Part shown: positions 1 to 64,000 of the stretch, piece after piece
Layout of the letters: each line of letters opens with the position of its first letter
How positions within the stretch are numbered: position 1 is the first letter of the stretch
DNA from: Bacteroidota bacterium
Lineage (GTDB): Bacteria; Bacteroidota; Bacteroidia; Chitinophagales; LD1
NCBI GenBank assembly: GCA_018267385.1
Contig: JAFDYN010000007.1
Span: 310,001 to 374,000 of the forward strand
DNA length: 64,000 bases
Direction: 5' to 3'
Position numbers and translations under genes: made by a program
Notes under the pieces: generated by a model
Seen by the model: only the letters and a program-made list of their open reading frames with translations
The model's database searches: none
Told to the model about the DNA's origin: nothing

Positions 1-7
1 ATGATTA

Positions 8-15
8 TACTTTTG
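8..15 (+). promoter_or_regulatory. -7 promoter element before the TPR gene
   Basis: TACTTTTG fits the Bacteroidota -7 consensus TAnnTTTG in all fixed positions. Only four bases separate it from the ATG at 20, so the transcript would begin at or next to the start codon (leaderless or nearly so). The -33 region lies outside the window. Confidence 0.45.
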
Positions 16-19
16 GGCT

Positions 20-1432
20 ATGGCAAAAACGCTCCTATCCCTGCTCCTGGCGCTGGTGGCACTCACTGCTACGGCACAGGAGGCTATCGTCAATCAGGCT
101 ACCCTGCTCATAGCTGAAGGCAAATACAAAGACGCCGAAGGCTACCTGGACTCTATCCTGCACGCAGAGCCAAAGAATGTCACTGCCCTGATGATGAAGG
201 GCAATGTGCTGCTGAACTATGCACTCATAGAGACGCCGGCCCTGCATATCATCACTCCGGAAGATGAATCCATCCTCAGTCCTGACCTCGCTGGCCTGAG
301 CGATAATGTGACCGTGGTACCACAGGCAGCTGCCCGGCAGATAGCCGGCCTGTGGCTACAGGGCATCGCTATAGACTCCTCGAGGCTGGACCTGCGCAAG
401 GGCCTCTGCAGCCTTTACGCTATGGCGCTGATGCATGATGAGCTGATCGCCTACCTGCCTGTCATGAAGGCATACACACAGAATATAGGCGACAACTTTG
501 CCTATACGCTGGCAGACTATGCACGGCTGCTGCATGAGCGTGGGGATACCGCGGGGGCTTACGGTGTTTATCGCAGTGTGATGTCGCTATACCCCAATGT
601 GCAGGGGCTGAATTGTACCCTTGCCTCGCTGTACTTCTCCTCGGGAGACCTGACTAACGCTAAAACATATGCAGCGCGCGGCCTGTATAGCGCGGCTACT
701 GATAGAGATGCCTGTACTGATGCCCGCGACATCTATACGCTCATCGCACCCATAGACTCTGTACCTGCCATGCTAGCTGCCACTGAGCCTGATACCGTAT
801 ATGGAGATCATCTCTTCTACTCGGGCCTGTATAAGTACGCCCACCATGACAATGCGTGGAAGAAAGACATCAACGGCTACCTTGATAAGTTTCAGGTGGC
901 TGCTGATAGCAACCAAGTATTTGAGGCCGCACTATACCTGGCCACTGACCCGGAGTCAGATACGTATCACGGGCTACTCTCCCTGCTCACCTATCATATA
1001 GGGGACTATGGTGCGCGGCTGGTCACTACCCGCCTGCGCCATGACTTCGCCGATAGTGTCCTGCCATACGTCGTAGAGGCGCAGGTACTGATCAACGATA
1101 AGCGGTACAAAGATGCGGCGACGCTTCTGGATGGCTACATGGCAAAGCACCGGCCCACTAACGATGTGCAGCTGTACTATGCCTACGCCCTATACCAGTC
1201 TGCTGAGTATAAAACATCGATCGCTGCGTGGTCTGTCTATATAGATCAGCAAAAGAGAGCCGGCAATACAGCGGATAGTACGCTGGCTGTTCCGTATTAC
1301 TATATAGGTCGCGCCTGCTGGCGCATGGGTGATAGGCAAAAGGCAGGAGACTACTTTGCTAAGATCCTGGCCGGCAAAGACGACTCAAAGTATGCATACC
1401 TGGCTAAACTCTCTCTGGAGGCGCTGAAATGA
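20..1432 (+). CDS. Secreted/periplasmic TPR-repeat protein
   Basis: A 470-residue protein with a clear signal peptide (hydrophobic LLSLLLALVALTATA, cleavage near TAQ-EA at about residue 20), which fixes the start at 20. The rest is made of degenerate tetratricopeptide repeats: A/L/Y-spaced helix pairs at about 25-70, 165-230 and 340-470, such as the final RACWRMGDRQKAGDYFAKIL unit. TPR proteins are protein-interaction scaffolds; the partner cannot be read from the sequence. It converges with the DUF502 gene with no gap (stop at 1432, neighbour's stop at 1433). Confidence 0.75.
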   Translation: MAKTLLSLLLALVALTATAQEAIVNQATLLIAEGKYKDAEGYLDSILHAEPKNVTALMMKGNVLLNYALIETPALHIITPEDESILSPDLAGLSDNVTVVPQAAARQIAGLWLQGIAIDSSRLDLRKGLCSLYAMALMHDELIAYLPVMKAYTQNIGDNFAYTLADYARLLHERGDTAGAYGVYRSVMSLYPNVQGLNCTLASLYFSSGDLTNAKTYAARGLYSAATDRDACTDARDIYTLIAPIDSVPAMLAATEPDTVYGDHLFYSGLYKYAHHDNAWKKDINGYLDKFQVAADSNQVFEAALYLATDPESDTYHGLLSLLTYHIGDYGARLVTTRLRHDFADSVLPYVVEAQVLINDKRYKDAATLLDGYMAKHRPTNDVQLYYAYALYQSAEYKTSIAAWSVYIDQQKRAGNTADSTLAVPYYYIGRACWRMGDRQKAGDYFAKILAGKDDSKYAYLAKLSLEALK

Positions 1433-2098
1433 TCAAAGTACCTCCCTGCCCTCTACCGGTGGTGTGGGCTGCGGCGCTTTATCTTCCGGTACCTCCATCA
1501 CGCCACCCGAGAGGATATACTTCATAGCATGAGCAGAGCCTACATGCGGCAGCGTTTGCACCAGGTCTTTGTCTACCACATACAGGTTGCCGGTGAAGCC
1601 ATACGAGTCAGGGCAGTATACTGCTACCTTATTCTTGATATCAAACTCATCCAGGTCATCCTGTGTGATGAAGCCCATGCGGTAGAGGCCTGTGGCCCTG
1701 CCCATCTCCATGATCACAGGGCGGTTGAACTTCTTCTTATTGCTGATAAAGGCGGAGATAAAGTCCTTGAAAGAGGAATAGATATCCTTGACCAGTGGCG
1801 TATGCTCCAGCAGGTTCTCTATGATCTCCATGAGCGGCCTGACGATCACCGTAGAGCCCAGGAAGCCTATCAGCGTGATGAACGCTACAAAAATGATGAT
1901 CCCGATACCGGGAAAGCTGAAATGCAGGAAGCGCTGAAAGAGTGGTTTGGTATTGCTGTCAAAGAGGTCAAATATCTGATAGATGGCCCAGAAGGTGAAG
2001 AAAGCCGGACCCACCAGCAGCAGGCCCTGCAGGAAGTAGGAGCCCATGCGCCTCCCCAGATTCTTTCTTTTCTCCCTCAGGTCTGTGATGCTGGTCAT
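1433..2098 (-). CDS. DUF502 family inner-membrane protein
   Basis: A 221-residue protein with two strongly hydrophobic segments (about residues 20-45 and 60-90), followed by the DUF502-type soluble part with ENLLEHTPLVKDIYSSFKDF at about 98-117 and a C-terminal GSAHAMKYILSGGVMEVPED stretch. DUF502 proteins are widespread membrane proteins of unknown function (COG2928). The length is normal for the family. The start at 2098 lies 8 bases after a perfect -7 element, so the leader would be very short. Confidence 0.8.
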   Translation of the reverse strand: MTSITDLREKRKNLGRRMGSYFLQGLLLVGPAFFTFWAIYQIFDLFDSNTKPLFQRFLHFSFPGIGIIIFVAFITLIGFLGSTVIVRPLMEIIENLLEHTPLVKDIYSSFKDFISAFISNKKKFNRPVIMEMGRATGLYRMGFITQDDLDEFDIKNKVAVYCPDSYGFTGNLYVVDKDLVQTLPHVGSAHAMKYILSGGVMEVPEDKAPQPTPPVEGREVL

Positions 2099-2106
2099 AT
2101 ATGCTG

Positions 2107-2114
2107 CAAAGGTA
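2107..2114 (-). promoter_or_regulatory. -7 element of the DUF502 gene
   Basis: Reading the minus strand, TACCTTTG matches TAnnTTTG and ends 8 bases before the ATG at 2098. No convincing TTTG lies 19-21 bases upstream. Confidence 0.45.
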
Positions 2115-2156
2115 CGTCAAAACAGATGCCACGGAAGTTTTTCCCTGCTTTTTCAG

Positions 2157-2164
2157 TAAGTTTG
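2157..2164 (+). promoter_or_regulatory. -7 element of the PagL-like gene
   Basis: TAAGTTTG is a full TAnnTTTG match 16 bases before the GTG start at 2181. It is divergent to the DUF502 -7 element, so the 82-base gap carries both promoters. Confidence 0.4.
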
Positions 2165-2180
2165 GAGGGATAGCCATCAA

Positions 2181-3323
2181 GTGAAGCTCTACCTCCCTAT
2201 AGTCATGCTACTGGTGCTCGTGTCCGGCCTGCAGCCCGTGCGCGCGGCGGATGCGTCGGACTCTTTTCGCGGTGGGCGGTGGGGCGTAGAGGCATCATAT
2301 CTGGTGGGCAAGATCTTCAAGCATAGCCCCAAAGTAAACCATGTGCCACATGAGTTGTCACAGGGCTTTCAGATAGACGTGTATAAGAAGACCCTGGGTG
2401 AGCAGCCCTGGCACAAGCCGCTGAACTTTCCTGAGTTTGGCGGTACGCTGCTCTTTATACGCTTTGGCGAGAACAAGATATTTGGCGATGTGATCGCCCT
2501 GATGGGCTATGGCAAGTTCTACATGTACCGTAGCAAGGTAGTAGACCTGTACACACGCGTAGGCGCGGGCTACGGCTATATCACAAAGAAGTACGACTAC
2601 CTGACCAATCCTACCAATAACCTGATCAGCTCCAATATCAACCTGAGTGTACAGATCAAGATCGGCGCTGAGTGGAAGCTGACACCCAACGTGCAACTGA
2701 GCTCCACGTTTGCCTTTAATCACCTGTCAAACTCAGCTGCCAACCTGCCCAACTATGGTGCTAATCTCCTGATGGGCTCCATAGGGATCAAGGCCATACC
2801 GATGGTCAAAGACCTGTACTACAACTGCGAGCGCCATCGCGACTTCCTGCACAATGAGATAGCCGCCATGTATGTGCTGGGCATACAGGAGACCTATGGC
2901 TTCAATGGCCCTAAGTTTCCCATACATAGTGCCGTACTCACCTACGCCCGCTATACCAGCCCCGGCAATAAGATATTTGGCGGCTTCTGCTATGAGTATG
3001 TGCGGGCGGTACATGACTTTCTCAACTATAATGAGATCACGACCCGCTACTCTCATACTATGGAGGCTACCACGGCCAGCTTTGTGGTGGGAGATGAGAT
3101 CATGCTCGGGCGCGTGGGCATGTACTACTCAGCCGGTATCTATCTGTGGAAGGACTACGCTACGATCAACCCGATGTACTTCCGCCTCGGTGCCAATGTG
3201 TACTTCGCCCAGTTTGGCAGGAAGCACGCATTCAAACTCTTTGGCGGCAACTATGTGAAGGCGCACACCTCTGTAGCCCAGTCCAATCAGTTCAGCCTGG
3301 GGGGGGCGGTAGCCTTTAGGTAG
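2181..3323 (+). CDS. Acyloxyacyl hydrolase / lipid A deacylase (PagL-like), outer membrane
   Basis: 380 residues starting at a GTG; this start is chosen because a signal peptide follows at once (MKLYLPIVMLLVLVSGLQPVRA). Alternating beta-strand segments ending in aromatic residues and a C-terminal strand ending in F-R suggest an outer-membrane beta-barrel. The family signature with the catalytic His-Ser pair is visible as FNHLSN at about residue 178-183 (PagL uses an FxHxSN motif). The expected role is to remove an acyl chain from lipid A; substrate preference is not predictable. The N-terminal 200 residues carry the hydrolase barrel and the second half, typical of Bacteroidota homologues, is uncharacterised. 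Confidence 0.7.
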   Translation: MKLYLPIVMLLVLVSGLQPVRAADASDSFRGGRWGVEASYLVGKIFKHSPKVNHVPHELSQGFQIDVYKKTLGEQPWHKPLNFPEFGGTLLFIRFGENKIFGDVIALMGYGKFYMYRSKVVDLYTRVGAGYGYITKKYDYLTNPTNNLISSNINLSVQIKIGAEWKLTPNVQLSSTFAFNHLSNSAANLPNYGANLLMGSIGIKAIPMVKDLYYNCERHRDFLHNEIAAMYVLGIQETYGFNGPKFPIHSAVLTYARYTSPGNKIFGGFCYEYVRAVHDFLNYNEITTRYSHTMEATTASFVVGDEIMLGRVGMYYSAGIYLWKDYATINPMYFRLGANVYFAQFGRKHAFKLFGGNYVKAHTSVAQSNQFSLGGAVAFR

Positions 3324-3328
3324 GGACT

Positions 3329-3841
3329 CTACCTGATCACCCTGGCCTGCAGTTTGGCCAGCAGTTCTGACACATTCTTTTGCACGATGGCGTGGGCGGG
3401 GACCTCCTTACCCTTATAGATCCACATCAGGGCCAGCTGCTTATGAGCGGTGGCCAGCAGCATGTATAGGGCCTGCTTCTCATGCCTGTACGCCTCGCGC
3501 AGCAGGCGCTTGACACGATTGCGGTCGGTGGCGTGTTTGAAGTACTTCTTTGGGACGCTGAAGGCTGCCTGAGCGGGGTAAAAGGTAGGCAGTGTACACT
3601 CCAAATAGACGAGGGTAAACCCGTTTTGTGAAACGGACTTACCCTCGCTAAATAGTTTATCCAGTAATACCTCACGGCTCAGCCTCTCCTCTTTGCCCAG
3701 AGACCGCGGCGCCGGGTGGCGTGCAGGATCATAAGGCACAGGACTGGCTGTGGCCGGGTTATTACTTGAGCCTTGTTTCGCTGGAGACAGTGAGCTTTTT
3801 GCGGCCCCTTGCCCTTCTGCGTGCAATGACTTTTCTTCCAT
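3329..3841 (-). CDS. rnpA: Ribonuclease P protein component, N-terminally extended frame
   Basis: The core from [18 protein letters not shown] (about residue 47 on) to the C-terminus is RnpA, the protein subunit that helps the RNase P RNA mature tRNA 5' ends. The RNR signature [13 protein letters not shown] (about 122-134) is present. No ATG lies near the usual start. The frame opens at ATG 3841, inside rpmH, giving an A/P/S-rich 46-residue leader; an internal GTG at 3739 is the other candidate, 22 bases after the rpmH stop. The frame is closed upstream by TGA at 3851-3853. It directly follows rpmH, as in most bacteria. Identity is sure; the start is not. Confidence 0.88.
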
Positions 3842-3917
3842 TCTTAGTGCTCATTCTCTCTCTGAAGCCGTGCTTGTTGATCCTCTTGCGGCGGCTTGGC
3901 TGAAACGTTCTTTTCAT
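3762..3917 (-). CDS. rpmH: 50S ribosomal protein L34
   Basis: A 51-codon frame read directly from the minus strand: it begins [18 protein letters not shown], continues through [18 protein letters not shown] and ends at TAA (3762-3764). This is textbook L34, a small basic protein of the large ribosomal subunit. Its last 80 bases overlap, in another frame, the longest rnpA reading frame. A perfect -7 element at 3955-3962 serves as promoter, leaving a leader of about 30 bases. Confidence 0.95.
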
Positions 3918-3954
3918 CGCTTATGAAGTTATTGGTATTTTCCCAAAAGGGAGG

Positions 3955-3962
3955 CAAAACTA
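3955..3962 (-). promoter_or_regulatory. -7 element of rpmH-rnpA
   Basis: On the minus strand TAGTTTTG fits TAnnTTTG and sits 37 bases upstream of the rpmH ATG. The -33 box is weak. Confidence 0.4.
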
Positions 3963-4356
3963 CACATTTTTTCCACAAATCATAAGGGAGGGGGCTAAAA
4001 AGTTGGAATGAGGCTCATATAGAGGGGCTTATACAGGGTAGGGCTGGCCGGGAGGCAAGTTTTCCGACTGTGGAGAGAGTGGCGAGGGACGAAGGGCGAG
4101 GGGCGGGGACCATATAGCCGCAGCAAGTTTTCCGACTGAGCGGGAGGAGGGGGCAGGCCGGGGGAGCAGCAGAGATGACACCCATATGAGCTGATATACA
4201 AAGAGATAGATAGGGGTGGTGATGATCTGGTGACCGTGTGGTGTGACCAACCCTACCTATGTAGCTGACTATCAATGCGCATACAAGTAGCTGTAGGTCA
4301 ATAATTTAAGTGGTGTTTGGTGAATAAGTAGGAGGCTGGAAACGGGAGGTATTCGC
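3963..4356. other. Gene-free, strand-asymmetric purine-rich spacer with a 16-base direct repeat
   Basis: About 390 bases without a convincing gene. The plus strand is rich in G and A tracts between about 4010 and 4170. The 16-mer GCAAGTTTTCCGACTG occurs twice, at 4055-4070 and 4123-4138, 68 bases apart. I could not fit RNase P RNA, tmRNA, SRP RNA or 6S RNA here. The minus-strand open frames through this stretch have low-complexity P/S/L composition and look spurious. Confidence 0.5.
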
Positions 4357-4364
4357 TATGTTTG
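4357..4364 (+). promoter_or_regulatory. -7 element upstream of the terminase-like gene
   Basis: TATGTTTG is a full TAnnTTTG match ending 21 bases before the ATG at 4386. No TTTG lies at the expected distance upstream. Confidence 0.35.
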
Positions 4365-4385
4365 CAGGACTAAAAAACACATCCT

Positions 4386-5012
4386 ATGTCAGCTGCTACA
4401 GGCAATACCTACGCCGAAAAATGGACGCTGGAGCGTACGCTCCGCACCCTCACCACGATAGACCAACTCTCCCAGGACCCTACCTACCTCTACCTCGGCC
4501 AGGCGCTGAGCGCGGTGGGTACCTACGATGACGTGTGGCGCTACTGGCGGAGCAAATGGCGCCGGCGCGCAGAGATACTGGACCTGATGAAGCAGATCAT
4601 GCAGCGCTTTGAGAGCCGCATCTTTGTGAAGATGGCCAATAAAGAGATACCCGAGCGCGTGGGCATGTTTGCGCTGCGGCACCACTATGGCTGGTGCCGG
4701 GAGAAGGAGGAGACCACACAAACCGTAGACCACAGCTATATAGACCAGGAGCCGGTGAGCGAGCCTGCTCCTGCCGCTGATAGCAACCGTACTCCGCAGC
4801 AGCAGACTGCTACACCACCGGTGAAAGCAGAAGCGGCGCCCTACGGCCCGATACATGATGCCGCCCGCTCGCGCCACATGCAGACTAAATACAATGCTAA
4901 GCATCCTGACCAGCCACTGCGTGAGCCGCTACCGTACTACAAAGGCATGCCTCCCAAAGACCTGCCGGCTATAAAGTTTGAGAATGGGTATTTTTTGGGG
5001 AGGTGTGCGTGA
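4386..5012 (+). CDS. Terminase-small-subunit-like orphan protein
   Basis: 208 residues, no signal peptide. The first 120 residues resemble small terminase subunits found in Bacteroidota phages: an alpha-helical region with repeated aromatic residues (VWRYWRSKW at about 51-59), a QRFESRIFVKMANKEIP segment, then FALRHHYGWCREKE, comparable to the FxLKxxxGWxDK ending of such proteins. A Pro/Gln/Ala-rich linker (about 118-150) and a basic tail follow. Known members bind the packaging site of phage DNA. No other phage gene is nearby, so this is either a remnant or a domesticated relative. The family call is tentative. Confidence 0.4.
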   Translation: MSAATGNTYAEKWTLERTLRTLTTIDQLSQDPTYLYLGQALSAVGTYDDVWRYWRSKWRRRAEILDLMKQIMQRFESRIFVKMANKEIPERVGMFALRHHYGWCREKEETTQTVDHSYIDQEPVSEPAPAADSNRTPQQQTATPPVKAEAAPYGPIHDAARSRHMQTKYNAKHPDQPLREPLPYYKGMPPKDLPAIKFENGYFLGRCA

Positions 5013-5016
5013 TAGT

Positions 5017-5061
5017 TGCGTTATAAACGCAAGGCAGAGGTGTCACGCGTTTGGAAACGCG
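5017..5061. repeat. Two adjacent short palindromes
   Basis: TGCGTT-ATA-AACGCA (5017-5031) and CGCGTTT-GG-AAACGCG (5046-5061) lie 14 bases apart in the spacer after the terminase-like gene. They look like small intergenic hairpin repeats; neither has a T-tract, so they are not canonical terminators. Confidence 0.5.
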
Positions 5062-5081
5062 CGATAGAATAGGTGGGAAGT

Positions 5082-5145
5082 TTCGTAGTCGCCCGCCGCA
5101 GGCCTTCCTTCGGACTACGAACAGCTTTTTCTATTTTGGACTACG
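5082..5145. repeat. Inverted repeat plus third partial copy at the broken end of the glycosidase gene
   Basis: TTCGTAGTC (5082-5090) and its exact complement GACTACGAA (5113-5121) bound a GC-rich centre. A further partial copy, GGACTACG, lies at 5138-5145, overlapping the last codons of the truncated DUF5060 gene. The arrangement resembles a REP/MITE-type element and marks the point where the gene loses its homology. Confidence 0.5.
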
Positions 5146-6034
5146 GAGAGCGGGGTATATAAATTCCTTTTGTGTGGCATAAGTCGATTAAGTTATCTAG
5201 CTCCCACGCTCTGTTTTGCCTATTGTCATAATTATTTAGTTTCTCCCATTCTATCCCTAAGCCACATGTAGGGGTCATCCAGACTCTAGCCATATTTCCA
5301 CCAACGGCCGAAAAATCACTTAACCATTTAGTCATCATAGCCTGTGCTACAGTAGTATGGCGAAAACCGTTAGGATTACTGCAGAGGGGAGCACACTGTG
5401 GACCTAAAGTACATCCATTGACTAGACTACAAGAGGCTGCAGGCAAAACAGAGGTTGGTAAAGTATTTCGACCATTATAAAAAGAAAAGTTAGATGCGAT
5501 ACCAAAAAATGAGGTTCTGTCTGTGTATTCCAAAAATCTTTTGTTGCCCGACACGGCTAGATAGCCATGATTTGAAGAAGGAGAGCAATCAAAATGAAGG
5601 TTATTATTGTGATAAACCACTGTATTGTGGCTTGCTGACTCATAAAGAGTTATAGTATAAGTCCAAGCACCAATTTCATTAGGCGCAAAACGTAGCCTCC
5701 AATTGTAACTAGTGGCTAGCTCTTTCCAATGCGCTGAATATGTTATAGGATTATCATCGCATGCCTGTTTGGTATCGTCAGTGGTATAGTCTCGGTAGAA
5801 AAAGCCATTGACGGGATATTGTTTACCACTGGGAGATGTAAAGACGGCTTGTAGAGAAACTACGTCTGGATCATACGGATTGGAGTAGCTTGCAGATAAT
5901 TGCACTCCTACTTCAAATTTCTCAAACATACCGATCGAAGTGCCAGTGATCGGTATAGTGCCCACTATAGTACCTGCGGCGTTGATTTTAAAGCAAAATA
6001 GGATGAGTAGAGCGGCGATACATAGATTCTTCAT
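5141..6034 (-). pseudogene. 3'-truncated DUF5060/DUF4038-type glycoside hydrolase
   Basis: 297 residues. A signal peptide (MKNLCIAALLILFCFKINA) is followed by a DUF5060 beta-sandwich at about 25-150, and then the beginning of a TIM-barrel glycosidase (FFGIASNFSFYNG at about 173-185; GGNMARVWMTPTCGLGIEW at about 246-264). The frame stops at LCHTKGIYIPRSP, where the barrel should continue for some 200-300 further residues with its catalytic residues. The last four codons come from a palindromic repeat. The product is probably secreted but without catalytic activity. The DNA is visibly AT-richer than the flanking core genes. It is followed upstream by a methyltransferase on the same strand. Confidence 0.65.
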
Positions 6035-6039
6035 GGTTT

Positions 6040-6966
6040 TTATTTTGATATTAATAAAGTATGACTAATCGCTAGATCTGTGGGTTTATATGATTTGTAC
6101 TTTTGTGATACGGGCACTGCCTCCAGGGCCTGGAGGCTACCTTCTCTGCTGACATTTTCCAGAATCTGAAAGCCTGCGTCCTGCAATAGCTTAATGTAAT
6201 CTGAGAATCTTAGCCGGTTCTGAGGTTGTATGCCGTTATCTATGATCTTCCATTCGCTATCGGAAAAACGAAGAAAGTTGTATATCGTGATAGACTTATC
6301 CAAATGAGCAAAATGATCGCTCATATCAATCTGGTGGCTCATTATGCCATCGGCAGATAAGAGCCGGCGGAATTCCCGCAAGATGCCGCTCAGTATACCA
6401 GGATATATATGCTCGAAAGTATTATTAGAATTTAGCAGGTCTATGCTTTGAGCAGGCAGGTCTATTTTGCGCGCATCTCCCACGATAGCATGTATATGGA
6501 TTTCTTTCAGTGCCTCTCTAGCGGAGCCGAACGATCCCAATTGCCCTTTGAGAGATACCAGACGCTCAAATCGGGCCGGGTCGATCTCCGGCAGGTAGGT
6601 CTTTAGTTTTCCTGACTTACTCCATTCCTCATACCTTTCTATCGTATTTTTTATGCGCTCTATGCTAAGCAAGTCGCTAATATCTATAGTATAAATGGTC
6701 GAAGCACCTGATAGATAGAACCCGATAGGCACTATAGGATACCAGCCGGTACCTATCTCCAGAGATGTAAAATCTCTCTTTCCCGGAGCGTATTTTCTAA
6801 AATATTTTAAATGATTGGAGCAGTGTATCAGCTTATCTTCAAACAGATCATTTGTCAGGTTTACTCCTTTTGTGACATATTTTTGAAATAGAAAATTGAT
6901 ACGATGTTCACAAGGCAAAAAGGAAATAGCTTTTTGAATAACAGCCTTTAAGATCCAAACCTTCAT
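6040..6966 (-). CDS. Class I SAM-dependent methyltransferase
   Basis: Frame open from 6996, but ATG 6966 (MKVWILKAVI) is the likelier start. A Rossmann methyltransferase core is visible: motif I SLEIGTGWYPIVPIG, an acidic end of strand 2 (TIYTIDISDLL), a motif containing VGDARKIDLP, then DLLNSNNTFEHIYPG and LREFRRLLSADGIMSHQIDMSDHFAH. These fit small-molecule or glycan-modifying methyltransferases; the substrate is unknown. The AT-rich composition matches the neighbouring glycosidase remnant, so both may have arrived together from a polysaccharide gene cluster. Confidence 0.7.
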   Translation of the reverse strand: MKVWILKAVIQKAISFLPCEHRINFLFQKYVTKGVNLTNDLFEDKLIHCSNHLKYFRKYAPGKRDFTSLEIGTGWYPIVPIGFYLSGASTIYTIDISDLLSIERIKNTIERYEEWSKSGKLKTYLPEIDPARFERLVSLKGQLGSFGSAREALKEIHIHAIVGDARKIDLPAQSIDLLNSNNTFEHIYPGILSGILREFRRLLSADGIMSHQIDMSDHFAHLDKSITIYNFLRFSDSEWKIIDNGIQPQNRLRFSDYIKLLQDAGFQILENVSREGSLQALEAVPVSQKYKSYKPTDLAISHTLLISK

Positions 6967-6996
6967 TATACGTGATTCTAAAGTAATAATACGCAA

Positions 6997-7270
6997 AAAA
7001 ACAAGCCAGATATAGTTTTTATGATGAGCACTGATTTATCCTCCCCTGTTCCAAGTTTAGCGCTGCTTAACTTGAAAACATCAAATCCCCCGGCCTGCGG
7101 CCACCCCCTTTGCAAGGGGGAATGTCAGCCATGGGCGTTATTTGAGTAAGGTTTGCTCCCGATATTATGAATCATCGAATGATAGCAACCTAATTGGAAG
7201 ATTGCTTCAGCTTTTATCTCGCTTATTTTTTATCGTTGGAAAAAGCTTCACAAAGGAGGCTGTGAAATAA
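6997..7270. other. Intergenic spacer with hairpin repeat
   Basis: No gene seen. It contains the hairpin CCCCCTT-TGC-AAGGGGG at 7104-7120, preceded by a C-rich CCCCCGGCCTGCGGCCA segment. A related but AT-richer hairpin (CCTCTC...GAGAGG with TTTGC in the loop) lies at 9276-9294, suggesting a dispersed intergenic repeat family. Confidence 0.45.
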
Positions 7271-7297
7271 AAAGCCCCACCGATCCGGCAGGGCTTT
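7271..7297 (-). terminator. Intrinsic terminator of rho
   Basis: Reading minus, AAAGCCC ... GGGCTTT with a GC-rich centre is followed by TTATT, 22 bases after the rho stop codon. Confidence 0.75.
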
Positions 7298-7318
7298 GAA
7301 ATATGGTGTAGTCAGTGA

Positions 7319-9037
7319 TTACGAATTCATCGACACCAGGAATTCCTCATTGGTCTTTGTGCCACGCATGTGCTGGAGGAGGAACTGCATGGCTTCTTCC
7401 GGCTTCATGTCTGCGATATAGTTGCGCAGTACATTCATACGGGTGGTCACCTCGCGGCCCAGGAGAAGGTCATCCTTACGCGTGCTGGACGATACGATAT
7501 CTATAGCTGGATAGATACGCTTATTGGCCAGTTTGCGGTCCAGTGTGAGCTCCATGTTGCCGGTTCCCTTAAATTCCTCAAAGATCACTTCGTCCATCTT
7601 AGAGCCGGTCTCTATCAGCGCCGTAGCGATGATGGTCAGTGAGCCGCCGTGCTCTATCTTGCGCGCAGCGCCGAAGAACTGCTTAGGCTTCTGCATCGCA
7701 TTGGCCTCGACACCACCGGAGAGTACCTTGCCGGATGATGGGGCTACGGTATTGTGCGCACGGGCCAGACGCGTGATAGAGTCGAGCAGGATCACTACAT
7801 CGTGGCCGCACTCTACCAGGCGCTTTGCCTTCTGGAGTACCACGGTAGAGACCTTCACGTGCTTGTCTGCAGGCTCGTCAAAGGTAGAGGCGATGACCTC
7901 TGCGCGCACGCTGCGCTCCATGTCTGTCACCTCCTCCGGACGCTCATCTATGAGCAGCACGATGAGGTAGACCTCAGGGTGATTGGTGGCTATCGCGTTG
8001 GCTATATCTTTCAGGATCGTGGTCTTACCTACCTTAGGCTGCGCTACGATCATGGCACGCTGGCCCTTGCCTATCGGCGTGAAGAGGTCTATGATACGGG
8101 TGCTGAGGCGGTCGTGTGTGGTAGTGAGGTTCAGCTTCTCCTCAGGGAAGAGCGGCGTGAGGTAGTCAAAGCCCACCCGGTCGCGGATATCCTCCGGCAG
8201 GCGGCCATTGATGGTGTCTACCTTGAGCAGTGCAAAGTACTTCTCACCGACCTTAGGCGGGCGGATGTAGCCCTTCACCGTGTCTCCGGTCTTGAGGCCA
8301 AAGAGCTTGATCTGCGATGGAGATACGTAGATATCATCCGGGCTGGAGAGGTAGCAGTAGTCAGATGAGCGCAGGAAGCCATAGCCATCCGGCATCATCT
8401 CCAGCACGCCCTCGCCCTCTATGATCGCGTCAGTCTCTACGCTGAATATCTCCTGGCCCTGGCGGTTGCGCCAGTTCTGGTTTTGCTGGTTATTGTTTTG
8501 ATTCTGGTTTTGATGCTGGTGCTGCGGGCGCTCGCCTTGCTGCACTTCGCTGTTGCCCTCTACCTCCGGCTGTGCCTGCTGCTGGCCTTCGGCTGTCTGG
8601 CCTTCTGCCTCCGGTGTCGGCATCGCGTTGGTCACCGGCAGTTCTGCCTGTGCCTTTGGCTTATGCTCCTGCTTATTGTGGTGTTGCTTTTTCTCGTGCT
8701 GTGCGTGTGGCTTGCGCTCTTCTTTTTTCTGAGGGGCCGGGGCCTTTACCTCTTCTGCTGCGGGTGCAGCGGCTTCTTCTTTTTTAGGTTCTTCGGCAGG
8801 GGCCTCTGCGGCTTCCGGCTTTTCACCTTTTACGGGTTTGCGGGTGCGCGGGCGGCGTGCTTTTTCTGATATGGGCTTATCGTCTACATCAGGAGCATCT
8901 GTGAGGGCCTGCGCGTCTAGTATTTTGTGGATCAGATCAGACTTTTCGAGCTTGGCAGCTCCCTTGATCTTGAGTTTGTCAGCTATCTCTGTGAGTTCCG
9001 GCAGGATCATCTCATTGAGCTGGAGAATGTCGTACAT
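7319..9037 (-). CDS. rho: Transcription termination factor Rho with a large disordered insertion
   Basis: 572 residues, against about 420 in Escherichia coli. Order: Rho_N helical domain (1-45), then about 150 low-complexity residues (47-195), first E/A/P/K-rich and then Q/N/H-rich, then the RNA-binding cold-shock-like domain (about 205-275) and the RecA-type ATPase. Walker [10 protein letters not shown] is at 332-340, Walker [15 protein letters not shown] follows, and the Q- and R-loop region [12 protein letters not shown] is intact. Rho is a hexameric RNA helicase that ends transcription. Insertions of this type are typical of Bacteroidota Rho. Monocistronic, with its own terminator, divergent from serS. 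Confidence 0.97.
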
Positions 9038-9296
9038 GCGTGTGTTTTATGTTTTTGGAAAGCCTTGCCGTACGTGGCAATGTATTGTTTGGGAATGATA
9101 ACAAGTGAAAGAAAAACTGCACTTACGTGGGTGTCTTGGTCGCTTCGATATGTTTTAGGAAAAACGAATGCGCGTGAGTGCTTTGCGTATTGCGTCACAA
9201 TATTAAATATTCTTTCTGAAACAGCCAAATACGAGTCAAACGCCCACCTATTAACAACCTGCAGTCAATGGAAAGCCTCTCTCTTTGCGAGAGGGG
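9038..9296. other. rho-serS divergent spacer
   Basis: No gene supported. It contains the rho leader and the repeat-like hairpin CCTCTC-TCTTTGC-GAGAGG (9276-9294), which runs straight into the -33 box of serS. I found no clear rho promoter. Confidence 0.4.
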
Positions 9297-9327
9297 TTTG
9301 GGGTGAGGTCTCAAAAAACTATCTTTG
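9297..9327 (+). promoter_or_regulatory. serS promoter (TTTG-N19-TAnnTTTG)
   Basis: TTTG at 9297-9300 and TATCTTTG at 9320-9327, separated by 19 bases, form a complete Bacteroidota vegetative promoter. Transcription would start near 9332-9334, about 20 bases before the ATG at 9354. Confidence 0.75.
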
Positions 9328-9353
9328 CCCGCCTAAACGGAGAATCTACTATC

Positions 9354-10625
9354 ATGATAGAGATCAACATCATACGGACCCAACCGGACCAGGTCAAGAA
9401 GGCCCTGGCCAAGAAGCAATTTAAAGACCTGCACCTGGTAGATGAGCTGCTACAGGTAGATGAACAGCGCCGCAAAGTGCAGCAATCGCTCGAAGAGATA
9501 CGTGGCAAAGAGAATATCCTGGCCAAAGAAATAGGGGAGCTATTCAAGTCCGGCAAGAAGGACGAAGCCGATCAGAAAAAGGCCGAAGTGACCGGCCTGA
9601 AGGAAGAGTCTGCCAAGCTCAATGAGCAACTGACCAAACTGGAAAACGACCAGAAGGATATCCTCGTGAAGCTGCCTAACCTGCCGCATAGCTCGGTGCC
9701 GGAGGGCAAGACACCGGAGGACAATGAAGTGGTAAAGCAGGTGGGCGATATACCTACCCTGCATGAGGGTGCGCTGCCGCACTGGGACATAGCAAAGAAG
9801 TACGACCTCTTTGACCTCGAGCTGGGTGTCAAGATCACGGGTGCAGGATTTCCGGTGTATAAAGGTAAAGGAGCTAAACTGCAGCGTGCACTCGTGAGCT
9901 TCTTTCTGGATCATGCTATCGAAGCGGGTTATGACGAGGTCATACCACCCTATGTGGTCAATAAAGACTCCGGCTTTGGCACCGGCCAGCTACCTGACAA
10001 GGAGGGCCAGATGTACCACTGTACGGAGGATGACTTTTACCTGATCCCTACTGCAGAGGTGCCTGTGACCAATATCTACCGCGATGAGATCATAGACGAG
10101 AAGGCGCTGCCTAAAAAGAATACTGCCTATAGCCCGTGCTTCCGCCGCGAGGCCGGTAGCTATGGCAAGGATGTGCGTGGCCTCAATCGCCTCCACCAGT
10201 TTGAGAAAGTAGAGATCGTACAGATAGTACATCCTGACAAATCATATGACGTGCTGGAGGAGATGGTGAAGCATGTGGAGGTACTGCTGCAGAAGCTGGA
10301 GCTGCCATACCGTATCCTGCGCCTCTGCGGCGGTGATATGGGCTTCGCCTCTGCGCTCACGTATGACTTTGAGGTATACAGTACCGCGCAGCAGCGCTGG
10401 CTGGAGGTGAGCTCCGTGTCAAACTTCGAGACGTACCAGACCAATAGGCTCAAGGCGCGATTTCGCGATGAGAATAAGAAGGTACGCCTGGCCCACTCGC
10501 TGAATGGCAGTGCGCTGGCGCTCCCGCGCATCGTAGCATCACTGCTGGAAAACCACCAGACAAAAGATGGGGTGAGAATACCGGCAGCACTCGTGCCGTA
10601 CACTAAGTTTGACAAGATCGGATAG
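9354..10625 (+). CDS. serS: Seryl-tRNA synthetase
   Basis: 423 residues from ATG 9354. The frame extends back to 9285, but that part overlaps the promoter, and the known N-terminus is MIEINIIRTQPDQVKKAL. The N-terminal long coiled-coil arm (about 25-105, charged heptads) binds the tRNA. The class II catalytic core follows: motif 2 FRREAGSYGKDVRGLNRLHQF, then a GD-MGFASALTYDFEVY segment and motif 3 LAHSLNGSALALPRIVASLLE. It charges tRNA-Ser with serine in the cytoplasm. Length is standard. Confidence 0.97.
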   Translation: MIEINIIRTQPDQVKKALAKKQFKDLHLVDELLQVDEQRRKVQQSLEEIRGKENILAKEIGELFKSGKKDEADQKKAEVTGLKEESAKLNEQLTKLENDQKDILVKLPNLPHSSVPEGKTPEDNEVVKQVGDIPTLHEGALPHWDIAKKYDLFDLELGVKITGAGFPVYKGKGAKLQRALVSFFLDHAIEAGYDEVIPPYVVNKDSGFGTGQLPDKEGQMYHCTEDDFYLIPTAEVPVTNIYRDEIIDEKALPKKNTAYSPCFRREAGSYGKDVRGLNRLHQFEKVEIVQIVHPDKSYDVLEEMVKHVEVLLQKLELPYRILRLCGGDMGFASALTYDFEVYSTAQQRWLEVSSVSNFETYQTNRLKARFRDENKKVRLAHSLNGSALALPRIVASLLENHQTKDGVRIPAALVPYTKFDKIG

Positions 10626-10934
10626 CCACTGCTACACCGACGGGGAAAGCATGTCCCAACAAGAAAAATCGCACCGGTCGGGATAACTTTTTATATCCTT
10701 CATACAAGGTATTTATTGTCTCAGAGCGGATATGACTGATCTATCTCGATACTGTTTAGCTCACTATCCATTTGATACTGCTTACGGCCGTTAGCACAAA
10801 CCCTGCCAAACTTCTCTCCGCAACGTTGGAGCGCATGACACCCTGTTTTCCTGTGGGAAAGTAATGACACTAGCATGACTCTTGCAAGAACTAAAAGGAA
10901 TACGTTTACGTTATATTATTATAAGTAAATCATC
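10626..10934. other. Gene-free spacer
   Basis: About 310 bases between serS and a small membrane protein gene. I see no convincing frame, strong hairpin with T-tract or complete promoter; it becomes AT-rich just before 10935 (GTTATATTATTATAAGTAAA). Confidence 0.4.
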
Positions 10935-11069
10935 ATGAAGTCAACCACCGCTATGAATGTCCTGCTGCTGGCTTTTTGCGCTACGTTGCTGGTGTTTGTA
11001 TTCTTCAGCTCCCGCCTGACCGAGCTCAATAAGGTGCGCCAGGCACAGCTGGAGTCCACGAGCAGATAG
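10935..11069 (+). CDS. Small single-pass membrane protein, 44 residues
   Basis: Read from the DNA: MKSTTAMNVLLLAFCATLLV, then FVFFSSRLTELNKVRQAQLE and STSR, ending at TAG 11067-11069. There is one hydrophobic span (about 8-25) and a charged, heptad-like C-terminal tail that could form a short coiled coil. An AT-rich leader precedes it and a strong intrinsic terminator follows at 11103, the layout of a genuine short transcript. Function unknown. Confidence 0.5.
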   Translation: MKSTTAMNVLLLAFCATLLVFVFFSSRLTELNKVRQAQLESTSR

Positions 11070-11102
11070 GACATCGATCATCCAGTATTCAATCTCTTAG
11101 AT

Positions 11103-11128
11103 GGGGGCTCTAAACGGCCCCCTTTTTT
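11103..11128 (+). terminator. Intrinsic terminator after the small membrane protein gene
   Basis: GGGGGC (11103-11108), an 8-base loop, GCCCCC (11117-11122) and six T. It overlaps the 3' end of the convergent DUF1295 gene, whose last codons lie in the stem. Confidence 0.85.
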
Positions 11129-11964
11129 GTGGGCATAGGTATGAAGGCGCTGGTCCTTTTCTGATAGTCTTCGTATTCTTTATTGCCTTTGTATTTGCTC
11201 TCGAGCATGGTGACGCCGGAGACGCGGAGGAGCATGAAGGTAATGGTAGCCGGCCCGATCGCACGCCGTAGTATATCTATCACTCCATGTGCTGATACAC
11301 AACTCAAAAGAAAGATACCCCACCACATAGATGCTTCGCCAAAGTAGTTGGGATGGCGGGTGTACTGCCAGACGCCGTAGCGCATGATGCGGCCTTTATT
11401 GGCCGGATCTTGCTTAAAGCCTGCGAGCTGTGAGTCACCGACTGCCTCAAAGAAGAAGCCGATGAGCCAAACAGTGATCCCGGTAGCTATCAAAGTGTAA
11501 TGCACGACGCTGTAAGAAATAAGCGCAGCGGGCAGAGAATAAAAGCCGGATAAAATGATAGGTGACGCGATCACTAACATTAAAAACCCTTGCAATAAAA
11601 AAACCTGTAGATAAGATTTCAGGAAAAACTTCGTACCCCATTCCTCTCGCCAATTAGCATATCTCCAGTCTTCGGGTTTATTCCAGTTTCTAATAAATAG
11701 ATAGCCTGAAAGACGAAGCCCCCAAATAGTGACTAGTGTGATCAGAAGAATAAAAGTGGGATTGAAACCTAAAGGCCGCTCAATATTGATCAAAAGAGAG
11801 TGAACGAATAAAGAGCAAGCGCAGATGATAATAAATCCTAATCCCCATGCTATATCAGCTATACCGTTGTTTTTCCTTATCAAAGCCACGACAAAGGCAA
11901 GGCTTTGATGAATCATCACTGAAATACCGCAGATAGCGAAAGCGATCAATAAGTACTTATCCAT
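11110..11964 (-). CDS. DUF1295 family membrane protein (steroid 5-alpha-reductase-like)
   Basis: The frame opens at 12000, but ATG 11964 (MDKYLLIAFAICG) avoids overlapping the upstream gene. It has several hydrophobic helices and the family signature near the C-terminus: RYGVWQYTRHPNYFGEASMWWGIFLL, followed by ESKYKGNKEYEDYQKRTSAFIP. Members resemble 3-oxo-5-alpha-steroid 4-dehydrogenases and isoprenylcysteine methyltransferases, NADPH- or SAM-using membrane enzymes; the substrate in bacteria is generally unknown. It follows the DUF72 gene by 10 bases, so the two are probably co-transcribed. Confidence 0.8.
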   Translation of the reverse strand: MDKYLLIAFAICGISVMIHQSLAFVVALIRKNNGIADIAWGLGFIIICACSLFVHSLLINIERPLGFNPTFILLITLVTIWGLRLSGYLFIRNWNKPEDWRYANWREEWGTKFFLKSYLQVFLLQGFLMLVIASPIILSGFYSLPAALISYSVVHYTLIATGITVWLIGFFFEAVGDSQLAGFKQDPANKGRIMRYGVWQYTRHPNYFGEASMWWGIFLLSCVSAHGVIDILRRAIGPATITFMLLRVSGVTMLESKYKGNKEYEDYQKRTSAFIPMPTKKGAV

Positions 11965-11974
11965 AAGCTTAGGT

Positions 11975-12889
11975 TTAAAATAGTTTCCCTTCACCATCAT
12001 CCAGCAGTCTCGGCAGTGGTATACTTAGCCCCGCCTCTTTGTTGATCTTCTCGATGCTATACTTGCTGAGGCGGGGGCTATTCTTCTCCTCGTGGGTATG
12101 CATGAAGAAATAAACGGTGTCCACACCGGCATCGATCCATTTAGCGATGCGCTTGGACCACTCGTCTATGCGCTTCCAGTCAGTGGGGTCGCCGTCATTG
12201 CCTACGTAGCGTACAAAGGCCGTCGGTGTGGTCAGTCGCATGTGCAATACATCGCGGCGGCCCGCGGTATCGGTGATCACAGTAGAGGCTTTCATCTGGC
12301 GCAGCATGTCCCAGCCTTCTTCCGCTTCTACTTTCTCCTGAAACCAATCAGGGTGGCGAAACTCAACTGCTACTTTGAAATCCTTGGGCAGGAACTGAAG
12401 GTACTTGTGAAGGTTCTCGATGTTAGCCGCATTTGGTGCAAAGCGATCATCAAACTGCATGAAACAGTGGCCCATCTTATCGCCAAAGCCAGAGAAACTC
12501 TCCAGGATGGTCTCAGTGTCTTTTTCTACGTTCTTCAGCCTGCGGATGTGGGTGACTATCTGCGGCATCTTTGGCGCAAAGCGGAAATAGTCATCCGCAA
12601 AGCTGCCCCATTTCTCCACCGTGCTCTTCGGGAAGACGCGGTAAAACATAGCGTTCAACTCTATACTATTGAACTCCTTTACGTAAAACTTAAGGAAGTC
12701 CGCCTCTTTGGTTTTCTTGGGATACAGCGAGCCGAGCCACTCCTTGCGGCCCCACTTGGCGCAGCCCGCATAGACATGAGGTGCGGCTTTCTTCTTCTTG
12801 AGTGATGCCAGCAGTTTCTCCGTACTCGCATGATCTGCGGGGAGTTTAAATTTTACCTTGCTCAGATCATCTACCTTCCCAAAATCCAT
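11975..12889 (-). CDS. DUF72 family protein
   Basis: 304 residues with the DUF72 (YecE-like) TIM-barrel signature: VYAGCAKWGRKEWLGSLYP at about 39-57, KEFNSIELNAMFYR (about 70-83), GHCFMQFDDRF, AVEFRHPDWF (about 173-182) and VRYVGNDG. Function is unknown; structural work places the family near endonuclease IV-like barrels. It sits 58 bases after the trans-sulfuration enzyme gene and just before DUF1295, on the same strand. Confidence 0.85.
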   Translation of the reverse strand: MDFGKVDDLSKVKFKLPADHASTEKLLASLKKKKAAPHVYAGCAKWGRKEWLGSLYPKKTKEADFLKFYVKEFNSIELNAMFYRVFPKSTVEKWGSFADDYFRFAPKMPQIVTHIRRLKNVEKDTETILESFSGFGDKMGHCFMQFDDRFAPNAANIENLHKYLQFLPKDFKVAVEFRHPDWFQEKVEAEEGWDMLRQMKASTVITDTAGRRDVLHMRLTTPTAFVRYVGNDGDPTDWKRIDEWSKRIAKWIDAGVDTVYFFMHTHEEKNSPRLSKYSIEKINKEAGLSIPLPRLLDDGEGKLF

Positions 12890-12947
12890 ATACTAGTTAT
12901 TTATCCTTTTAAACTCTGTGTTTACTCAGTGCCCTCTGTGTAGTAAT

Positions 12948-14159
12948 TTATTTACTCAAAGCCTGCTCCAGATCAGCTATGATATCCTGCACATCCTCTA
13001 TCCCTACTGACAGCCGCACCAGCCCCTCTGTGATACCAAACTTCTCCCGCTGCTCCTTTGGTACAAAGTAGTGTGACATAGAGGCGGGATGCTGGATCAG
13101 TGTATCCGTCGTGCCCAGAGATGCTGTCAGCTTGCAAAATTTCAGGCGCTTCATCAGTTGCTCGCCGGCCTTGTATCCCTTCTTCATCTCAAAGCTGATC
13201 ACACCACCGTAGCGCTTCATCTGCTTTTTTGCCAGCTCGTGGTCGGGGTGGGAGGCCAATCCCAGGTAGTTGACCTTTGAGATCGCCTTATGTTGGCTCA
13301 GCCACTCAGCTATGGCCATCGCATTGCTGCAGTGCTGCTCCATGCGCAGGCTCAGCGTTTTCATGCCGAGGTTCAGCAGCCATGCATCAAAGGGCGATAT
13401 GATACTGCCGTGCAGTTTGCGTATCGTCCAGATATCTTTCTCCATAAACTTCACATCAGCCCCGGTCACCACGCCGCTCAGTCCTGTGCCGTGCCCATTC
13501 AGGTATTTGGTAGACGAGTGTATCACAAAGTCCACTCCATAGGCCAGCGGACGCTGCAGGTAGGGCGAGGCAAAAGTATTGTCCACTGCCATCTTCGCCT
13601 TATACTTATGCGCGAGTGCTGCGAGTGCCTTCAGGTCGTAGCAGTTGATAGTAGGATTGGATGGCGACTCGGCGTAGAGCAGTTTGATCTTCTTATCCTT
13701 TTTGAGAATGGCCTCTACCTTATCCAACTGATGCAGGTCCGCATAGTAAACTTTGAGGCCATATTGCTGTGCGATATGATTGACATAATCTATGGTAGTA
13801 CCGTAGATATTGCCCTGTACCAGCAGCGAGTCTCCGGGTTTCACTATCGACTGGAAGACCGCAGAGATGGCCGCCATACCGGATGAAAATAGCAGCGACT
13901 TGCAATCAGCCTTTGTGCCATATGACTCCAGCTGCTCGATCTTGCGCTCTGCCAGTTCTGCATTGGGGTGGCTCCAGCGCGAGTAGATGTAGGCTTTCTC
14001 TTTGCCCTTAAAAACCTCCTGTGCCTTCTCAGGCGACTCGTAGATATAGGTAGACGAGAGATACAGCGGCGCCGTGTGTGGCATCACATATTCATCTACC
14101 GGCGCATTGTCCTGTGCTGTCAGTGATGCAAACTTTAGATCTTTCTTACCTTTACTCAT
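12948..14159 (-). CDS. Cys/Met-metabolism PLP enzyme (cystathionine gamma-synthase or methionine gamma-lyase type)
   Basis: 403 residues with the fold-type I gamma-family pattern: YSRWSHPN (59-66) for cofactor contact, FSSGMAAISAVFQ (91-103), AESPSNPT (163-170), DNTFASPY (193-200) and the PLP lysine K218 in HSSTKYLNGH. The C-terminal ASLGTTDTLIQHPASMSH motif is also present. This family makes or cleaves cystathionine, homocysteine or methionine; sequence alone does not separate synthase from lyase. A promoter with TTG-N18-TAAGTTTC lies directly upstream and puts the start codon 9 bases after the -7 box. Confidence 0.85.
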   Translation of the reverse strand: MSKGKKDLKFASLTAQDNAPVDEYVMPHTAPLYLSSTYIYESPEKAQEVFKGKEKAYIYSRWSHPNAELAERKIEQLESYGTKADCKSLLFSSGMAAISAVFQSIVKPGDSLLVQGNIYGTTIDYVNHIAQQYGLKVYYADLHQLDKVEAILKKDKKIKLLYAESPSNPTINCYDLKALAALAHKYKAKMAVDNTFASPYLQRPLAYGVDFVIHSSTKYLNGHGTGLSGVVTGADVKFMEKDIWTIRKLHGSIISPFDAWLLNLGMKTLSLRMEQHCSNAMAIAEWLSQHKAISKVNYLGLASHPDHELAKKQMKRYGGVISFEMKKGYKAGEQLMKRLKFCKLTASLGTTDTLIQHPASMSHYFVPKEQREKFGITEGLVRLSVGIEDVQDIIADLEQALSK

Positions 14160-14168
14160 AGCGCTATT

Positions 14169-14197
14169 GAAACTTAAATCTGTTACCTAAAAAGCAA
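14169..14197 (-). promoter_or_regulatory. Promoter of the trans-sulfuration enzyme gene
   Basis: On the minus strand TTG (14197-14195), 18 bases, then TAAGTTTC (14176-14169; one mismatch to TAnnTTTG), 9 bases before the ATG. Confidence 0.5.
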
Positions 14198-14202
14198 CCG
14201 CA

Positions 14203-14715
14203 ATGTACACCTTAATCGATCATCTCGGCTATACGGTATGGGCTACTACCAAATTATCACAAATATTGGAAAAGGCCGATGACTCTCTGCTACGGAGGCC
14301 AATCCAGAGCAGCTTCCCCAGCATAGAGAAAACCATCCTGCACATATGGGATGCAGAGATAGCCTGGCTCAAGCGCCTGCATGGCATCAGCATCACCGAG
14401 TGGCCGTCAAAGAACTTTGCGGGAGATAAACAGGCGCTCCTGGCAGGCTGGCTGCAGAGCGGCGTGGAGTTTAAAGCATATATAGACGCTCAGGGACCAG
14501 CATATTTGCAGCAGCAGATAGACTATAGGAATACTGCAGGCAAGCCATTCGCCAATACGGTGGAGGAGATCATCTACCATGTGGTGAATCACGGCACCTT
14601 TCACCGGGGCCAGATAGTGACCATGCTACGCGCCGGAGGCTGGGCAGAAAAGCCCGAAAATGAGATCTTGACCAGCACGGACCTGGTCACCTATCTGAGA
14701 GAAACGAGGCCCTGA
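14203..14715 (+). CDS. DinB/DUF664 family protein
   Basis: 170 residues, a four-helix DinB-like protein. The three metal-binding histidine positions of the family can be seen in ILHIWDAEIAW (about 46-56) and HVVNHGTFHRGQIVTMLR (about 126-143). DinB-like proteins include thiol-dependent transferases and stress-induced proteins; this member's reaction is unknown. It is convergent with rel/spoT, 3 bases apart. Confidence 0.8.
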   Translation: MYTLIDHLGYTVWATTKLSQILEKADDSLLRRPIQSSFPSIEKTILHIWDAEIAWLKRLHGISITEWPSKNFAGDKQALLAGWLQSGVEFKAYIDAQGPAYLQQQIDYRNTAGKPFANTVEEIIYHVVNHGTFHRGQIVTMLRAGGWAEKPENEILTSTDLVTYLRETRP

Positions 14716-14718
14716 TCC

Positions 14719-16983
14719 TTACCGCTTGACAGTGGCGGCCTGATCGGTATTTTTATCTTCTGTGTCATAGCGCTCTACAGACAGGATACCATCCAGAGAG
14801 GATAGCCGCGCTATGAGATCGTCCAGCTCAGATGTGTCATGCACATAGATCATGATATTGCCCTCAAAGATGCCATCCTCACTATCAAATGAGACAGACC
14901 TCATATTGAGGTTCATCTGGCCTGTGATCACATTGGTGATCTTATTGACCAGGCCTACATCGTCTATACCATTGATCTTGATGCCTGTGAGGAAGGCTAT
15001 ATTGTGCTGGCGCGTCCACTTGGTCTTGACTATGCGGTAGCTGTACTTGGCCATGAGCTGTACCGCATTGGGGCAGTTGGTCCGGTGGATCTTGATACCC
15101 TCACTGACTGTCAAAAATCCAAAGACATCATCTCCGGGTACAGGATTGCAGCAGGCTGCAAATTTATAATCGATCTTATCACTGCTCTCTCCCATGATGA
15201 GCAGCTCTGCATTCTTTTTCAGCGCTTCTTTGACGGCATCATCTATATCTCCCGGGCTCAGCTTAGGCTCTGTATGTACCTTTGGCAGTTTGATCTTGCC
15301 GGCTATCACGTCGAGCTTTGCGATAGTGGTCAGATCTATCTTTCGCGTAGCGATATCGTAGTACAGCTCGGTAGAGGACATCGCCTTGAAAAAATTCATG
15401 AGCAGTACCAGGTTGGACTCGCTATCCTCTATCTTCATAGCCTTGAGGCGCTTCTCCAGTTCCGCCTTGCCATTCATAGCGATCTTGCGCTTCTCGTCTT
15501 TGAGGGATTGCTTGATCACGGAGCGGGCTTTGGCTGTCACCACATAGCTGAGCCAGTCTTCATTAGGGGTTTGCTTATTAGAGGTCAGGATCTCTACCTG
15601 ATCGCCATTGCGCAGTTTGTGGCTGAGTGGTACCAGCTTGGTATTGACCTTTGCACCGATACATTTCTTGCCGATAGCAGAGTGCACCTCAAAGGCAAAG
15701 TCCAGCGCAGTAGCACCTTTGCGGATACGCTTCAGGTCACCCTTGGGTGTGAAGACAAATATCTCATCGCTGAAGAGCTCATACTTGAAGTCATTCACTA
15801 CGTCCAGCGCATTGCCGTCTGCACTACTCAGCACAGCGCGTATCTTCTCCAGCCAGATATCCAGCGCGCTATCTGCAGAGCCCTCTTTATACTTCCAGTG
15901 AGCCGCAAAACCCTTCTCTGCGATCTCATGCATACGCTCGGTACGGATCTGCACCTCTACCCATTTGCCGCTATTGCTCATCACGGTGGTATGGAGCGCC
16001 TCGTAGCCATTGGCCTTGGGGTTAGATAGCCAGTCGCGCAGGCGGTCCGGGCTGGGCTTATAGACATCTGTCAGCGTAGAGTACACTGACCAGCATTCCG
16101 CCTTCTCATCCTCAGGCTCTGAGCGGAGTATGATACGGATGGCAAAGAGGTCATATATCTCCTCAAAGGGGACGCCTTTATTTTTGATCTTATTGTAGAT
16201 CGAGTAGATCGATTTGGGCCGACCGTATATGTCAAAATTGAATTGCTTCTTATCGAGTAGTTCTTTGATAGGCCTGATGAACTCATTGATAAAGCGGGTG
16301 CGTTCGCGCTTGGTCTCAGCGAGCTTGCGCGCGATCTCTTTGTACATCTCCGGCTCGGTGTGCTTCAGAGAGAGGTCCTCCAGCTCTGTCTTGATGGCAT
16401 AGAGGCCCATGCGATGCGCCAAGGGAGCATAGAGGAAGAGTGTTTCAGATGCGATCTTGAGCTGCTTTTCACGCTTCAGAGAGTCGAGCGTGCGCATATT
16501 GTGCAGGCGGTCGGCCAGTTTGACGAGTATCACACGGATATCGTCATTGAGCGTCAGCAGCAGTTTTCGGAAATTTTCTGCCTGTAGAGATGAGTTCTGA
16601 TTATTCAGGTCAAAGATGCCGGATATTTTGGTCAGGCCATCTACTATGCGTGCTACTTCCTTATTGAAATGGCGCTCTATCTCCTCCAGTGTCACATCTG
16701 TATCTTCTACCACATCATGCAGCAGCGCACAGACTATAGACGTGACATCCAGGCCCATCTCCTCACTGGCTATGCGCGCCACCTCCAGCGGGTGGAGGAT
16801 GTAAGGTTCGCCGGATTTGCGGCGCATATCCTTGTGGCTATCCATGGCCAGCTCAAAGGCCTCACGGATCATCTTCTTCTCCTGGCGCGTGGTAGCAGGC
16901 CGCAGCGTGCGCAGCAATGCGCGGTAATGCTTGAGTATGAGCTTATTCTGACTTTCCAGATCTATGACGGGAGCTTGATCCAT
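14719..16983 (-). CDS. Bifunctional (p)ppGpp synthetase/hydrolase, Rel/SpoT family
   Basis: About 754 residues from ATG 16983; the frame extends to 17058, but that part overlaps a strong promoter. Domains in order: HD hydrolase (YILHPLEVARI, LLHDVVEDTDV, intact HD-ED motif), synthetase (RPKSIYSIYNKI, GYEALHTTV), TGS (FVFTPKGDLKRIRKGATALDFAFEVHS), a helical/zinc-finger-like part with AACCNPVPGDDVFGF, and a C-terminal ACT domain (HNIAFLTGIKINGIDDVGLVNKI). Both active sites look intact, so it should make and degrade the stringent-response alarmone. Monocistronic. Confidence 0.95.
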   Translation of the reverse strand: MDQAPVIDLESQNKLILKHYRALLRTLRPATTRQEKKMIREAFELAMDSHKDMRRKSGEPYILHPLEVARIASEEMGLDVTSIVCALLHDVVEDTDVTLEEIERHFNKEVARIVDGLTKISGIFDLNNQNSSLQAENFRKLLLTLNDDIRVILVKLADRLHNMRTLDSLKREKQLKIASETLFLYAPLAHRMGLYAIKTELEDLSLKHTEPEMYKEIARKLAETKRERTRFINEFIRPIKELLDKKQFNFDIYGRPKSIYSIYNKIKNKGVPFEEIYDLFAIRIILRSEPEDEKAECWSVYSTLTDVYKPSPDRLRDWLSNPKANGYEALHTTVMSNSGKWVEVQIRTERMHEIAEKGFAAHWKYKEGSADSALDIWLEKIRAVLSSADGNALDVVNDFKYELFSDEIFVFTPKGDLKRIRKGATALDFAFEVHSAIGKKCIGAKVNTKLVPLSHKLRNGDQVEILTSNKQTPNEDWLSYVVTAKARSVIKQSLKDEKRKIAMNGKAELEKRLKAMKIEDSESNLVLLMNFFKAMSSTELYYDIATRKIDLTTIAKLDVIAGKIKLPKVHTEPKLSPGDIDDAVKEALKKNAELLIMGESSDKIDYKFAACCNPVPGDDVFGFLTVSEGIKIHRTNCPNAVQLMAKYSYRIVKTKWTRQHNIAFLTGIKINGIDDVGLVNKITNVITGQMNLNMRSVSFDSEDGIFEGNIMIYVHDTSELDDLIARLSSLDGILSVERYDTEDKNTDQAATVKR

Positions 16984-16988
16984 TATGG

Positions 16989-17019
16989 CTAATCTAATGA
17001 AAAAACGTGAGGGGTGCAA
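16989..17019 (-). promoter_or_regulatory. rel/spoT promoter, nearly leaderless
   Basis: On the minus strand TTG (17019-17017), 20 bases, TAGATTAG (16996-16989; one mismatch), and then only 5 bases to ATG 16983. This supports the shorter start. Confidence 0.6.
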
Positions 17020-17111
17020 CTGAGCTGCCGGTATATCAGGAAATGCGGAATGCAGCAACAGGTAAATGCGGCCAGATGGTGTAACGGAGCAATTGATTTC
17101 CCGATAACTTC

Positions 17112-17119
17112 TAACTTAG
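17112..17119 (+). promoter_or_regulatory. -7 element of folA
   Basis: TAACTTAG (one mismatch to TAnnTTTG) lies exactly 4 bases before the folA ATG. A TTG at 17093-17095 gives a shorter-than-usual 16-base spacer. Confidence 0.35.
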
Positions 17120-17123
17120 CCCT

Positions 17124-17633
17124 ATGATCATCTCAGCGATAGTAGCGGCAGGCCTACATAATGAAATAGGTGGCAATGGTGACCTGCTCTGGGTGCTGCC
17201 CAAAGATATGGCCCACTTCAAAAACACAACCTGGGGGCATCATGTGCTGATGGGTCGGAAATCATACGACGCTCTACCACCAAAATACCGGCCCCTGCCT
17301 GGCAGGCCTAATATCGTAGTGTCAAGAGATCCGGACCTGCGCCATGATGGCTGCAAGAGTGTGACCTCGATAGAGGAGGGGATAAAATTTGCCGAGATGA
17401 ACGGCGAGGAAGAACTAATGATCACGGGTGGTGGCGAGATATACAGACTGGCGCTGCCCTTCACAGACAAGATCTACCTGACACGGGTGCATGGTACATT
17501 TCCGCAGGCAGATACGCACTTCCCGGAACTGGACATGAGTGAATGGGAAGAAGTGAGCAAAGTATCTTATGCTGCTGATGAGAAGCATGCTTATGCTTTT
17601 GATATCATAGAGCTGCGGAGAAAAAATAAGTAA
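17124..17633 (+). CDS. folA: Dihydrofolate reductase
   Basis: 169 residues, normal DHFR length. Visible are the substrate-site acid in LPKDMAHFK (about residue 28), GHHVLMGRKSYDALP (NADPH site, about 38-52), LPGRPNIVVSR and the ITGGGEIYRLALPFTDKIYLTRV block near residue 100. It reduces dihydrofolate to tetrahydrofolate with NADPH. One A is shared with the following methyltransferase gene (TAATG), so the two are translationally coupled. Confidence 0.95.
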   Translation: MIISAIVAAGLHNEIGGNGDLLWVLPKDMAHFKNTTWGHHVLMGRKSYDALPPKYRPLPGRPNIVVSRDPDLRHDGCKSVTSIEEGIKFAEMNGEEELMITGGGEIYRLALPFTDKIYLTRVHGTFPQADTHFPELDMSEWEEVSKVSYAADEKHAYAFDIIELRRKNK

Positions 17634-18397
17634 TGGAGATCAAGGATCCGGCATTTGACTATGACCGTTTTGGCCAAAGCTACTCAGCGCAACGGCGTAC
17701 GGACCCCCGTATAGCTGCGTATATCCACGCAGCACTGGGGGATGCAAAGACAGTGCTGAATGTAGGCGCAGGTGGTGGCTCCTATGAGCCGGATGATAGG
17801 TATGTGGTGGCCGTAGAGCCATCGGTGTCCATGCGTACACAACGCCTGGCTAGCGACAAAGTACCAGCTATCAATGGCCGTGCAGACACCTTGCCTTTTG
17901 ATGACAACTCCTTTGATGCAGCTATGGCGCTGGTCACGGTACACCACTGGCCTGATATAGGCGCAGGCCTGCGTGAGATCAGGCGTGTGACGAGAGGCAA
18001 AATATTGCTGATGACCTTTGACCCGGATGCGCTGGATAAATTCTGGAACGTGCATTATTTCCCGCAGCTGATCGAGGTAGAGCGGGCGCGGTATCCGACT
18101 ATAAAAACGCTGGCAGACTATCTGGAGGGTAGCTGTGAGGTGATCAGTATACCGATCCCGTTTGACTGTGTAGATGGTTTTCAGGAGGCGTATTATGGCA
18201 GGCCGGAGGCATTTCTGCAAAAGAGTGTGCGGCAGTCTCAGTCGGCATGGGGGTTCTTGCCTGAAGGTTTAGAAGAGCAATACGTGAAAGCTTTGGCAAA
18301 TGATCTCACCTCTGGTGCGTGGGATAGAAAATATGGAGCGCACCGCACGATGCCTTCCTTCACCTGTGCGCTGCGACTGATCGTGGCTACACCTTGA
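17633..18397 (+). CDS. Class I SAM-dependent methyltransferase
   Basis: 254 residues with motif I VLNVGAGGGSYE (about 41-52), VVAVEPSVSMRTQR (end of strand 2), GRADTLPFDDNSFDAAMALVTVHHWPDIGAGLREIRRVTRGKILLMTFDP, the standard Methyltransf_11 pattern. The substrate is unknown. It overlaps the folA stop by one base, so it is likely co-expressed with folate metabolism, though a functional link is only inferred. Confidence 0.8.
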   Translation: MEIKDPAFDYDRFGQSYSAQRRTDPRIAAYIHAALGDAKTVLNVGAGGGSYEPDDRYVVAVEPSVSMRTQRLASDKVPAINGRADTLPFDDNSFDAAMALVTVHHWPDIGAGLREIRRVTRGKILLMTFDPDALDKFWNVHYFPQLIEVERARYPTIKTLADYLEGSCEVISIPIPFDCVDGFQEAYYGRPEAFLQKSVRQSQSAWGFLPEGLEEQYVKALANDLTSGAWDRKYGAHRTMPSFTCALRLIVATP

Positions 18398-18399
18398 CA

Positions 18400-20586
18400 T
18401 CACTCTTCTGCGTCTTCATCATCTCCCTCCTGCCAGCGAACTACCTTGTCAAGCTCCAGTAAATATTCCATGATGGTAGCTACGATCTGATCATTAAAGA
18501 AGTAGGCAAAGTTGTGCGTCCAGAAGGATTCATTCCAGATGATGTCACGGCGGAGCATGAGTTCCTTTATTTCTCCGAAGGAGAGTTTGCCGTATTCCTT
18601 CTTGTCGGATGGTACGCGGAGCATCTTCTGACGCGAGGCCAGCAGGATCTGATAGCGCTCAGACTGCTCTTCTGAAAAAGGATAATGCGCTACAAGGAGG
18701 TCAAGGAAAAAGTCAGAATGCTCGAGTATAAACTCCAGTATCTCCTGAGACTCGCGGTATTCGTCATTAAACGTGAAATGCTTTCTGTAGAAACCCTGGA
18801 CCCGGTCATCTATGATGATATCCCTGATAGTGATAGGGCGCTTGAGTGCGAGTCCTTTCAGCGAGCGGGCGCGGCTCAGGGCTACATAGGTCTGCCCGTG
18901 CGCAAAGGCGCCTGCGCCCATATTCAGTACCATCTTGTCAAAGGTCAGCCCCTGGCTCTTGTGTATCGTGATAGCCCACGAGAGTTTGATAGGGAACTGC
19001 TCGAAAGTGCCTACAGTCTCAGTCACTATTTTACGCTCCAGGCGATTCCACTTGTAGACATTGTTATTCCATGTCTCGCGCGTGATCTTGGAGAGGGACG
19101 AATCCTCAAAGATGACCTCTATCTCATCTTCTGAGAGCGTATGTATCTTGGCAATGGTGCCATTCACCCATCGTCTTTTATTATCCTTTGCGCCTTTCTC
19201 ACTGGTCGTATCATTGCGTATGAATATGATCTGGGCGCCGACTTTCAGTTTCAATGTTTCGTCTGTAGGAAATTTATCCTTGCTGAAATCACCGGAAATA
19301 TTGGCCTTGTAGGTAAACTCCAGCTGCTGGATCGCGTTCAGCTTGCGCTCATTGATATCGCCCGCCAGCTTATTGGTCGTGACGAGTGTCAGTACAAAAT
19401 CCTGGTCGCGCGGCTCATAGTTTGGATAGACACGTTTATTGACAGGCTCGAGGTCGTCATGGTCTGCCTCGCCTACGCGGATCTTATTGAGTATCGTTTT
19501 AAAATCTTCGTCAGACTGGCGGTGTATCCTGGTAAACTCTACAAACTCAAACCGTGTCATCTGAAAGCTGGGCGCGCTGAAAAAGTAGGGTGTTTTGTAA
19601 ACCTCCTCAAAGATCTGCCACTCGGTCGGGTCATCCGTTTTGACCACGGGCGGCAGCTGAAAGACATCACCTATCAGCACGACCTGCTTGCCGCCAAACG
19701 GCTTGAAAGGATCGCCGCCATTCAGCCGCAGGGAGTGATCTATAGCCTCCAGTATATCTGCCCGCACCATAGAGACCTCATCTATCACGAGCATATCCAT
19801 ATTGGCAATGATGGCCCGGCGGGGATTATATTTGTGGAAGCGGGTGATCTCCTGGTCGCGCGGCAGCAGCGGGCGGAAGGGCAGCATAAACAGTGAATTG
19901 ATCGTAGTGCCTCCTACATTGATCGCGGCGATGCCGGTATAGGCTGCTATCACGATATTTTTGCGGGAGTTTTGCGCGAGGAAGTGAAGGAAAGTTGACT
20001 TGCCCGTACCAGCCTTGCCGGTGATAAAAAAATTGCCCCCGGTATGCTCCAGCTTATTGAAAAGCTCGCTGATGAAAGGATCGTTCAGGTATCCTTCCGG
20101 TATGGTGATATAGCGATTAAACTGCCCCTTCTCCGCCGGAGCAGCAGGAGGCTGGCGCTCTCCGGAGGCTATGGCAGCGATGGCTGTGATATCATCCCGC
20201 ACGATGCTGAAAGGATCCGAAACTTTAAACTCATATTGGTTGCGCGGATTGGCGAAGGCGCGAAAGATATGATTGCAATGATGTATAAATGAGGGGTCTC
20301 GCGTCAGCGTATCAAAGTAAGGTACCAGATCGATCCCGGCCTGATGAAAGATGCTGATACCCTCACTGACTATGATCGTATTGTCAGCCTTGGGGCGGGC
20401 ACTATAGTCCAGATAAAACTTTTGAAAACCCTTGGAAGACTCCCCCCGGGACGACACTCCGAAATACAATGTGCGAGCCTTGAAATAGTTGAATCGCGTC
20501 TTGCCGTCACGCGTCACAAACCAATCTGAGGAGCGAAACTGCTCCTCCCACTGCGCCAGCAGTTCACCTGCCGTCATATCTGCCAC
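18400..20586 (-). CDS. PIF1-like superfamily 1B helicase with unusual N-terminal domain
   Basis: 728 residues. The helicase core begins near 165: Walker A GKAGTGKST (190-198), AAYTGIAAINVGGTTINSLF (motif Ia, about 214-233), Walker B MLVIDEVSMVRADILEAI (about 265-282), GDVFQLPPV, a TLVTTNKLAGDINE segment and the C-terminal UvrD-C2-type block PIKLSWAITIHKSQGLTFDK...TYVALSRARSLKGLAL. PIF1-type enzymes unwind DNA 5' to 3' and resolve G-quadruplexes or forks. The first 160 residues are not recognised (probable DNA- or protein-binding domain), and about 120 extra residues follow the core. Probably co-transcribed after the lipoprotein gene, 6 bases away. Confidence 0.85.
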   Translation of the reverse strand: MADMTAGELLAQWEEQFRSSDWFVTRDGKTRFNYFKARTLYFGVSSRGESSKGFQKFYLDYSARPKADNTIIVSEGISIFHQAGIDLVPYFDTLTRDPSFIHHCNHIFRAFANPRNQYEFKVSDPFSIVRDDITAIAAIASGERQPPAAPAEKGQFNRYITIPEGYLNDPFISELFNKLEHTGGNFFITGKAGTGKSTFLHFLAQNSRKNIVIAAYTGIAAINVGGTTINSLFMLPFRPLLPRDQEITRFHKYNPRRAIIANMDMLVIDEVSMVRADILEAIDHSLRLNGGDPFKPFGGKQVVLIGDVFQLPPVVKTDDPTEWQIFEEVYKTPYFFSAPSFQMTRFEFVEFTRIHRQSDEDFKTILNKIRVGEADHDDLEPVNKRVYPNYEPRDQDFVLTLVTTNKLAGDINERKLNAIQQLEFTYKANISGDFSKDKFPTDETLKLKVGAQIIFIRNDTTSEKGAKDNKRRWVNGTIAKIHTLSEDEIEVIFEDSSLSKITRETWNNNVYKWNRLERKIVTETVGTFEQFPIKLSWAITIHKSQGLTFDKMVLNMGAGAFAHGQTYVALSRARSLKGLALKRPITIRDIIIDDRVQGFYRKHFTFNDEYRESQEILEFILEHSDFFLDLLVAHYPFSEEQSERYQILLASRQKMLRVPSDKKEYGKLSFGEIKELMLRRDIIWNESFWTHNFAYFFNDQIVATIMEYLLELDKVVRWQEGDDEDAEE

Positions 20587-20592
20587 ACATTT

Positions 20593-21087
20593 TTAATACT
20601 GGGTAAGGATAACAGTACACTGACGGTCCACGCCGCCTGACACATAGTCTACATTGAAGGTGATACGACCGAAGCCATTCACAGACTGGTATGTGCCGGT
20701 ACCGGTCACCTCTGCGACACCGAAATTCTGGTCAGGTATGCCAAGAGTGACACCCTGCTTGCTGGCGTCAGAGTAGATGTCTACCTCTATAGCCTGGCCA
20801 AAGAGATTATTGAACCAAAGCTTATTGGCGATATAAGGATCTGCGGTCACGTATACACTATAGGTAGAGGAGCCGCTGCAAGGATCGCTGACTGTGAAAT
20901 TGTGCAAATACTTGGTAGCACTAAGTGTCCTGCAGCTATCGCCTTCATATCCATTTGGGCAGAAGCAGTAGCCATTATTGCATGCGGTACCATAGTCACA
21001 TACCCCGCAGCTCTTTTTGCAGCCTGCGGCGGAGAGTATTATGATAAAAAGGCTGAAAAAAGCTATGTGCAATGACTTGAATGACAT
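20593..21087 (-). CDS. Lipoprotein with an EGF-like cysteine module
   Basis: 164 residues. Lipoprotein signal peptide with lipobox SAAGC (Cys at about 23). Directly behind it is a cysteine-rich stretch, C-GVCDYGTACNNGYCFCPNG, ending ...GDSC, spaced like an EGF domain. The remaining 110 residues form a beta-rich domain (repeated T/V/Y alternation). Probably exposed on the outer membrane or in the periplasm. Function unknown. Confidence 0.65.
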   Translation of the reverse strand: MSFKSLHIAFFSLFIIILSAAGCKKSCGVCDYGTACNNGYCFCPNGYEGDSCRTLSATKYLHNFTVSDPCSGSSTYSVYVTADPYIANKLWFNNLFGQAIEVDIYSDASKQGVTLGIPDQNFGVAEVTGTGTYQSVNGFGRITFNVDYVSGGVDRQCTVILTQY

Positions 21088-21183
21088 GATGAGTATTATT
21101 TTCGATAAAAATACAAAAAGCCCGCTTAGCCGTCAGCTTTCTTTACCGAGGGACCAGGCGCATTGACCACAAAAGTTCATAGT

Positions 21184-22212
21184 ATGAAACTAAAGTACAC
21201 ACTACTCTTTGCACTGTGCAGCATGGTGCTATTCGCATCTGCACAGACCATGAAGAAAAACAAACACCTCACGCCTTTGCCGCCATTTGACAGTGTGCCT
21301 GCCCCGCCGGCCCCTGACTACAGCCAGCAGCAAAACTGGGCTGCGCTCCCCTTCCGGCTAGATGCTGCCGATGCAGTGCCGCATGGCATAGCAGCTGTGC
21401 CTGACAGTGCCAAGCAAATAGACGTATTCTACATACACCCTACTACCTATCGCAATGGCCCTACATGGAACGCTGATGTGCGCGATGCCAAACTAAACAA
21501 GGTGGTAGACAAACGCCCTGTGAAATACCAGGCGTCTGCCTGGAATGGCAGCTGTCGCGTATACGCACCGCGCTACAGGCAGGCCATTTTAAGGTCGTTT
21601 TTCATACAGGATAAACCTGACGGCAAAGAAGCGCTGGACCTGGCGTATACAGATGTGCGCAATGCGTTTCAGTACTACCTGGACCACTATAATCACGGCA
21701 GGCCGATAGTGATCGCATCTCACTCTCAGGGCTCCTATCATGCCCGCAGGCTGCTGAAGGAGTTTTTTGACAAAGAACCGCTGCGCAGCAAGCTGGTGTG
21801 TGCCTATGTGGTGGGCTTCCCGGTCTTTGAGAAAGAGTATAAAAATCTAAAGCAATGCAATGATGAGACGCAGACCGGCTGCATCGTCTCATGGGCGTCA
21901 TACCGCGATGGTTTTGAGCCGGTAGGCATGGATAAGTTTTACGGCGATGCGATCTGCACCAATCCCGTGACGTGGCGCAATGACTCTACCTGCAGCCTGG
22001 TGACAGATCACAAGGGGATGATCCTTTTTAATTTCAATAAACCGATGCATCCCCAAACAACAGCACGGATCCACAAAAACATTCTGTGGGTGAATGTAGA
22101 TGCACCTCTGGCTAAAAAGTATGATAACCTGCACATAGCAGATATCAATCTCTTCTGGGAAGATATCCGGGAGGACATCCGCAAGCGGGAGGGATACTAT
22201 TGGAAGCATTGA
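21184..22212 (+). CDS. DUF3089 family secreted alpha/beta-hydrolase-like protein
   Basis: Start chosen at ATG 21184 (MKLKYTLLFALCSMVLFASAQT, a signal peptide); the frame opens at 21163. The DUF3089 pattern is clear: DVFYIHPTTYRNGPTWNADVRD and then VYAPRYRQAILRSFF. The likely nucleophile is the serine of IVIASHSQGSYHARRLLKEF (GxSxG-like ASHSQGS). It is expected in the periplasm or outside the cell as an esterase/lipase-like enzyme; the substrate is unknown. It stands alone between divergent and co-directional genes. Confidence 0.8.
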   Translation: MKLKYTLLFALCSMVLFASAQTMKKNKHLTPLPPFDSVPAPPAPDYSQQQNWAALPFRLDAADAVPHGIAAVPDSAKQIDVFYIHPTTYRNGPTWNADVRDAKLNKVVDKRPVKYQASAWNGSCRVYAPRYRQAILRSFFIQDKPDGKEALDLAYTDVRNAFQYYLDHYNHGRPIVIASHSQGSYHARRLLKEFFDKEPLRSKLVCAYVVGFPVFEKEYKNLKQCNDETQTGCIVSWASYRDGFEPVGMDKFYGDAICTNPVTWRNDSTCSLVTDHKGMILFNFNKPMHPQTTARIHKNILWVNVDAPLAKKYDNLHIADINLFWEDIREDIRKREGYYWKH

Positions 22213-22314
22213 ATGTAGTATTAAGACCTAATACAACTCGCCTGATCTTGCCTGAAGAGAAAACTTCAATCAAAGAAACATGATCCAGGTTATGGGCTTT
22301 TCTTTATTCTGCCG

Positions 22315-22345
22315 TTGCTTGTTCGGCATTTATCCTTTAGCATTG
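22315..22345 (+). promoter_or_regulatory. Promoter of the 180-residue protein gene
   Basis: TTG (22315-22317), 20 bases, TAGCATTG (22338-22345; one mismatch to TAnnTTTG), then 19 bases to the ATG at 22365. Confidence 0.5.
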
Positions 22346-22364
22346 TAGCAAAACAAAAATCCTC

Positions 22365-22907
22365 ATGAGTGACTCTCAGCTCGGTATCGGCTCCCGCGTG
22401 GAGCACAATAAATATGGCAAAGGTGTGATCGTAGACATGGATGCTTCGTATTACAGTATCTGGTTTCGCGATGGCGGGTCTACGCGCGGCATAGACCGTG
22501 AGTATGACGGCCTGCAAGTACTGGAGAAAGTGGAGAGTGAGCAGACGCCTTTTACTATGGCAGATATAGAGACGGCACTGGAGAACGTGCTGGACCGCAA
22601 GGCGGCGGTGTCTGAGGTGATAGCCCTCGGTGCCAAGTGGACCGGCGGCACACTGGTGCTAAAACCGGGCAGCTCTGATGTACAATCTAAGGAGATGCCG
22701 ATAGATACTTTCTTTCACAAGATCGTGATGGTGCGGGACCGCCTCCGTGTGCTGGAGCAGAATATCAACGCCCACAAGGTGCTGACTGACGAAGAAAAAG
22801 TAGACCTGCAGCAATACATCACACGCATATACGGCTCCCTGACGAGCTTCAATGTGCTTTTCAAGTACACAGAAGATCAGTTTAAGGGATCGGGCAAGGG
22901 AGAGTGA
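22365..22907 (+). CDS. Conserved hypothetical cytoplasmic protein
   Basis: 180 residues. The N-terminal part (GIGSRVEHNKYGKGVIVDMD, about 6-25, then YYSIWFRDGG) looks like a small SH3/Tudor-like beta-barrel of the kind in DUF3553 or UvrD C-terminal domains. The C-terminal half (about 105-175) is helical with a heptad-like DRLRVLEQNINAHKVLTDEEK segment. No signal peptide. Such barrels usually mediate protein or nucleic-acid contacts. The family is not recognised with certainty. A bidirectional-looking terminator follows at 23013. Confidence 0.65.
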   Translation: MSDSQLGIGSRVEHNKYGKGVIVDMDASYYSIWFRDGGSTRGIDREYDGLQVLEKVESEQTPFTMADIETALENVLDRKAAVSEVIALGAKWTGGTLVLKPGSSDVQSKEMPIDTFFHKIVMVRDRLRVLEQNINAHKVLTDEEKVDLQQYITRIYGSLTSFNVLFKYTEDQFKGSGKGE

Positions 22908-23012
22908 TCGGTTGATCTGGGAAACGAAGCATCAGAGAAACCGGGCAAACAGGGAATCGGAAAAACTGGAAAACCGGGATCAAGAAATCCTGCTACCGAT
23001 ATTCATCAATAG

Positions 23013-23044
23013 AAAAGGACTTAGTAATTATACTAAGCCCTTTT
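23013..23044 (+). terminator. Intrinsic terminator, possibly bidirectional
   Basis: AAAAGG-A-CTTAGTA-ATTA-TACTAAG-C-CCTTTT: a stem with one mismatch, a T-run on the plus side and A-run (T on minus) on the other. It ends the 22365 gene and lies just beyond the convergent M3 peptidase gene. Confidence 0.75.
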
Positions 23045-23091
23045 GTTATTTGCCGGATCACTGACTTTCAGATTTCCCGATCACCTATTTC

Positions 23092-24792
23092 CTACAGTTT
23101 CGTGTCGTCCACTTTGTCCAGCCATGACTTCACCTCGGTGATCACCGGCTGCACAGTGCTTGGTTCAAATGGATTATTGAGGTTAGCCAGCTTGACCAGA
23201 TCGAGGAATGATTTGCTGCCGCCTGCTTTGCACAGGGTCAGGTAGTCAGGCCATGCTGTTTTGTCTCCCTTCTGAGCGCGGTTCCAGAATTGCAACGCAC
23301 ATATCTGAGCCAGGCAGTAGTCTATGTAGTAGAAAGGTGAGCGGAAGATATGGCCCTGGCGCTTCCAGAGTCCGCCGTTCTCCAGGTAGGCATTGCCATC
23401 ATAGTCTACATATGGGCGGTACTTGCGGTCTATATCGCGCCACACCTCATCGCGCTGCTTAGGGGTCATATCCGGATTCTCATATACCACATGCTGGAAC
23501 TCATCCACTGCCACACCATATGGCAGGAAGAGCATAGCAGATGACAGGTGAGAGAACTTATATTTCTCAGTATCCTGCTGGAAGAAAAGCTCCATCCACG
23601 GCCAGGCAAAGAACTCCATGCTCATAGAGTGGATCTCACAGGCCTCATAGGTAGGCCAGAGATATTCCTCTATACTGTTATTGCGGCTCTGGTAGCACTG
23701 GAAGGCATGGCCTGCCTCATGCGTGAGTACGTCTATATCATGTGAGGTGCCGTTAAAGTTTGAAAAGATAAATGGCGCCTTGTACTGAGAGAAGTGGGTG
23801 CAATAGCCACCGGCCTGCTTGTTCTTCTTGTTATTGAGGTCCATGAGGTCATAGTCCATCATAAAGTCAAAGAACTCCTTGGTCTCAGGAGACAGCTCGC
23901 TGTACATCTTCTTGCCATTATCTACGATCCAGTCCGGTGATCCCTTTGGGGTAGCATTGCCGGAGAGGAAGTTGAGAGGTATGTCATAGTACTTCAGCTT
24001 GTCCAGGCCGAGGCGGCGGCGCTGGCGCTCGCGCAGCTCGTTTGACAGGGGTACTACATGGTCGAGTACCTGCTTGCGGAATTTCACCACATCTTCTGCC
24101 TTGTAGTCTGTGCGCAGCATACGGTCATAGCCGAGCTCTACGAAATTTTTATAGCCGAGCTTGTGAGCGATCTTGGTGCGTGTCTTGACCAGCTTGTCAT
24201 AGATGGTGTCAAACTCGCCCGCGTTTTCTGCCCACCACCTGTACTTAGTAGTAGCGGCCTCCTTGCGCGTCTCGCGATCTGTGCTTTGCTCAAATGGCTC
24301 CACACCTGCGAGGTTATATTTCTCACCACGAAACTCCAGCTCCGCGGTAGCGACGAGCTTGGAGTACTCAGTGCCGAGCCTATTCTCCTCCTGCATATCA
24401 CCTATCACGGCCGGGCCGAAGCTACGGACGCTGGTGGCAGCGATATCAAATAGCTGCCTGCCAAACTTTTTTTCGAGTTGGGCTTTGAAAGGAGAGTTAT
24501 TCAGTGACTTGTAAAACTGAATATTGAGATCGCGGAAGATCGGTTCTGTATTGTCAAAAAACTCCTGCTCTGTCTCATAGAAGGCATTGGAGGTATCTAT
24601 CGAGTTGCGCACCGTGGCTATGCTGCCCGCCGTCTGAAACTCTGCCTTCAGCTCATTGATCTTATTGATCACGGTCTCCTGCTCCTGAGCATCTGCCGCT
24701 TTATCAAACTGCTGCAGAAGGCCTTGAAAGTCGCTTTGTACTTTCTCCAGGTCGGGCCTACGGTATTCTATATCTGAAAATTTCTTCATCAC
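23092..24792 (-). CDS. M3 family oligoendopeptidase
   Basis: 566 residues, a pepF-like peptidase with the zinc motif HEAGH at 358-362 and the downstream glutamate region EACEIHSMSMEFFAWPWMELFF, plus FRSPFYYIDYCLAQICALQFW near the C-terminus. There is no signal peptide, so it should cleave short peptides in the cytoplasm. It has its own promoter (TATATTTG 18 bases upstream) and converges on the 180-residue protein gene. Confidence 0.92.
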   Translation of the reverse strand: MMKKFSDIEYRRPDLEKVQSDFQGLLQQFDKAADAQEQETVINKINELKAEFQTAGSIATVRNSIDTSNAFYETEQEFFDNTEPIFRDLNIQFYKSLNNSPFKAQLEKKFGRQLFDIAATSVRSFGPAVIGDMQEENRLGTEYSKLVATAELEFRGEKYNLAGVEPFEQSTDRETRKEAATTKYRWWAENAGEFDTIYDKLVKTRTKIAHKLGYKNFVELGYDRMLRTDYKAEDVVKFRKQVLDHVVPLSNELRERQRRRLGLDKLKYYDIPLNFLSGNATPKGSPDWIVDNGKKMYSELSPETKEFFDFMMDYDLMDLNNKKNKQAGGYCTHFSQYKAPFIFSNFNGTSHDIDVLTHEAGHAFQCYQSRNNSIEEYLWPTYEACEIHSMSMEFFAWPWMELFFQQDTEKYKFSHLSSAMLFLPYGVAVDEFQHVVYENPDMTPKQRDEVWRDIDRKYRPYVDYDGNAYLENGGLWKRQGHIFRSPFYYIDYCLAQICALQFWNRAQKGDKTAWPDYLTLCKAGGSKSFLDLVKLANLNNPFEPSTVQPVITEVKSWLDKVDDTKL

Positions 24793-24809
24793 ATTAATTT
24801 ATAAGTCTG

Positions 24810-24817
24810 CAAATATA
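24810..24817 (-). promoter_or_regulatory. -7 element of the M3 peptidase gene
   Basis: TATATTTG on the minus strand, a full TAnnTTTG match, 17 bases before the ATG at 24792. Confidence 0.45.
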
Positions 24818-24870
24818 CGGCTAATAAGGCACTTTGACCCCTAGGGCCATATGCCAAAAGTGCCAATTTC

Positions 24871-25416
24871 TTACTCTTCGCTTCCAGCATTGAGCCTCAG
24901 CTTTGCGCCACTCCAGTACACGGCTATCATCCTGACTATCAATACAACAGATAGGGTAAGACAGGCTACGCAGGCCAGATTGATCTCTTCAAAAAAGTAT
25001 CGGAAAAGCGGGTCTACCTCCTCCGGCGCGAGCGGGCGGCGCGGGGTGCCCATAGCCTCTATGGTAAATGAATCATAGATATGCATGAACTCCTGCAGAC
25101 GCCTGAGCACATAGACGAAGAAGTTGATGTTGAATACAGCCAGCAGGAATTTGACCCAGACCGGGCGCAGTACAAAAGTAGTTTTGAGCAACACCGAATA
25201 CCGGAAATAGGTCAGCGCCATGACTATAAATAGCCCATTGATCCACAATGGCTTGAAGTATAGCTTAGAAGTGAGCGGGAGCATGATCATCGCCGCTACT
25301 ACCGCGCTGAGCAGCCACCAGAGCAGCTCTTTGGCCACCTCCAGCGGGATATATTGTGTACGACCTGTACTCATGATAAGCGGCGGCAAATGTAGCGTAA
25401 AAAACCAGACTGTCAT
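24871..25416 (-). CDS. Membrane protein of unknown function, end of the MoxR cluster
   Basis: 181 residues with about four hydrophobic segments (near 1-20, 28-50, 58-75, 80-100 and again 145-170). No recognised domain. It starts 3 bases after the DUF58 stop, as the last gene of the seven-gene unit, and is therefore probably part of the same membrane-associated system. Confidence 0.6.
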   Translation of the reverse strand: MTVWFFTLHLPPLIMSTGRTQYIPLEVAKELLWWLLSAVVAAMIMLPLTSKLYFKPLWINGLFIVMALTYFRYSVLLKTTFVLRPVWVKFLLAVFNINFFVYVLRRLQEFMHIYDSFTIEAMGTPRRPLAPEEVDPLFRYFFEEINLACVACLTLSVVLIVRMIAVYWSGAKLRLNAGSEE

Positions 25417-25419
25417 GAG

Positions 25420-26754
25420 CTAGATCAGGTCTCGCGCCTTCAGCTCCAGATATTTGTTTATTGTATTGACTGTCAGCTGGTCAGGAGGGGTGAGCACACT
25501 ATGTATGCCGTGTATTTTCAGTTCTTTTACGATCTGCCTTTTCTCATAGGCAAACTTCTCAGCGATCGCCTTTTGGTATATCTCTTCGGTATTCATAGCA
25601 GGATGCTCTATAAAATCGCGCAGCTCTGTATTCTCAAAAAAGATAGCCACTACCAGGTGATTGGCGGCCAGTGAGCGCATGTATTTGAGCTGACGGCGCA
25701 TACCCTGCAGCGACTCAAAATTGGTGTATAACAGTATGAGGCTGCGTTGCGATATCTTCTGTAGGATCGTAGCATTCAGCAGTTCGAAATTGGAATCGAG
25801 GAAGTTTGTCTTCTCGCGGTATAGCGCCTCTTGTATCTTATTCATCTGCGCGCCGCGGCTATCTGCCGGTAGCAGCGTATTGACCTTTTGGGAAAAGGTG
25901 ACCAGGCCCGGTTTGTCACCTTTTTTCAAGGCGATATTTGAGATGACCAGAGAGGCATTGATAGCATAGTCCAGGAGCGTCATGCCTTCAAATGGCATTT
26001 TCATCAGCCTGCCCTTGTCTACCACGGAGTAGACGTGCTGGCTTTTTTCATCCTGAAACTGGTTTACCATCAGCTGGTTTTTGCGTGCCGTGGCTTTCCA
26101 GTTTACGGTGCGGTAGTCATCGCCCTTTACATACTCCCTTATCTTCTCAAACTCCATGCTATGGCCTATGCGGCGGATCTTCTTCAGGCCATAGTCACTG
26201 AGCCTGTTAGAAAAAGCCAGCAGTTCATATTTGCGCATCTGCAGGAACGATGGATAAACAGCCACCATCTTTTCCGCATCAAAAATATAGCGGCGCGCTA
26301 CCAGGCCCAGAAAGGTATAAGCGTACACATTGACACCGCCAAAGTGATACTCTCCCCTCTCTACCGGCCTCAGATGATAGCTGAGGGTGCGGGTCTGTGC
26401 CGCCGGCAGCTGCGCGTGAAACAGGATGTCCCGACGCTGAAACTGATGCGGGATCTCATCTATCACATCCAGCGATACAGCAAATGGATAGTGATTCTCC
26501 AGAAAGATCCTGATCTCATTTTCATCACCATTTGAGAGGCGGTCGGGCGGTACGCGGGTACCATAGATGCCCTGGCGGCGCTGATAGAGTAGCAGGATAT
26601 CCAGTAGTACAATGATGGCAAAACCGGCCAGCAAGGACTGAGAAGCAAAGAAAAAAACCGGTACGGATGCACTCACACAAAAGCACACGACTATGGCCCC
26701 GAGCGCTATGTAGAGCCTCGGCCGCAGATAGAGTGAGCGCAGGAATCTGATCAT
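25420..26754 (-). CDS. DUF58 domain protein
   Basis: 444 residues. Two N-terminal membrane helices (about 12-50) are followed by a beta-rich region and the DUF58 core with GDDYRTVNWKATARKNQLMVNQFQDE (about 209-234) and a von Willebrand A-like C-terminal half. DUF58 proteins are regular partners of MoxR ATPases and are thought to act in assembly or metal loading of membrane or secreted complexes. It lies 3 bases downstream of moxR. Confidence 0.88.
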   Translation of the reverse strand: MIRFLRSLYLRPRLYIALGAIVVCFCVSASVPVFFFASQSLLAGFAIIVLLDILLLYQRRQGIYGTRVPPDRLSNGDENEIRIFLENHYPFAVSLDVIDEIPHQFQRRDILFHAQLPAAQTRTLSYHLRPVERGEYHFGGVNVYAYTFLGLVARRYIFDAEKMVAVYPSFLQMRKYELLAFSNRLSDYGLKKIRRIGHSMEFEKIREYVKGDDYRTVNWKATARKNQLMVNQFQDEKSQHVYSVVDKGRLMKMPFEGMTLLDYAINASLVISNIALKKGDKPGLVTFSQKVNTLLPADSRGAQMNKIQEALYREKTNFLDSNFELLNATILQKISQRSLILLYTNFESLQGMRRQLKYMRSLAANHLVVAIFFENTELRDFIEHPAMNTEEIYQKAIAEKFAYEKRQIVKELKIHGIHSVLTPPDQLTVNTINKYLELKARDLI

Positions 26755-26757
26755 ACC

Positions 26758-27747
26758 TTATCTAGGTATTTCTATGTTTTTCATGAAATTTTCGATCACC
26801 TGATTGGCGGAGCTACCTTCCATCTCCTTCTCCGGTGTGAGTACGATACGATGGCGCAGCACAGGTTTGCTCGCATAGATGATATCGTCCGGCGTCACAA
26901 AGTTGCGGCCACGTATAGCGGCCATAGCCTTGGAGGCATTGAGCAGTGCGATAGATGCACGTGGTGATGCTCCCACGTAGAGATCCGGATTGTCACGGGT
27001 CTTGGCTATGATGCGAGCGATGAACTCTACCAGTTTGGGCTCGATGTACACCTTGCGCACCTCACCCTGATACTTTTTGAGCTCTGCTGCTGTCAGTACG
27101 GGGCTTATTTTCTTGAGGTCATTGACCCCTCCCCGCTCCTGAAAGTCCGTGAGGATCTTCACCTCCTGCTCCAAAGTGGGATAGCCTACTTCTATCTTGT
27201 AGATAAAGCGGTCCAGCTGAGCCTCCGGCAGGCGATAGGTACCCTCATGCTCGATAGGGTTCTGCGTGGAGAAAACGATAAATGGCTCACTCATCAGATG
27301 CGTGGTACTATCGATAGTGACCTGGCGCTCCTCCATCACTTCAAAGAGTGCCGCCTGGGTTTTGGCAGGGGCACGGTTGATCTCGTCTATCAGGATGATA
27401 TTAGAGAAAATAGGGCCACGGCGAAACTCAAACTCTGAGGATTTGAAGTTGAAAATATTGGTGCCCAGGATATCGCTCGGCATCAGGTCCGGCGTAAACT
27501 GTATGCGGGAAAAATCTGCCGATATGCAGCGGGCTATGATCTTTGCACTGAGGGTTTTGGCGACACCGGGTACACCCTCTATCAGTACATGCCCATTGGA
27601 CAAGATCGCAGTGATGAGCAGGTCTATCATATTATCCTGGCCTACTATGATCTTGCGTACCTCCTCTTTGACGCGTGCTACGGCTGCGCGCAGAGCCTCA
27701 AGATCGTGCGGCGGAGCAGGGGTGAAATTTTGCTGTATTTCTTCCAT
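26758..27747 (-). CDS. MoxR family AAA+ ATPase
   Basis: 329 residues, the normal MoxR size. Walker A EGVPGVAKT (57-65), Walker B IILIDEINRAP (117-127), sensor segment FSTQNPIEHEGTYRLPEAQLDRF and the C-terminal lid (GASPRASIALLNASKAMA). A chaperone-like ATPase working with DUF58/VWA proteins. It lies in the middle of the cluster, 9 bases after the DUF4350 gene. Confidence 0.93.
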   Translation of the reverse strand: MEEIQQNFTPAPPHDLEALRAAVARVKEEVRKIIVGQDNMIDLLITAILSNGHVLIEGVPGVAKTLSAKIIARCISADFSRIQFTPDLMPSDILGTNIFNFKSSEFEFRRGPIFSNIILIDEINRAPAKTQAALFEVMEERQVTIDSTTHLMSEPFIVFSTQNPIEHEGTYRLPEAQLDRFIYKIEVGYPTLEQEVKILTDFQERGGVNDLKKISPVLTAAELKKYQGEVRKVYIEPKLVEFIARIIAKTRDNPDLYVGASPRASIALLNASKAMAAIRGRNFVTPDDIIYASKPVLRHRIVLTPEKEMEGSSANQVIENFMKNIEIPR

Positions 27748-27756
27748 ATAGTTGTT

Positions 27757-29007
27757 TTATTTATTGATCAATCCGGATTCGTTATAAAATTTTTCGAGCG
27801 CTGTATTGAATGCGATCAGCACTTCTTCATTGATATATCTCACACGTATGATGTCGCGATCGAAAACCTCAAAAACCTCGTTGATAGTTTCGATACTGAC
27901 GTTGCTCTTGTATGCCAGCCTGCTGCGAAATGCAGGTCCAATATCGCCGGTAGGCAGCATATAATACTGCCTGATACGCTCCAGCAGGTAAGTCATCTTT
28001 TTGATGGCTATATCCCGATGATCCATTTGCTGATAGTACAAGGTGCCGACCGTGCGGGTAAACTTCAATGATAGATTTGCGGGCGGCTCCAGTATAGGTA
28101 TGATGCGCTGAAGGCGTTTGCCGGCAAAAAGCATATACAGGGCGGCGGCAAGTATAGCTAAATATAGTGCCCAGCGATAGGCCGGTATAGATACTATAAA
28201 CCTGAATGGCGATGTAGCCCGCTCCCTGTGATAAGGCTTGTAAAATTGATCCCAATAAATGCTACCATCCGGTAGCTCAGTGAGACATGCTGCCACGTAT
28301 TCATTGTTATTCCGCTTGAGCATATTATAGTTTGTAAAGGCCAATGGAAGAAGATGGATAAAAAATGCTCCCTGACCGAAGGGGATCTTCACAAAGTTAG
28401 CCCTGCCTAGCCCGTCTACCCCTAGTGTGAGCCGGGGCCTGGCTACTACAGACCGGCGCGGAGAGTCCAGCTCCTGACCCAATATATTAGAGCGTGGATC
28501 AGCGTCGATGATCCAGGGTGCCAGGGCCTCGTCCTTGATCCTGAATGTATCCTTGCTGTCATGGACGCCAGTGAGCCTGGTCATATAGGTAGCAGAGTCT
28601 TTGCCGGGTAGCTGTATATCCTCCTTGAGCTCTATGCCGAGTGTATCAGCCAGCAGCTGTGGTATATTATCTGCTGCTATAAAGATATTGTTGCCACTAG
28701 CCGCAAAGGAAGCCATCTCGCGCACATCCAGATCAGAGGCGTTGAGATCGGCAGTGACTATGAGATAGCTCGCGCCGCTATCTTCATTATCATCCATAAA
28801 GTTATAAAAACTGCGGTCCGACGTCTCGATAGGGCCACGGGGGAAAACATCTTTCAGTCTTTCATACAGTATGAAGCTCCCGTAAGGTATCTTGTCCTTT
28901 TCATCGAAAGTAGGTGTCCACACCACTTTATGAGGCGTGAGCCGGGCCATGACGATGAGTGCCACGAAAATCAGCACGAGGGCTATGTATGCTCCTTTGC
29001 CTTTCAT
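27757..29007 (-). CDS. DUF4350 domain membrane protein
   Basis: 416 residues. N-terminal helix (5-24), a DUF4350 / GldG-like fold in the middle (ASYLIVTADLNASDLDVREMASFAASGNNIFIAADN, containing a short Rossmann-like pattern), then a membrane helix at about 275-300 (WALYLAILAAALYMLFAGKR) and a cytoplasmic helical tail. It overlaps the upstream DUF4129 gene by four bases (ATGA), which indicates translational coupling. Function unknown apart from its place in the MoxR cluster. Confidence 0.8.
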   Translation of the reverse strand: MKGKGAYIALVLIFVALIVMARLTPHKVVWTPTFDEKDKIPYGSFILYERLKDVFPRGPIETSDRSFYNFMDDNEDSGASYLIVTADLNASDLDVREMASFAASGNNIFIAADNIPQLLADTLGIELKEDIQLPGKDSATYMTRLTGVHDSKDTFRIKDEALAPWIIDADPRSNILGQELDSPRRSVVARPRLTLGVDGLGRANFVKIPFGQGAFFIHLLPLAFTNYNMLKRNNNEYVAACLTELPDGSIYWDQFYKPYHRERATSPFRFIVSIPAYRWALYLAILAAALYMLFAGKRLQRIIPILEPPANLSLKFTRTVGTLYYQQMDHRDIAIKKMTYLLERIRQYYMLPTGDIGPAFRSRLAYKSNVSIETINEVFEVFDRDIIRVRYINEEVLIAFNTALEKFYNESGLINK

Positions 29008-29729
29008 GGTGCTTTTTGCCCTTCTATCAGTGTATAAAATGTAGTCAATGCCGACTTTGAGTCAGCATAATGCTGCTCCGTCACTATATTATTGCCGTAC
29101 CAGACATTTTCAAAATCATCTGTAGCTACCAGAAATGCGGTCTTGAGTTGATCTCCGTTCAGCTCATGGTAGTAATCCATATTTGTTTTGCCGGGCCGCC
29201 AGTGTATCATCTGCCTGTCTGTCATCATTTGCAGGGCTTTCAGATATTGATAGCGCACTGCCAGGCGCCACTGCCTCTGTGAGGTGGCCTGAGCTATGAG
29301 CTGGTCCATATCCATCCCTGCTATATCCTCTTCAGCTACTGTGGCCGCTAGTACAGCGCGTGGACCACCTACCATCAGTCTGCGAATATCTATCCCGGCC
29401 AGATTTAGGATGATGGCTACTATAGCAAAGATCAACAGTCCATAAAGGATCACCTTCCAGATCGTGATCTCGCCGCTCTCCCCGAGTGTCTTTGCCAGCC
29501 ATTCAGAAATTTTGTATTTGATCCATTGCCAAATACTCATCTGAGCGGGTGGCGTATCTACCTCATAGATAAATTCCTTCTGCCCCGCATATTTTTTCAA
29601 CGCAGTCTGATCAAAACTCCTGTCAGCATAGATGGCAGAGTCTTGCGCGCCCGCAGTGAGCGAGACCACCAGAAGCATCAATAATATGCAGCAACGGGAA
29701 AAGAAAGGAAAGCGGGAAGTACGGATCAC
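29004..29729 (-). CDS. DUF4129-type membrane protein
   Basis: 241 residues. Signal peptide (ILLMLLVVSLTAGAQ), a helix at about 95-115, then a C-terminal domain with QWRLAVRYQYLKALQMM, HWRPGKTNMDYYHEL and the FYTLIEGQ end, as in DUF4129 proteins, which are often found beside DUF58 and transglutaminase-like proteins. Four-base overlaps with both neighbours place it firmly in the operon. Confidence 0.78.
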   Translation of the reverse strand: MIRTSRFPFFSRCCILLMLLVVSLTAGAQDSAIYADRSFDQTALKKYAGQKEFIYEVDTPPAQMSIWQWIKYKISEWLAKTLGESGEITIWKVILYGLLIFAIVAIILNLAGIDIRRLMVGGPRAVLAATVAEEDIAGMDMDQLIAQATSQRQWRLAVRYQYLKALQMMTDRQMIHWRPGKTNMDYYHELNGDQLKTAFLVATDDFENVWYGNNIVTEQHYADSKSALTTFYTLIEGQKAP

Positions 29730-30670
29730 CTGTAAAAATCGTTTGAGTCTTTGTCTGTGCCTATATTTTCTATCTCCTGCAGTAAGGTCGTGCCATCCTT
29801 CTTCTCCACCAGGCTGTAATATTGGATACAGGTGGCAATAGCTGTCACGGTAGTAGTGACTATGGAGCCAAACTGCGATAACCCCATCGCTACCCTATCT
29901 GCAGTACCGACCTCAAAATCTAACCGGCCGGAGCGCACAGACGTAAATGTTTTCATGAAATTGAGCGCCATGGCCGGAACCTGAAAAAGCGCCCCGGCAA
30001 AACCACCTATCAGTCCGGCTACAAACAGGATCAGAAGGGTCCACCAGAAGTTGTGCCGCACGAGATAAAAGCAACGCGACACAGCAGCGCCCAGCGGTAA
30101 CTCCTCCCTGATGTATACGATAGTGATAAAACTAAGTGGTACGGCAACATATACTACTCCTACAAAAAATACCAACCCGCCAAGGACGAGCAGCGCAGTG
30201 GCATGGATCGAAACCAGTGCAAAAACAAACAGAGCAAAGACACCCACCAGTAGCAGAGAGATGAGGAAGATCTGAAGGTAAAGGGTGATCATCCTACCGG
30301 CATTTTCTCGCATGCCCCTCAGTATGTCCGTATGGTCTATCCGCCCGTCTTCTGAGCGCTCCACAGCCATAAAGGCGCTGATAAATAGCAGGTGCATGAC
30401 CAGCGCGCCCAGCGCAATGATCATAATACCGGCAACACCCAGTCCACTCGTAGCCCCCATATGAGATAGATTTCGCATGAAGTTAGTACTCATGGCAAAT
30501 GAGGTCATAGCGCTGGAGTACACGAATGACCCGATGAGATATATCGGTGCCACCAGTACTAGCAGCACGTACCCATATTGCCTCACATAATCTTTGGCAA
30601 AAGCCAAAGTATCATTGATGGCATCGGTAAAGTGGCGCACTTTAAAGAGCTGAAATTTCTGCTGCTCCAT
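29726..30670 (-). CDS. Multi-pass membrane protein of the MoxR cluster
   Basis: The frame opens at 30682; ATG 30670 (MEQQKFQLFKVRHF) shortens an overlap with SpoIIM and fits related proteins that begin with FKVRxFxD. Six or so hydrophobic helices span residues 35-280, in the style of DUF7847 / glycerophosphoryl-phosphodiesterase membrane domains: LGAAVSRCFYLVRHNFWWTLLILFVAGLIG. It probably acts in the membrane with SpoIIM and RDD proteins. The function is unknown. Confidence 0.7.
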   Translation of the reverse strand: MEQQKFQLFKVRHFTDAINDTLAFAKDYVRQYGYVLLVLVAPIYLIGSFVYSSAMTSFAMSTNFMRNLSHMGATSGLGVAGIMIIALGALVMHLLFISAFMAVERSEDGRIDHTDILRGMRENAGRMITLYLQIFLISLLLVGVFALFVFALVSIHATALLVLGGLVFFVGVVYVAVPLSFITIVYIREELPLGAAVSRCFYLVRHNFWWTLLILFVAGLIGGFAGALFQVPAMALNFMKTFTSVRSGRLDFEVGTADRVAMGLSQFGSIVTTTVTAIATCIQYYSLVEKKDGTTLLQEIENIGTDKDSNDFYR

Positions 30671-31622
30671 GTTTTTTTGCAAGTTGATGTGGATAGATAA
30701 TAAAATACCAGATGATAAAAGCGATGGATGATCCTATGATCATAATATGGATGAATGCCGGCATCTGATTGTACAGGCGCGTGATGAAACTCTCGATAAA
30801 ACCTGCCGTGATAAAAACGGGTATGAGGCCTACCACTATTTTCAGGCTGCGCTTGCCAGCCTCCACCAGTGCATCCTTGCGGGAATATGTGCCCGGGAAT
30901 AAGAGACTATTGCCCAACACTATACCAGCACCTCCGGCTATGATGATAGCCGAGAGCTCGAGCGCACCATGAAGAAATATAGCAGAAAATGACGTCCAGA
31001 AAAGATCGCGCTCGTAAAAGAAATATTGAAAGACACCGACCATAATCCCATTTCTAAATAACTGATAGTATGACCCCAGGGAAAAGAATATACCCTCCAG
31101 ATAGGTGATAAAGGAAACCATTATGTTATTGCTAGAGATAGCGATGAACATGCCCGTCCTGTGCATAGAGTCATATACCGCCATGGGGTCTCCCTTGCGT
31201 ATATTTTCGATCGTCATATCTACATAGCTATCTCCCAGTATGAGCCTGACGAAATCTTCATCATGAGCGGATGATACTACACCTATGGCAATGGAAAGCA
31301 GAAAGAATAATAGAGAATAAAACAGCTGCCTCTGGCTGCGCAAAACGGCATAAGGCACCTCGTAGCGCCAGAAGGTGATGAAGCGGCTGCTTCGCTCGCT
31401 TTTGGTCTTATATATCTTTCTATGAAAGTGCGCTGTCAGTTCATTGAGGTATTTTGTAGTAGTGCTCGCCGGGTAAAATGTGCGCGCGTAAGAGAGGTCG
31501 TCCTGCAGGCTGAGGTACAGGTCTGAGAGCTGATCTGGAGAGAGTGCCTGCCGGTTTTTGATGATCTGATCAAACTGCTCCCACTTCTCTGCATTTTGCT
31601 TTATAAAAGCTATTTCTCTCAA
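30642..31622 (-). CDS. SpoIIM family (stage II sporulation protein M-like) membrane protein
   Basis: 326 residues. The start is a TTG at 31622; it is preferred because the family N-terminus MREIAFIKQNAEKW begins exactly there. After a soluble helical N-terminus (1-105) come five or six helices with the SpoIIM pattern (RNGIMVGVFQYFF...LHGALELSAIIIAGGAGIVLG). The organism shows no sign of sporulating; in Bacteroidota this gene marks MoxR/DUF58 clusters. It is the first gene of the seven-gene unit. Confidence 0.85.
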   Translation of the reverse strand: MREIAFIKQNAEKWEQFDQIIKNRQALSPDQLSDLYLSLQDDLSYARTFYPASTTTKYLNELTAHFHRKIYKTKSERSSRFITFWRYEVPYAVLRSQRQLFYSLLFFLLSIAIGVVSSAHDEDFVRLILGDSYVDMTIENIRKGDPMAVYDSMHRTGMFIAISSNNIMVSFITYLEGIFFSLGSYYQLFRNGIMVGVFQYFFYERDLFWTSFSAIFLHGALELSAIIIAGGAGIVLGNSLLFPGTYSRKDALVEAGKRSLKIVVGLIPVFITAGFIESFITRLYNQMPAFIHIMIIGSSIAFIIWYFIIYPHQLAKKHGAAEISAL

Positions 31623-31655
31623 GGTTTTCTGTATTTTCGTTACTAATGTAAGATT

Positions 31656-31663
31656 TACATTTG
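31656..31663 (+). promoter_or_regulatory. -7 element of the RDD gene
   Basis: TACATTTG is a full TAnnTTTG match, with a T-rich -33 region (31634-31637) 18 bases upstream and the ATG 20 bases downstream. Confidence 0.5.
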
Positions 31664-31683
31664 ATTATTTATGCAAAACGGGT

Positions 31684-32406
31684 ATGAGTGACAATTCCTT
31701 CAGTATCAGCACTTCGCAGAACGTAACTATCCAATACGAGGTAGCCGGTCTGGGAGAGCGTATTTTGGCCAGAATCCTGGATGGCCTGATCAAAGCCGGA
31801 TATACTTTTGGCATTGTATTGATCATACTGGTACTAAAGGACTCGATGGATGCAGCTATCGCTATCGGCGTGATCCTGGCCCTGCCACTCTTATTCTACA
31901 CATTACTTTTTGAGACGATCATGCAGGGGCAGACACCCGGTAAAAGGTTTCGCAAGATCAAAGTAGTACGTGTAGATGGTGATCAGGCCACATTTGGTGC
32001 GTACTTCCTTCGCTGGCTATTTCTCCTGATAGACCTGCATATCCTATACGGCATCATAGGGCTGCTATGCATAGCTATCAATAAAAAAGGGCAGCGCCTG
32101 GGTGATATAGTAGCTGAGACCACTGTGATAAAAGAGAGTGACACTATATCGCTGCGAGATACCATCTATGAGAAACTACACTCCACTCATGTGGTAACCT
32201 ATCAGGAAGTCACCAAGCTATCTGCAGAGGATGTGGCGCTCATCAGAAAGGTACTGAACACACCTGAATATCTGGATAACTATGATATGGTATATACTCT
32301 GACCAATAAGATCCAGGCTAAGATGGATATCACGCGCTCAGAGACCTTCCCTCAGACCTTTCTCGAGACTGTGATCAAAGATTACAATGCACTGCATGAT
32401 GCCTAA
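31684..32406 (+). CDS. RDD family membrane protein
   Basis: 240 residues. RDD domain with the Arg in GLGERILARILDGLIKAGY (about 23-41), followed by helices at about 40-60, 62-80 and 110-130, and the FETIMQGQTPGKRFRKIKVVRVDG motif. The C-terminal 90 residues are soluble and helical. RDD proteins are thought to be small transport or ion-exchange membrane proteins; this one is divergent from SpoIIM, the usual companion in the same cluster, and so probably belongs functionally with it. Confidence 0.85.
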   Translation: MSDNSFSISTSQNVTIQYEVAGLGERILARILDGLIKAGYTFGIVLIILVLKDSMDAAIAIGVILALPLLFYTLLFETIMQGQTPGKRFRKIKVVRVDGDQATFGAYFLRWLFLLIDLHILYGIIGLLCIAINKKGQRLGDIVAETTVIKESDTISLRDTIYEKLHSTHVVTYQEVTKLSAEDVALIRKVLNTPEYLDNYDMVYTLTNKIQAKMDITRSETFPQTFLETVIKDYNALHDA

Positions 32407-32412
32407 CTGGTA

Positions 32413-33507
32413 TTAGAATCCCATTTCTGCTTTCACCTCACTGATAGCTGCCAGCAGCGCTTTCACGTCTTTCGTGTATAGCCTGCCGATATTGCCTATC
32501 CGGAAACAATTTGCCTTGGTCAGTTTGCCGGGATAGATGATATAGCCGCGATCATTGAGTTTGTTGTAAAAAACTTTGAAATCAAAAGCGGCAGCCTCGG
32601 GGTAGTGGTAAGAGTTGATGATATATCCCTGCCGATCCCTGCCCAGGTACTCTCTGAAGCCTAGCGTACTCATGCCCTCTGCCAGCGTATTGAAATTATC
32701 CTGATAGCGGGCTGCACGGGCTGCTACGCCACCCTCTTCGTCCAGCTCACGCAGCGCCTGGCGGAAAGCCAGCAGTGCATGCGTAGGGGGAGTAAAGCGA
32801 AACTGGCCGTCATTCTCCAGGCCTACCCACTGTGCGTACATATCTAATACAAGCGTATCTGCCTGGCCCTGGCATTTGATCAGGCTGTCGCGACGGGCTA
32901 TCACAAATGAGAAGCCGGGTACTCCCTCTATGCATTTATTGGACGAGGATACCAGAAAGTCTATGTGGCACGCGGCAATATCTACCGGCACCGCGCCAAA
33001 GGCACTCATAGAGTCTACCAGATAGCCCACGCCATATCTGGCGGCCAGCATACCAAACTGATCTATAGGATTAAAAATACCACTGGTGGTCTCGCAGTGT
33101 ACGATGATCATGTGAGTGAAACCTCCACTCGCCAGCAGTTCTTCCGTCTTTTGCAGGTCCGGTGTCTGATCCTCATCACATACCAGCGCCTCATAGGGTA
33201 TTTTATGGATGGAAGCGATCTTTGCTATCCGCTCACCGTAGGCGCCATTTATGAGAACGAGTAGCTTACCATCTCTGGGCACGGCAGAGGATATCATAGC
33301 CTCTACGCCAAAGGTACCTGAACCCTGCATGATCACAGTCTCGTAGCCGGTATCCTTTGACACGCCACCGTGTGCCAGTAGCTGTTCGCGGATTTCTTTT
33401 ACGGTATTGATAAAGGAGGTATCACGTGATCCGAGGTCATGCAGCATGGCCTCTTTGACAGTCATACTGGTAGTGAGAGGGCCGGGGGTGAAAAGCAGTT
33501 TATCCAT
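32413..33507 (-). CDS. phnW: 2-aminoethylphosphonate:pyruvate aminotransferase
   Basis: 364 residues from ATG 33507; the frame runs to 33561, but that part overlaps a terminator. It starts LLFTPGPLTTSMTVKEAMLHD and has the PLP lysine in SSSNKCIEGVPGFSFVIARRD, SMSAFGAVPVDIAA and the C-terminal YPGKLTKANCFRIGNIG, all close to PhnW. The enzyme moves the amino group of 2-aminoethylphosphonate to pyruvate, giving phosphonoacetaldehyde (reversible). The usual partner PhnX is not in the window. It lies downstream of a secreted phosphatase gene on the same strand, but a terminator stands between. Confidence 0.88.
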   Translation of the reverse strand: MDKLLFTPGPLTTSMTVKEAMLHDLGSRDTSFINTVKEIREQLLAHGGVSKDTGYETVIMQGSGTFGVEAMISSAVPRDGKLLVLINGAYGERIAKIASIHKIPYEALVCDEDQTPDLQKTEELLASGGFTHMIIVHCETTSGIFNPIDQFGMLAARYGVGYLVDSMSAFGAVPVDIAACHIDFLVSSSNKCIEGVPGFSFVIARRDSLIKCQGQADTLVLDMYAQWVGLENDGQFRFTPPTHALLAFRQALRELDEEGGVAARAARYQDNFNTLAEGMSTLGFREYLGRDRQGYIINSYHYPEAAAFDFKVFYNKLNDRGYIIYPGKLTKANCFRIGNIGRLYTKDVKALLAAISEVKAEMGF

Positions 33508-33542
33508 GGTGGTGCAAAGGAAATAATTAATCGTTATGGTAC

Positions 33543-33573
33543 TAAAAACAGAGCCGCCCATACAGAGCGGCTC
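33543..33573 (-). terminator. Intrinsic terminator after the phosphatase gene
   Basis: On the minus strand GAGCCGC-(9)-GCGGCTC is followed by TGTTTTTAG, 24 bases past the phosphatase stop. Confidence 0.75.
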
Positions 33574-33596
33574 ACTGAATATAAATATGAGTTTAC

Positions 33597-34880
33597 TTAT
33601 TCCGTTACGATATTGCTGGAGACTGATCGATCCGCGCTACGCAGTGTGAGGTGATATATACCCCTGGCCTCGTGGCTGAGGTCCAATGGATAGAGCCTGC
33701 TGGCAGCCGGTATCCTATCTTCAGTGACTATCCTACCCAGATCATCTGTGACATACAGTGCTACGTCTCCTTTCAGCCCGGCACACGACACCATAAAATA
33801 ACCTGTAGCAGAAGGATTGGGAATGACCTGGATCACAGCGTCAGCTTTTGTATCGGTGATCCCCGCAGGATCACATAGGCCGATCTCGCAGAGCCATGAC
33901 CTGCCGTCGAGATCCCATGCGGTCTGATTTTCCGGGCGTATGCCGCTACCGTATATCAGGTGATGCAGTGCAGTGATAGCGATATCTGCCTGCACGGGAG
34001 ACTGGTGCTGCAGCGCTGTATCCGGCTTTGTAATAGGATAAGCGAGGAAGGTGCCCGGATCCGGAGGCGTAGTATGTCCGGCATTTTGCGGCCCTGACAC
34101 CTGCAGGTGTACCCCGCGATCAGAGTTTGCTATCCACCATATGTGGCGCTCCTCATAGCTCACACCTCCGTGGCCAGTACCAGTACCCCCGTGGTCTGTG
34201 GTGACCAGGACGAGCCAATCTTCCTGCGCGTAGGTAGGACGTGCGCGCATAGCCTGCAGAATGACCCCGATCTGGTAGTCTATACTATCTATGGCCTGTG
34301 TATAGGCGGGATTATTCGGATTGAATCCTGAGCTGTGACCGGTTAGGTCCACCTTGTCAAAGTAAGTGAAAAGCAAGTCTACATCCGGATCCTGCACAAG
34401 CTGAGAGGCTGCTGCGCCGGTGCCCTGAGTATAGCCATCTGTACCTATGATCTTCTGATCCCATCCGTCATTATAGACATTATTGCTCATCGGAGCCCAC
34501 TCGGTATATTGTATGCATTTGAAAGAGGTGTCGATCTCCTTGGCGCGGGTAGGAAAGTAAGGATACTGATTATAGTTGCTGCCACCATAAGTATTACCGG
34601 TCACACCGTGTTTCTCATGATAGACCCCGGTCATGATACTGGACCATGACGGACCGGATACCGTGATATCCAGATGCCATGAGTCCAGCGTGTAAAACCC
34701 GGTATTGCACAGCGCCAGCATGTTTGGAGCATGACCGGAATCCATCTCCTGCTTGAGTGCATCCGCCCGGCAGCCATCTATGCCTATCACAAGAACTTTG
34801 CGCTTGTGACCGCCATGACCGGCAAATGCCGACAGCAGTGCCAGCGCAAAGATGACGGTCAATGTAAATTTTCTTTTCAT
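33597..34880 (-). CDS. Secreted alkaline-phosphatase-superfamily phosphodiesterase with type IX secretion tail
   Basis: 427 residues. Signal peptide (about 1-20); metal-binding GIDGCRAD (D35); nucleophile region SGPSWSSIMTG, where the usual threonine of type I phosphodiesterases is apparently Ser81; further ligands in DKVDLTGHSSGF and VTTDHGGTGTGHGG. The last 80 residues (from about VIQVIPNPSATGYF) form a Por-type C-terminal sorting domain, so the enzyme should be exported by the type IX system. Substrate could be nucleotides, phosphodiesters or phosphonates. It lies 30 bases downstream of a TonB-dependent receptor gene, probably in one operon. Confidence 0.85.
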   Translation of the reverse strand: MKRKFTLTVIFALALLSAFAGHGGHKRKVLVIGIDGCRADALKQEMDSGHAPNMLALCNTGFYTLDSWHLDITVSGPSWSSIMTGVYHEKHGVTGNTYGGSNYNQYPYFPTRAKEIDTSFKCIQYTEWAPMSNNVYNDGWDQKIIGTDGYTQGTGAAASQLVQDPDVDLLFTYFDKVDLTGHSSGFNPNNPAYTQAIDSIDYQIGVILQAMRARPTYAQEDWLVLVTTDHGGTGTGHGGVSYEERHIWWIANSDRGVHLQVSGPQNAGHTTPPDPGTFLAYPITKPDTALQHQSPVQADIAITALHHLIYGSGIRPENQTAWDLDGRSWLCEIGLCDPAGITDTKADAVIQVIPNPSATGYFMVSCAGLKGDVALYVTDDLGRIVTEDRIPAASRLYPLDLSHEARGIYHLTLRSADRSVSSNIVTE

Positions 34881-34910
34881 ATCGATTTGTTTTATGGTTT
34901 TATAGAAGAT

Positions 34911-37895
34911 TTATAATTCATATCTGAATCCAACCTGGCCCCTCTGCCTATAGACCTCTACACGTAGTGGACGGTTAGGATTTCCTACATACTCTTTGTA
35001 AGTCCAATTGAGGAGATTGTTTGCCTCAAAGTAGACAGAGAAGTGCTTTTTGAAATCATAGGATATCTGAAAATCCATACTGTACTGCTCGCCCATGAAG
35101 ATGTCAAAGTCCTGGTCTTTGTGTATCAATTCTCCATTTGTACTATTAGGCAGTGTGGCTAGGTTGAGCTCCAGGAGGAAAGGACTATTATAATTAAGCG
35201 CAAGTGCAGCTTTGACTCCATACTTCTCATAGAGCAATGAAACATTATATAGCAGGGGGCTCTGCTCAGACATTGCTTGTGTCTTAGGGCGTCCCGCCAC
35301 ATGCATACGCGAGTATGAGTACGTGATATTGGCACCGATGCCAAACCCCGAAGCAAAGCGCGGCAGGAAGTCAAACTTACGCTTGATCTCGGCCTCTACC
35401 CCCCAGACCCATGCATCTGCATTGCCATAGCTCTTGGTGACAAAATAAGTGAGCGGATCTATACCCCCTGTGGATGTCACGATAATATGATTGACGATAT
35501 ACTTACCGTAGGTGCTAAGTGTCAGCAGTCCTTTATTGCCCCAGAAGTATTGGTAACTCAGGTCAAAGTTGTGTGAATAGGAAGGCTTGAGATGCGGATT
35601 GCCTTTGATGTACAGGTAGTCCTGGTATTTGATAAGCGGTGCTCCGGGTTTCGTCTCCTGAAAGTTTGCCCGGTGAAAAGTACGGGATATGGCGCCGCGT
35701 AGATTCATACGGTCATTGATCTTGTAGTTCACGTTGAGCGCTGGCAGGATAGAAACGTAATTTTGCCTGGTAAAAGAATCTACCACGGGCTGGTAGGCAT
35801 GCATCATAGAGTCGTACGGGTCTATACCGTACTGCGGCAGAGATGAAAAGTTTAGATCGAGCGCGTGCTCGTATAGACGCGTATTCTCTACGCGTAGTCC
35901 ACCTACTATATTCCACTTGCCTATAGTAGCATCCACCATAGCGTAGCCGGAGAGCTGAGTTTCTGTGTAGTCATATGTAGATCCTACCCAGTATGGATAT
36001 TGCTCATTAAATGAATCCACATAGTGATTGATCATCCTTGAGTTTCCCCATCGCTCCATATCTGCTATGAAGCTGTTGAGCTGATCTCTGGTCATATTGG
36101 GTACATCAATATTGCCATAGTTGCTGCCATATTTTGCGAGAAAATCTTTCCAGCGGGCGGGCTGGGTGGCAAACATATTGAGGAAGTAATCCCGGGAATT
36201 CTGACCGTTATTGGGATTTTGTGTCCACCAGTGAAAGCCCAGTTTTCTTTCACCTTTCTTATAGCGTCCCTTTGCCCCGACCTGTAGTGTCACTTTAGGT
36301 GCGATCTGGTACTTCAGATCCAGTGCTACTACGCCGGGGTCCAGCTCATACGTATAGTTTGTCTCTGACCTGGCCTCCAGGAAAACCAGCGTGTTTGCAT
36401 TGAACGGCTGCAGGGTTTGGGGCTGGATATTGGTCCAGTGATCTCCGTGGCCGTAGGGATTGTCTATGTCGAGCAGTTTTGAGCTGGACCAAGGTGGATT
36501 TTTAGGATCGTAGGGTGCATTAGGATCATACTTTGCTCCATTCTGCAGTATCGGATCTACGTCAGAATATATGACCGGAGTTTTATTGGTAAATACAGCC
36601 GTGAGGTAGCCATCTCTGGGATCGGTCGGATTCTGAGCCGGGGTGCCATAAAAGAACCGGTTGTAGTACGAGGAATACTTGATATCTATCTTCAATGCAC
36701 TGGTCGGTTTAATCTCAGCCTCCAGGCTGCCACCAAATAGCTGACGGTTCAGCAGGCCGTGAATAAACTGTGGCTGCACAGTAGTACCATCACCAGAGGC
36801 ATATGTATAAGACATTTTATTCTGATACTTATTGTCCCACATGAGACCCGTCATACCCCTGAATCCCAGTTTCACCATAGGAGATACCTGCCAGTCAAAA
36901 CCAGCATTTGTCCCAAAGTTGGTCCTGTTGCCCGAATAATCTTTCAGGTCATAGCGATTGATGGCATGATTGAAGTTGTTTCCGTAGATCAGCTTATACG
37001 CGTCTACCTCATAAAAATTCTCTCTGGCAGTCGCATTGATCACATACCGGAACTTGCCATTTTTAGTCATATCCCCCCATAGCAGATTGATATTACCGGT
37101 GGGTTTCTGTGAGAGGAGATTGAAGCCCAGGCCCGAGTTGAGCACAAATGTCCGCCTGTCTACCGGTTCTTTTAGTATAAAGTTGATACTGCCACCCACG
37201 TTGTCACCTTCCATATCGGGTGTCACTGTACGGGTCACCTCTATGCGGTCTATCAGGTCTGCAGGCAGCACCTCAAATTCAAAGGAGCGCGATGTGTTTT
37301 CCTCATCAGCTACAGGTAGGCGATCCCCATTGATGAGTGTGGAGGTCCAGTCTACGGGAGTACCCCGCAGAGATACGTAGCCTCCTTCTCCTTTATTGGT
37401 ATGCACAGCCACGCCGGCCACACGCTTGAGCGCATCTGCTGCATTTTTATCCGGGAGCTTTTTGATATTCTCAGCAGATATCACAGTCACTACTTTTTGG
37501 GAATTTTTGGTGATATCTATCGCCTGCGTTTCTGAGCCTTGTTTATGTTTGCCCTTTACTGTGATTTCATTAAAGGTCTTATTGTCGGGCTTCAATCTGA
37601 TCACACCCAGATTGATGTTAGCGCCGGCGGCCACATCTATATTGCGGCTGTACTTTTCATATCCAATGAAAGACACTGAAATGGTATAACGCCCTGGCTG
37701 AATATTGCGGAGTGCAAATTCTCCTTTATCGTTTGCAGTAGTGCCTATAGTACTGCTGTCTATGATCACTGATGCGCCAGTGAGAGGTTCTTTGCTTTCG
37801 GCTACTGAGCCGATGATAGTGGCCGAAGCCTGGCCAGAGACTACTGAGCTAAATATAGACAGGCAGAGTAATAGCGTAAAACACTTATTGAACAA
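34911..37895 (-). CDS. TonB-dependent outer-membrane receptor
   Basis: 994 residues. The start is a TTG at 37895, supported by the signal peptide that follows (MFNKCFTLLLCLSIFSSVVSG). Next come a carboxypeptidase-regulatory-like beta domain (about 25-105), the plug domain (VISAENIKKLPDKNAADALKRVAG, GGYVSLRGTP, about 135-240) and a 22-strand barrel ending ...GQVGFRYEL. The KLPDKNAADALKRVAGV plug type resembles receptors for larger organic ligands rather than siderophores. Coupled to the phosphatase gene, it may import the product of that enzyme. Confidence 0.9.
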   Translation of the reverse strand: MFNKCFTLLLCLSIFSSVVSGQASATIIGSVAESKEPLTGASVIIDSSTIGTTANDKGEFALRNIQPGRYTISVSFIGYEKYSRNIDVAAGANINLGVIRLKPDNKTFNEITVKGKHKQGSETQAIDITKNSQKVVTVISAENIKKLPDKNAADALKRVAGVAVHTNKGEGGYVSLRGTPVDWTSTLINGDRLPVADEENTSRSFEFEVLPADLIDRIEVTRTVTPDMEGDNVGGSINFILKEPVDRRTFVLNSGLGFNLLSQKPTGNINLLWGDMTKNGKFRYVINATARENFYEVDAYKLIYGNNFNHAINRYDLKDYSGNRTNFGTNAGFDWQVSPMVKLGFRGMTGLMWDNKYQNKMSYTYASGDGTTVQPQFIHGLLNRQLFGGSLEAEIKPTSALKIDIKYSSYYNRFFYGTPAQNPTDPRDGYLTAVFTNKTPVIYSDVDPILQNGAKYDPNAPYDPKNPPWSSSKLLDIDNPYGHGDHWTNIQPQTLQPFNANTLVFLEARSETNYTYELDPGVVALDLKYQIAPKVTLQVGAKGRYKKGERKLGFHWWTQNPNNGQNSRDYFLNMFATQPARWKDFLAKYGSNYGNIDVPNMTRDQLNSFIADMERWGNSRMINHYVDSFNEQYPYWVGSTYDYTETQLSGYAMVDATIGKWNIVGGLRVENTRLYEHALDLNFSSLPQYGIDPYDSMMHAYQPVVDSFTRQNYVSILPALNVNYKINDRMNLRGAISRTFHRANFQETKPGAPLIKYQDYLYIKGNPHLKPSYSHNFDLSYQYFWGNKGLLTLSTYGKYIVNHIIVTSTGGIDPLTYFVTKSYGNADAWVWGVEAEIKRKFDFLPRFASGFGIGANITYSYSRMHVAGRPKTQAMSEQSPLLYNVSLLYEKYGVKAALALNYNSPFLLELNLATLPNSTNGELIHKDQDFDIFMGEQYSMDFQISYDFKKHFSVYFEANNLLNWTYKEYVGNPNRPLRVEVYRQRGQVGFRYEL

Positions 37896-37914
37896 GGCGG
37901 AATTTTTGGGTCGT

Positions 37915-37922
37915 CAAAAATA
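37915..37922 (-). promoter_or_regulatory. -7 element of the TonB receptor-phosphatase operon
   Basis: TATTTTTG on the minus strand, a full TAnnTTTG match, 19 bases before the TTG start; it supports that unusual start. Confidence 0.45.
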
Positions 37923-37995
37923 TTTCCGCAGTGTTATTCTATATCTACTGCAATATTACTTCTTGGTTACCAGCCATGTGCTCAACGGATTTTTG

Positions 37996-39216
37996 TCACC
38001 GATGCCTGAAAAACTTCCAGCTCCAGGCTATAGAAAGCAATGCCAATAATACAAGGATATAGGTGGCAGGAGAGATCAGGGTCAAGCCGCAAAACAGAAT
38101 AGCGATAGCCGTACCATATACAATGCGGATATTCTCTGATATCCATATCCAGCTTTTGCTCTCCATGATACCACCCCAGTCTATGATAGTGTGCCACAGC
38201 AGCAGCGCTCCGACCCAGCGCTGCCAGACGGCCCAATCAGAGTTTGGCTTGATGACATACATCATGAGCAGGACGCCGAGTACTAAATGCAGTATGAGAT
38301 ACGGGCGGGCATTGGCAAATGCCTGCGGGCGATATTTTTGCTGATTAGACAGAGTGACCTCTGTGATCGGCTCGAGAGGGGCCAGACCCCGCGGCCTCCA
38401 TCCCAGGGGCATGAACCAGAGCTTTACCTTATCTATGGCATAGGGCGCTGCCACCGCATCGCGCCAGAGCGTGCGGTAGTAGTGAAAATTGATGGTGATG
38501 GGATTCCAGGAGTGCGGCGGGTGGTACATGCCATAGATCACTTTCTCATCCTCCTCTGCAAAGGTGCCAAACAGCCGGTCCCATATGATCAGAAATTCAC
38601 TAAAGTTCTTATCCAGGTATTTGAAGTTCACGCCATGATGTACCCTATGGTGAGATGGTGTGGTAAACGTGAACTCCACCCAGCGCCATAGCTTAGGTAC
38701 GAGCTCTGTGTGGTGTAGAAATGCGATAAACAGATGGATGCCCGTCATAGCATAGATGTCTACCGGCTTGAATCCAATGATGGTGAGAGGCCAGAAGAAA
38801 AAGAAAGAGAACAAACGCTGGGTGACACTGGCACGCAACGCTACAGCAAAGTTCATCTCCTCTGCGGAGTGGTGTGGTGAATGAGCAGCCCACATGATAT
38901 TGATATGATGGCCCCAGCGGTGCACCCAGTAGAAAATGAAGTCCACTCCCAGTAGCAAGAGCAGGAAATTGTACCAGGTCATCTCAATATTATCAATGAG
39001 GCGGAAATGTGTCCATAGATAGCCATATACTACAAACACCCCGGCAGCCACGAGGACATTGACTGTCTGATTTCCCAGAGCAGTACCAAAATTAGCTATC
39101 AGCTCCTCAAAACTGATCAGGTCCTTTTTGTAATACCAGCATAGTATTATCTCCAGTATGACGAAGACGATCGCAATGGGCGTGAGCGTGGCATAAATAT
39201 TTCCGATATTTCCCAT
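37996..39216 (-). CDS. Sterol desaturase / fatty acid hydroxylase superfamily membrane protein
   Basis: 406 residues, several helices. The eight-histidine di-iron motifs are present: HRWGHHINIMWAAHSPHHSAEEMN (about 97-120), HLFIAFLHHTE (about 162-172) and PSHHRVHHGVN (about 188-198). These enzymes hydroxylate or desaturate lipids in the membrane with O2 and two irons. A C-terminal extension of about 130 residues carries three or four more helices. Promoter TTTC-N19-TAAATTAG directly precedes the ATG by 4 bases. Confidence 0.85.
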   Translation of the reverse strand: MGNIGNIYATLTPIAIVFVILEIILCWYYKKDLISFEELIANFGTALGNQTVNVLVAAGVFVVYGYLWTHFRLIDNIEMTWYNFLLLLLGVDFIFYWVHRWGHHINIMWAAHSPHHSAEEMNFAVALRASVTQRLFSFFFFWPLTIIGFKPVDIYAMTGIHLFIAFLHHTELVPKLWRWVEFTFTTPSHHRVHHGVNFKYLDKNFSEFLIIWDRLFGTFAEEDEKVIYGMYHPPHSWNPITINFHYYRTLWRDAVAAPYAIDKVKLWFMPLGWRPRGLAPLEPITEVTLSNQQKYRPQAFANARPYLILHLVLGVLLMMYVIKPNSDWAVWQRWVGALLLWHTIIDWGGIMESKSWIWISENIRIVYGTAIAILFCGLTLISPATYILVLLALLSIAWSWKFFRHR

Positions 39217-39220
39217 CTTC

Positions 39221-39251
39221 CTAATTTACAAATCCCTTCAGGATCGGGAAA
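39221..39251 (-). promoter_or_regulatory. Promoter of the sterol desaturase-like gene
   Basis: On the minus strand TTTC, 19 bases, TAAATTAG (39228-39221; one mismatch), and then only 4 bases to the ATG at 39216: a likely leaderless transcript. Confidence 0.45.
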
Positions 39252-39295
39252 TATCAGCGGGGATGGAGGTAAAAGAATTTCAACCAATGGCAATA

Positions 39296-40612
39296 TCAAC
39301 CCCTATGATGTGATATGGGAGCGTAGGTGCGATCCATCATATCCCTGATCTCTGATGTACAGAGTCTGCTGATACTGCCCTCATGCGTGTGAGTCAGGTC
39401 TCGCGATGGATGGAAAGTCCCGTTATTGATAGAGTCACCCACAGATCTGTAGGCGTCCCGGAAGGGTATCTTATTTACCACCTGTTTATTGATCTCCTCC
39501 ACACTGAAAAGGTGGTCAAATATTTTGTCATCCAGTATATCGCGGCGTACCTGCACATCGCGCAGCGCATATAGCAGCATAGAGAGGCAATCCTTTATAC
39601 TGTCAATAGCCGGGAAGGTGATGTCCTTCGTCAGCTGCATATCGCGATGATATCCCGATGGGAGATTATTGCAGAGTAGTGTCATCTCGTTGGGCGATGC
39701 CAATATGCGGCTACACCGCGCGCGTATGAGCTCAAATATATCCGGGTTCTTTTTGTGCGGCATGATACTGGACCCGGTAGTGAGTGAGTCAGGGAAAGAA
39801 ATATAGCCCCACTGCTGACTCATATAGAGGCACACATCATAGCTAAACCTGGAGATCGTAGCTGCTACCGATGAGATGCCTGACAGGACGGCTTTCTCAG
39901 ATTTTCCACGCGTCATCTGAGCATAGACGGCATTATAGTTCATCTCTGCAAAGCCTAGTAAGGCTGTAGTCATCGTCCTATCGAGTGGGAATGCAGAACC
40001 ATAGCCTGCACCGGAGCCGAGGGGATTTTTATCTACTACTTTATATGCCGCTACGAGCGCCTCCATGTCATCTACCAGACTCTCTGCATAAGCCCCAAAC
40101 CATAGCCCAAAAGAGGAAGGCATAGCTAGTTGGAAATGCGTATAGCCGGGCAGCAGATCTTCTTTGTACTGCTCGCTCAGCTCCTGCCACCGGTCAAATA
40201 AATATTTGACCAACGCTGCCACCTGCTGTAATTCATCTTTCAGGTATAGTTTCAGATCCACAAGCACCTGATCATTTCGCGAGCGGCCGGTATGTAGCTT
40301 TTTGCCGGCCTCACCGATGCGTTCGGTCAGTATTTTCTCCACCTGTGAGTGTACGTCCTCTACGTGCTCTTCTATCTCAAAGGAGCCACGGCTGATCTCT
40401 GACAGGATCTCTGTGAGTCCGGCCTTGATCTGCTCAAACTCATCCAGCGTAATAATACCTACATGTGCCAGCATCTCAGCGTGGGCCAAAGAGCCTTTCA
40501 CATCGTATTGCGCCAGGCGCATATCCCAATGACGGTCATTGCCCACCGTGAAACGTTCTGTGACCAGAGAGCGGTCATCCTGCGAGGTATTGCTTTTTTG
40601 CCAGAGCTTCAT
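39296..40612 (-). CDS. argH: Argininosuccinate lyase
   Basis: 438 residues. Contains the fumarase/aspartase-superfamily signature GSSIMPHKKNPD (about 280-291), LHTGRSRNDQVLVDLKLYLKDE (about 105-126) and LLPGYTHFQLAMPSSFGLW. It splits argininosuccinate into arginine and fumarate, the last step of the pathway. It is the last gene of the arginine operon, 10 bases after the argE-like gene. Confidence 0.95.
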   Translation of the reverse strand: MKLWQKSNTSQDDRSLVTERFTVGNDRHWDMRLAQYDVKGSLAHAEMLAHVGIITLDEFEQIKAGLTEILSEISRGSFEIEEHVEDVHSQVEKILTERIGEAGKKLHTGRSRNDQVLVDLKLYLKDELQQVAALVKYLFDRWQELSEQYKEDLLPGYTHFQLAMPSSFGLWFGAYAESLVDDMEALVAAYKVVDKNPLGSGAGYGSAFPLDRTMTTALLGFAEMNYNAVYAQMTRGKSEKAVLSGISSVAATISRFSYDVCLYMSQQWGYISFPDSLTTGSSIMPHKKNPDIFELIRARCSRILASPNEMTLLCNNLPSGYHRDMQLTKDITFPAIDSIKDCLSMLLYALRDVQVRRDILDDKIFDHLFSVEEINKQVVNKIPFRDAYRSVGDSINNGTFHPSRDLTHTHEGSISRLCTSEIRDMMDRTYAPISHHRG

Positions 40613-40622
40613 GGTAGACAGT

Positions 40623-41708
40623 TTATGCTTTTGAGAAATAGTGATCTAATAGCGCAATATAGCCGGCGATACCAGCCTCTATCTCCCGGATGTAGATGTA
40701 CTCATCAGCGCTATGAGAGCGGGCCGAGTCTCCGGGGCCCATTTTCACAGAGGGCCATGGTAGCAATGCCATATCTGAGGTAGTAGGAGAGCCATATAAA
40801 TTTACGCCAAGGGATCGGGCTGATCCCAGTACGGCATGGTCAGGAGAGATAAATGACGGCTTGATACGCGTAGAGCGCTCTCTGACCTCGCAGGAAATGT
40901 GACTCCTTACTTCCTGCAGCACCTCCGCATGAGTATAGCAATCGTTCAAACGTATATCTACCGTAAAGGTACAGGCTGCCGGTACCTGATTGTGGGCCGA
41001 TCCGGCATTGATCATTGTCACATTCATACTGACCTCTCCCAGCCAGGGAGATACCTTGTCAAAACGATAGCTGCGAAACCAGTCAATATCCGGTATGGCA
41101 TTATAGATCGCATTGACCCCTTCCTGTCGTGCCGCATGACCTGCCACACCGTGTGCGGTACAGTCTAACACCAGGAGTCCGCGCTCTGCCACAGCCATCT
41201 GCATGAGTGTAGGCTCTCCGACTATGGCGAGATCAATAGGCGAAAGGTCAGTTATAATACTCTCTATCCCCCCGGTGCCGGAGATCTCCTCTTCGGCTGT
41301 AGCGGCATAAACAATATTAAATGGCAGATCAGCGCGGTCATAGTAGTGCAGAAACGCTCCCAGTAGTGAAACCAGAGGCCCACCGGCATCATTGCTACCC
41401 AGGCCATAGAGCTTATCATCTATGATCTGTGCGGCAAAAGGATCACGTGTATAACCTTTATTAGGCTTCACGGTATCATGATGTGAATTCAGTAGTAGCG
41501 TTTTCTTGCCGGGTGCGAAGGATTTATTTTTTGCCCAGATATTGTTACCCTTTCTGTGATGCAGGATGCCCCTGCCGGACAAATAGGAAACCAGGAGTTC
41601 TGCTGTGGCATCTTCCTCGCGGCTGAAAGAAGGTATGGCTATCAGCCTTTGTAGCAGGCTGATCATTTCAGTAGCAGTATCAGTGACTGATGCGCGTGCC
41701 ATAGCCAT
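40623..41708 (-). CDS. M20-family acyl-ornithine deacetylase (ArgE-type)
   Basis: 361 residues. Metal-site motifs: NSHHDTVKPNKGYTRDPF (about 94-111), GLGSNDAGGPL (about 121-131) and ATAEEEISGTGG (about 156-167). The position between argB and argH makes removal of the N-acyl group from acyl-ornithine or, in Bacteroidota, acyl-citrulline the likely reaction. Related proteins may be annotated DapE or LysK, but the context decides for arginine. The start overlaps argB by 29 bases, or 23 if the second ATG (41702) is used. Confidence 0.85.
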   Translation of the reverse strand: MAMARASVTDTATEMISLLQRLIAIPSFSREEDATAELLVSYLSGRGILHHRKGNNIWAKNKSFAPGKKTLLLNSHHDTVKPNKGYTRDPFAAQIIDDKLYGLGSNDAGGPLVSLLGAFLHYYDRADLPFNIVYAATAEEEISGTGGIESIITDLSPIDLAIVGEPTLMQMAVAERGLLVLDCTAHGVAGHAARQEGVNAIYNAIPDIDWFRSYRFDKVSPWLGEVSMNVTMINAGSAHNQVPAACTFTVDIRLNDCYTHAEVLQEVRSHISCEVRERSTRIKPSFISPDHAVLGSARSLGVNLYGSPTTSDMALLPWPSVKMGPGDSARSHSADEYIYIREIEAGIAGYIALLDHYFSKA

Positions 41709-42474
41709 GTTTATTATTTGCTAGTGAGATAATATCGTCCGAACGGCCTATGATGACCTGTGCAACACCATCTGATACAGCCTGACAGGCGTTGTCTATT
41801 TTGGGTATCATACCGCTACCTATGGTGCCGTTTGCTTTGAGTTCCGCAGCCTCTGATACTCTGATCAGCGGTATTACGCTATCCTCATCTGTGACGTCAC
41901 TCAGTACTCCATTCTTCTCAAAACAATATAACAATGTGGTCTGATACAGGCGGCTCATTGCTACCGCCAGACTCTGTGCGATCGTATCTGCATTAATATT
42001 GAGCAGATGCCCCGCGGCAGTACCGGATATGGGTGCAATAACCGGCGTAAGCCCGGCAGACAACAGCGCAGACAAGAGGTTTGTATTGATCCTGCCGGGT
42101 AGTATATCTCCTACCCAGCCATAGTCGATATCTTTGACAGGTCGCTTGGCTGCCGGTATGAGGCTGGCATCTACACCACTCAGGCCTATCGCATTTCCTC
42201 CGCGGGCATTGATTTTGGCTACGATAGTTTTATTGATAAAACCAGCGTAAGTCATGGTGACGATCCTAATAGTTGCATCATCAGTGATACGCCGGCCTTC
42301 TACCATTTTTGTCTCTATTCCCAGGCTGGTGCTGAGTTCTGTAGCGAGTTTACCGCCACCATGCACGAGTATTTTGGGCCCATCTATAGTGCAAAGATCG
42401 CTGAGAAATTTCTCAAGTACCGGCGTATTGTCTATCACATTACCACCTATCTTTATGACGATCAGCTGCTCCAT
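41680..42474 (-). CDS. argB: N-acetylglutamate kinase
   Basis: 264 residues. Amino-acid-kinase fold: IKIGGNVID (7-15), ILVHGGGKLATELS (35-48), GLSGVDASLIPAAKR, LNINADTIAQSLAVAMS and a C-terminal GTIGSGMIPKIDNACQAV motif. It phosphorylates the gamma-carboxylate of N-acylglutamate. The ATG overlaps the argF' stop by one base (TGATG). Confidence 0.93.
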   Translation of the reverse strand: MEQLIVIKIGGNVIDNTPVLEKFLSDLCTIDGPKILVHGGGKLATELSTSLGIETKMVEGRRITDDATIRIVTMTYAGFINKTIVAKINARGGNAIGLSGVDASLIPAAKRPVKDIDYGWVGDILPGRINTNLLSALLSAGLTPVIAPISGTAAGHLLNINADTIAQSLAVAMSRLYQTTLLYCFEKNGVLSDVTDEDSVIPLIRVSEAAELKANGTIGSGMIPKIDNACQAVSDGVAQVIIGRSDDIISLANNKHGYGTRISH

Positions 42475-43421
42475 CAGATTGTTTCCAGCATTTTTTTCAA
42501 AACAGCCTGTGCAGCCGTGACCCTATGGCCGGCCTGCACCTGTATCAGGCTGTCAGGCCCGTCTATCAGCTCGTCTATGAGCTCTACATTGCGACGTACA
42601 GGCAGGCAGTGCATGATCTTCGCATTATTAGTAGCTTGCATTTTTTGAGGTGTGAGGAGCCAGTCGCCCTCCACAGATGGCATAGCGCCATAATCCTCAT
42701 ATGAGGACCAGTTCTTGACATATACATAGTCTGCACCAGCCAGGGCTGCATCCTGATCATAGCTGACCTCTGCACCCCGGGAAAACTCCGGTGCCAGCTC
42801 ATATCCCCTGGGCTGGGCGATCACCACCTCCGCCCCGGAGGCTACTGCCCATTCGGCAAAGGAATTAGGAACAGCCTGAGGGAGCGCCTTGATGTGGGGT
42901 GCCCATGTGAGCACCACCCTGGGTTTTGCCCTTTTCTTTGTTTCAGCTATCGTGATCATATCAGCAAAGCTCTGCAGCGGATGGCGTGTGCCGGACTCCA
43001 GACTGATGAGCGGCCTGCTGCAGTACTTCTGGAAACTGTGCAATACCTGCTCCGTATAGTCCTTGTCTCTATCCACCAGGCCGGGGAAACTGCGCAGCCC
43101 TACGATATCGCAATATTGTGATATCACTCCGGCAGCTTCTCTGATATGCTCGCTCTTAGTACTATTCATCACAGCGCCATCTTCAAACTCTATCTGCCAG
43201 CTATCCTTATCCAGATTGAGCACCATTACATTCATTCCCAGATTGTAGGCGGCCCGCTGACTACTCATACGCGTACGCAGGCTAGGATTCAGGAAAAGTA
43301 ATCCAAGCGTCTTGCCTTTGCCCAGATCCGAGTACTCACCTATATTTTGTTTGATAGTGAGTGCCTCTTGTACCAGAGTAGGCACATCGCCTGCATCTTT
43401 TACTGTGAGAAACTGCTTCAT
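42474..43421 (-). CDS. argF': N-acylornithine carbamoyltransferase (argF' type)
   Basis: 315 residues, shorter and clearly different from ornithine carbamoyltransferase. Carbamoyl-phosphate loop FLNPSLRTRMSSQ (43-55), TRHPLQSFAD (about 157-166), WAPHIKALPQAVPNSFAEW and MHCLPVRRNVELIDE. This matches the N-succinyl-/N-acetyl-L-ornithine transcarbamylases of Bacteroides and Xanthomonas. The residue that sets acyl specificity in those enzymes (Pro90 in Bacteroides, Glu92 in Xanthomonas) appears to be Ser90 here (KSEH), so acetyl versus succinyl is open. Coupled to argD by a 4-base overlap. Confidence 0.9.
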   Translation of the reverse strand: MKQFLTVKDAGDVPTLVQEALTIKQNIGEYSDLGKGKTLGLLFLNPSLRTRMSSQRAAYNLGMNVMVLNLDKDSWQIEFEDGAVMNSTKSEHIREAAGVISQYCDIVGLRSFPGLVDRDKDYTEQVLHSFQKYCSRPLISLESGTRHPLQSFADMITIAETKKRAKPRVVLTWAPHIKALPQAVPNSFAEWAVASGAEVVIAQPRGYELAPEFSRGAEVSYDQDAALAGADYVYVKNWSSYEDYGAMPSVEGDWLLTPQKMQATNNAKIMHCLPVRRNVELIDELIDGPDSLIQVQAGHRVTAAQAVLKKMLETI

Positions 43422-44560
43422 ATATTAACGGGCGTTAGTTTAAGGCATGAAGACAATGCATCCAGGAAAATATCAGCCTGGTTTTTTGTCAGAGTCAGCG
43501 GGGGTAAGACGCGGAGGGTATTTTTATTTGACGAGGTGCCTGTAAAAATGTGATGCTCCTCCAGCAGTTTCCGGCGAAGCGGTGCACAAGGTCCATCAAG
43601 CTCTATACCTATCATCAGACCCATTCCCCTGACTTGTTTGACGCCTTGCAGCGCTTTGATCTGATCTATCAGGTATGCCCCTACACCAGCTGCATTTGCT
43701 ATCAGAGATTCTTCCTTCATCACATCGAGTACGGCTATTGCGGCAGCACAGGCCAGATAGTTGCCACCAAAGGTGGTACCCAGCAGGCCGTGACGGGCCT
43801 TATAGCCGGGACCCATTAGCACACCACCTATCGGAAAGCCATTGCCCATACCCTTGGCCATAGTCACGATGTCAGCCCGTATATCTGCATGCTGATGCGC
43901 AAAAAAATGACCGCTGCGGCCATAGCCTGACTGGATCTCATCCAGTATGAGTGAGGCACCATGCTGATCGCAAAGTTCGCGCAAGAGTTTCAAAAATGAA
44001 ACAGAAGGTACATGAACGCCGCCCACACCCTGTATACCCTCTATGATCACCGCCGAGATCTCGGTGCTCATAGCAGCTATCAGGGCATCTTCATCATTCC
44101 ATGGCAGGAAAATAATATTGCTGTTTTCATTGATTGCAGCCTGTATAGACGGGTCATGAGTGGCTGCTACCGCCAGTGATGTCCTGCCGTGAAAGGACCC
44201 TTCGAAAGCGATCACCTTTTTGCGGCCATTTTGAAAGGATGCTAGTTTGAGGGCGTTTTCATTCGCCTCTGCACCAGAATTACATAGAAACAGGCTATAG
44301 TCATCATATCCGCTCAGTGCGCCCAGCCTATCTGCCAGCTCCTGCTGCTGAGGTATTTTTACAGAGTTAGAGTAAAAGCCTATCTGGCGCAACTGCTCAC
44401 CCAGCAGGCTCACATAGTGCGGATGGCTATGGCCTATAGAGATAACTGCATGGCCACCGTAAAGGTCCATGTATTGCTCCCCCTTATCATCATATAGGTA
44501 GACGCCTTCACCCCTCACAGGTGTAATATCAAATAGCGGGTATACATCAAATAATTTCAT
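43418..44560 (-). CDS. argD: Acylornithine aminotransferase
   Basis: 380 residues. PLP class III aminotransferase: GHAVISIGHSHPHYV (about 35-49), FCNSGAEANENALKLA, FEGSFHGRTSLAVAATH, LILDEIQSGYGRSGHFF and the PLP lysine in MAKGMGNGFPIGGV. It transaminates N-acylglutamate semialdehyde to N-acylornithine. Two bases separate it from argC. Confidence 0.93.
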   Translation of the reverse strand: MKLFDVYPLFDITPVRGEGVYLYDDKGEQYMDLYGGHAVISIGHSHPHYVSLLGEQLRQIGFYSNSVKIPQQQELADRLGALSGYDDYSLFLCNSGAEANENALKLASFQNGRKKVIAFEGSFHGRTSLAVAATHDPSIQAAINENSNIIFLPWNDEDALIAAMSTEISAVIIEGIQGVGGVHVPSVSFLKLLRELCDQHGASLILDEIQSGYGRSGHFFAHQHADIRADIVTMAKGMGNGFPIGGVLMGPGYKARHGLLGTTFGGNYLACAAAIAVLDVMKEESLIANAAGVGAYLIDQIKALQGVKQVRGMGLMIGIELDGPCAPLRRKLLEEHHIFTGTSSNKNTLRVLPPLTLTKNQADIFLDALSSCLKLTPVNI

Positions 44561-44562
44561 GG

Positions 44563-45546
44563 TCAGAACGCAGAAGGTTTAAGTAATAGCCCGGTGGTTT
44601 CACCTAGCCCAAAAATGAGATTCATATTCTGGAGAGCCTGGCCGGATGCACCCTTCAGCAGGTTATCTATCACAGATGTGATGAGCACCTGGCCGTCAGA
44701 AACCTCCAGGTGCAACAAACACTTGTTAGTATTCACCACTTGCTTCATATCTATCTCGCGCCTGCTCACGTGCACGAAAGGATGAACGGAATAGTAGTGT
44801 TCGTACAAGCCAAGTAACGTTTCCAGGCTTTCATCTGTACGCACTACTATGGCGCTATGGATACCACGGGTAAAGTTACCCCTTTGAGGAATAAAAACTA
44901 AATCTGAGGCCAATTCTGGCTGCAGCACTTTAAGTGACTCTGCTATCTCTCTCAGATGCTGATGTGCAAATGGTTTGTATACCGATAGATTGCTATCGCG
45001 CCAGCTGAAATGCGTAGTAGCGCCCGGAGCCTGACCTGCCCCGGTACTGCCTGTAGTCGCATTGATATAGACATCTCCTCTGAGTACTCCTGCTGCTGCC
45101 AGTGGCAGGAGCGCCAGCTCTATACTGGTGGCGAAGCAGCCGGGGTTAGCTATGCTTTTGGCCACTTTTATCTTCTCTCTGTTTAGCTCCGGCAGACCGT
45201 ATATAAAGCTACGACCGGACGCGATATTCTTATCTGAATGACGAAAATCCTGACTGAGATCTATGATGACCACAGAATCAGGGATATCATTTTCATTGAG
45301 AAACTTACGAGCCGCATCATGACCTCCACACAGAAAAAGTACATCTATATCCGTACGGTAATCTGCAACAAATTTCAGCTCCGTGTCACCCAAAAGATCC
45401 GTATGAACATCTGATAAAAACTGATCGGCACTGCTCGTACTCTGTACGAAAGCTATCTCCACAGCGGAGTGCAGGAGCAAAAGACGTATGAGCTCGCCAC
45501 CTGTGTAGCCCGCGCCACCGATGATGCCTGCCTTAATCTTTTTCAT
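44563..45546 (-). CDS. argC: N-acetyl-gamma-glutamyl-phosphate reductase
   Basis: 327 residues. NADP site AGIIGGAGYTGGELIRLLLLH (5-25), catalytic cysteine in IANPGCFATSIELALLPL and FAHQHLREI / PQRGNFTRGIHSAIVV near the active site. It reduces acylglutamyl phosphate to the semialdehyde. The start overlaps the argG 3' end by 14 bases. Confidence 0.94.
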   Translation of the reverse strand: MKKIKAGIIGGAGYTGGELIRLLLLHSAVEIAFVQSTSSADQFLSDVHTDLLGDTELKFVADYRTDIDVLFLCGGHDAARKFLNENDIPDSVVIIDLSQDFRHSDKNIASGRSFIYGLPELNREKIKVAKSIANPGCFATSIELALLPLAAAGVLRGDVYINATTGSTGAGQAPGATTHFSWRDSNLSVYKPFAHQHLREIAESLKVLQPELASDLVFIPQRGNFTRGIHSAIVVRTDESLETLLGLYEHYYSVHPFVHVSRREIDMKQVVNTNKCLLHLEVSDGQVLITSVIDNLLKGASGQALQNMNLIFGLGETTGLLLKPSAF

Positions 45547-46750
45547 TTACAGCGTTGAGGTTATTGACCTGATAATAGATGCCGGTCTGGTTGCCAAATA
45601 TTTTGGTGAACCCCTTTACATCCTCTCCGCTCCAGGTTTTATTCATCTCACCATAGCTGCCAAATTTGGCGGACATAAGATCATGAGGTGAGCTGACCCC
45701 GGTCAATTCAAACCGGTATGGCATCATAGTGACGGATACCTCGCCGGATACAAATGCCTGTGTAGAGCTAAGGAAAGCCTCTATATCGCGCATGACAGGA
45801 TCAAAGTATTGGCCTTCGTGCAGCCAGTTGCCGTACCAGGCAGCCATTTGATCCTTCCAGTAGAGTTGCCATTTTGTGAGCGTATGCTTCTCTAGCAGGT
45901 GGTGTGCCTTGATGATGATCACCGGAGCGGCTGCCTCAAAACCTACCCTGCCTTTGATACCGATGATGGTGTCTCCCACATGTATATCGCGGCCTATGGC
46001 AAAAGGTGCTGCGAGCGCCTGGAGTGCCTGGATAGCATCTACAGGGTTGTCATACTGCACTCCATTGATTCCCTTCAATTCACCTTTTTCAAAAACAAGT
46101 TTTACTTCAGACATACCCTCGGCAGTGAGCTGTGTAGGGTATGCAGAATCTGGCAGGCTGCCATGTGAGGTCAGTGTTTCACGGCCGCCGACAGAGGTAC
46201 CCCAGATGCCCTTATTGATACTATATGCCGCCTTCTCAAAGTTCATATCCACCTGGTGCGCCTTCAGGTATTCGATCTCTGCCTCGCGGGACAGGCGAAG
46301 GTCTCGGATGGGCGTGATGATCTGCACAGCAGGGGCGATAATATGAAATACCATATCAAACCGTACCTGGTCATTGCCTGCGCCGGTACTGCCATGTGCC
46401 ACAGCCTCCGCACCGATCTCAGCAGCGTAACGCGCGGTAGCTATGGCCTGTACGATACGCTCCGCACTCACTGACAGAGGATATGTATTGTTCTTCAGTA
46501 CATTGCCAAAGATCAGGTAGCGTATGACATCGCGATAATAGTCATCGCGCGCATCTACAGCCTTGAACGACTTGACTCCCAGCTTCAGGGCGTGGGCTTC
46601 GATCTTCCCAAGCTCCTCATCAGAGAAACCGCCTGTATTGACAGTCAAGGCGTGTACCTCATAGCCCAGCTCCTCGCGGAGATGAATGGCGCAGAAGGTG
46701 GTATCTAATCCGCCGCTGAATGCGAGTACGACTTTTTTTGTTTGACTCAT
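45533..46750 (-). CDS. argG: Argininosuccinate synthase
   Basis: About 405 residues from ATG 46750 (MSQTKKVVLAFSGGLDTTFC). The frame extends back to 47002, but that part overlaps the upstream GNAT gene and has no family similarity. ATP-pyrophosphatase P-loop AFSGGLDTT, VAHGSTGAGNDQVRFD (aspartate/citrulline contacts) and SINKGIWGTSVGG are intact. It condenses citrulline with aspartate. It follows the GNAT gene by 7 bases. Confidence 0.93.
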   Translation of the reverse strand: MSQTKKVVLAFSGGLDTTFCAIHLREELGYEVHALTVNTGGFSDEELGKIEAHALKLGVKSFKAVDARDDYYRDVIRYLIFGNVLKNNTYPLSVSAERIVQAIATARYAAEIGAEAVAHGSTGAGNDQVRFDMVFHIIAPAVQIITPIRDLRLSREAEIEYLKAHQVDMNFEKAAYSINKGIWGTSVGGRETLTSHGSLPDSAYPTQLTAEGMSEVKLVFEKGELKGINGVQYDNPVDAIQALQALAAPFAIGRDIHVGDTIIGIKGRVGFEAAAPVIIIKAHHLLEKHTLTKWQLYWKDQMAAWYGNWLHEGQYFDPVMRDIEAFLSSTQAFVSGEVSVTMMPYRFELTGVSSPHDLMSAKFGSYGEMNKTWSGEDVKGFTKIFGNQTGIYYQVNNLNAVNEKD

Positions 46751-46757
46751 GATATGG

Positions 46758-47399
46758 TCAGTGATTTGGTGAGAATAAAATGGATAGAAATCCTTTCCAG
46801 ATGGATGGTGTGTTGCTCTTGCTGCCTGATTTGACGGGTGCTTCTGCGGCTTCCTTTTCTTTCTCGGCAGGATCGTAGAGCATAGCAGTACAGAGGCAAT
46901 TCTTGCGCTCTTTACTCTGAAGTATCTCGAAATTGACACAACTGCGACAGCCTTTCCAGAACTCATCATCATCTGTGAGCTCGGAGTAGGTGACCGGTTC
47001 ATAGCCGAGGTCCGAGTTGATCTTCATCACGGCAAGGCCAGTGGTCAGACCGAAAAGCTTGGCCTCAGGATAGCGGGAGCGCGATAGTTCAAATATCTTT
47101 TTCTTGATCTCACGCGCCAGGCCACTCTTACGAAATTGGCTGGCTACTATCAGGCCCGAGTTGGCTACATACTTGCCATGGCCCCATGACTCTATATAGC
47201 AGAAGCCAGCCCATTCGCCATCTGCGGTGAGGGCCACCACTGCCTTTCCTTCACGCATTTTCTCGCGCACATAGTCCGGAGACCGTTTGGCTATGCCTGT
47301 GCCTCGGGCACGCGCAGATACTTCCATCTCAGTGCAGATCTGCTCTGCGAAATGCTCATGACTGCTATCGGCAATAAGTACTTTAAACGACTTATCCAT
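46758..47399 (-). CDS. GNAT N-acetyltransferase heading the arginine operon
   Basis: 213 residues. GNAT fold with the acetyl-CoA loop near QFRKSGLAREIKKKIFELS (about 88-106). Placed first in the operon, with no argA or argJ in the window, it is the natural candidate for acylating glutamate (N-acetyl- or N-succinylglutamate synthase). After the GNAT core it has four cysteines, in KGCRSC and KNCLC (about residues 149-170), that could bind a metal. The C-terminal 45 residues are low complexity. Substrate is inferred from context only. Confidence 0.75.
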   Translation of the reverse strand: MDKSFKVLIADSSHEHFAEQICTEMEVSARARGTGIAKRSPDYVREKMREGKAVVALTADGEWAGFCYIESWGHGKYVANSGLIVASQFRKSGLAREIKKKIFELSRSRYPEAKLFGLTTGLAVMKINSDLGYEPVTYSELTDDDEFWKGCRSCVNFEILQSKERKNCLCTAMLYDPAEKEKEAAEAPVKSGSKSNTPSIWKGFLSILFSPNH

Positions 47400-47672
47400 T
47401 TTCCTGTTTCCTATTGAAAAAACTACTAAAAAATATATCTCATCAGAGACACGACATGAGCAAACTATATGCCCATCTAAACGGGGAAAGGGTATGATCA
47501 GGCATCAACGCCTGGGGAAGAACGGGGTACAGAGCGTGAAACTAACAGCGTGCGCATCGATGGTAAATGCAGTGCCAGTCAGAGCAAAAGACCTTTTGCA
47601 AAAAGGCTTCCTGCTGACCCTGACCATCGATATATGTGTAGCTCCGATTTGCATCGCTATTTTTGAGGGATG
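47400..47672 (-). promoter_or_regulatory. Long structured 5' leader of the arginine operon
   Basis: About 270 bases between a plausible promoter and the first gene, without a credible coding frame. Pairing elements, read on the minus strand: an outer 9-bp stem ATCGATGGT (47631-47623) with ACCATCGAT (47564-47556); an inner GTCAG/CTGAC stem (47618-47614 with 47582-47578); and in the tip two mutually exclusive hairpins, CCTTTT/AAAAGG (47606-47592) and GCAAAAG/CTTTTGC (47599-47584). A further hairpin CAGGC/GCCTG lies at 47514-47499. No T-tract follows, so a classical attenuator is not evident. Confidence 0.45.
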
Positions 47673-47705
47673 CAATGATAGTAAATGTGACAGACTATCA
47701 ACAAG
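47673..47705 (-). promoter_or_regulatory. Probable arginine operon promoter
   Basis: On the minus strand CTTG (47705-47702), 21 bases, TATCATTG (47680-47673; one mismatch to TAnnTTTG). Transcription would begin near 47667, some 270 bases before the GNAT start. Confidence 0.5.
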
Positions 47706-47891
47706 TTTTCCACGTTAAAATTTTTCCCAAAAAACACCCTGCGGTATACAGGCCTTTACCTTCGGTGAATCCACTGTTAACTAAAAGTAAAGAGTACTAT
47801 CCGTGATGACCTATGCATGACAGGCAAGGCCCTTTCTCAAGGTTAAGAATCCGTGATAGTGCGCTGTGGTGGTATTCTATATATTCAAGCT
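47706..47891. other. Spacer upstream of the GH31 gene
   Basis: No gene supported. There is no convincing promoter for the GH31 gene: TATATTCA directly before its ATG is only a 6-of-8-type match to the -7 element. Confidence 0.3.
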
Positions 47892-50189
47892 ATGAAATCC
47901 AATCTTCTCCTCTTCTTCGCCATATGCCTCTCATACGTCGGCTCGGCTCAGGTCTACCACCCGGTGGCATTGCCGGCAGCCGTGGTGACAAATGGACGGG
48001 CACGATTTACAGTACTGACTGATGGCCTGATCCGTATGGAGTATGCGTCAGATTCTGTTTTCACTGACCAGGCATCGTTGACCTTTGTAAACCGGCAGCT
48101 GCCTGTGCCCGTCTATCAGATACGCCATCAGGATGGCAAGCTGCTCATAGAAACCAGTCTGCTCAAGCTGAGTTATGTGGAGCAGTCCGGACCATTTTCC
48201 GAAAAAAACCTGCTGGTCAGCTACAATGATGGCGTCAGGCAGTTTAGCTGGCGTCCGGGTATGAAAGACAAGCAGAACCTTAAAGGCACCACCAGGACCC
48301 TGGACGGGGTCTCAGGCAAATTTAGCCTGATGGGTATGAAAAAGATCCGGCTGGATGACGGTATCCTCTCTCGCAGTGGTTGGGCCCTGATAGATGACTC
48401 GGAGCGCCCCCTCTTTGACAGCTCAGACTGGCCGTGGGTGGAGGCGCGAAAAGCAGTGGAGCAGGATTGGTATTTCTTCGGATACGGCGATCACTACAAG
48501 AAGGCTCTCTTTGATTTTACTCAGGTAGCGGGCAAGATATCCCTGCCCCCAAAATATGCTTTTGGCGTCTGGTACTCCCGCTACTGGGCATATACCGAGG
48601 CAGAGATGAAAGACATTGTGGACGGATATGCTAAAAATAACTTGCCGCTGGATGTGCTGGTGATAGACATGGACTGGCACCTGACTCAAAAATCCAGTCC
48701 CGAGGTCTTTGATAAATATACACCCAAGCCTAACGGATGGACGGGTTTCACGTGGGAGAAAAAGTACTTTCCCGATCACAAAGAGTTTCTGGGATGGGTG
48801 CATGAACACCACCTGCAGAGCTGCCTGAATCTGCACCCGGCTGCAGGCGTACAGGTGCATGAGGCTGCGTACGGCGCTTTTGCCAATGCCATGCATGCTG
48901 ATACTGTGGGGCACAAGCCAATCCCTTTTGACATCACAAATAAAACGTTTGCAAAAAACTACTTTGATGTGCTACTACATCCTTACGAAAAGGAAGGGGT
49001 AGACTTCTGGTGGCTGGACTGGCAGCAGTGGGGCAATACAAATATCAAAGGAGTGAACCCAACGTTCTATCTCAACTATGTGCACTATAGCGATATGCAG
49101 AGGCAGGGCAAGCGTCCCCTGATCTTTCACCGGTATGGCGGCCTGGGCAATCACCGCTACCAGATCGGGTTTTCGGGAGACTATATGATCAGCTGGAAGG
49201 GATTGGTATACCAGCCTGAATTTACAGCTACAGCCTCTAATGTTGGCTTCGGCTTCTGGAGCCATGATATAGGCGGCCACTGGGGGCTCAATAGAAATAA
49301 CAAAAAAGATGCTGAGCTCTACACCCGCTGGATACAATGGGGAGCTATGAGCCCCATCTTCCGCACGCATGCCACCAATGACAAAGAAATAGAACGCCGT
49401 ATGTGGATGTACCCGGCTACAAATCTGGAGGCCATGCGGGAGGCGCTGCAACTGAGATATGCACTGCTACCCTATATTTATACGTACGCGCGTATGGCCT
49501 ATGACTCAGGTGTATCACTGATCCGCCCGATGTACTATGAGTATCCGCAGAATGACCTGGCTTATCACCTTGCGCACCAGTACTACTTTGGTAGCAATAT
49601 GATCATCGATCCGATCTACAAGAGTATGCATGGCCGCGAGACGATCCGGCAGAAAACCTGGCTGCCTGCAGGCGAATGGTACCATTTCCAATCCGGAGAA
49701 AGGATAGCCGGCGATCAATATGCTGACGAAGCATACGGACTGAATGACATCCCCATGTTTGTCAAGGCCGGTAGTATCATACCGATGCAGACCACTAAGC
49801 AGCATATATCGGGCAGCAGCCTCGATACATTGATACTGGCCATATATACCGACGGCAATGCTAGTCTCGACCTATATGAGGATGACGGCACTACAGAGCG
49901 CTATAAGGAGGATCAATATTCCCTTACCAGATTCAAATACCAGCGTACCGGCGATCACGCATCTCTCACCGTCACGCCAGGCACATGGGGATATGCCGGT
50001 GAGCCGGCCAGCCGTAGTTATACTATCCGCATCATGGATAGCAATAAACCGGATGGTATAAGTGCTGAATGGAGTCAAACACCCGAGGGAAACAGCTGGC
50101 GATATGATGAGCAAAAAAGGATCGTGGAGATAAGTGTACCCCGGGACAGGATACGATCGCTCATGGTGCCTCTCGCTGGGCTTCACTGA
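47892..50189 (+). CDS. Glycoside hydrolase family 31 (alpha-glucosidase/alpha-xylosidase type), secreted
   Basis: 765 residues from ATG 47892 (signal peptide MKSNLLLFFAICLSYVGSAQ); the frame opens at 47853. The GH31 barrel carries the nucleophile in DFWWLDWQQW (D376) and, after HRYGGLGNHRYQIGFSGD, the acid/base candidate D430. ASNVGFGFWSHDIGGH and WGAMSPIFRTHATN are also family-typical. N-terminal beta domain and two C-terminal beta domains complete the usual layout; a short DUF5110-type segment follows. It releases alpha-linked glucose or xylose. The substrate cannot be fixed from sequence. Confidence 0.92.
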   Translation: MKSNLLLFFAICLSYVGSAQVYHPVALPAAVVTNGRARFTVLTDGLIRMEYASDSVFTDQASLTFVNRQLPVPVYQIRHQDGKLLIETSLLKLSYVEQSGPFSEKNLLVSYNDGVRQFSWRPGMKDKQNLKGTTRTLDGVSGKFSLMGMKKIRLDDGILSRSGWALIDDSERPLFDSSDWPWVEARKAVEQDWYFFGYGDHYKKALFDFTQVAGKISLPPKYAFGVWYSRYWAYTEAEMKDIVDGYAKNNLPLDVLVIDMDWHLTQKSSPEVFDKYTPKPNGWTGFTWEKKYFPDHKEFLGWVHEHHLQSCLNLHPAAGVQVHEAAYGAFANAMHADTVGHKPIPFDITNKTFAKNYFDVLLHPYEKEGVDFWWLDWQQWGNTNIKGVNPTFYLNYVHYSDMQRQGKRPLIFHRYGGLGNHRYQIGFSGDYMISWKGLVYQPEFTATASNVGFGFWSHDIGGHWGLNRNNKKDAELYTRWIQWGAMSPIFRTHATNDKEIERRMWMYPATNLEAMREALQLRYALLPYIYTYARMAYDSGVSLIRPMYYEYPQNDLAYHLAHQYYFGSNMIIDPIYKSMHGRETIRQKTWLPAGEWYHFQSGERIAGDQYADEAYGLNDIPMFVKAGSIIPMQTTKQHISGSSLDTLILAIYTDGNASLDLYEDDGTTERYKEDQYSLTRFKYQRTGDHASLTVTPGTWGYAGEPASRSYTIRIMDSNKPDGISAEWSQTPEGNSWRYDEQKRIVEISVPRDRIRSLMVPLAGLH

Positions 50190-50245
50190 TAGATCAGACA
50201 CTCCGTCCGGGCAATATATATAGTAAAGCCGCGAGGCCAGAATTC

Positions 50246-50276
50246 TTGTCTTTATTCCCGGATATACTTAATTTTA
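50246..50276 (+). promoter_or_regulatory. Promoter of the triple lipoprotein operon
   Basis: TTG (50246-50248), 20 bases, TAATTTTA (50269-50276; one mismatch to TAnnTTTG), 16 bases before the ATG at 50293. Confidence 0.55.
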
Positions 50277-50292
50277 ACAAAATATTTGTCTG

Positions 50293-51366
50293 ATGATCAG
50301 AACTATAATGAAATCTACAGCTGCCATCCTGACGGTGGGTGTCATGCTCGCTATAGCTCCGGGATGCAAAAAAAATAACCCTGCTCCATCCCTGACGGGC
50401 ACCTGGAAGAATATCGATACAATCTCATCTTCCGGATTTAAGTACCTGGTTTTGAAAGATAATCAAACCGCATTTAAGCTTGGAGCGCTTTTATATAATC
50501 TGCATATCAAAGAAGGAGTAGCTTATGTGATCGAGAAAGATGAGATCACGATACCTCTATCCGGCTCGAATGCTACTGTATACAGCTACAGGGTATCTAA
50601 TGATACGCTCTATCTGACCAGCCCCGGCAGTACCTGGAAGTTTAAAAAGGACGCTGATCAGGACCCTGCCCTGTGGGTCAGAGACATCTCCATCACAAGC
50701 TATACTTCAGCCGGAAATGGATTTTGGCTAGGTCCGCTGGATTATAATGGCACTAGCTATGTGATCAGTAGTGTTTATACTAAAAAATTATATTCCATCA
50801 ATGCCGCCAACACACTGCAAGTCGATTCGACTACTGCAATGGCTGGCACCGCCACCGGTCTGGCCAGCAGCGCATCCGGCACATGGATATCTACTCCATC
50901 TGTAGACCTGAAACTCAGAAATATAGACCTGCCTACATCTGCTGTCACTGCCCTGTCTAGCGCAGCACCTGCCGGCGTGGTGTCGATGGCAAAACATGGA
51001 AGCAAGATACTGGTGCTGACAGGCACAGGTACTTTTTACGATTATGATCCTGTGTCTGACAATTTTACATCACTTGCCTCATTGCCTGAGTTTTTCTCCG
51101 GGTCTGTTCCTACCGGATATATTGATATAGAGGTCAAAGATGATAAAGTGTATTTTCTATACTTCACCTATCTGATGGAGCTCGATCTCACTACAGGTCA
51201 GTTTACCAAAACTTATAATCTGCAGACCAACAGCACCGGCCTATCTCTGAATGGCTCCTATTTGGGCCTTTGTTATGACGGTACTTCCTTTGTCTCAGAG
51301 AGAGTGACTCAGGGTACCTCTTCCTATGACATTCATATTGATATTGCAAAATTTAACCTCCCTTAG
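50293..51366 (+). CDS. Lipoprotein, lipocalin-like plus beta-propeller-like (paralogue 1)
   Basis: 357 residues. Signal peptide with lipobox IAPGC (Cys at about 25) followed by KKNN. A small beta domain starting SLTGTWKNIDTI (about 35-120) resembles lipocalin-like lipoproteins; the rest has repeated strand units with YDGTSF / YDPVSDNFTSLASL turns that suggest a propeller of sensor type. Surface or periplasmic exposure is expected. Paralogous to the next two genes, with which it forms an operon (2 bases to the next gene). Function unknown. Confidence 0.65.
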   Translation: MIRTIMKSTAAILTVGVMLAIAPGCKKNNPAPSLTGTWKNIDTISSSGFKYLVLKDNQTAFKLGALLYNLHIKEGVAYVIEKDEITIPLSGSNATVYSYRVSNDTLYLTSPGSTWKFKKDADQDPALWVRDISITSYTSAGNGFWLGPLDYNGTSYVISSVYTKKLYSINAANTLQVDSTTAMAGTATGLASSASGTWISTPSVDLKLRNIDLPTSAVTALSSAAPAGVVSMAKHGSKILVLTGTGTFYDYDPVSDNFTSLASLPEFFSGSVPTGYIDIEVKDDKVYFLYFTYLMELDLTTGQFTKTYNLQTNSTGLSLNGSYLGLCYDGTSFVSERVTQGTSSYDIHIDIAKFNLP

Positions 51367-51368
51367 AC

Positions 51369-52379
51369 ATGAAGCGTTCCATTATTAATAAGAGCCTTCT
51401 GGCATTTATCGTGCTGGCAATCCTATTCTCCGGATGCAAAAAAGGAAATACTACATCTAACCAGCTGGTGGGATCGTGGCGTTTGGTAAATGCTCCTTAT
51501 GGACCGGGCTATGTGATCATCGGGTCTGATATGATTCTCACTACTTTGACGACCACCTCTACAGGAGCGCACGAATACTCAAAAAAAGCCTATCAGATCG
51601 AGTCCAATACGGTTTTGGTCAGCAATACACTTTTCCAGTATAGTAAGTCCGGAGACACGCTAAAACTGCTGCAGGATGTAGACAATCCGAATAGCTCTAA
51701 CAATTTCATACTGGTGCCGGATGCGTCTTCTACCACTCTGGACACATGGATGCCACTGGCAGTATATGGCACCAGCCTGCCGTGGCCAGATCTGCAGATG
51801 GACGCGCTGACTACTATAGGCGGTACTATCTGGACGAGCTACTCCTATGGAGGATTGAAAGCATATAACTCCAGCACTGCCACATATGTGAGTGGTTTCA
51901 ACCTCGCAAATAGTGCAAGTGGTATTGAAGCCGTCGGCAGCGACCTCTGGGCATATGATCAGATAGGGAGGACCCTGGTAAAAGTGAATGTAACTACTCA
52001 TGCGGTCACCTTCACCTCTCCCGCTGTGCCTCATGGCAGTGGGAATGTATGTCAGCTGGCTTATGATGGGGTAAATAATATTTATTGCATCAATGGCTAT
52101 AGACTTGATGTTTATAACATTGGTACCAATTCCTTCAACTCTTATCAAATGCCGGATAGCTACAATGACCTTGCATTTGCAGATGGCTACCTTTTCGCAG
52201 TTACGAATTCGACCGTTTTAAAAATAGATCCTGCTACCCTTCAAGTCGTGAAAACATACCGTCTGAAAGATGGCATGGGCTCAGATGTCATAGCATCAGC
52301 AGGTGGCAGTGATTTCTGGATCTACGTTTCAGACGGACTACAGGTACCCGGCAGCTTTCAAAAAATCACCCTTAACTAA
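51369..52379 (+). CDS. Lipoprotein, lipocalin-like plus beta-propeller-like (paralogue 2)
   Basis: 336 residues with lipobox LFSGC (Cys at about 22), then KKGN and a QLVGSWRLVNAPYG domain matching the first paralogue in position (GxW after the lipidated Cys). The second half has KVNVTTHAVTF, YDGVNNIYCINGYRLDVYN and LKIDPATLQVVKTYRLKDG, again propeller-blade-like. It is in the same operon. The three copies keep their architecture but differ strongly in sequence. Confidence 0.65.
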   Translation: MKRSIINKSLLAFIVLAILFSGCKKGNTTSNQLVGSWRLVNAPYGPGYVIIGSDMILTTLTTTSTGAHEYSKKAYQIESNTVLVSNTLFQYSKSGDTLKLLQDVDNPNSSNNFILVPDASSTTLDTWMPLAVYGTSLPWPDLQMDALTTIGGTIWTSYSYGGLKAYNSSTATYVSGFNLANSASGIEAVGSDLWAYDQIGRTLVKVNVTTHAVTFTSPAVPHGSGNVCQLAYDGVNNIYCINGYRLDVYNIGTNSFNSYQMPDSYNDLAFADGYLFAVTNSTVLKIDPATLQVVKTYRLKDGMGSDVIASAGGSDFWIYVSDGLQVPGSFQKITLN

Positions 52380-52403
52380 TCAGAAAGCATAAATCACTAT
52401 AAT

Positions 52404-53411
52404 ATGCATCAGCAAAACATCTCACTAAGCATAATAGCAATAGGATTAATAGCCATACTGTCCGGCTCCTGCAAGAAAGAAAACACCGCTACAAAATCCC
52501 TCACAGGTAGCTGGGTCAAAGCAGGAACTACCGAAGAATTTTACATAGCTACATCTGACAATAAATGGTATGCCGTCTCAAAGGATTACGATGGCTATAA
52601 GATCATAAGTGCGTACAAATATGAGTACACAGGTACACAACTCAAACTACAAGGAGTCTCAGACCTGCTCCTGTATAATACACGCTATAGCGGAGACACC
52701 CTGATACTCAACGATGGAAATACCGATTACCTCAAGCTGCTACCGAGTAATACCGCTCCAAAATCCCTTGCTCAATGGGTACATGTCCCTACCGTTGTTT
52801 CTTCTTTTGCAGATACGGCCGGTGTGACTGCCATCACCTATTATGGCGGCCACATATACGCACTGAAAAACTACCCGGGTAGTACGTCTTATACTAAGTT
52901 ATTTGAATTTGATCCGGCACAACAGCGCATAGTACATGAAGTGGTCACAGATCAGGAATACGACGGGCTTGACTTTCTCGATGGAACCCTTTGGGCGTCC
53001 AGTGCCAATCAGTTATATCACCTCAATACAACTACAGGGATAAACTCATATAGCTCACCTTCCAATCCATCAGCTAATATTTCTGCCCTGGCAGCTAAAT
53101 CAGACGGCATTTATGCTCAAAGCTATGGCAATATTCAGGTTTTTGATCCGGTAGCATCTACATGGAACCATTATCCGCATTCGCTCAGCAGTGATGTAAA
53201 AGATCTGGCATACGCCAACGGTTATTTGTTATTTGGACACGTAGGCTTGCTGTATAGTGTGCATCCGTACTATCTGCAGCCCGGTGACGGCGCATGGTAT
53301 CTGGAGGGCTATAATATTAACTGCGTGGCATATGACGGCACTTATTATTGGGTAGGAGTTCAAGATCTGAGCTCTCAGAAGTATGAGATAATGAAGTTGC
53401 AATTGAACTAA
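52404..53411 (+). CDS. Lipoprotein, lipocalin-like plus beta-propeller-like (paralogue 3)
   Basis: 335 residues, lipobox LSGSC (Cys at about 24) then KKEN, SLTGSWVKAGTTEEFY at the lipocalin-like start and repeats such as LFEFDPAQQRIVHEV, YHLNTTTGINSYSS and IQVFDPVASTWNHYP, where FDP-type turns recur at blade spacing. It is the last of the tandem triplet, 24 bases after paralogue 2, and converges on the yifB remnant. Confidence 0.65.
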   Translation: MHQQNISLSIIAIGLIAILSGSCKKENTATKSLTGSWVKAGTTEEFYIATSDNKWYAVSKDYDGYKIISAYKYEYTGTQLKLQGVSDLLLYNTRYSGDTLILNDGNTDYLKLLPSNTAPKSLAQWVHVPTVVSSFADTAGVTAITYYGGHIYALKNYPGSTSYTKLFEFDPAQQRIVHEVVTDQEYDGLDFLDGTLWASSANQLYHLNTTTGINSYSSPSNPSANISALAAKSDGIYAQSYGNIQVFDPVASTWNHYPHSLSSDVKDLAYANGYLLFGHVGLLYSVHPYYLQPGDGAWYLEGYNINCVAYDGTYYWVGVQDLSSQKYEIMKLQLN

Positions 53412-53424
53412 ACCGGTCGTCCTC

Positions 53425-53910
53425 TTAGCCTGCCCAATTTTCCCTATCTAGGCTGCGATACTGAATAGCCTCTGCTATATGCTCCGTTTTTATATCCGGG
53501 CTATCGGCCAGATCTGCCACCGTACGCGCTACCTTCAGGATACGGCTATAGGCGCGGGCAGAAAGTTGCAGCTTTTGCATGGCACGATCGAGCAGATTGC
53601 GGGCCGGATCTGTGATCAGGCAGACTTCTTCCACTTGTTTTGCTTCCATCTGCGCATTGGCGTACATTCCTTCTTTGTCCTTGAAGCGCTCTTCCTGTAT
53701 CTGCCGTGCCCTGATCACCCGCTCGCGGATCGCATCACTCGGCTCTGCGCGCTGCTGATTGCTGAGTTCCTTAAACGCCACAGGAGTGACCTCTACATGC
53801 AGATCGATACGATCCAGTAGTGGTCCTGATATTTTATTAAGATACTTTTGAACCACTCCCGGGGCGCATACGCATTCCTTGTCGGGATGGTTATAAAATC
53901 CGCAAGGACA
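53425..53910 (-). pseudogene. yifB: yifB/comM, 3' part only (5' part displaced by an island)
   Basis: The surviving 160 or so residues run from CPCGFYNHPDKEC through the sensor/lid region ISGPLLDRIDLHVEVTPV and the Mg-chelatase C-terminal domain (AYSRILKVARTVADLAD) to the normal end. A complete YifB/ComM is about 510 residues; the N-terminal Lon-like domain, Walker A and Walker B are missing. Similarity starts inside the conserved NPCPCG motif at about 53910; the frame continues to 53958 through unrelated island DNA (SKRVPHA). ComM is a branch-migration helicase of natural transformation. The break is at the beginning of the AT-rich island. Confidence 0.8.
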
Positions 53911-53933
53911 TGCATGCGGTACCCTTTTGGAAT

Positions 53934-54338
53934 ATGCATAAAATAGCTCGTAATGCATTGGGAATTATTATTTTAGAAAAGGAAACTCCTATCGGGCTGC
54001 ATATTAGAAAAAAGCGCCTTGAACTCCAAATGAACCAAGAGGATGTGGCTAAGAAACTGGGCGTTACTGAGTCATGCATCTGGCTTTGGGAGAATCTAGA
54101 GGCAAAACCACAAATCCATTATATGCCTAAAATAATCGCCTTTCTCGGCTACTGTCCGGTAGAGTTTGATATGTCATCGATAGGAAACCGTATTAAGTCC
54201 TACAGATATGTGAATGGTTTAAGTTGTGATTCGCTGGGCTTGCTACTTGGAGTAAAAGGTGGGGCAGTGAGCTACTGGGAAAACGGCGGAATACCGAAAC
54301 CAAAGACCTTAACAAAAATCCAATCGCTCATAGGGTAG
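53934..54338 (+). CDS. XRE-family helix-turn-helix regulator with two HTH units
   Basis: 134 residues from ATG 53934; an upstream ATG at 53910 would begin in yifB-derived DNA. The first HTH is at about 24-50 (IRKKRLELQMNQEDVAKKLG, then VTESCIWLWEN). A second, parallel copy lies at about 88-125 (IGNRIKSYRYVNGLSCDSLG, then VSYWENGG). This double Cro/C1-like layout is common next to mobile elements in Bacteroidota. It is the only plus-strand gene of the island, stands right at the junction and has its own terminator; a role in regulating the island is inferred. Confidence 0.8.
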   Translation: MHKIARNALGIIILEKETPIGLHIRKKRLELQMNQEDVAKKLGVTESCIWLWENLEAKPQIHYMPKIIAFLGYCPVEFDMSSIGNRIKSYRYVNGLSCDSLGLLLGVKGGAVSYWENGGIPKPKTLTKIQSLIG

Positions 54339-54353
54339 CAAATAACTAATATC

Positions 54354-54390
54354 AAAGCGGAAGCCGAAACAGGCCTCCGCTTTTTTATTT
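54354..54390 (+). terminator. Intrinsic terminator of the XRE gene
   Basis: AAAGCGGAAGCC, a 6-base loop, GGCCTCCGC with one mismatch, then TTTTTTATTT, 16 bases after the stop codon. Confidence 0.8.
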
Positions 54391-54465
54391 ATACGCCTTT
54401 GAACCTTTGAAAATGTAGTAACTAGTGTATTTATTGTATTGTCTAACTCGTTACACCGTGCTGGT

Positions 54466-57324
54466 CTAAGAGTTCTCATCCTTCTGAAAAAGATTCTCAG
54501 ATGCTTTCGTGCTTTGATTAAAGTAGTTGAACTTATGTAAATGACCTAGGTGATAGAACAACTTATACACTACTACTCGGTGCTGTAAATATGTAGCCCT
54601 ATTATTTCTACCTGTAATAAATGAGCCACCACAAGGATCAAGGAAATAGCCAGGTCGAGCAGCCATTACATTTCCATCCTTACTGTTCCTTTGTAGGAAC
54701 TCAAATTTTGGAGAATAAAAATTTAGAATTGCATTGATGGTCGACATATAAAATGTGCTCATTTTCTTGTCACACACTCTATCAACGTCATCTCCTTCTT
54801 CTTCGCTCAAAACCTTTTTGTCGATGAAAGCACAAAATGACTTCATATCGATTTTTTCAGGGGAAGACAATAAATCGTTCACGAAAGAAACGACATCTTT
54901 ATCAATCCAAGTTGTTTTTAAAAATCTCATAGCGTCACTGGATAAAACGCTTCTCACTTCTTCGAGCCAACCAGAAAAAGCACTGTCAGTGTTCAGGCTA
55001 TTTAAAACTCTACGAATATCAGCATTGAAAAAATCCTCGTGCTCTTTAAAAACATTGAAGTCAGAAACTTGGTAGATTTCTAGTAAATCTTCTCTTGTGA
55101 GACGGGGAGTTCTGGTTATTAAAATCTTTAGAAGGCCAAGCCTAAACGAAAGAGTAAGGAAATAGGTGTCATTAACTTTGTTAGGCGCATCGAAAACGTG
55201 CCCGGATTGGAAGAAATGATTCCACCGTACCTGACAAAACAGTTCAAAGTTATTATCAAAACACACCTGCAGATTCATATAATCTGTAATAAGGTATCTT
55301 AATGTCTCCGAACTCATTGAATTTAGAACATCTGGATAATCCAGTTTCGATTCCAATAAATCAAATACTCCAAACACATTTGGGCCATTCTCTTGTTCCG
55401 GGAAAAAGGCATGTACCAAATTGGGAAGATTAAACTCAATCCCAGCAGATTGGTATAGCAACACTAATCTTCGCATTAGATCATTTTCTTCAACGCTGGG
55501 CTTACCTTTACTAAACAAGTCATCACAAAACTTCTCTATCGAAAAACTAAGAGACTCGTGTGATGCCATAGTTGAATAAATGTACGGCTGAATGATATAC
55601 AGAAAATTCATTGCGAGAGTATCGTGGGAACTCATTATCCTGCTATTACCACGAACATTTAAAAAGGAGATGTTATTGCTTTCACGCTCACGGCTGATAT
55701 TATTCAAAGCTTTGTAACATGAATCGTAACCAGATATCAGGTTATGTATACCACCGGAATAGTCAGTATTAACTTCGGGAATCTCCCATGTCCAATAACT
55801 TTGATAAAATCTATTATGATAGCCAACATCCAAATTACTACAAATAGTTTCAAGAATTTTGACCAGTCTCAAAACAGGGTACCCTTCTTTACCCTTGTTC
55901 TGATAATATAAATCGACGGTATTGATGATACAGTTTTTGATATGCGGCTCCAATTCAATATAGAAGACAAACATATCTGGCGAGAGAATTGCGTTATTGT
56001 AGTTAGCTAATATTCGTAATAACTTTTCGGAAAGAGGTTTTGGCAACCACAATGCTTTGATCTGTTCTTTGAGCTTATCAAACGCGTCACTTTTGACAGT
56101 ATAATTTTGAAGGCATGAGTGGAACTCAAAATGGTTGTCAGGAATAAAATCGTTTTCATTTCCTAACTCAAATCCAACTGTAGTATATGTTTCTCGTACA
56201 TGTTTCCTTAGAGAGTCTGCTGTTTTTGACTCTGGATTAGGGAAGGTCTTTCTAAAGTAATACTCAGGGAATTCAAAGGTATTAGCATCCTGTGGCACCT
56301 TTACCTCTTTCTTAACTAGTAAATCGCCTTTACCAGCTATGAGAAATTTTTCATCAAACTCAGAATCGGAGTTATCATCCTCTATTTTAGAAATGATCTC
56401 GATTACTTTCTGAGTATGGCCTGGCTTAATATTCCATCGAGAGAAAAAAGTGACTTTCTCATTTTTAATTGGTTCAACGACCTTCTTTGAAAATTGAGAA
56501 TCGTCTGTGTAATAGTCAAAATGAAAACCAAACGATGTAAATGTGCTTTCAAAAAGATGGTTATCAATTATGTTTGCATCCAACTTTTTAGGGGCTAACT
56601 CTCCATTCTCGTCGCGCTCATGATCGGCCATGTATTGCAATAAGGAATTAGAGATTAACTCTTCAGCAAATTCGATAGTATCGACAGCCTGCCTAAATTT
56701 TAGATTACGAATAAGGACAACTATTTTTCTGAGAAGATCAATGCTGTTACTTTTTGCAACTATAATGAGCTCGTGGTAAGAAAAAGACTCTAGAACATTG
56801 ACTTTGATAATCTGTTCATCAGTATATGCATAGGTGCGGACAATACTTTCTATTTTTGCTTTTACAGTATCAAGAAATTTTATGCCATTACCTACTAGGA
56901 GAGCGCTACTCAACTTTAGTTGCGTGATGGATACATAGGGAAGTGACGACTTGGGATCTGGAACAGTGCCATGTTGAATTTGAATTGGATTCAAACCTAG
57001 GATTACACGGTAATCAAAGTTTTGCATTTCACCATGACTTTGACTAACGACAGAGTCTATTCTTGGACTGAATTCTCTAGTGCCAAATTCCCAATCGTCA
57101 ACATTACTGAGAATACAGATGTCATACTTCCCCCATAGATAATAGACATCAGGATTATATAAATCCTCATAGGTTCTAACATCTTCTCCTGAGTAATCAG
57201 CTAGTCCTTTTCGATAGGGATCAAAGAGTCGTTCTTTTATTTCTTTTTTTACAAACTCCTTTTGGTTCTGAAAAGGTATGGAGCTAAACCCAATGAATAC
57301 TCCTTTTTTGTCTATGTCAATCAT
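54466..57324 (-). CDS. Large protein of unknown function, candidate system component (952 residues)
   Basis: Not recognised. No signal peptide or membrane span, so probably cytoplasmic. The N-terminal 345 residues contain three segments with a similar look, a strand ending in a small turn followed by a strand with a helix before it: GKYDICILSNVDD (65-77), SFSYHELIIVAKSNSIDLLRKI (180-201) and IAGKGDLLVKKEV (329-341), the last preceded by FFSRWNIKPGHTQKVIEIISKI (293-314). They recall ferredoxin-like AsnC/Lrp ligand-binding folds, so a small-molecule or protein sensor is possible. The remaining 600 residues are mainly helical. The gene follows the 182-residue protein gene but behind a strong terminator hairpin 7 bases from its ATG. 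AT-rich. Confidence 0.6.
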   Translation of the reverse strand: MIDIDKKGVFIGFSSIPFQNQKEFVKKEIKERLFDPYRKGLADYSGEDVRTYEDLYNPDVYYLWGKYDICILSNVDDWEFGTREFSPRIDSVVSQSHGEMQNFDYRVILGLNPIQIQHGTVPDPKSSLPYVSITQLKLSSALLVGNGIKFLDTVKAKIESIVRTYAYTDEQIIKVNVLESFSYHELIIVAKSNSIDLLRKIVVLIRNLKFRQAVDTIEFAEELISNSLLQYMADHERDENGELAPKKLDANIIDNHLFESTFTSFGFHFDYYTDDSQFSKKVVEPIKNEKVTFFSRWNIKPGHTQKVIEIISKIEDDNSDSEFDEKFLIAGKGDLLVKKEVKVPQDANTFEFPEYYFRKTFPNPESKTADSLRKHVRETYTTVGFELGNENDFIPDNHFEFHSCLQNYTVKSDAFDKLKEQIKALWLPKPLSEKLLRILANYNNAILSPDMFVFYIELEPHIKNCIINTVDLYYQNKGKEGYPVLRLVKILETICSNLDVGYHNRFYQSYWTWEIPEVNTDYSGGIHNLISGYDSCYKALNNISRERESNNISFLNVRGNSRIMSSHDTLAMNFLYIIQPYIYSTMASHESLSFSIEKFCDDLFSKGKPSVEENDLMRRLVLLYQSAGIEFNLPNLVHAFFPEQENGPNVFGVFDLLESKLDYPDVLNSMSSETLRYLITDYMNLQVCFDNNFELFCQVRWNHFFQSGHVFDAPNKVNDTYFLTLSFRLGLLKILITRTPRLTREDLLEIYQVSDFNVFKEHEDFFNADIRRVLNSLNTDSAFSGWLEEVRSVLSSDAMRFLKTTWIDKDVVSFVNDLLSSPEKIDMKSFCAFIDKKVLSEEEGDDVDRVCDKKMSTFYMSTINAILNFYSPKFEFLQRNSKDGNVMAARPGYFLDPCGGSFITGRNNRATYLQHRVVVYKLFYHLGHLHKFNYFNQSTKASENLFQKDENS

Positions 57325-57352
57325 AAAAAAACCCTCATAATGTTATGAGGGT
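57325..57352 (-). terminator. Terminator-like hairpin abutting the 952-residue gene
   Basis: On the minus strand AACCCTCATAA-CA-TTATGAGGGTT, an 11-bp perfect stem, followed by T residues that run into the ATG at 57324. It ends the 182-residue protein gene but also occupies the place of the 5' leader of the next gene. Confidence 0.8.
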
Positions 57353-57373
57353 TGAATATAAGTATTTTGATGT

Positions 57374-57922
57374 CTATTTACGTTTTTTCCTAATGTTCTT
57401 TTCTTCATTTCCTATAGGGGATAAAACGTCCCTGAATCCATACGTAGTAACAGTATTGCGTATACGAGCGTAATCCTTTTTGAACGCAATTCTGCGATGA
57501 GGCGCGACGATAAATTCTTCTTTGAAAATAGCATTGACTTGATCAGCATACGGCAGACCGGCAATCCCTTCTTCAAAAGAGGTCAGTTGGTCCATCAAAG
57601 GGCCTTGCATGTTTTTAATCGTTAAACCAGATATTTCCGAGATGCGATTAGAAAACGTAGAGATATAGTTTACCCAATAGTCGATTATTTCCTGTGCATT
57701 GATAGTGCTCAGAAGTGAGTTGCGGTAAACCAGGTAGCTAAGAATCTTAAACTCGATGTAGAGCGAAAATAGTTCTGAACCGAGAGGGAAGTTCTTCTTT
57801 TTAGTATCGGCGTTCTGACCGATAGTAATATCATCATAAGATTTCCGCAGTTGGTACAAAAGCTCCTCGCGATCAACTTTTTCAATGATCGTGGTAAGAA
57901 GGTTATTGTTTATGCTGTTCAT
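57374..57922 (-). CDS. Helical protein of unknown function (182 residues)
   Basis: Not recognised. Predominantly alpha-helical by residue pattern (LLTTIIEKVDREELLYQLRKSY at the start; a central ELFSLYIEFKILSYLVYRNSLL segment of high hydrophobicity that is amphipathic rather than membrane-spanning), with a basic tail (EEKNIRKKRK). It could be a small adaptor or antitoxin-like partner for a neighbour. A perfect -7 element and a palindromic candidate operator lie upstream, so it seems to be the first gene of its own transcript. Confidence 0.6.
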   Translation of the reverse strand: MNSINNNLLTTIIEKVDREELLYQLRKSYDDITIGQNADTKKKNFPLGSELFSLYIEFKILSYLVYRNSLLSTINAQEIIDYWVNYISTFSNRISEISGLTIKNMQGPLMDQLTSFEEGIAGLPYADQVNAIFKEEFIVAPHRRIAFKKDYARIRNTVTTYGFRDVLSPIGNEEKNIRKKRK

Positions 57923-57993
57923 GACTGAATTTTTCTATAGTGTACCAAGCGGTTCTCGCCATGTCCATACATATAGGTTTTAAATAGGTCGGG

Positions 57994-58001
57994 CAAACAT
58001 A
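57994..58001 (-). promoter_or_regulatory. -7 element upstream of the 182-residue protein gene
   Basis: TATGTTTG on the minus strand, a full TAnnTTTG match, 71 bases before the ATG at 57922. No TTTG at -33; instead a palindrome covers that region. Confidence 0.45.
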
Positions 58002-58019
58002 CCCTTAAATTGGCACTTT

Positions 58020-58038
58020 TTGTACACATTGTGAATAA
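58020..58038. promoter_or_regulatory. Imperfect palindrome, candidate operator
   Basis: TTGTACAC-ATT-GTGAATAA: six of eight positions of the half-sites are complementary. It lies 18 bases upstream of the -7 element, where a regulator would control polymerase entry. The XRE protein of the same island is a possible binder (inference). Confidence 0.35.
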
Positions 58039-58104
58039 CTATTTATGGGGGTTTTGAATATTATACTTATACCGGTTAAATTTGTTTCAAAATGTTGATA
58101 ATCA

Positions 58105-59970
58105 TTAGGATTCTGAAAACACGTAGCGTCCAGAAAAATCGACATGTGCAATAGTTTCTAGCTCCTTTACCTTCAGAATTCTCAGTTCTTGTTCAAATTC
58201 GATGCCTAACGTCACATCGTCCAGTTGAGGATAAAAGTCAGGTAGTTGCTGATCGAATCGAGGTAATGAAATCTTATTTTTAGTAAGAAAGTAGTTGATT
58301 TTCAAGCCCAATAGCTCTTCATACCGACTACGATATTCATCCTCCAGCAGGCATGAAAGGGGATCGACAAATAACGGATAGTAGATAGTATTCCCCTTTG
58401 CATCATGCAGCCCTTTCTGAATCCGAATTGCCACACTCTCCCGCTCAGGCCCGAAGTCTAGTTCATCTGTAAATATTACATCGAACAAAATGGTAACCTT
58501 ATCCGTAACCATTTTAGCCTCCTTCACATACATATTTCTTGTTGGTACACTCGCCGGAGCACCATCGGTTTTCGTAGCAGCTGGGTCTTCTAATTTGAGT
58601 CCCGGATAATCTGGACGCATCATCTGCTTAGGCATCTTAACAAACTTACTAACCTCACTAAGCACGAACGTATCATCTAACTGCTTTAGTATTGCTAGCA
58701 AACTGTCGTTAACAAAACATCGCATTTTAGCCTTTAGGTTATTGTACGATTCTGCTAGTCCTTGATTTGTTTCGTATGAATCGAAGTTTGGCTTCGATTC
58801 AATAATCGGAGCGCCTAGGTTGATCTCAGTTGTGTCCTTTAACCCACCATTCTTCTTTTCTTTACCAGCTAAACGAAACTGACCATCGGTACGAAGATAA
58901 ATGTCTCTAGTTATCTCCACTTTATCCGTGTCTTTAGAATTTGTGACTACTTCATAGGTGTAAAAGAAAGGTCTATCATTTGCGCCATATTCATTTAAGT
59001 GAGCACCACCGCCAACAAAATTAGGTAAGTCGTTGTAGTAGTTATTATGAATGTCTTCGGATTCGACTGGATGAGTATGACCACAAATCAGTAAATGACA
59101 TTTGCCACTTAGATATTTGTAAAATCCAGAGCCTCGTAAATCCTTTATGTAGTTTCTCTCGAAAGGATGCAAATGTGTTTCCGGGTGATGGAAGACTAGG
59201 ATATTAATTTTTTTATTATCAAGCTTCTCAATTGCTTCAATGATTTTTTCGTTTTTATAGAAACCGAGTTGCTGCGTTTTATTCTCAGATACATTAAGCA
59301 TTCCTGATAAGAAGGAAACTCTTTCCTTACCTTCCTTGTCCAAAACGATTTGTGAAGCTTTATCATAAAATACCCCACCATACTGCAAAGCTAGGCTTTC
59401 ATACATCGCAGTATTTTCATTTTTTATGTCTTCGATTATTGACTTTTCAAAGCGCTCTAATGCTACACCATTAATCTGTGAAAGCCATGATGAATTCAAA
59501 ACAACGAATCGAACATTATCGAACTCTTTATATACAGTAAGTAATTCGTTAGGGTTCCATTTGCTGTCAATCTCACTTACGTACGACGTGAAAATTGAAT
59601 CTTTATATGCGTCAGAGAATAAATATTCCTGACCTTTTGTATGATCTGTCCTAACCTCGTGATGTTGCTCCGGCAGTATGTCTGTTCGTATGTCGTGGTT
59701 ACCTGGACAAAAAATGATATTGGCAGCCGGAATACCCAAATCAGTATCGAGGTTAGCCAACCATTTCTTTGCATAGGTGAGATTATGCTCTGCACAACGA
59801 TCACCAAAATCTCCGGTTAGAAGTAGAAAATCAATTTGTCCTTTAAATTCATCAACGAGATATTTCCGCAACGCAGTATGAAATTCAATACGCTCAGTGT
59901 TATTCATATATTTTGTATCCTCCTTCGACACAAAATGAAAATCGGTTACATGTAGAATTCTAAACTTCAT
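58105..59970 (-). CDS. Calcineurin-like metallophosphoesterase with unknown C-terminal domain
   Basis: 621 residues. The phosphoesterase motifs are complete and in order: D10-x-H12 (HVTDFHF), GD at 53-54 (LLTGDFGDR), GNHD at 90-93, FHHPE (H262/H263) and GHTH at 298-301. The catalytic domain ends near 345; about 275 further residues contain no domain I recognise. Such enzymes hydrolyse phosphodiesters in nucleotides or nucleic acids; conflict systems use them as effectors. There is no signal peptide. The gene lies in the AT-rich cargo between the ATPase and the 182-residue gene, on the same strand. Confidence 0.85.
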   Translation of the reverse strand: MKFRILHVTDFHFVSKEDTKYMNNTERIEFHTALRKYLVDEFKGQIDFLLLTGDFGDRCAEHNLTYAKKWLANLDTDLGIPAANIIFCPGNHDIRTDILPEQHHEVRTDHTKGQEYLFSDAYKDSIFTSYVSEIDSKWNPNELLTVYKEFDNVRFVVLNSSWLSQINGVALERFEKSIIEDIKNENTAMYESLALQYGGVFYDKASQIVLDKEGKERVSFLSGMLNVSENKTQQLGFYKNEKIIEAIEKLDNKKINILVFHHPETHLHPFERNYIKDLRGSGFYKYLSGKCHLLICGHTHPVESEDIHNNYYNDLPNFVGGGAHLNEYGANDRPFFYTYEVVTNSKDTDKVEITRDIYLRTDGQFRLAGKEKKNGGLKDTTEINLGAPIIESKPNFDSYETNQGLAESYNNLKAKMRCFVNDSLLAILKQLDDTFVLSEVSKFVKMPKQMMRPDYPGLKLEDPAATKTDGAPASVPTRNMYVKEAKMVTDKVTILFDVIFTDELDFGPERESVAIRIQKGLHDAKGNTIYYPLFVDPLSCLLEDEYRSRYEELLGLKINYFLTKNKISLPRFDQQLPDFYPQLDDVTLGIEFEQELRILKVKELETIAHVDFSGRYVFSES

Positions 59971-60075
59971 AGATAATACTATTGGTCCTTGCAGTATAAA
60001 AAAGATTAATATTTATTTTCTTAACACTAAGATTACATTTTTTTTGATTTATGCGAATAGGAAACCAATAGCTGT

Positions 60076-60252
60076 TTATATCCTGTGCAGAAAAACAATC
60101 ACAAGAAAATTATGCTTTATACTTTCTAATTTTAGCTTCTTAGTATTCCTCAGAGAAAGGTTTGAGCAAGCTTCAAGCAGACCTTTTTTGTTTTGCACGG
60201 CTATTACTGATTGCCTGAATAATTCAATCATTAATAACTTTTTAAACTTCAT
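60076..60252 (-). CDS. Possible small basic protein (58 codons), weak
   Basis: A frame starting at an ATG that overlaps the end of the ATPase gene (GATGAAGTTTAA contains both) and reading MKFKKLLMIELFRQ... with many Lys and Ile. Otherwise the 270-base gap between ATPase and phosphoesterase genes is AT-rich and holds nothing else I can name. The overlap would permit translational coupling, but the composition does not differ from random AT-rich DNA. Confidence 0.2.
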   Translation of the reverse strand: MKFKKLLMIELFRQSVIAVQNKKGLLEACSNLSLRNTKKLKLESIKHNFLVIVFLHRI

Positions 60253-63200
60253 CAGATTTAGAATCCAGCAGAGATTTTGTAATGAAATCCCGCTTATTCT
60301 TATTTTCTTCCTCACTGACTACATCATACTTAATTTTGACGCGGTACCCTTTAATTCGTTGGACAGAGTTTTCAGACTCTTGGATCAAGCTGTCTAGAAA
60401 CGTTATGAATGTTTCGGGGCCTAATACCAATAATTTTTTCACCATATCATTTGAAAGTCTTTGATGAGCTTGATATTGTATGCGCTCCGCAATCTTTGGA
60501 TCTTTGATATATGAAACTACGTAGTCTACTCCGGCTGTTAAGCATTTCTCTATATTGTGTAGTTCCCAGTCAACTGCGGTCGTAACTCTGATTTCGCACG
60601 CTATTCTTTTTCCACCGCGCTCCAGCAAAACATCAATTCGACCTGATCCGTCAGGTGTCGGCTCTTCAATCTTAGCGGTAAATCCTCTTGCTTCCGCCAT
60701 CTTCTTAATATATACCTGTGTGTAGCGGTGCTCTGTTAACTCTTGTTTCTCTATGAGCTTCCGCTTAGTCTTGCTCTCCGTTATTTCAACCGCCTTAACA
60801 GGCTCTTCAATTTCAGGAATAACAACCTCCTCAATAGGCTCAATTACCGGAATGTCGGAAACTACAACTTCAGGCTTCTTTTCCTCCTGTGCTTCCTTCT
60901 GTACAACCACCTTTTCATCTCTCAAATATTCAAGCGACTTCTCAACCTCGCTCTTAGGCGTTCCATATCTCTCGCGTGAATGCTCTATAACCCTCGTAGC
61001 CGTTTCAAGAGCAACGCTCTGGTCGATGCTCTTCAACTGTAGCGTAGACATCGTAAAATCAAACTCAGGACGCTCTATTCTCGCTATGGCCTGACCGACT
61101 CCTAAGTTCTGTATATCCTGCGCCTCAAACGAAGAAAAGCCGTCCGCGAATCTTTTTGCATCAATGTCTCCGACTCTGAAACATACCCGCGTTCCGGCAT
61201 TAGCAACCACCGAGTTTGCAAGCTCGGTATCATACTTCTGCAACTGGCTCATGTCCTGATGGGCGAGAATACAGCCTAAACCATACTTGCGTGTACCAGA
61301 AAGGATAGACGACATGGACGGCGTAATGAAGTTCTGAAACTCATCGATGTAGAGATAGAAACTGTTACGGCTCTCCTTGCTCTTTGCCTGTCTCGCCATA
61401 GCTCCCTGATATATCTTGGACACGAAGAATGTTCCTAAGAGATAGCTGTTCTCTGTGCCTATCAATCCCTGCGAGAGCTTAATCAACAGTATCTTCTTGC
61501 CATCCATGAGTGCCTCGAAGTCTATGCTCTTCTTCTGCGCTACCATGTTCCGTATCAGCTTCGGTCGCAGAAAGGAGTCCAGCCTTGTGAGGATAGAACC
61601 GATGGAATTGGATTTAAGCAACGGATATTCCTTCTGCCAGTAGTACACAACGCTTGGGTCGGTAACGGTTTTCAAGAACTGTTCTCGGTACGGTCGTTCT
61701 ATCAAAAAGCGGCGTAGGTCGATCAGCGTCCCGCCCTCGGTGCTCTCAACAAAGGCTAGGATAGCATTGGCAAGTACAGAGTACATCTGATCCCCGAAGC
61801 TGGTGGAGAGCCGTTTGAAAACTGCTACTAAGTCAGAAGCAAGTATTTCCTTTTCTATGTCGGAGTGCGCTGAGAGGATATTGAAGCCCACAGGGTGCTC
61901 CGCGTCCGAGGGGTCTATCAGTATCACATCATCAAGCCTATTATCTGGGATATAGGGGAGTATGCCCTCCAAAAGATCGCCGTGCGGGTCCAAAACGGCA
62001 AGACCATTGCCTAGAAGAATATCCTGTACAATACAGGATTGAAGCAAGGTGGACTTACCTGTGCCTGTCGCGCCTATGACGTGCATGTGCTTTAATCGCT
62101 GTTCTGGGCTGAGCGTTACGATTCCTTCAAAGTCTTGATGTTGATTTGAGCCGAGGCAGAAATCATTACCCCACGCAATATTCGGAGCGCGTTTTGTTTT
62201 GCTGATATTTGTTTCCAGTTTTTTCGCCGAAACCGAAACAGGGTAATGGACAACTGTTGCAAGCTCTTTGGCATTCAGAAGCATTCCAGCCCGTCTACTT
62301 CTTCTTAAAAGAATATCTTCAAAATGCTCTTCCTTCTGATAGTATGAACTATTAAGGGTTATAAATTTGTTCGATGAACTTTGCGTGCATTTGATAAATG
62401 TATTTGCTAATGATATGACAGTCTGACTTGCCTTATCAAGAGTACTATCCTGGGCTACAATTCGTATGCTTGTCGCAAACAAAGGAGAGGCAACTTTTTC
62501 CATAGCGAGCGTAGGCATCTCAGGCGCATTGATGAATGCCGATTCTCCTTTTCCATCTGTGACAGAATCCATAATACATCCTGCCCAGGGATTTACGGTG
62601 CCTTTAAACATAATTTGTATAACGGCTTGTCCTTCCCCATGAAAGCTATCTAAAACCCCATATAGCCCGGTTAGGGGATCAGAATCAAATCTATCGGTTG
62701 TCGCCACCGGACGCATAAATTCTTCCGCAAGCCCGACATCCACGACTGCAATTGCTTTATCCAAGTCAAGTATATTGTGCAAATAGCTCGTGCCAGACTG
62801 AATAATAACAGTGGGGAAATAAGCTTTAACCTGAGCCTCCACGTATGCCGTATCAGATTCCCGGCAAACCACTTGGATCCTTATAAGGTCATTCCAAGCT
62901 ACAATCTCAAAGCAAAGTTGATTTCGCGTATTGGAGAGCATGGTAAGAAAGCGCTCTACATCTATCCCTTTAAACGTACGTTCACCGTTGGGAAAGGATA
63001 TAGAAAAACTTTCCAGCGCTTCTTGTGACTGCAGGGGATATGCTTGTACAGAATTTTCAACTTCCTCAGAAAGTTCTTCTATTTTAGGTGTTATAGCATT
63101 TTTGAATGCAGAAATTGCCTTTGAAAAGATGGATGGTCTGTAGCTATCATCTATGGGAGTTAATGAGCCACTAAACAATACAGGAAAGAATGGTACGAAT

Positions 63201-63304
63201 TCCGGTTCAAGTTCTACAGGAGTATTAAATACATACCAACCTCGCCCGAGCCGCTCCCATAGATAGAAGTTCTCAGTTATCTGATCTGCTCTTGATGGGT
63301 GCAC
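60242..63304 (-). CDS. VirD4/HerA-like DNA-translocation ATPase fused to a PD-(D/E)xK-like nuclease domain
   Basis: 1020 residues. N-terminal part (1-370) is of unknown fold, without membrane helices. The P-loop ATPase has Walker A GATGTGKS (411-418), AVLDPHGDLLEGIL (436-449) and Walker B YLYIDEFQNF (650-659), followed by GLGCILAHQDMSQLQ, the TraG/TraD C-terminal pattern. An acidic linker (about 800-845) leads to a domain with GSGRIDVLLERGGKRIACEIR (887-907): D891, E904 and R906 in place of the usual lysine, a restriction-endonuclease-like layout. The reading is a coupling-type ATPase that pumps DNA. The membrane anchor may be supplied by the preceding 172-residue gene, 6 bases away. Confidence 0.85.
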   Translation of the reverse strand: MHPSRADQITENFYLWERLGRGWYVFNTPVELEPEFVPFFPVLFSGSLTPIDDSYRPSIFSKAISAFKNAITPKIEELSEEVENSVQAYPLQSQEALESFSISFPNGERTFKGIDVERFLTMLSNTRNQLCFEIVAWNDLIRIQVVCRESDTAYVEAQVKAYFPTVIIQSGTSYLHNILDLDKAIAVVDVGLAEEFMRPVATTDRFDSDPLTGLYGVLDSFHGEGQAVIQIMFKGTVNPWAGCIMDSVTDGKGESAFINAPEMPTLAMEKVASPLFATSIRIVAQDSTLDKASQTVISLANTFIKCTQSSSNKFITLNSSYYQKEEHFEDILLRRSRRAGMLLNAKELATVVHYPVSVSAKKLETNISKTKRAPNIAWGNDFCLGSNQHQDFEGIVTLSPEQRLKHMHVIGATGTGKSTLLQSCIVQDILLGNGLAVLDPHGDLLEGILPYIPDNRLDDVILIDPSDAEHPVGFNILSAHSDIEKEILASDLVAVFKRLSTSFGDQMYSVLANAILAFVESTEGGTLIDLRRFLIERPYREQFLKTVTDPSVVYYWQKEYPLLKSNSIGSILTRLDSFLRPKLIRNMVAQKKSIDFEALMDGKKILLIKLSQGLIGTENSYLLGTFFVSKIYQGAMARQAKSKESRNSFYLYIDEFQNFITPSMSSILSGTRKYGLGCILAHQDMSQLQKYDTELANSVVANAGTRVCFRVGDIDAKRFADGFSSFEAQDIQNLGVGQAIARIERPEFDFTMSTLQLKSIDQSVALETATRVIEHSRERYGTPKSEVEKSLEYLRDEKVVVQKEAQEEKKPEVVVSDIPVIEPIEEVVIPEIEEPVKAVEITESKTKRKLIEKQELTEHRYTQVYIKKMAEARGFTAKIEEPTPDGSGRIDVLLERGGKRIACEIRVTTAVDWELHNIEKCLTAGVDYVVSYIKDPKIAERIQYQAHQRLSNDMVKKLLVLGPETFITFLDSLIQESENSVQRIKGYRVKIKYDVVSEEENKNKRDFITKSLLDSKSDEV

Positions 63305-63310
63305 AGAATC

Positions 63311-63829
63311 TTAGAAGAATTTAAGTTCTGCATTAGAAAGTTGACGAACTCCTTTACTGACGGTCATTTCTTCTATTGCCTCATGAAAACCGGATTGGAT
63401 AGCACCATGTATCATGGCATTTGTATCTATCGTATAGTAAGACTGGCTATCTACAATTGCCTCCAGTGCTTTGACTTTTCGGCCAAGCTTTTTGGTAACG
63501 CTAGGGCGTTGGGCGAACCACATTGATACAAAGAAACCTGTTCCATAAGGAGCTGCACATACGTCATAAATAAATTCGCCTTTCTCTATATGGAGATACT
63601 CGCGCTTATCACTAAATAATCCTTTCTGTGAATAGTTTACGCGAGAAAAGCGAATATCCGGAATCTCTCGTTTAGTTATCGCCGCTTGAACGGCCTGATA
63701 AAATTCTTCAGCAGAAAAGCTTAGCCCGTCGAAAGTATGCTGCCAATGTTGATGGTTTTCTACGGAGCGATTTACAATATAGTAGCCTCCAAATAGTAAG
63801 ACTGCTATTAATAGGATAACAAATATCAT
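63311..63829 (-). CDS. Single-pass membrane protein preceding the ATPase
   Basis: 172 residues. One N-terminal hydrophobic helix (MIFVILLIAVLLFGGYYIV), then a soluble alpha/beta domain with LSFSAEEFYQAVQAAITKREIPD and EKGEFIYDVCAAPYGTGFFVSMWFAQRP. No family recognised. Its stop lies 6 bases before the ATPase start, so it is likely to be a co-expressed membrane partner (anchor) of the ATPase. A perfect -7 element is found 19 bases upstream. Confidence 0.65.
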   Translation of the reverse strand: MIFVILLIAVLLFGGYYIVNRSVENHQHWQHTFDGLSFSAEEFYQAVQAAITKREIPDIRFSRVNYSQKGLFSDKREYLHIEKGEFIYDVCAAPYGTGFFVSMWFAQRPSVTKKLGRKVKALEAIVDSQSYYTIDTNAMIHGAIQSGFHEAIEEMTVSKGVRQLSNAELKFF

Positions 63830-63848
63830 AGTACAAAGGTTTAGGTTG

Positions 63849-63856
63849 CAAAATTA
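63849..63856 (-). promoter_or_regulatory. -7 element of the membrane protein-ATPase operon
   Basis: TAATTTTG on the minus strand, a full TAnnTTTG match, 19 bases before the ATG at 63829, in a very AT-rich region. No good -33 box. The remaining bases up to 64000 hold no gene I can support. Confidence 0.45.
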
Positions 63857-64000
63857 TAATTTTAAAGATATATAGTTCTTTTTAAGAAAAAAATACCCAA
63901 AAATCGGTATATAAAAAATTAGACACCGTATATCGAAAGTAGAGGAATAATTTGCGAAAGAATATGGTAAAACTATCCATTGAAAAACCCTCCGTTATTC

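Follow-up and report, generated by a model that had tools for sequence, protein, structure and literature searches.

The question raised by this locus is how an arginine operon is regulated in an organism in which no ArgR, control by which is the best-known regulation of arginine operons, was found. ArgR was likewise found in none of 99 genomes of the order, with the same search being positive in 9 of 14 control genomes. The operon lies in the stretch of DNA analysed in the present study (64,000 nucleotides; hereafter the window) and is headed by an acetyltransferase gene starting at position 47399 of the minus strand (Table 1). The original prediction placed a long regulatory leader before this operon, which is supported because the leader is conserved and intergenic, has an invariant promoter-like block upstream of it and belongs to a genome in which ArgR was not found; the place and role assigned to the leader are thus retained here, and its proposed parts, a hairpin switch, are not. 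Based on sequence comparisons, we propose with a probability of about 0.72 that the leader contains a short gene that is translated, and that the ribosome translating it senses arginine and controls operon expression in cis.

Table 1 Features of the arginine locus, in window coordinates
Feature	Position	Strand	Basis or remark
Leader ORF, 49 codons plus TGA (MQIGATHISMVRVSRKPFCKRSFALTGTAFTIDAHAVSFTLCTPFFPRR, then stop)	47505-47654	(-)	Frame-specific purifying selection
Conserved C-terminal 25 codons (LTGTAFTIDAHAVSFTLCTPFFPRR)	47508-47582	(-)	Synonymous and non-synonymous counts against congeners
Terminal Arg-Arg codons, AGG CGT	47508-47513	(-)	Penultimate Arg also in 64/72 leader ORFs
Promoter-like block CTATCATTGCATCCCTCAAAA	47661-47681	(-)	Invariant in 4 aligned congeners; putative promoter
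Hairpin 1 (CAGGC GTTGAT GCCTG)	47499-47514	(-)	Over Arg codons and stop; paired in 4/4 congeners
Hairpin 2 (AUGGGCA/UGCUCAU)	47456-47476	(-)	Paired in 4/4 congeners; two one-sided consistent changes
Hairpin 3 and U-run (GUGUCUC UGAU GAGAUAU AUUUUUUA)	47427-47452	(-)	Weak terminator-like, -6.7 kcal/mol
Originally predicted hairpin	47555-47632	(-)	Shares bases with the leader ORF; outer stem broken in G004 and G005
First operon gene, GNAT-type acetyltransferase, 213 aa	46758-47399	(-)	Pfam domains
argG	45533-46750	(-)	Pfam domains; putative name and co-transcription
argC	44563-45546	(-)	Pfam domains; putative name and co-transcription
argD-type aminotransferase	43418-44560	(-)	Pfam domains; putative name and co-transcription
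Carbamoyltransferase	42474-43421	(-)	Pfam domains; putative name and co-transcription
argB-type kinase	41680-42474	(-)	Pfam domains; putative name and co-transcription
Genes after the acetyltransferase together (argG to argB-type)	41680-46750	(-)	Pfam domains

Several other features of the window were recorded. The gene upstream of the arginine leader lies on the opposite strand, and a terminator-like site is present at 47752-47738 (-), upstream of the promoter-like block. Three lipoprotein-like ORFs, each 335-357 aa long, lie in tandem at 50293-53411 (+) and look like paralogues, with a sub-threshold DUF6923 match, in one of them, as the only match. A Mg-chelatase-like gene (comM/yifB-type) appears to be split: a C-terminal fragment lies at 53425-53958 (-), and the strongest match in the genome to a ChlI N-terminal domain is on the same strand of that contig, about 60 kb outside the window (contig C25, 423923-424291 (-)); the stretch between the two pieces may be an integrated element. 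Large ORFs in this possible element span 54466-63829 (-), including a 952-aa protein without a Pfam match, and the element also holds a phosphoesterase-like ORF of 621 aa and an ATPase-like ORF of 1020 aa, names that come from reading the sequence.

The leader ORF runs from an ATG at 47654 to a TGA ending at 47505 and encodes a peptide ending in CTPFFPRR. A shorter reading from the ATG at 47627 was replaced by this in-frame start, which is preferred because all eight family members that have the first operon gene then give a peptide of 49 aa. A search of 30 family genomes matched the peptide at E ≤ 0.0021 in exactly these eight, and the other 22 gave peptide matches no better than E 0.226. Between the window and congener G004 the ORF has 20 differences, falling as 3, 3 and 14 by codon position, with a pN/pS of 0.07 in the ORF frame and 1.94 and 1.45 off-frame; against congener G005 the ratio is 0.29, with 1.59 and 1.23 off-frame. 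The three pairs within the window's genus gave 0.07, 0.29 and 0.33 (off-frame 1.02-1.94), values that barely moved when Arg codons were removed (0.08, 0.27 and 0.32), and 0 of 20000 neutral simulations were as conserved as the ORF for these pairs. The latter half of the non-Arg codons shows 10 synonymous and 0 non-synonymous differences from G004 and 11 and 1, respectively, from G005; at synonymous sites the ORF diverges freely in the congener comparison. Among 27 hand-picked leader pairs pN/pS was below 1 in every case, and the ORF frame had the lowest ratio in 21. Judged from these substitution patterns, the leader ORF is a real conserved gene under strong codon-level purifying selection. 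A short ORF selected for coding is thus present between the predicted promoter and the operon, as in leader-peptide attenuators, and its conserved C-terminal residues extend beyond the sensed codon, as in nascent-chain arrest. The window peptide matched 0 Pfam families at E ≤ 10, and eight of the collected peptides had no match to Pfam or NCBIfam leader-peptide families; the only match among these eight was to DUF7676, sub-threshold at E = 0.17, for the peptide of family member L016, in which the single Arg in 49 codons is the penultimate one.

Counterparts were sought in 108 upstream regions of the acetyltransferase gene, comprising 28 matches in 26 relatives and 80 further loci that are the best 80 of a longer list and not a random sample. 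Record titles of the 80 include Chitinophagaceae, Sphingobacteriaceae, Cytophagales and Flavobacteriaceae, and one locus (L127) is titled Beijerinckiaceae, which does not belong to Bacteroidota. In 104 of the 108 loci the gene directly after the acetyltransferase gene is argG, in the same orientation; the four others are two with too little sequence and two second copies without argG nearby (L035, L036). At 67 loci there was an ORF starting with ATG, 35-55 aa long and with Arg among its three C-terminal residues (shuffles: mean 3.3, maximum 7; reverse strand: 6), a number that rose to 84 with GTG and TTG starts allowed (shuffles: mean 7.0, maximum 12; reverse strand: 12). A rule blind to Arg identified an ATG leader ORF in 72 of the 108 regions, in several Bacteroidota families, and none in 36. 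Arg occupies the penultimate position (-2) in 64 of these 72 ORFs, 64 of the 71 with argG and 32 of 39 after thinning, as compared with 12 of 108 control uORFs found before 362 other genes of the same loci, or 6 of the 28 controls with intergenic upstream regions. Codons of the regulated amino acid are therefore found at the control position, as in leader-peptide attenuators, the window ORF ending Arg-Arg-stop. Phe or Tyr is present at -5 in 50/72 (21/39 thinned) and Arg at -8 in 39/72 (18/39 thinned), where the window peptide has Cys. AGG and CGA account for 48% of the Arg codons in leaders versus 17% in the downstream gene, and the leader stop is UGA in 59/84. No ORF ending near Arg was detected at 24 loci even with GTG and TTG starts; five of these have a short Arg-rich ORF in the equivalent position (shuffles: mean 0.42, maximum 2), and the other 19 have none by the rule used, a few ending by eye in RRGC- or RRPGC-like peptides. 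A TACG[TC][AG]G motif occurs 16-28 bases after the leader stop in 8/84 leaders (L017, L048, L064, L066, L068, L100, L104 and L113; shuffle mean 1.0, maximum 5), in a context that is hairpin-like by eye.

Upstream of the leader ORF, about 260 bases before the acetyltransferase gene, the 21-base promoter-like block includes TATCATTG (47673-47680), which we take to be a Bacteroidetes TAnnTTTG-like promoter element. The promoter originally predicted about 270 bases before the gene is borne out to the extent that an invariant promoter-like block is found there; a sigma-70-type scan found no promoter. Downstream, hairpins 1-3 are paired in four congeners with no two-sided changes, and hairpin 1 was left without a covariation test because it does not vary among the four. 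A terminator scan returned a site at 47485-47472, overlapping hairpin 2, and did not return hairpin 3, the U-run of which is shorter in G004. In a fold model, hairpin 3 of the window scored 0.97 in free RNA, 0.98 with a ribosome at the stop codon and 0.97 with one at the penultimate Arg codon, and it was weak in G004 (0.26) and G005 (0.19). A ribosome placed eight codons before the stop lowered it to 0.69 in the window and raised it to 0.43 in G004, and the alternative pairing sought reached 0.01 or less. The model, which does not include Rho, thus gave no clear ribosome-dependent switch in the window's genus. Terminator-like sites were found in 22/84 leaders versus 9/84 shuffled, leaving intrinsic terminators without support as the general output, and a hairpin at the stop codon was not clearly enriched (0.55 vs 0.50; 41/72). 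C exceeds G in 72/76 arginine leaders as compared with 45/82 other intergenic regions, and also in 75/84 leader ORFs and 65/84 upstream flanks, the count for the downstream gene being 14/84. A Rho RNA-binding domain is encoded at about 8192-8413 (-), placing rho inside the same window. This domain and the C-over-G leaders together suggest Rho in general, an output weakened in the window itself because the post-stop segment there is not C-rich (C 0.17, G 0.20).

Since the peptide ends in arginine, it is probably the translating ribosome that senses arginine and not an RNA that folds as a switch, and the conserved leader gene is most likely the sensor of the operon. In our reading this gene encodes a leader-peptide arginine sensor to whose action the nascent chain contributes in its own right. 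Arginine supply would be reported by where the ribosome stands, on the final Arg codons or on the stop; the pause would be prolonged by the conserved C-terminal half of the nascent chain, acting within the exit tunnel; and the operon would be on when arginine is scarce. With plentiful arginine the ribosome would finish and expose downstream RNA, leading to an early transcription stop through Rho on G-poor RNA or, in the window's genus, through hairpin 3; with scarce arginine the ribosome might, at a guess, halt at rare Arg codons and protect the downstream RNA. The L016 peptide is difficult to fit to simple starvation sensing because of its single Arg in 49 codons.

Among known systems, the trp and his attenuators likewise have a short ORF that follows the promoter, precedes the amino-acid operon and carries product codons near its end. 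They differ in that the arginine leaders are mostly 35-49 aa, often with few Arg codons and with conserved non-Arg residues, and show no clear terminator responsive to the ribosome in the fold model. The fungal arginine attenuator peptide is alike in that a leader peptide is thought to sense a small ligand and differs in being eukaryotic; it is likened by description only. An RPxxPR-hydrophobic end is present in 7/72 leaders (3/39 thinned), with an Arg-Arg spacing equal to that of R12 and R17 of apidaecin, whose P11 has no counterpart there, and the C-terminal ending of drosocin presumably resembles these ends. Pro-Arg followed by a hydrophobic residue (PR[LIVAM]) closes 23/72 leaders (5/39 thinned), whereas the window peptide ends PFFPRR (PRR), unlike apidaecin. 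Apidaecin and drosocin, type II proline-rich antimicrobial peptides, have the penultimate Arg in common with the arginine leaders but are insect peptides acting after release. In apidaecin, P11, R12, R17 and L18 are nearly invariant, the penultimate Arg (R17) contacts the release factor and L18 lies near the P-site tRNA (PMC11347161). The leader ORF of speF in gammaproteobacteria (orf34/SpeFL) also has Arg codons, with an Arg beside the stop, and is characterised by arginine/ornithine control, Rho-dependent termination and a hairpin downstream of the stop (PMC6386406, PMC8429421), but controls ornithine decarboxylase; its Pfam family, PF10940, was not matched by the window peptide at E ≤ 10. 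In Salmonella, arginine acts via the Arg codons of orf34; Rho takes part, the ribosome is proposed to pause at the stop, and Arg34 beside the stop is dispensable for the arginine response (PMC6386406). TnaC and SpeFL both arrest at stop codons, the arrest of TnaC being dependent on peptide sequence, occurring at an RF2-read stop codon and affecting operon expression (PMC8429421); TnaC differs in sensing tryptophan for catabolism and is likened by description only. The nearest account among the matches listed, in a Flavobacterium psychrophilum transcriptome study (PMC9723704), refers in general terms to attenuation by leader peptides upstream of amino-acid operons, and the available part of a leader-gene survey does not mention arginine (PMC4833913).

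These comparisons bear on how the sensor would work. A possible but less likely alternative is arrest by the nascent chain when arginine is high: a peptide that is complete or almost complete would keep the terminating ribosome at UGA in the manner of TnaC, SpeFL or apidaecin, and this ribosome would lower operon expression through a blocked stop-codon hairpin or changed mRNA stability. Conservation of the C-terminal half beyond the Arg codons, the penultimate Arg with an aromatic residue at -5, the prevalence of UGA stops and the single Arg of L016 are all consistent with this explanation, as are the need of apidaecin for its penultimate Arg (PMC11347161) and the proposed pause of speF orf34 at its stop under high arginine (PMC6386406). 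The enrichment of rare Arg codons, however, fits decoding rather than arrest, and the stop hairpin lacks clear enrichment.

That same codon enrichment would be expected of a plain trp/his-type attenuator, in which Arg codons alone matter and peptide conservation is incidental. The short Arg-rich leader ORFs of some related families point the same way, as does the his operon of the source genome (L160), upstream of which a short ORF of uncertain start carries a run of four His, a classical attenuator pattern; most of the 14 searched hits (L148-L161) also have an upstream short ORF with a His run. We nevertheless consider this explanation doubtful for the arginine leader, given the strong selection on non-Arg codons, the one Arg codon of L016 and a fold model without a clear ribosome-responsive terminator. 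Peptide-level conservation and a constant 49 aa within the family could also indicate a small protein acting in trans, for example on the acetyltransferase, instead of a cis sensor; the location of the ORF beside the first operon gene in 8/8 cases within the family and the concentration of conservation next to the stop codon make this very unlikely.

The hairpins of the original prediction are real as sequence features. The 9-bp outer stem said to close 76 bases is a perfect inverted repeat (ATCGATGGT/ACCATCGAT at 47556-47564/47623-47631), and overlapping inverted repeats exist where competing hairpins had been placed at the tip. The 84-nt element has a folding energy of -31.3 kcal/mol (z = -3.8; 0/200 shuffles as good) within a 306-nt leader that is mildly structured as a whole (z = -1.8; 5/100 shuffles as good). 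Congener G001 keeps all 10 pairs of the outer stem (the 9 plus one U-G) and all 31 pairs of the element but is uninformative, its leader being 99% identical to that of the window; G004 keeps 7 and 26 pairs, respectively, and G005 keeps 4 and 21. The outer stem, on whose conservation the original prediction had staked itself, is thus broken in both G004 and G005, and the matching stretches fold at z = +1.1 in G004 and, without the outer stem, at z = -2.1 in G005. Across four aligned congeners the outer helix is paired in 77.5% of cells. The two inner helices largely persist, being paired in 90.9% and 95.0% of cells, mainly because their pairs do not vary (6/11 and 7/10 invariant). Two pairs in the element show two-sided change, which is not above shuffles (115/500). 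Switching through these hairpins is not supported, because two congeners lack an intact outer stem and covariation does not exceed shuffles, and the congener comparison of the stems rejects the hairpin as the conserved element. The 3' arm of the outer stem overlaps codons for the conserved residues TID of the leader ORF. A known RNA family was rejected as the identity of the leader, there being no match to Rfam covariance models at gathering scores (one chance-level snoRNA match, E = 6.3, lies elsewhere), and so was a repeat or mobile element, with one full copy in the genome and 12 other matches that are short and at E ≥ 0.5. A structured RNA element or riboswitch, despite the fold of the window and its well-paired inner helices, is therefore largely refuted and highly improbable, given its broken outer stem, unremarkable covariation, lack of an Rfam match and freely diverging synonymous sites. 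On sequence grounds, a translated leader peptide appears to account for the conservation of the leader better than a hairpin switch.

No paper on a Bacteroidota arginine leader peptide was present among the matches listed from the open-access literature. By analogy, Bacteroidota leader peptides might arrest their own terminating ribosomes via the penultimate Arg, much as apidaecin and drosocin do, with arrest coupled to arginine supply and taking the place of the missing ArgR, although we regard this as rather unlikely. As the peptide is conserved up to the stop codon, its counterparts provide many natural variants for studying how a nascent chain and a single penultimate Arg might hold the ribosome at a stop codon. 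In an order with ArgR in none of 99 genomes, a conserved leader peptide sits where control is expected, and if the proposed role is true, many Bacteroidota arginine operons would gain a testable regulator.
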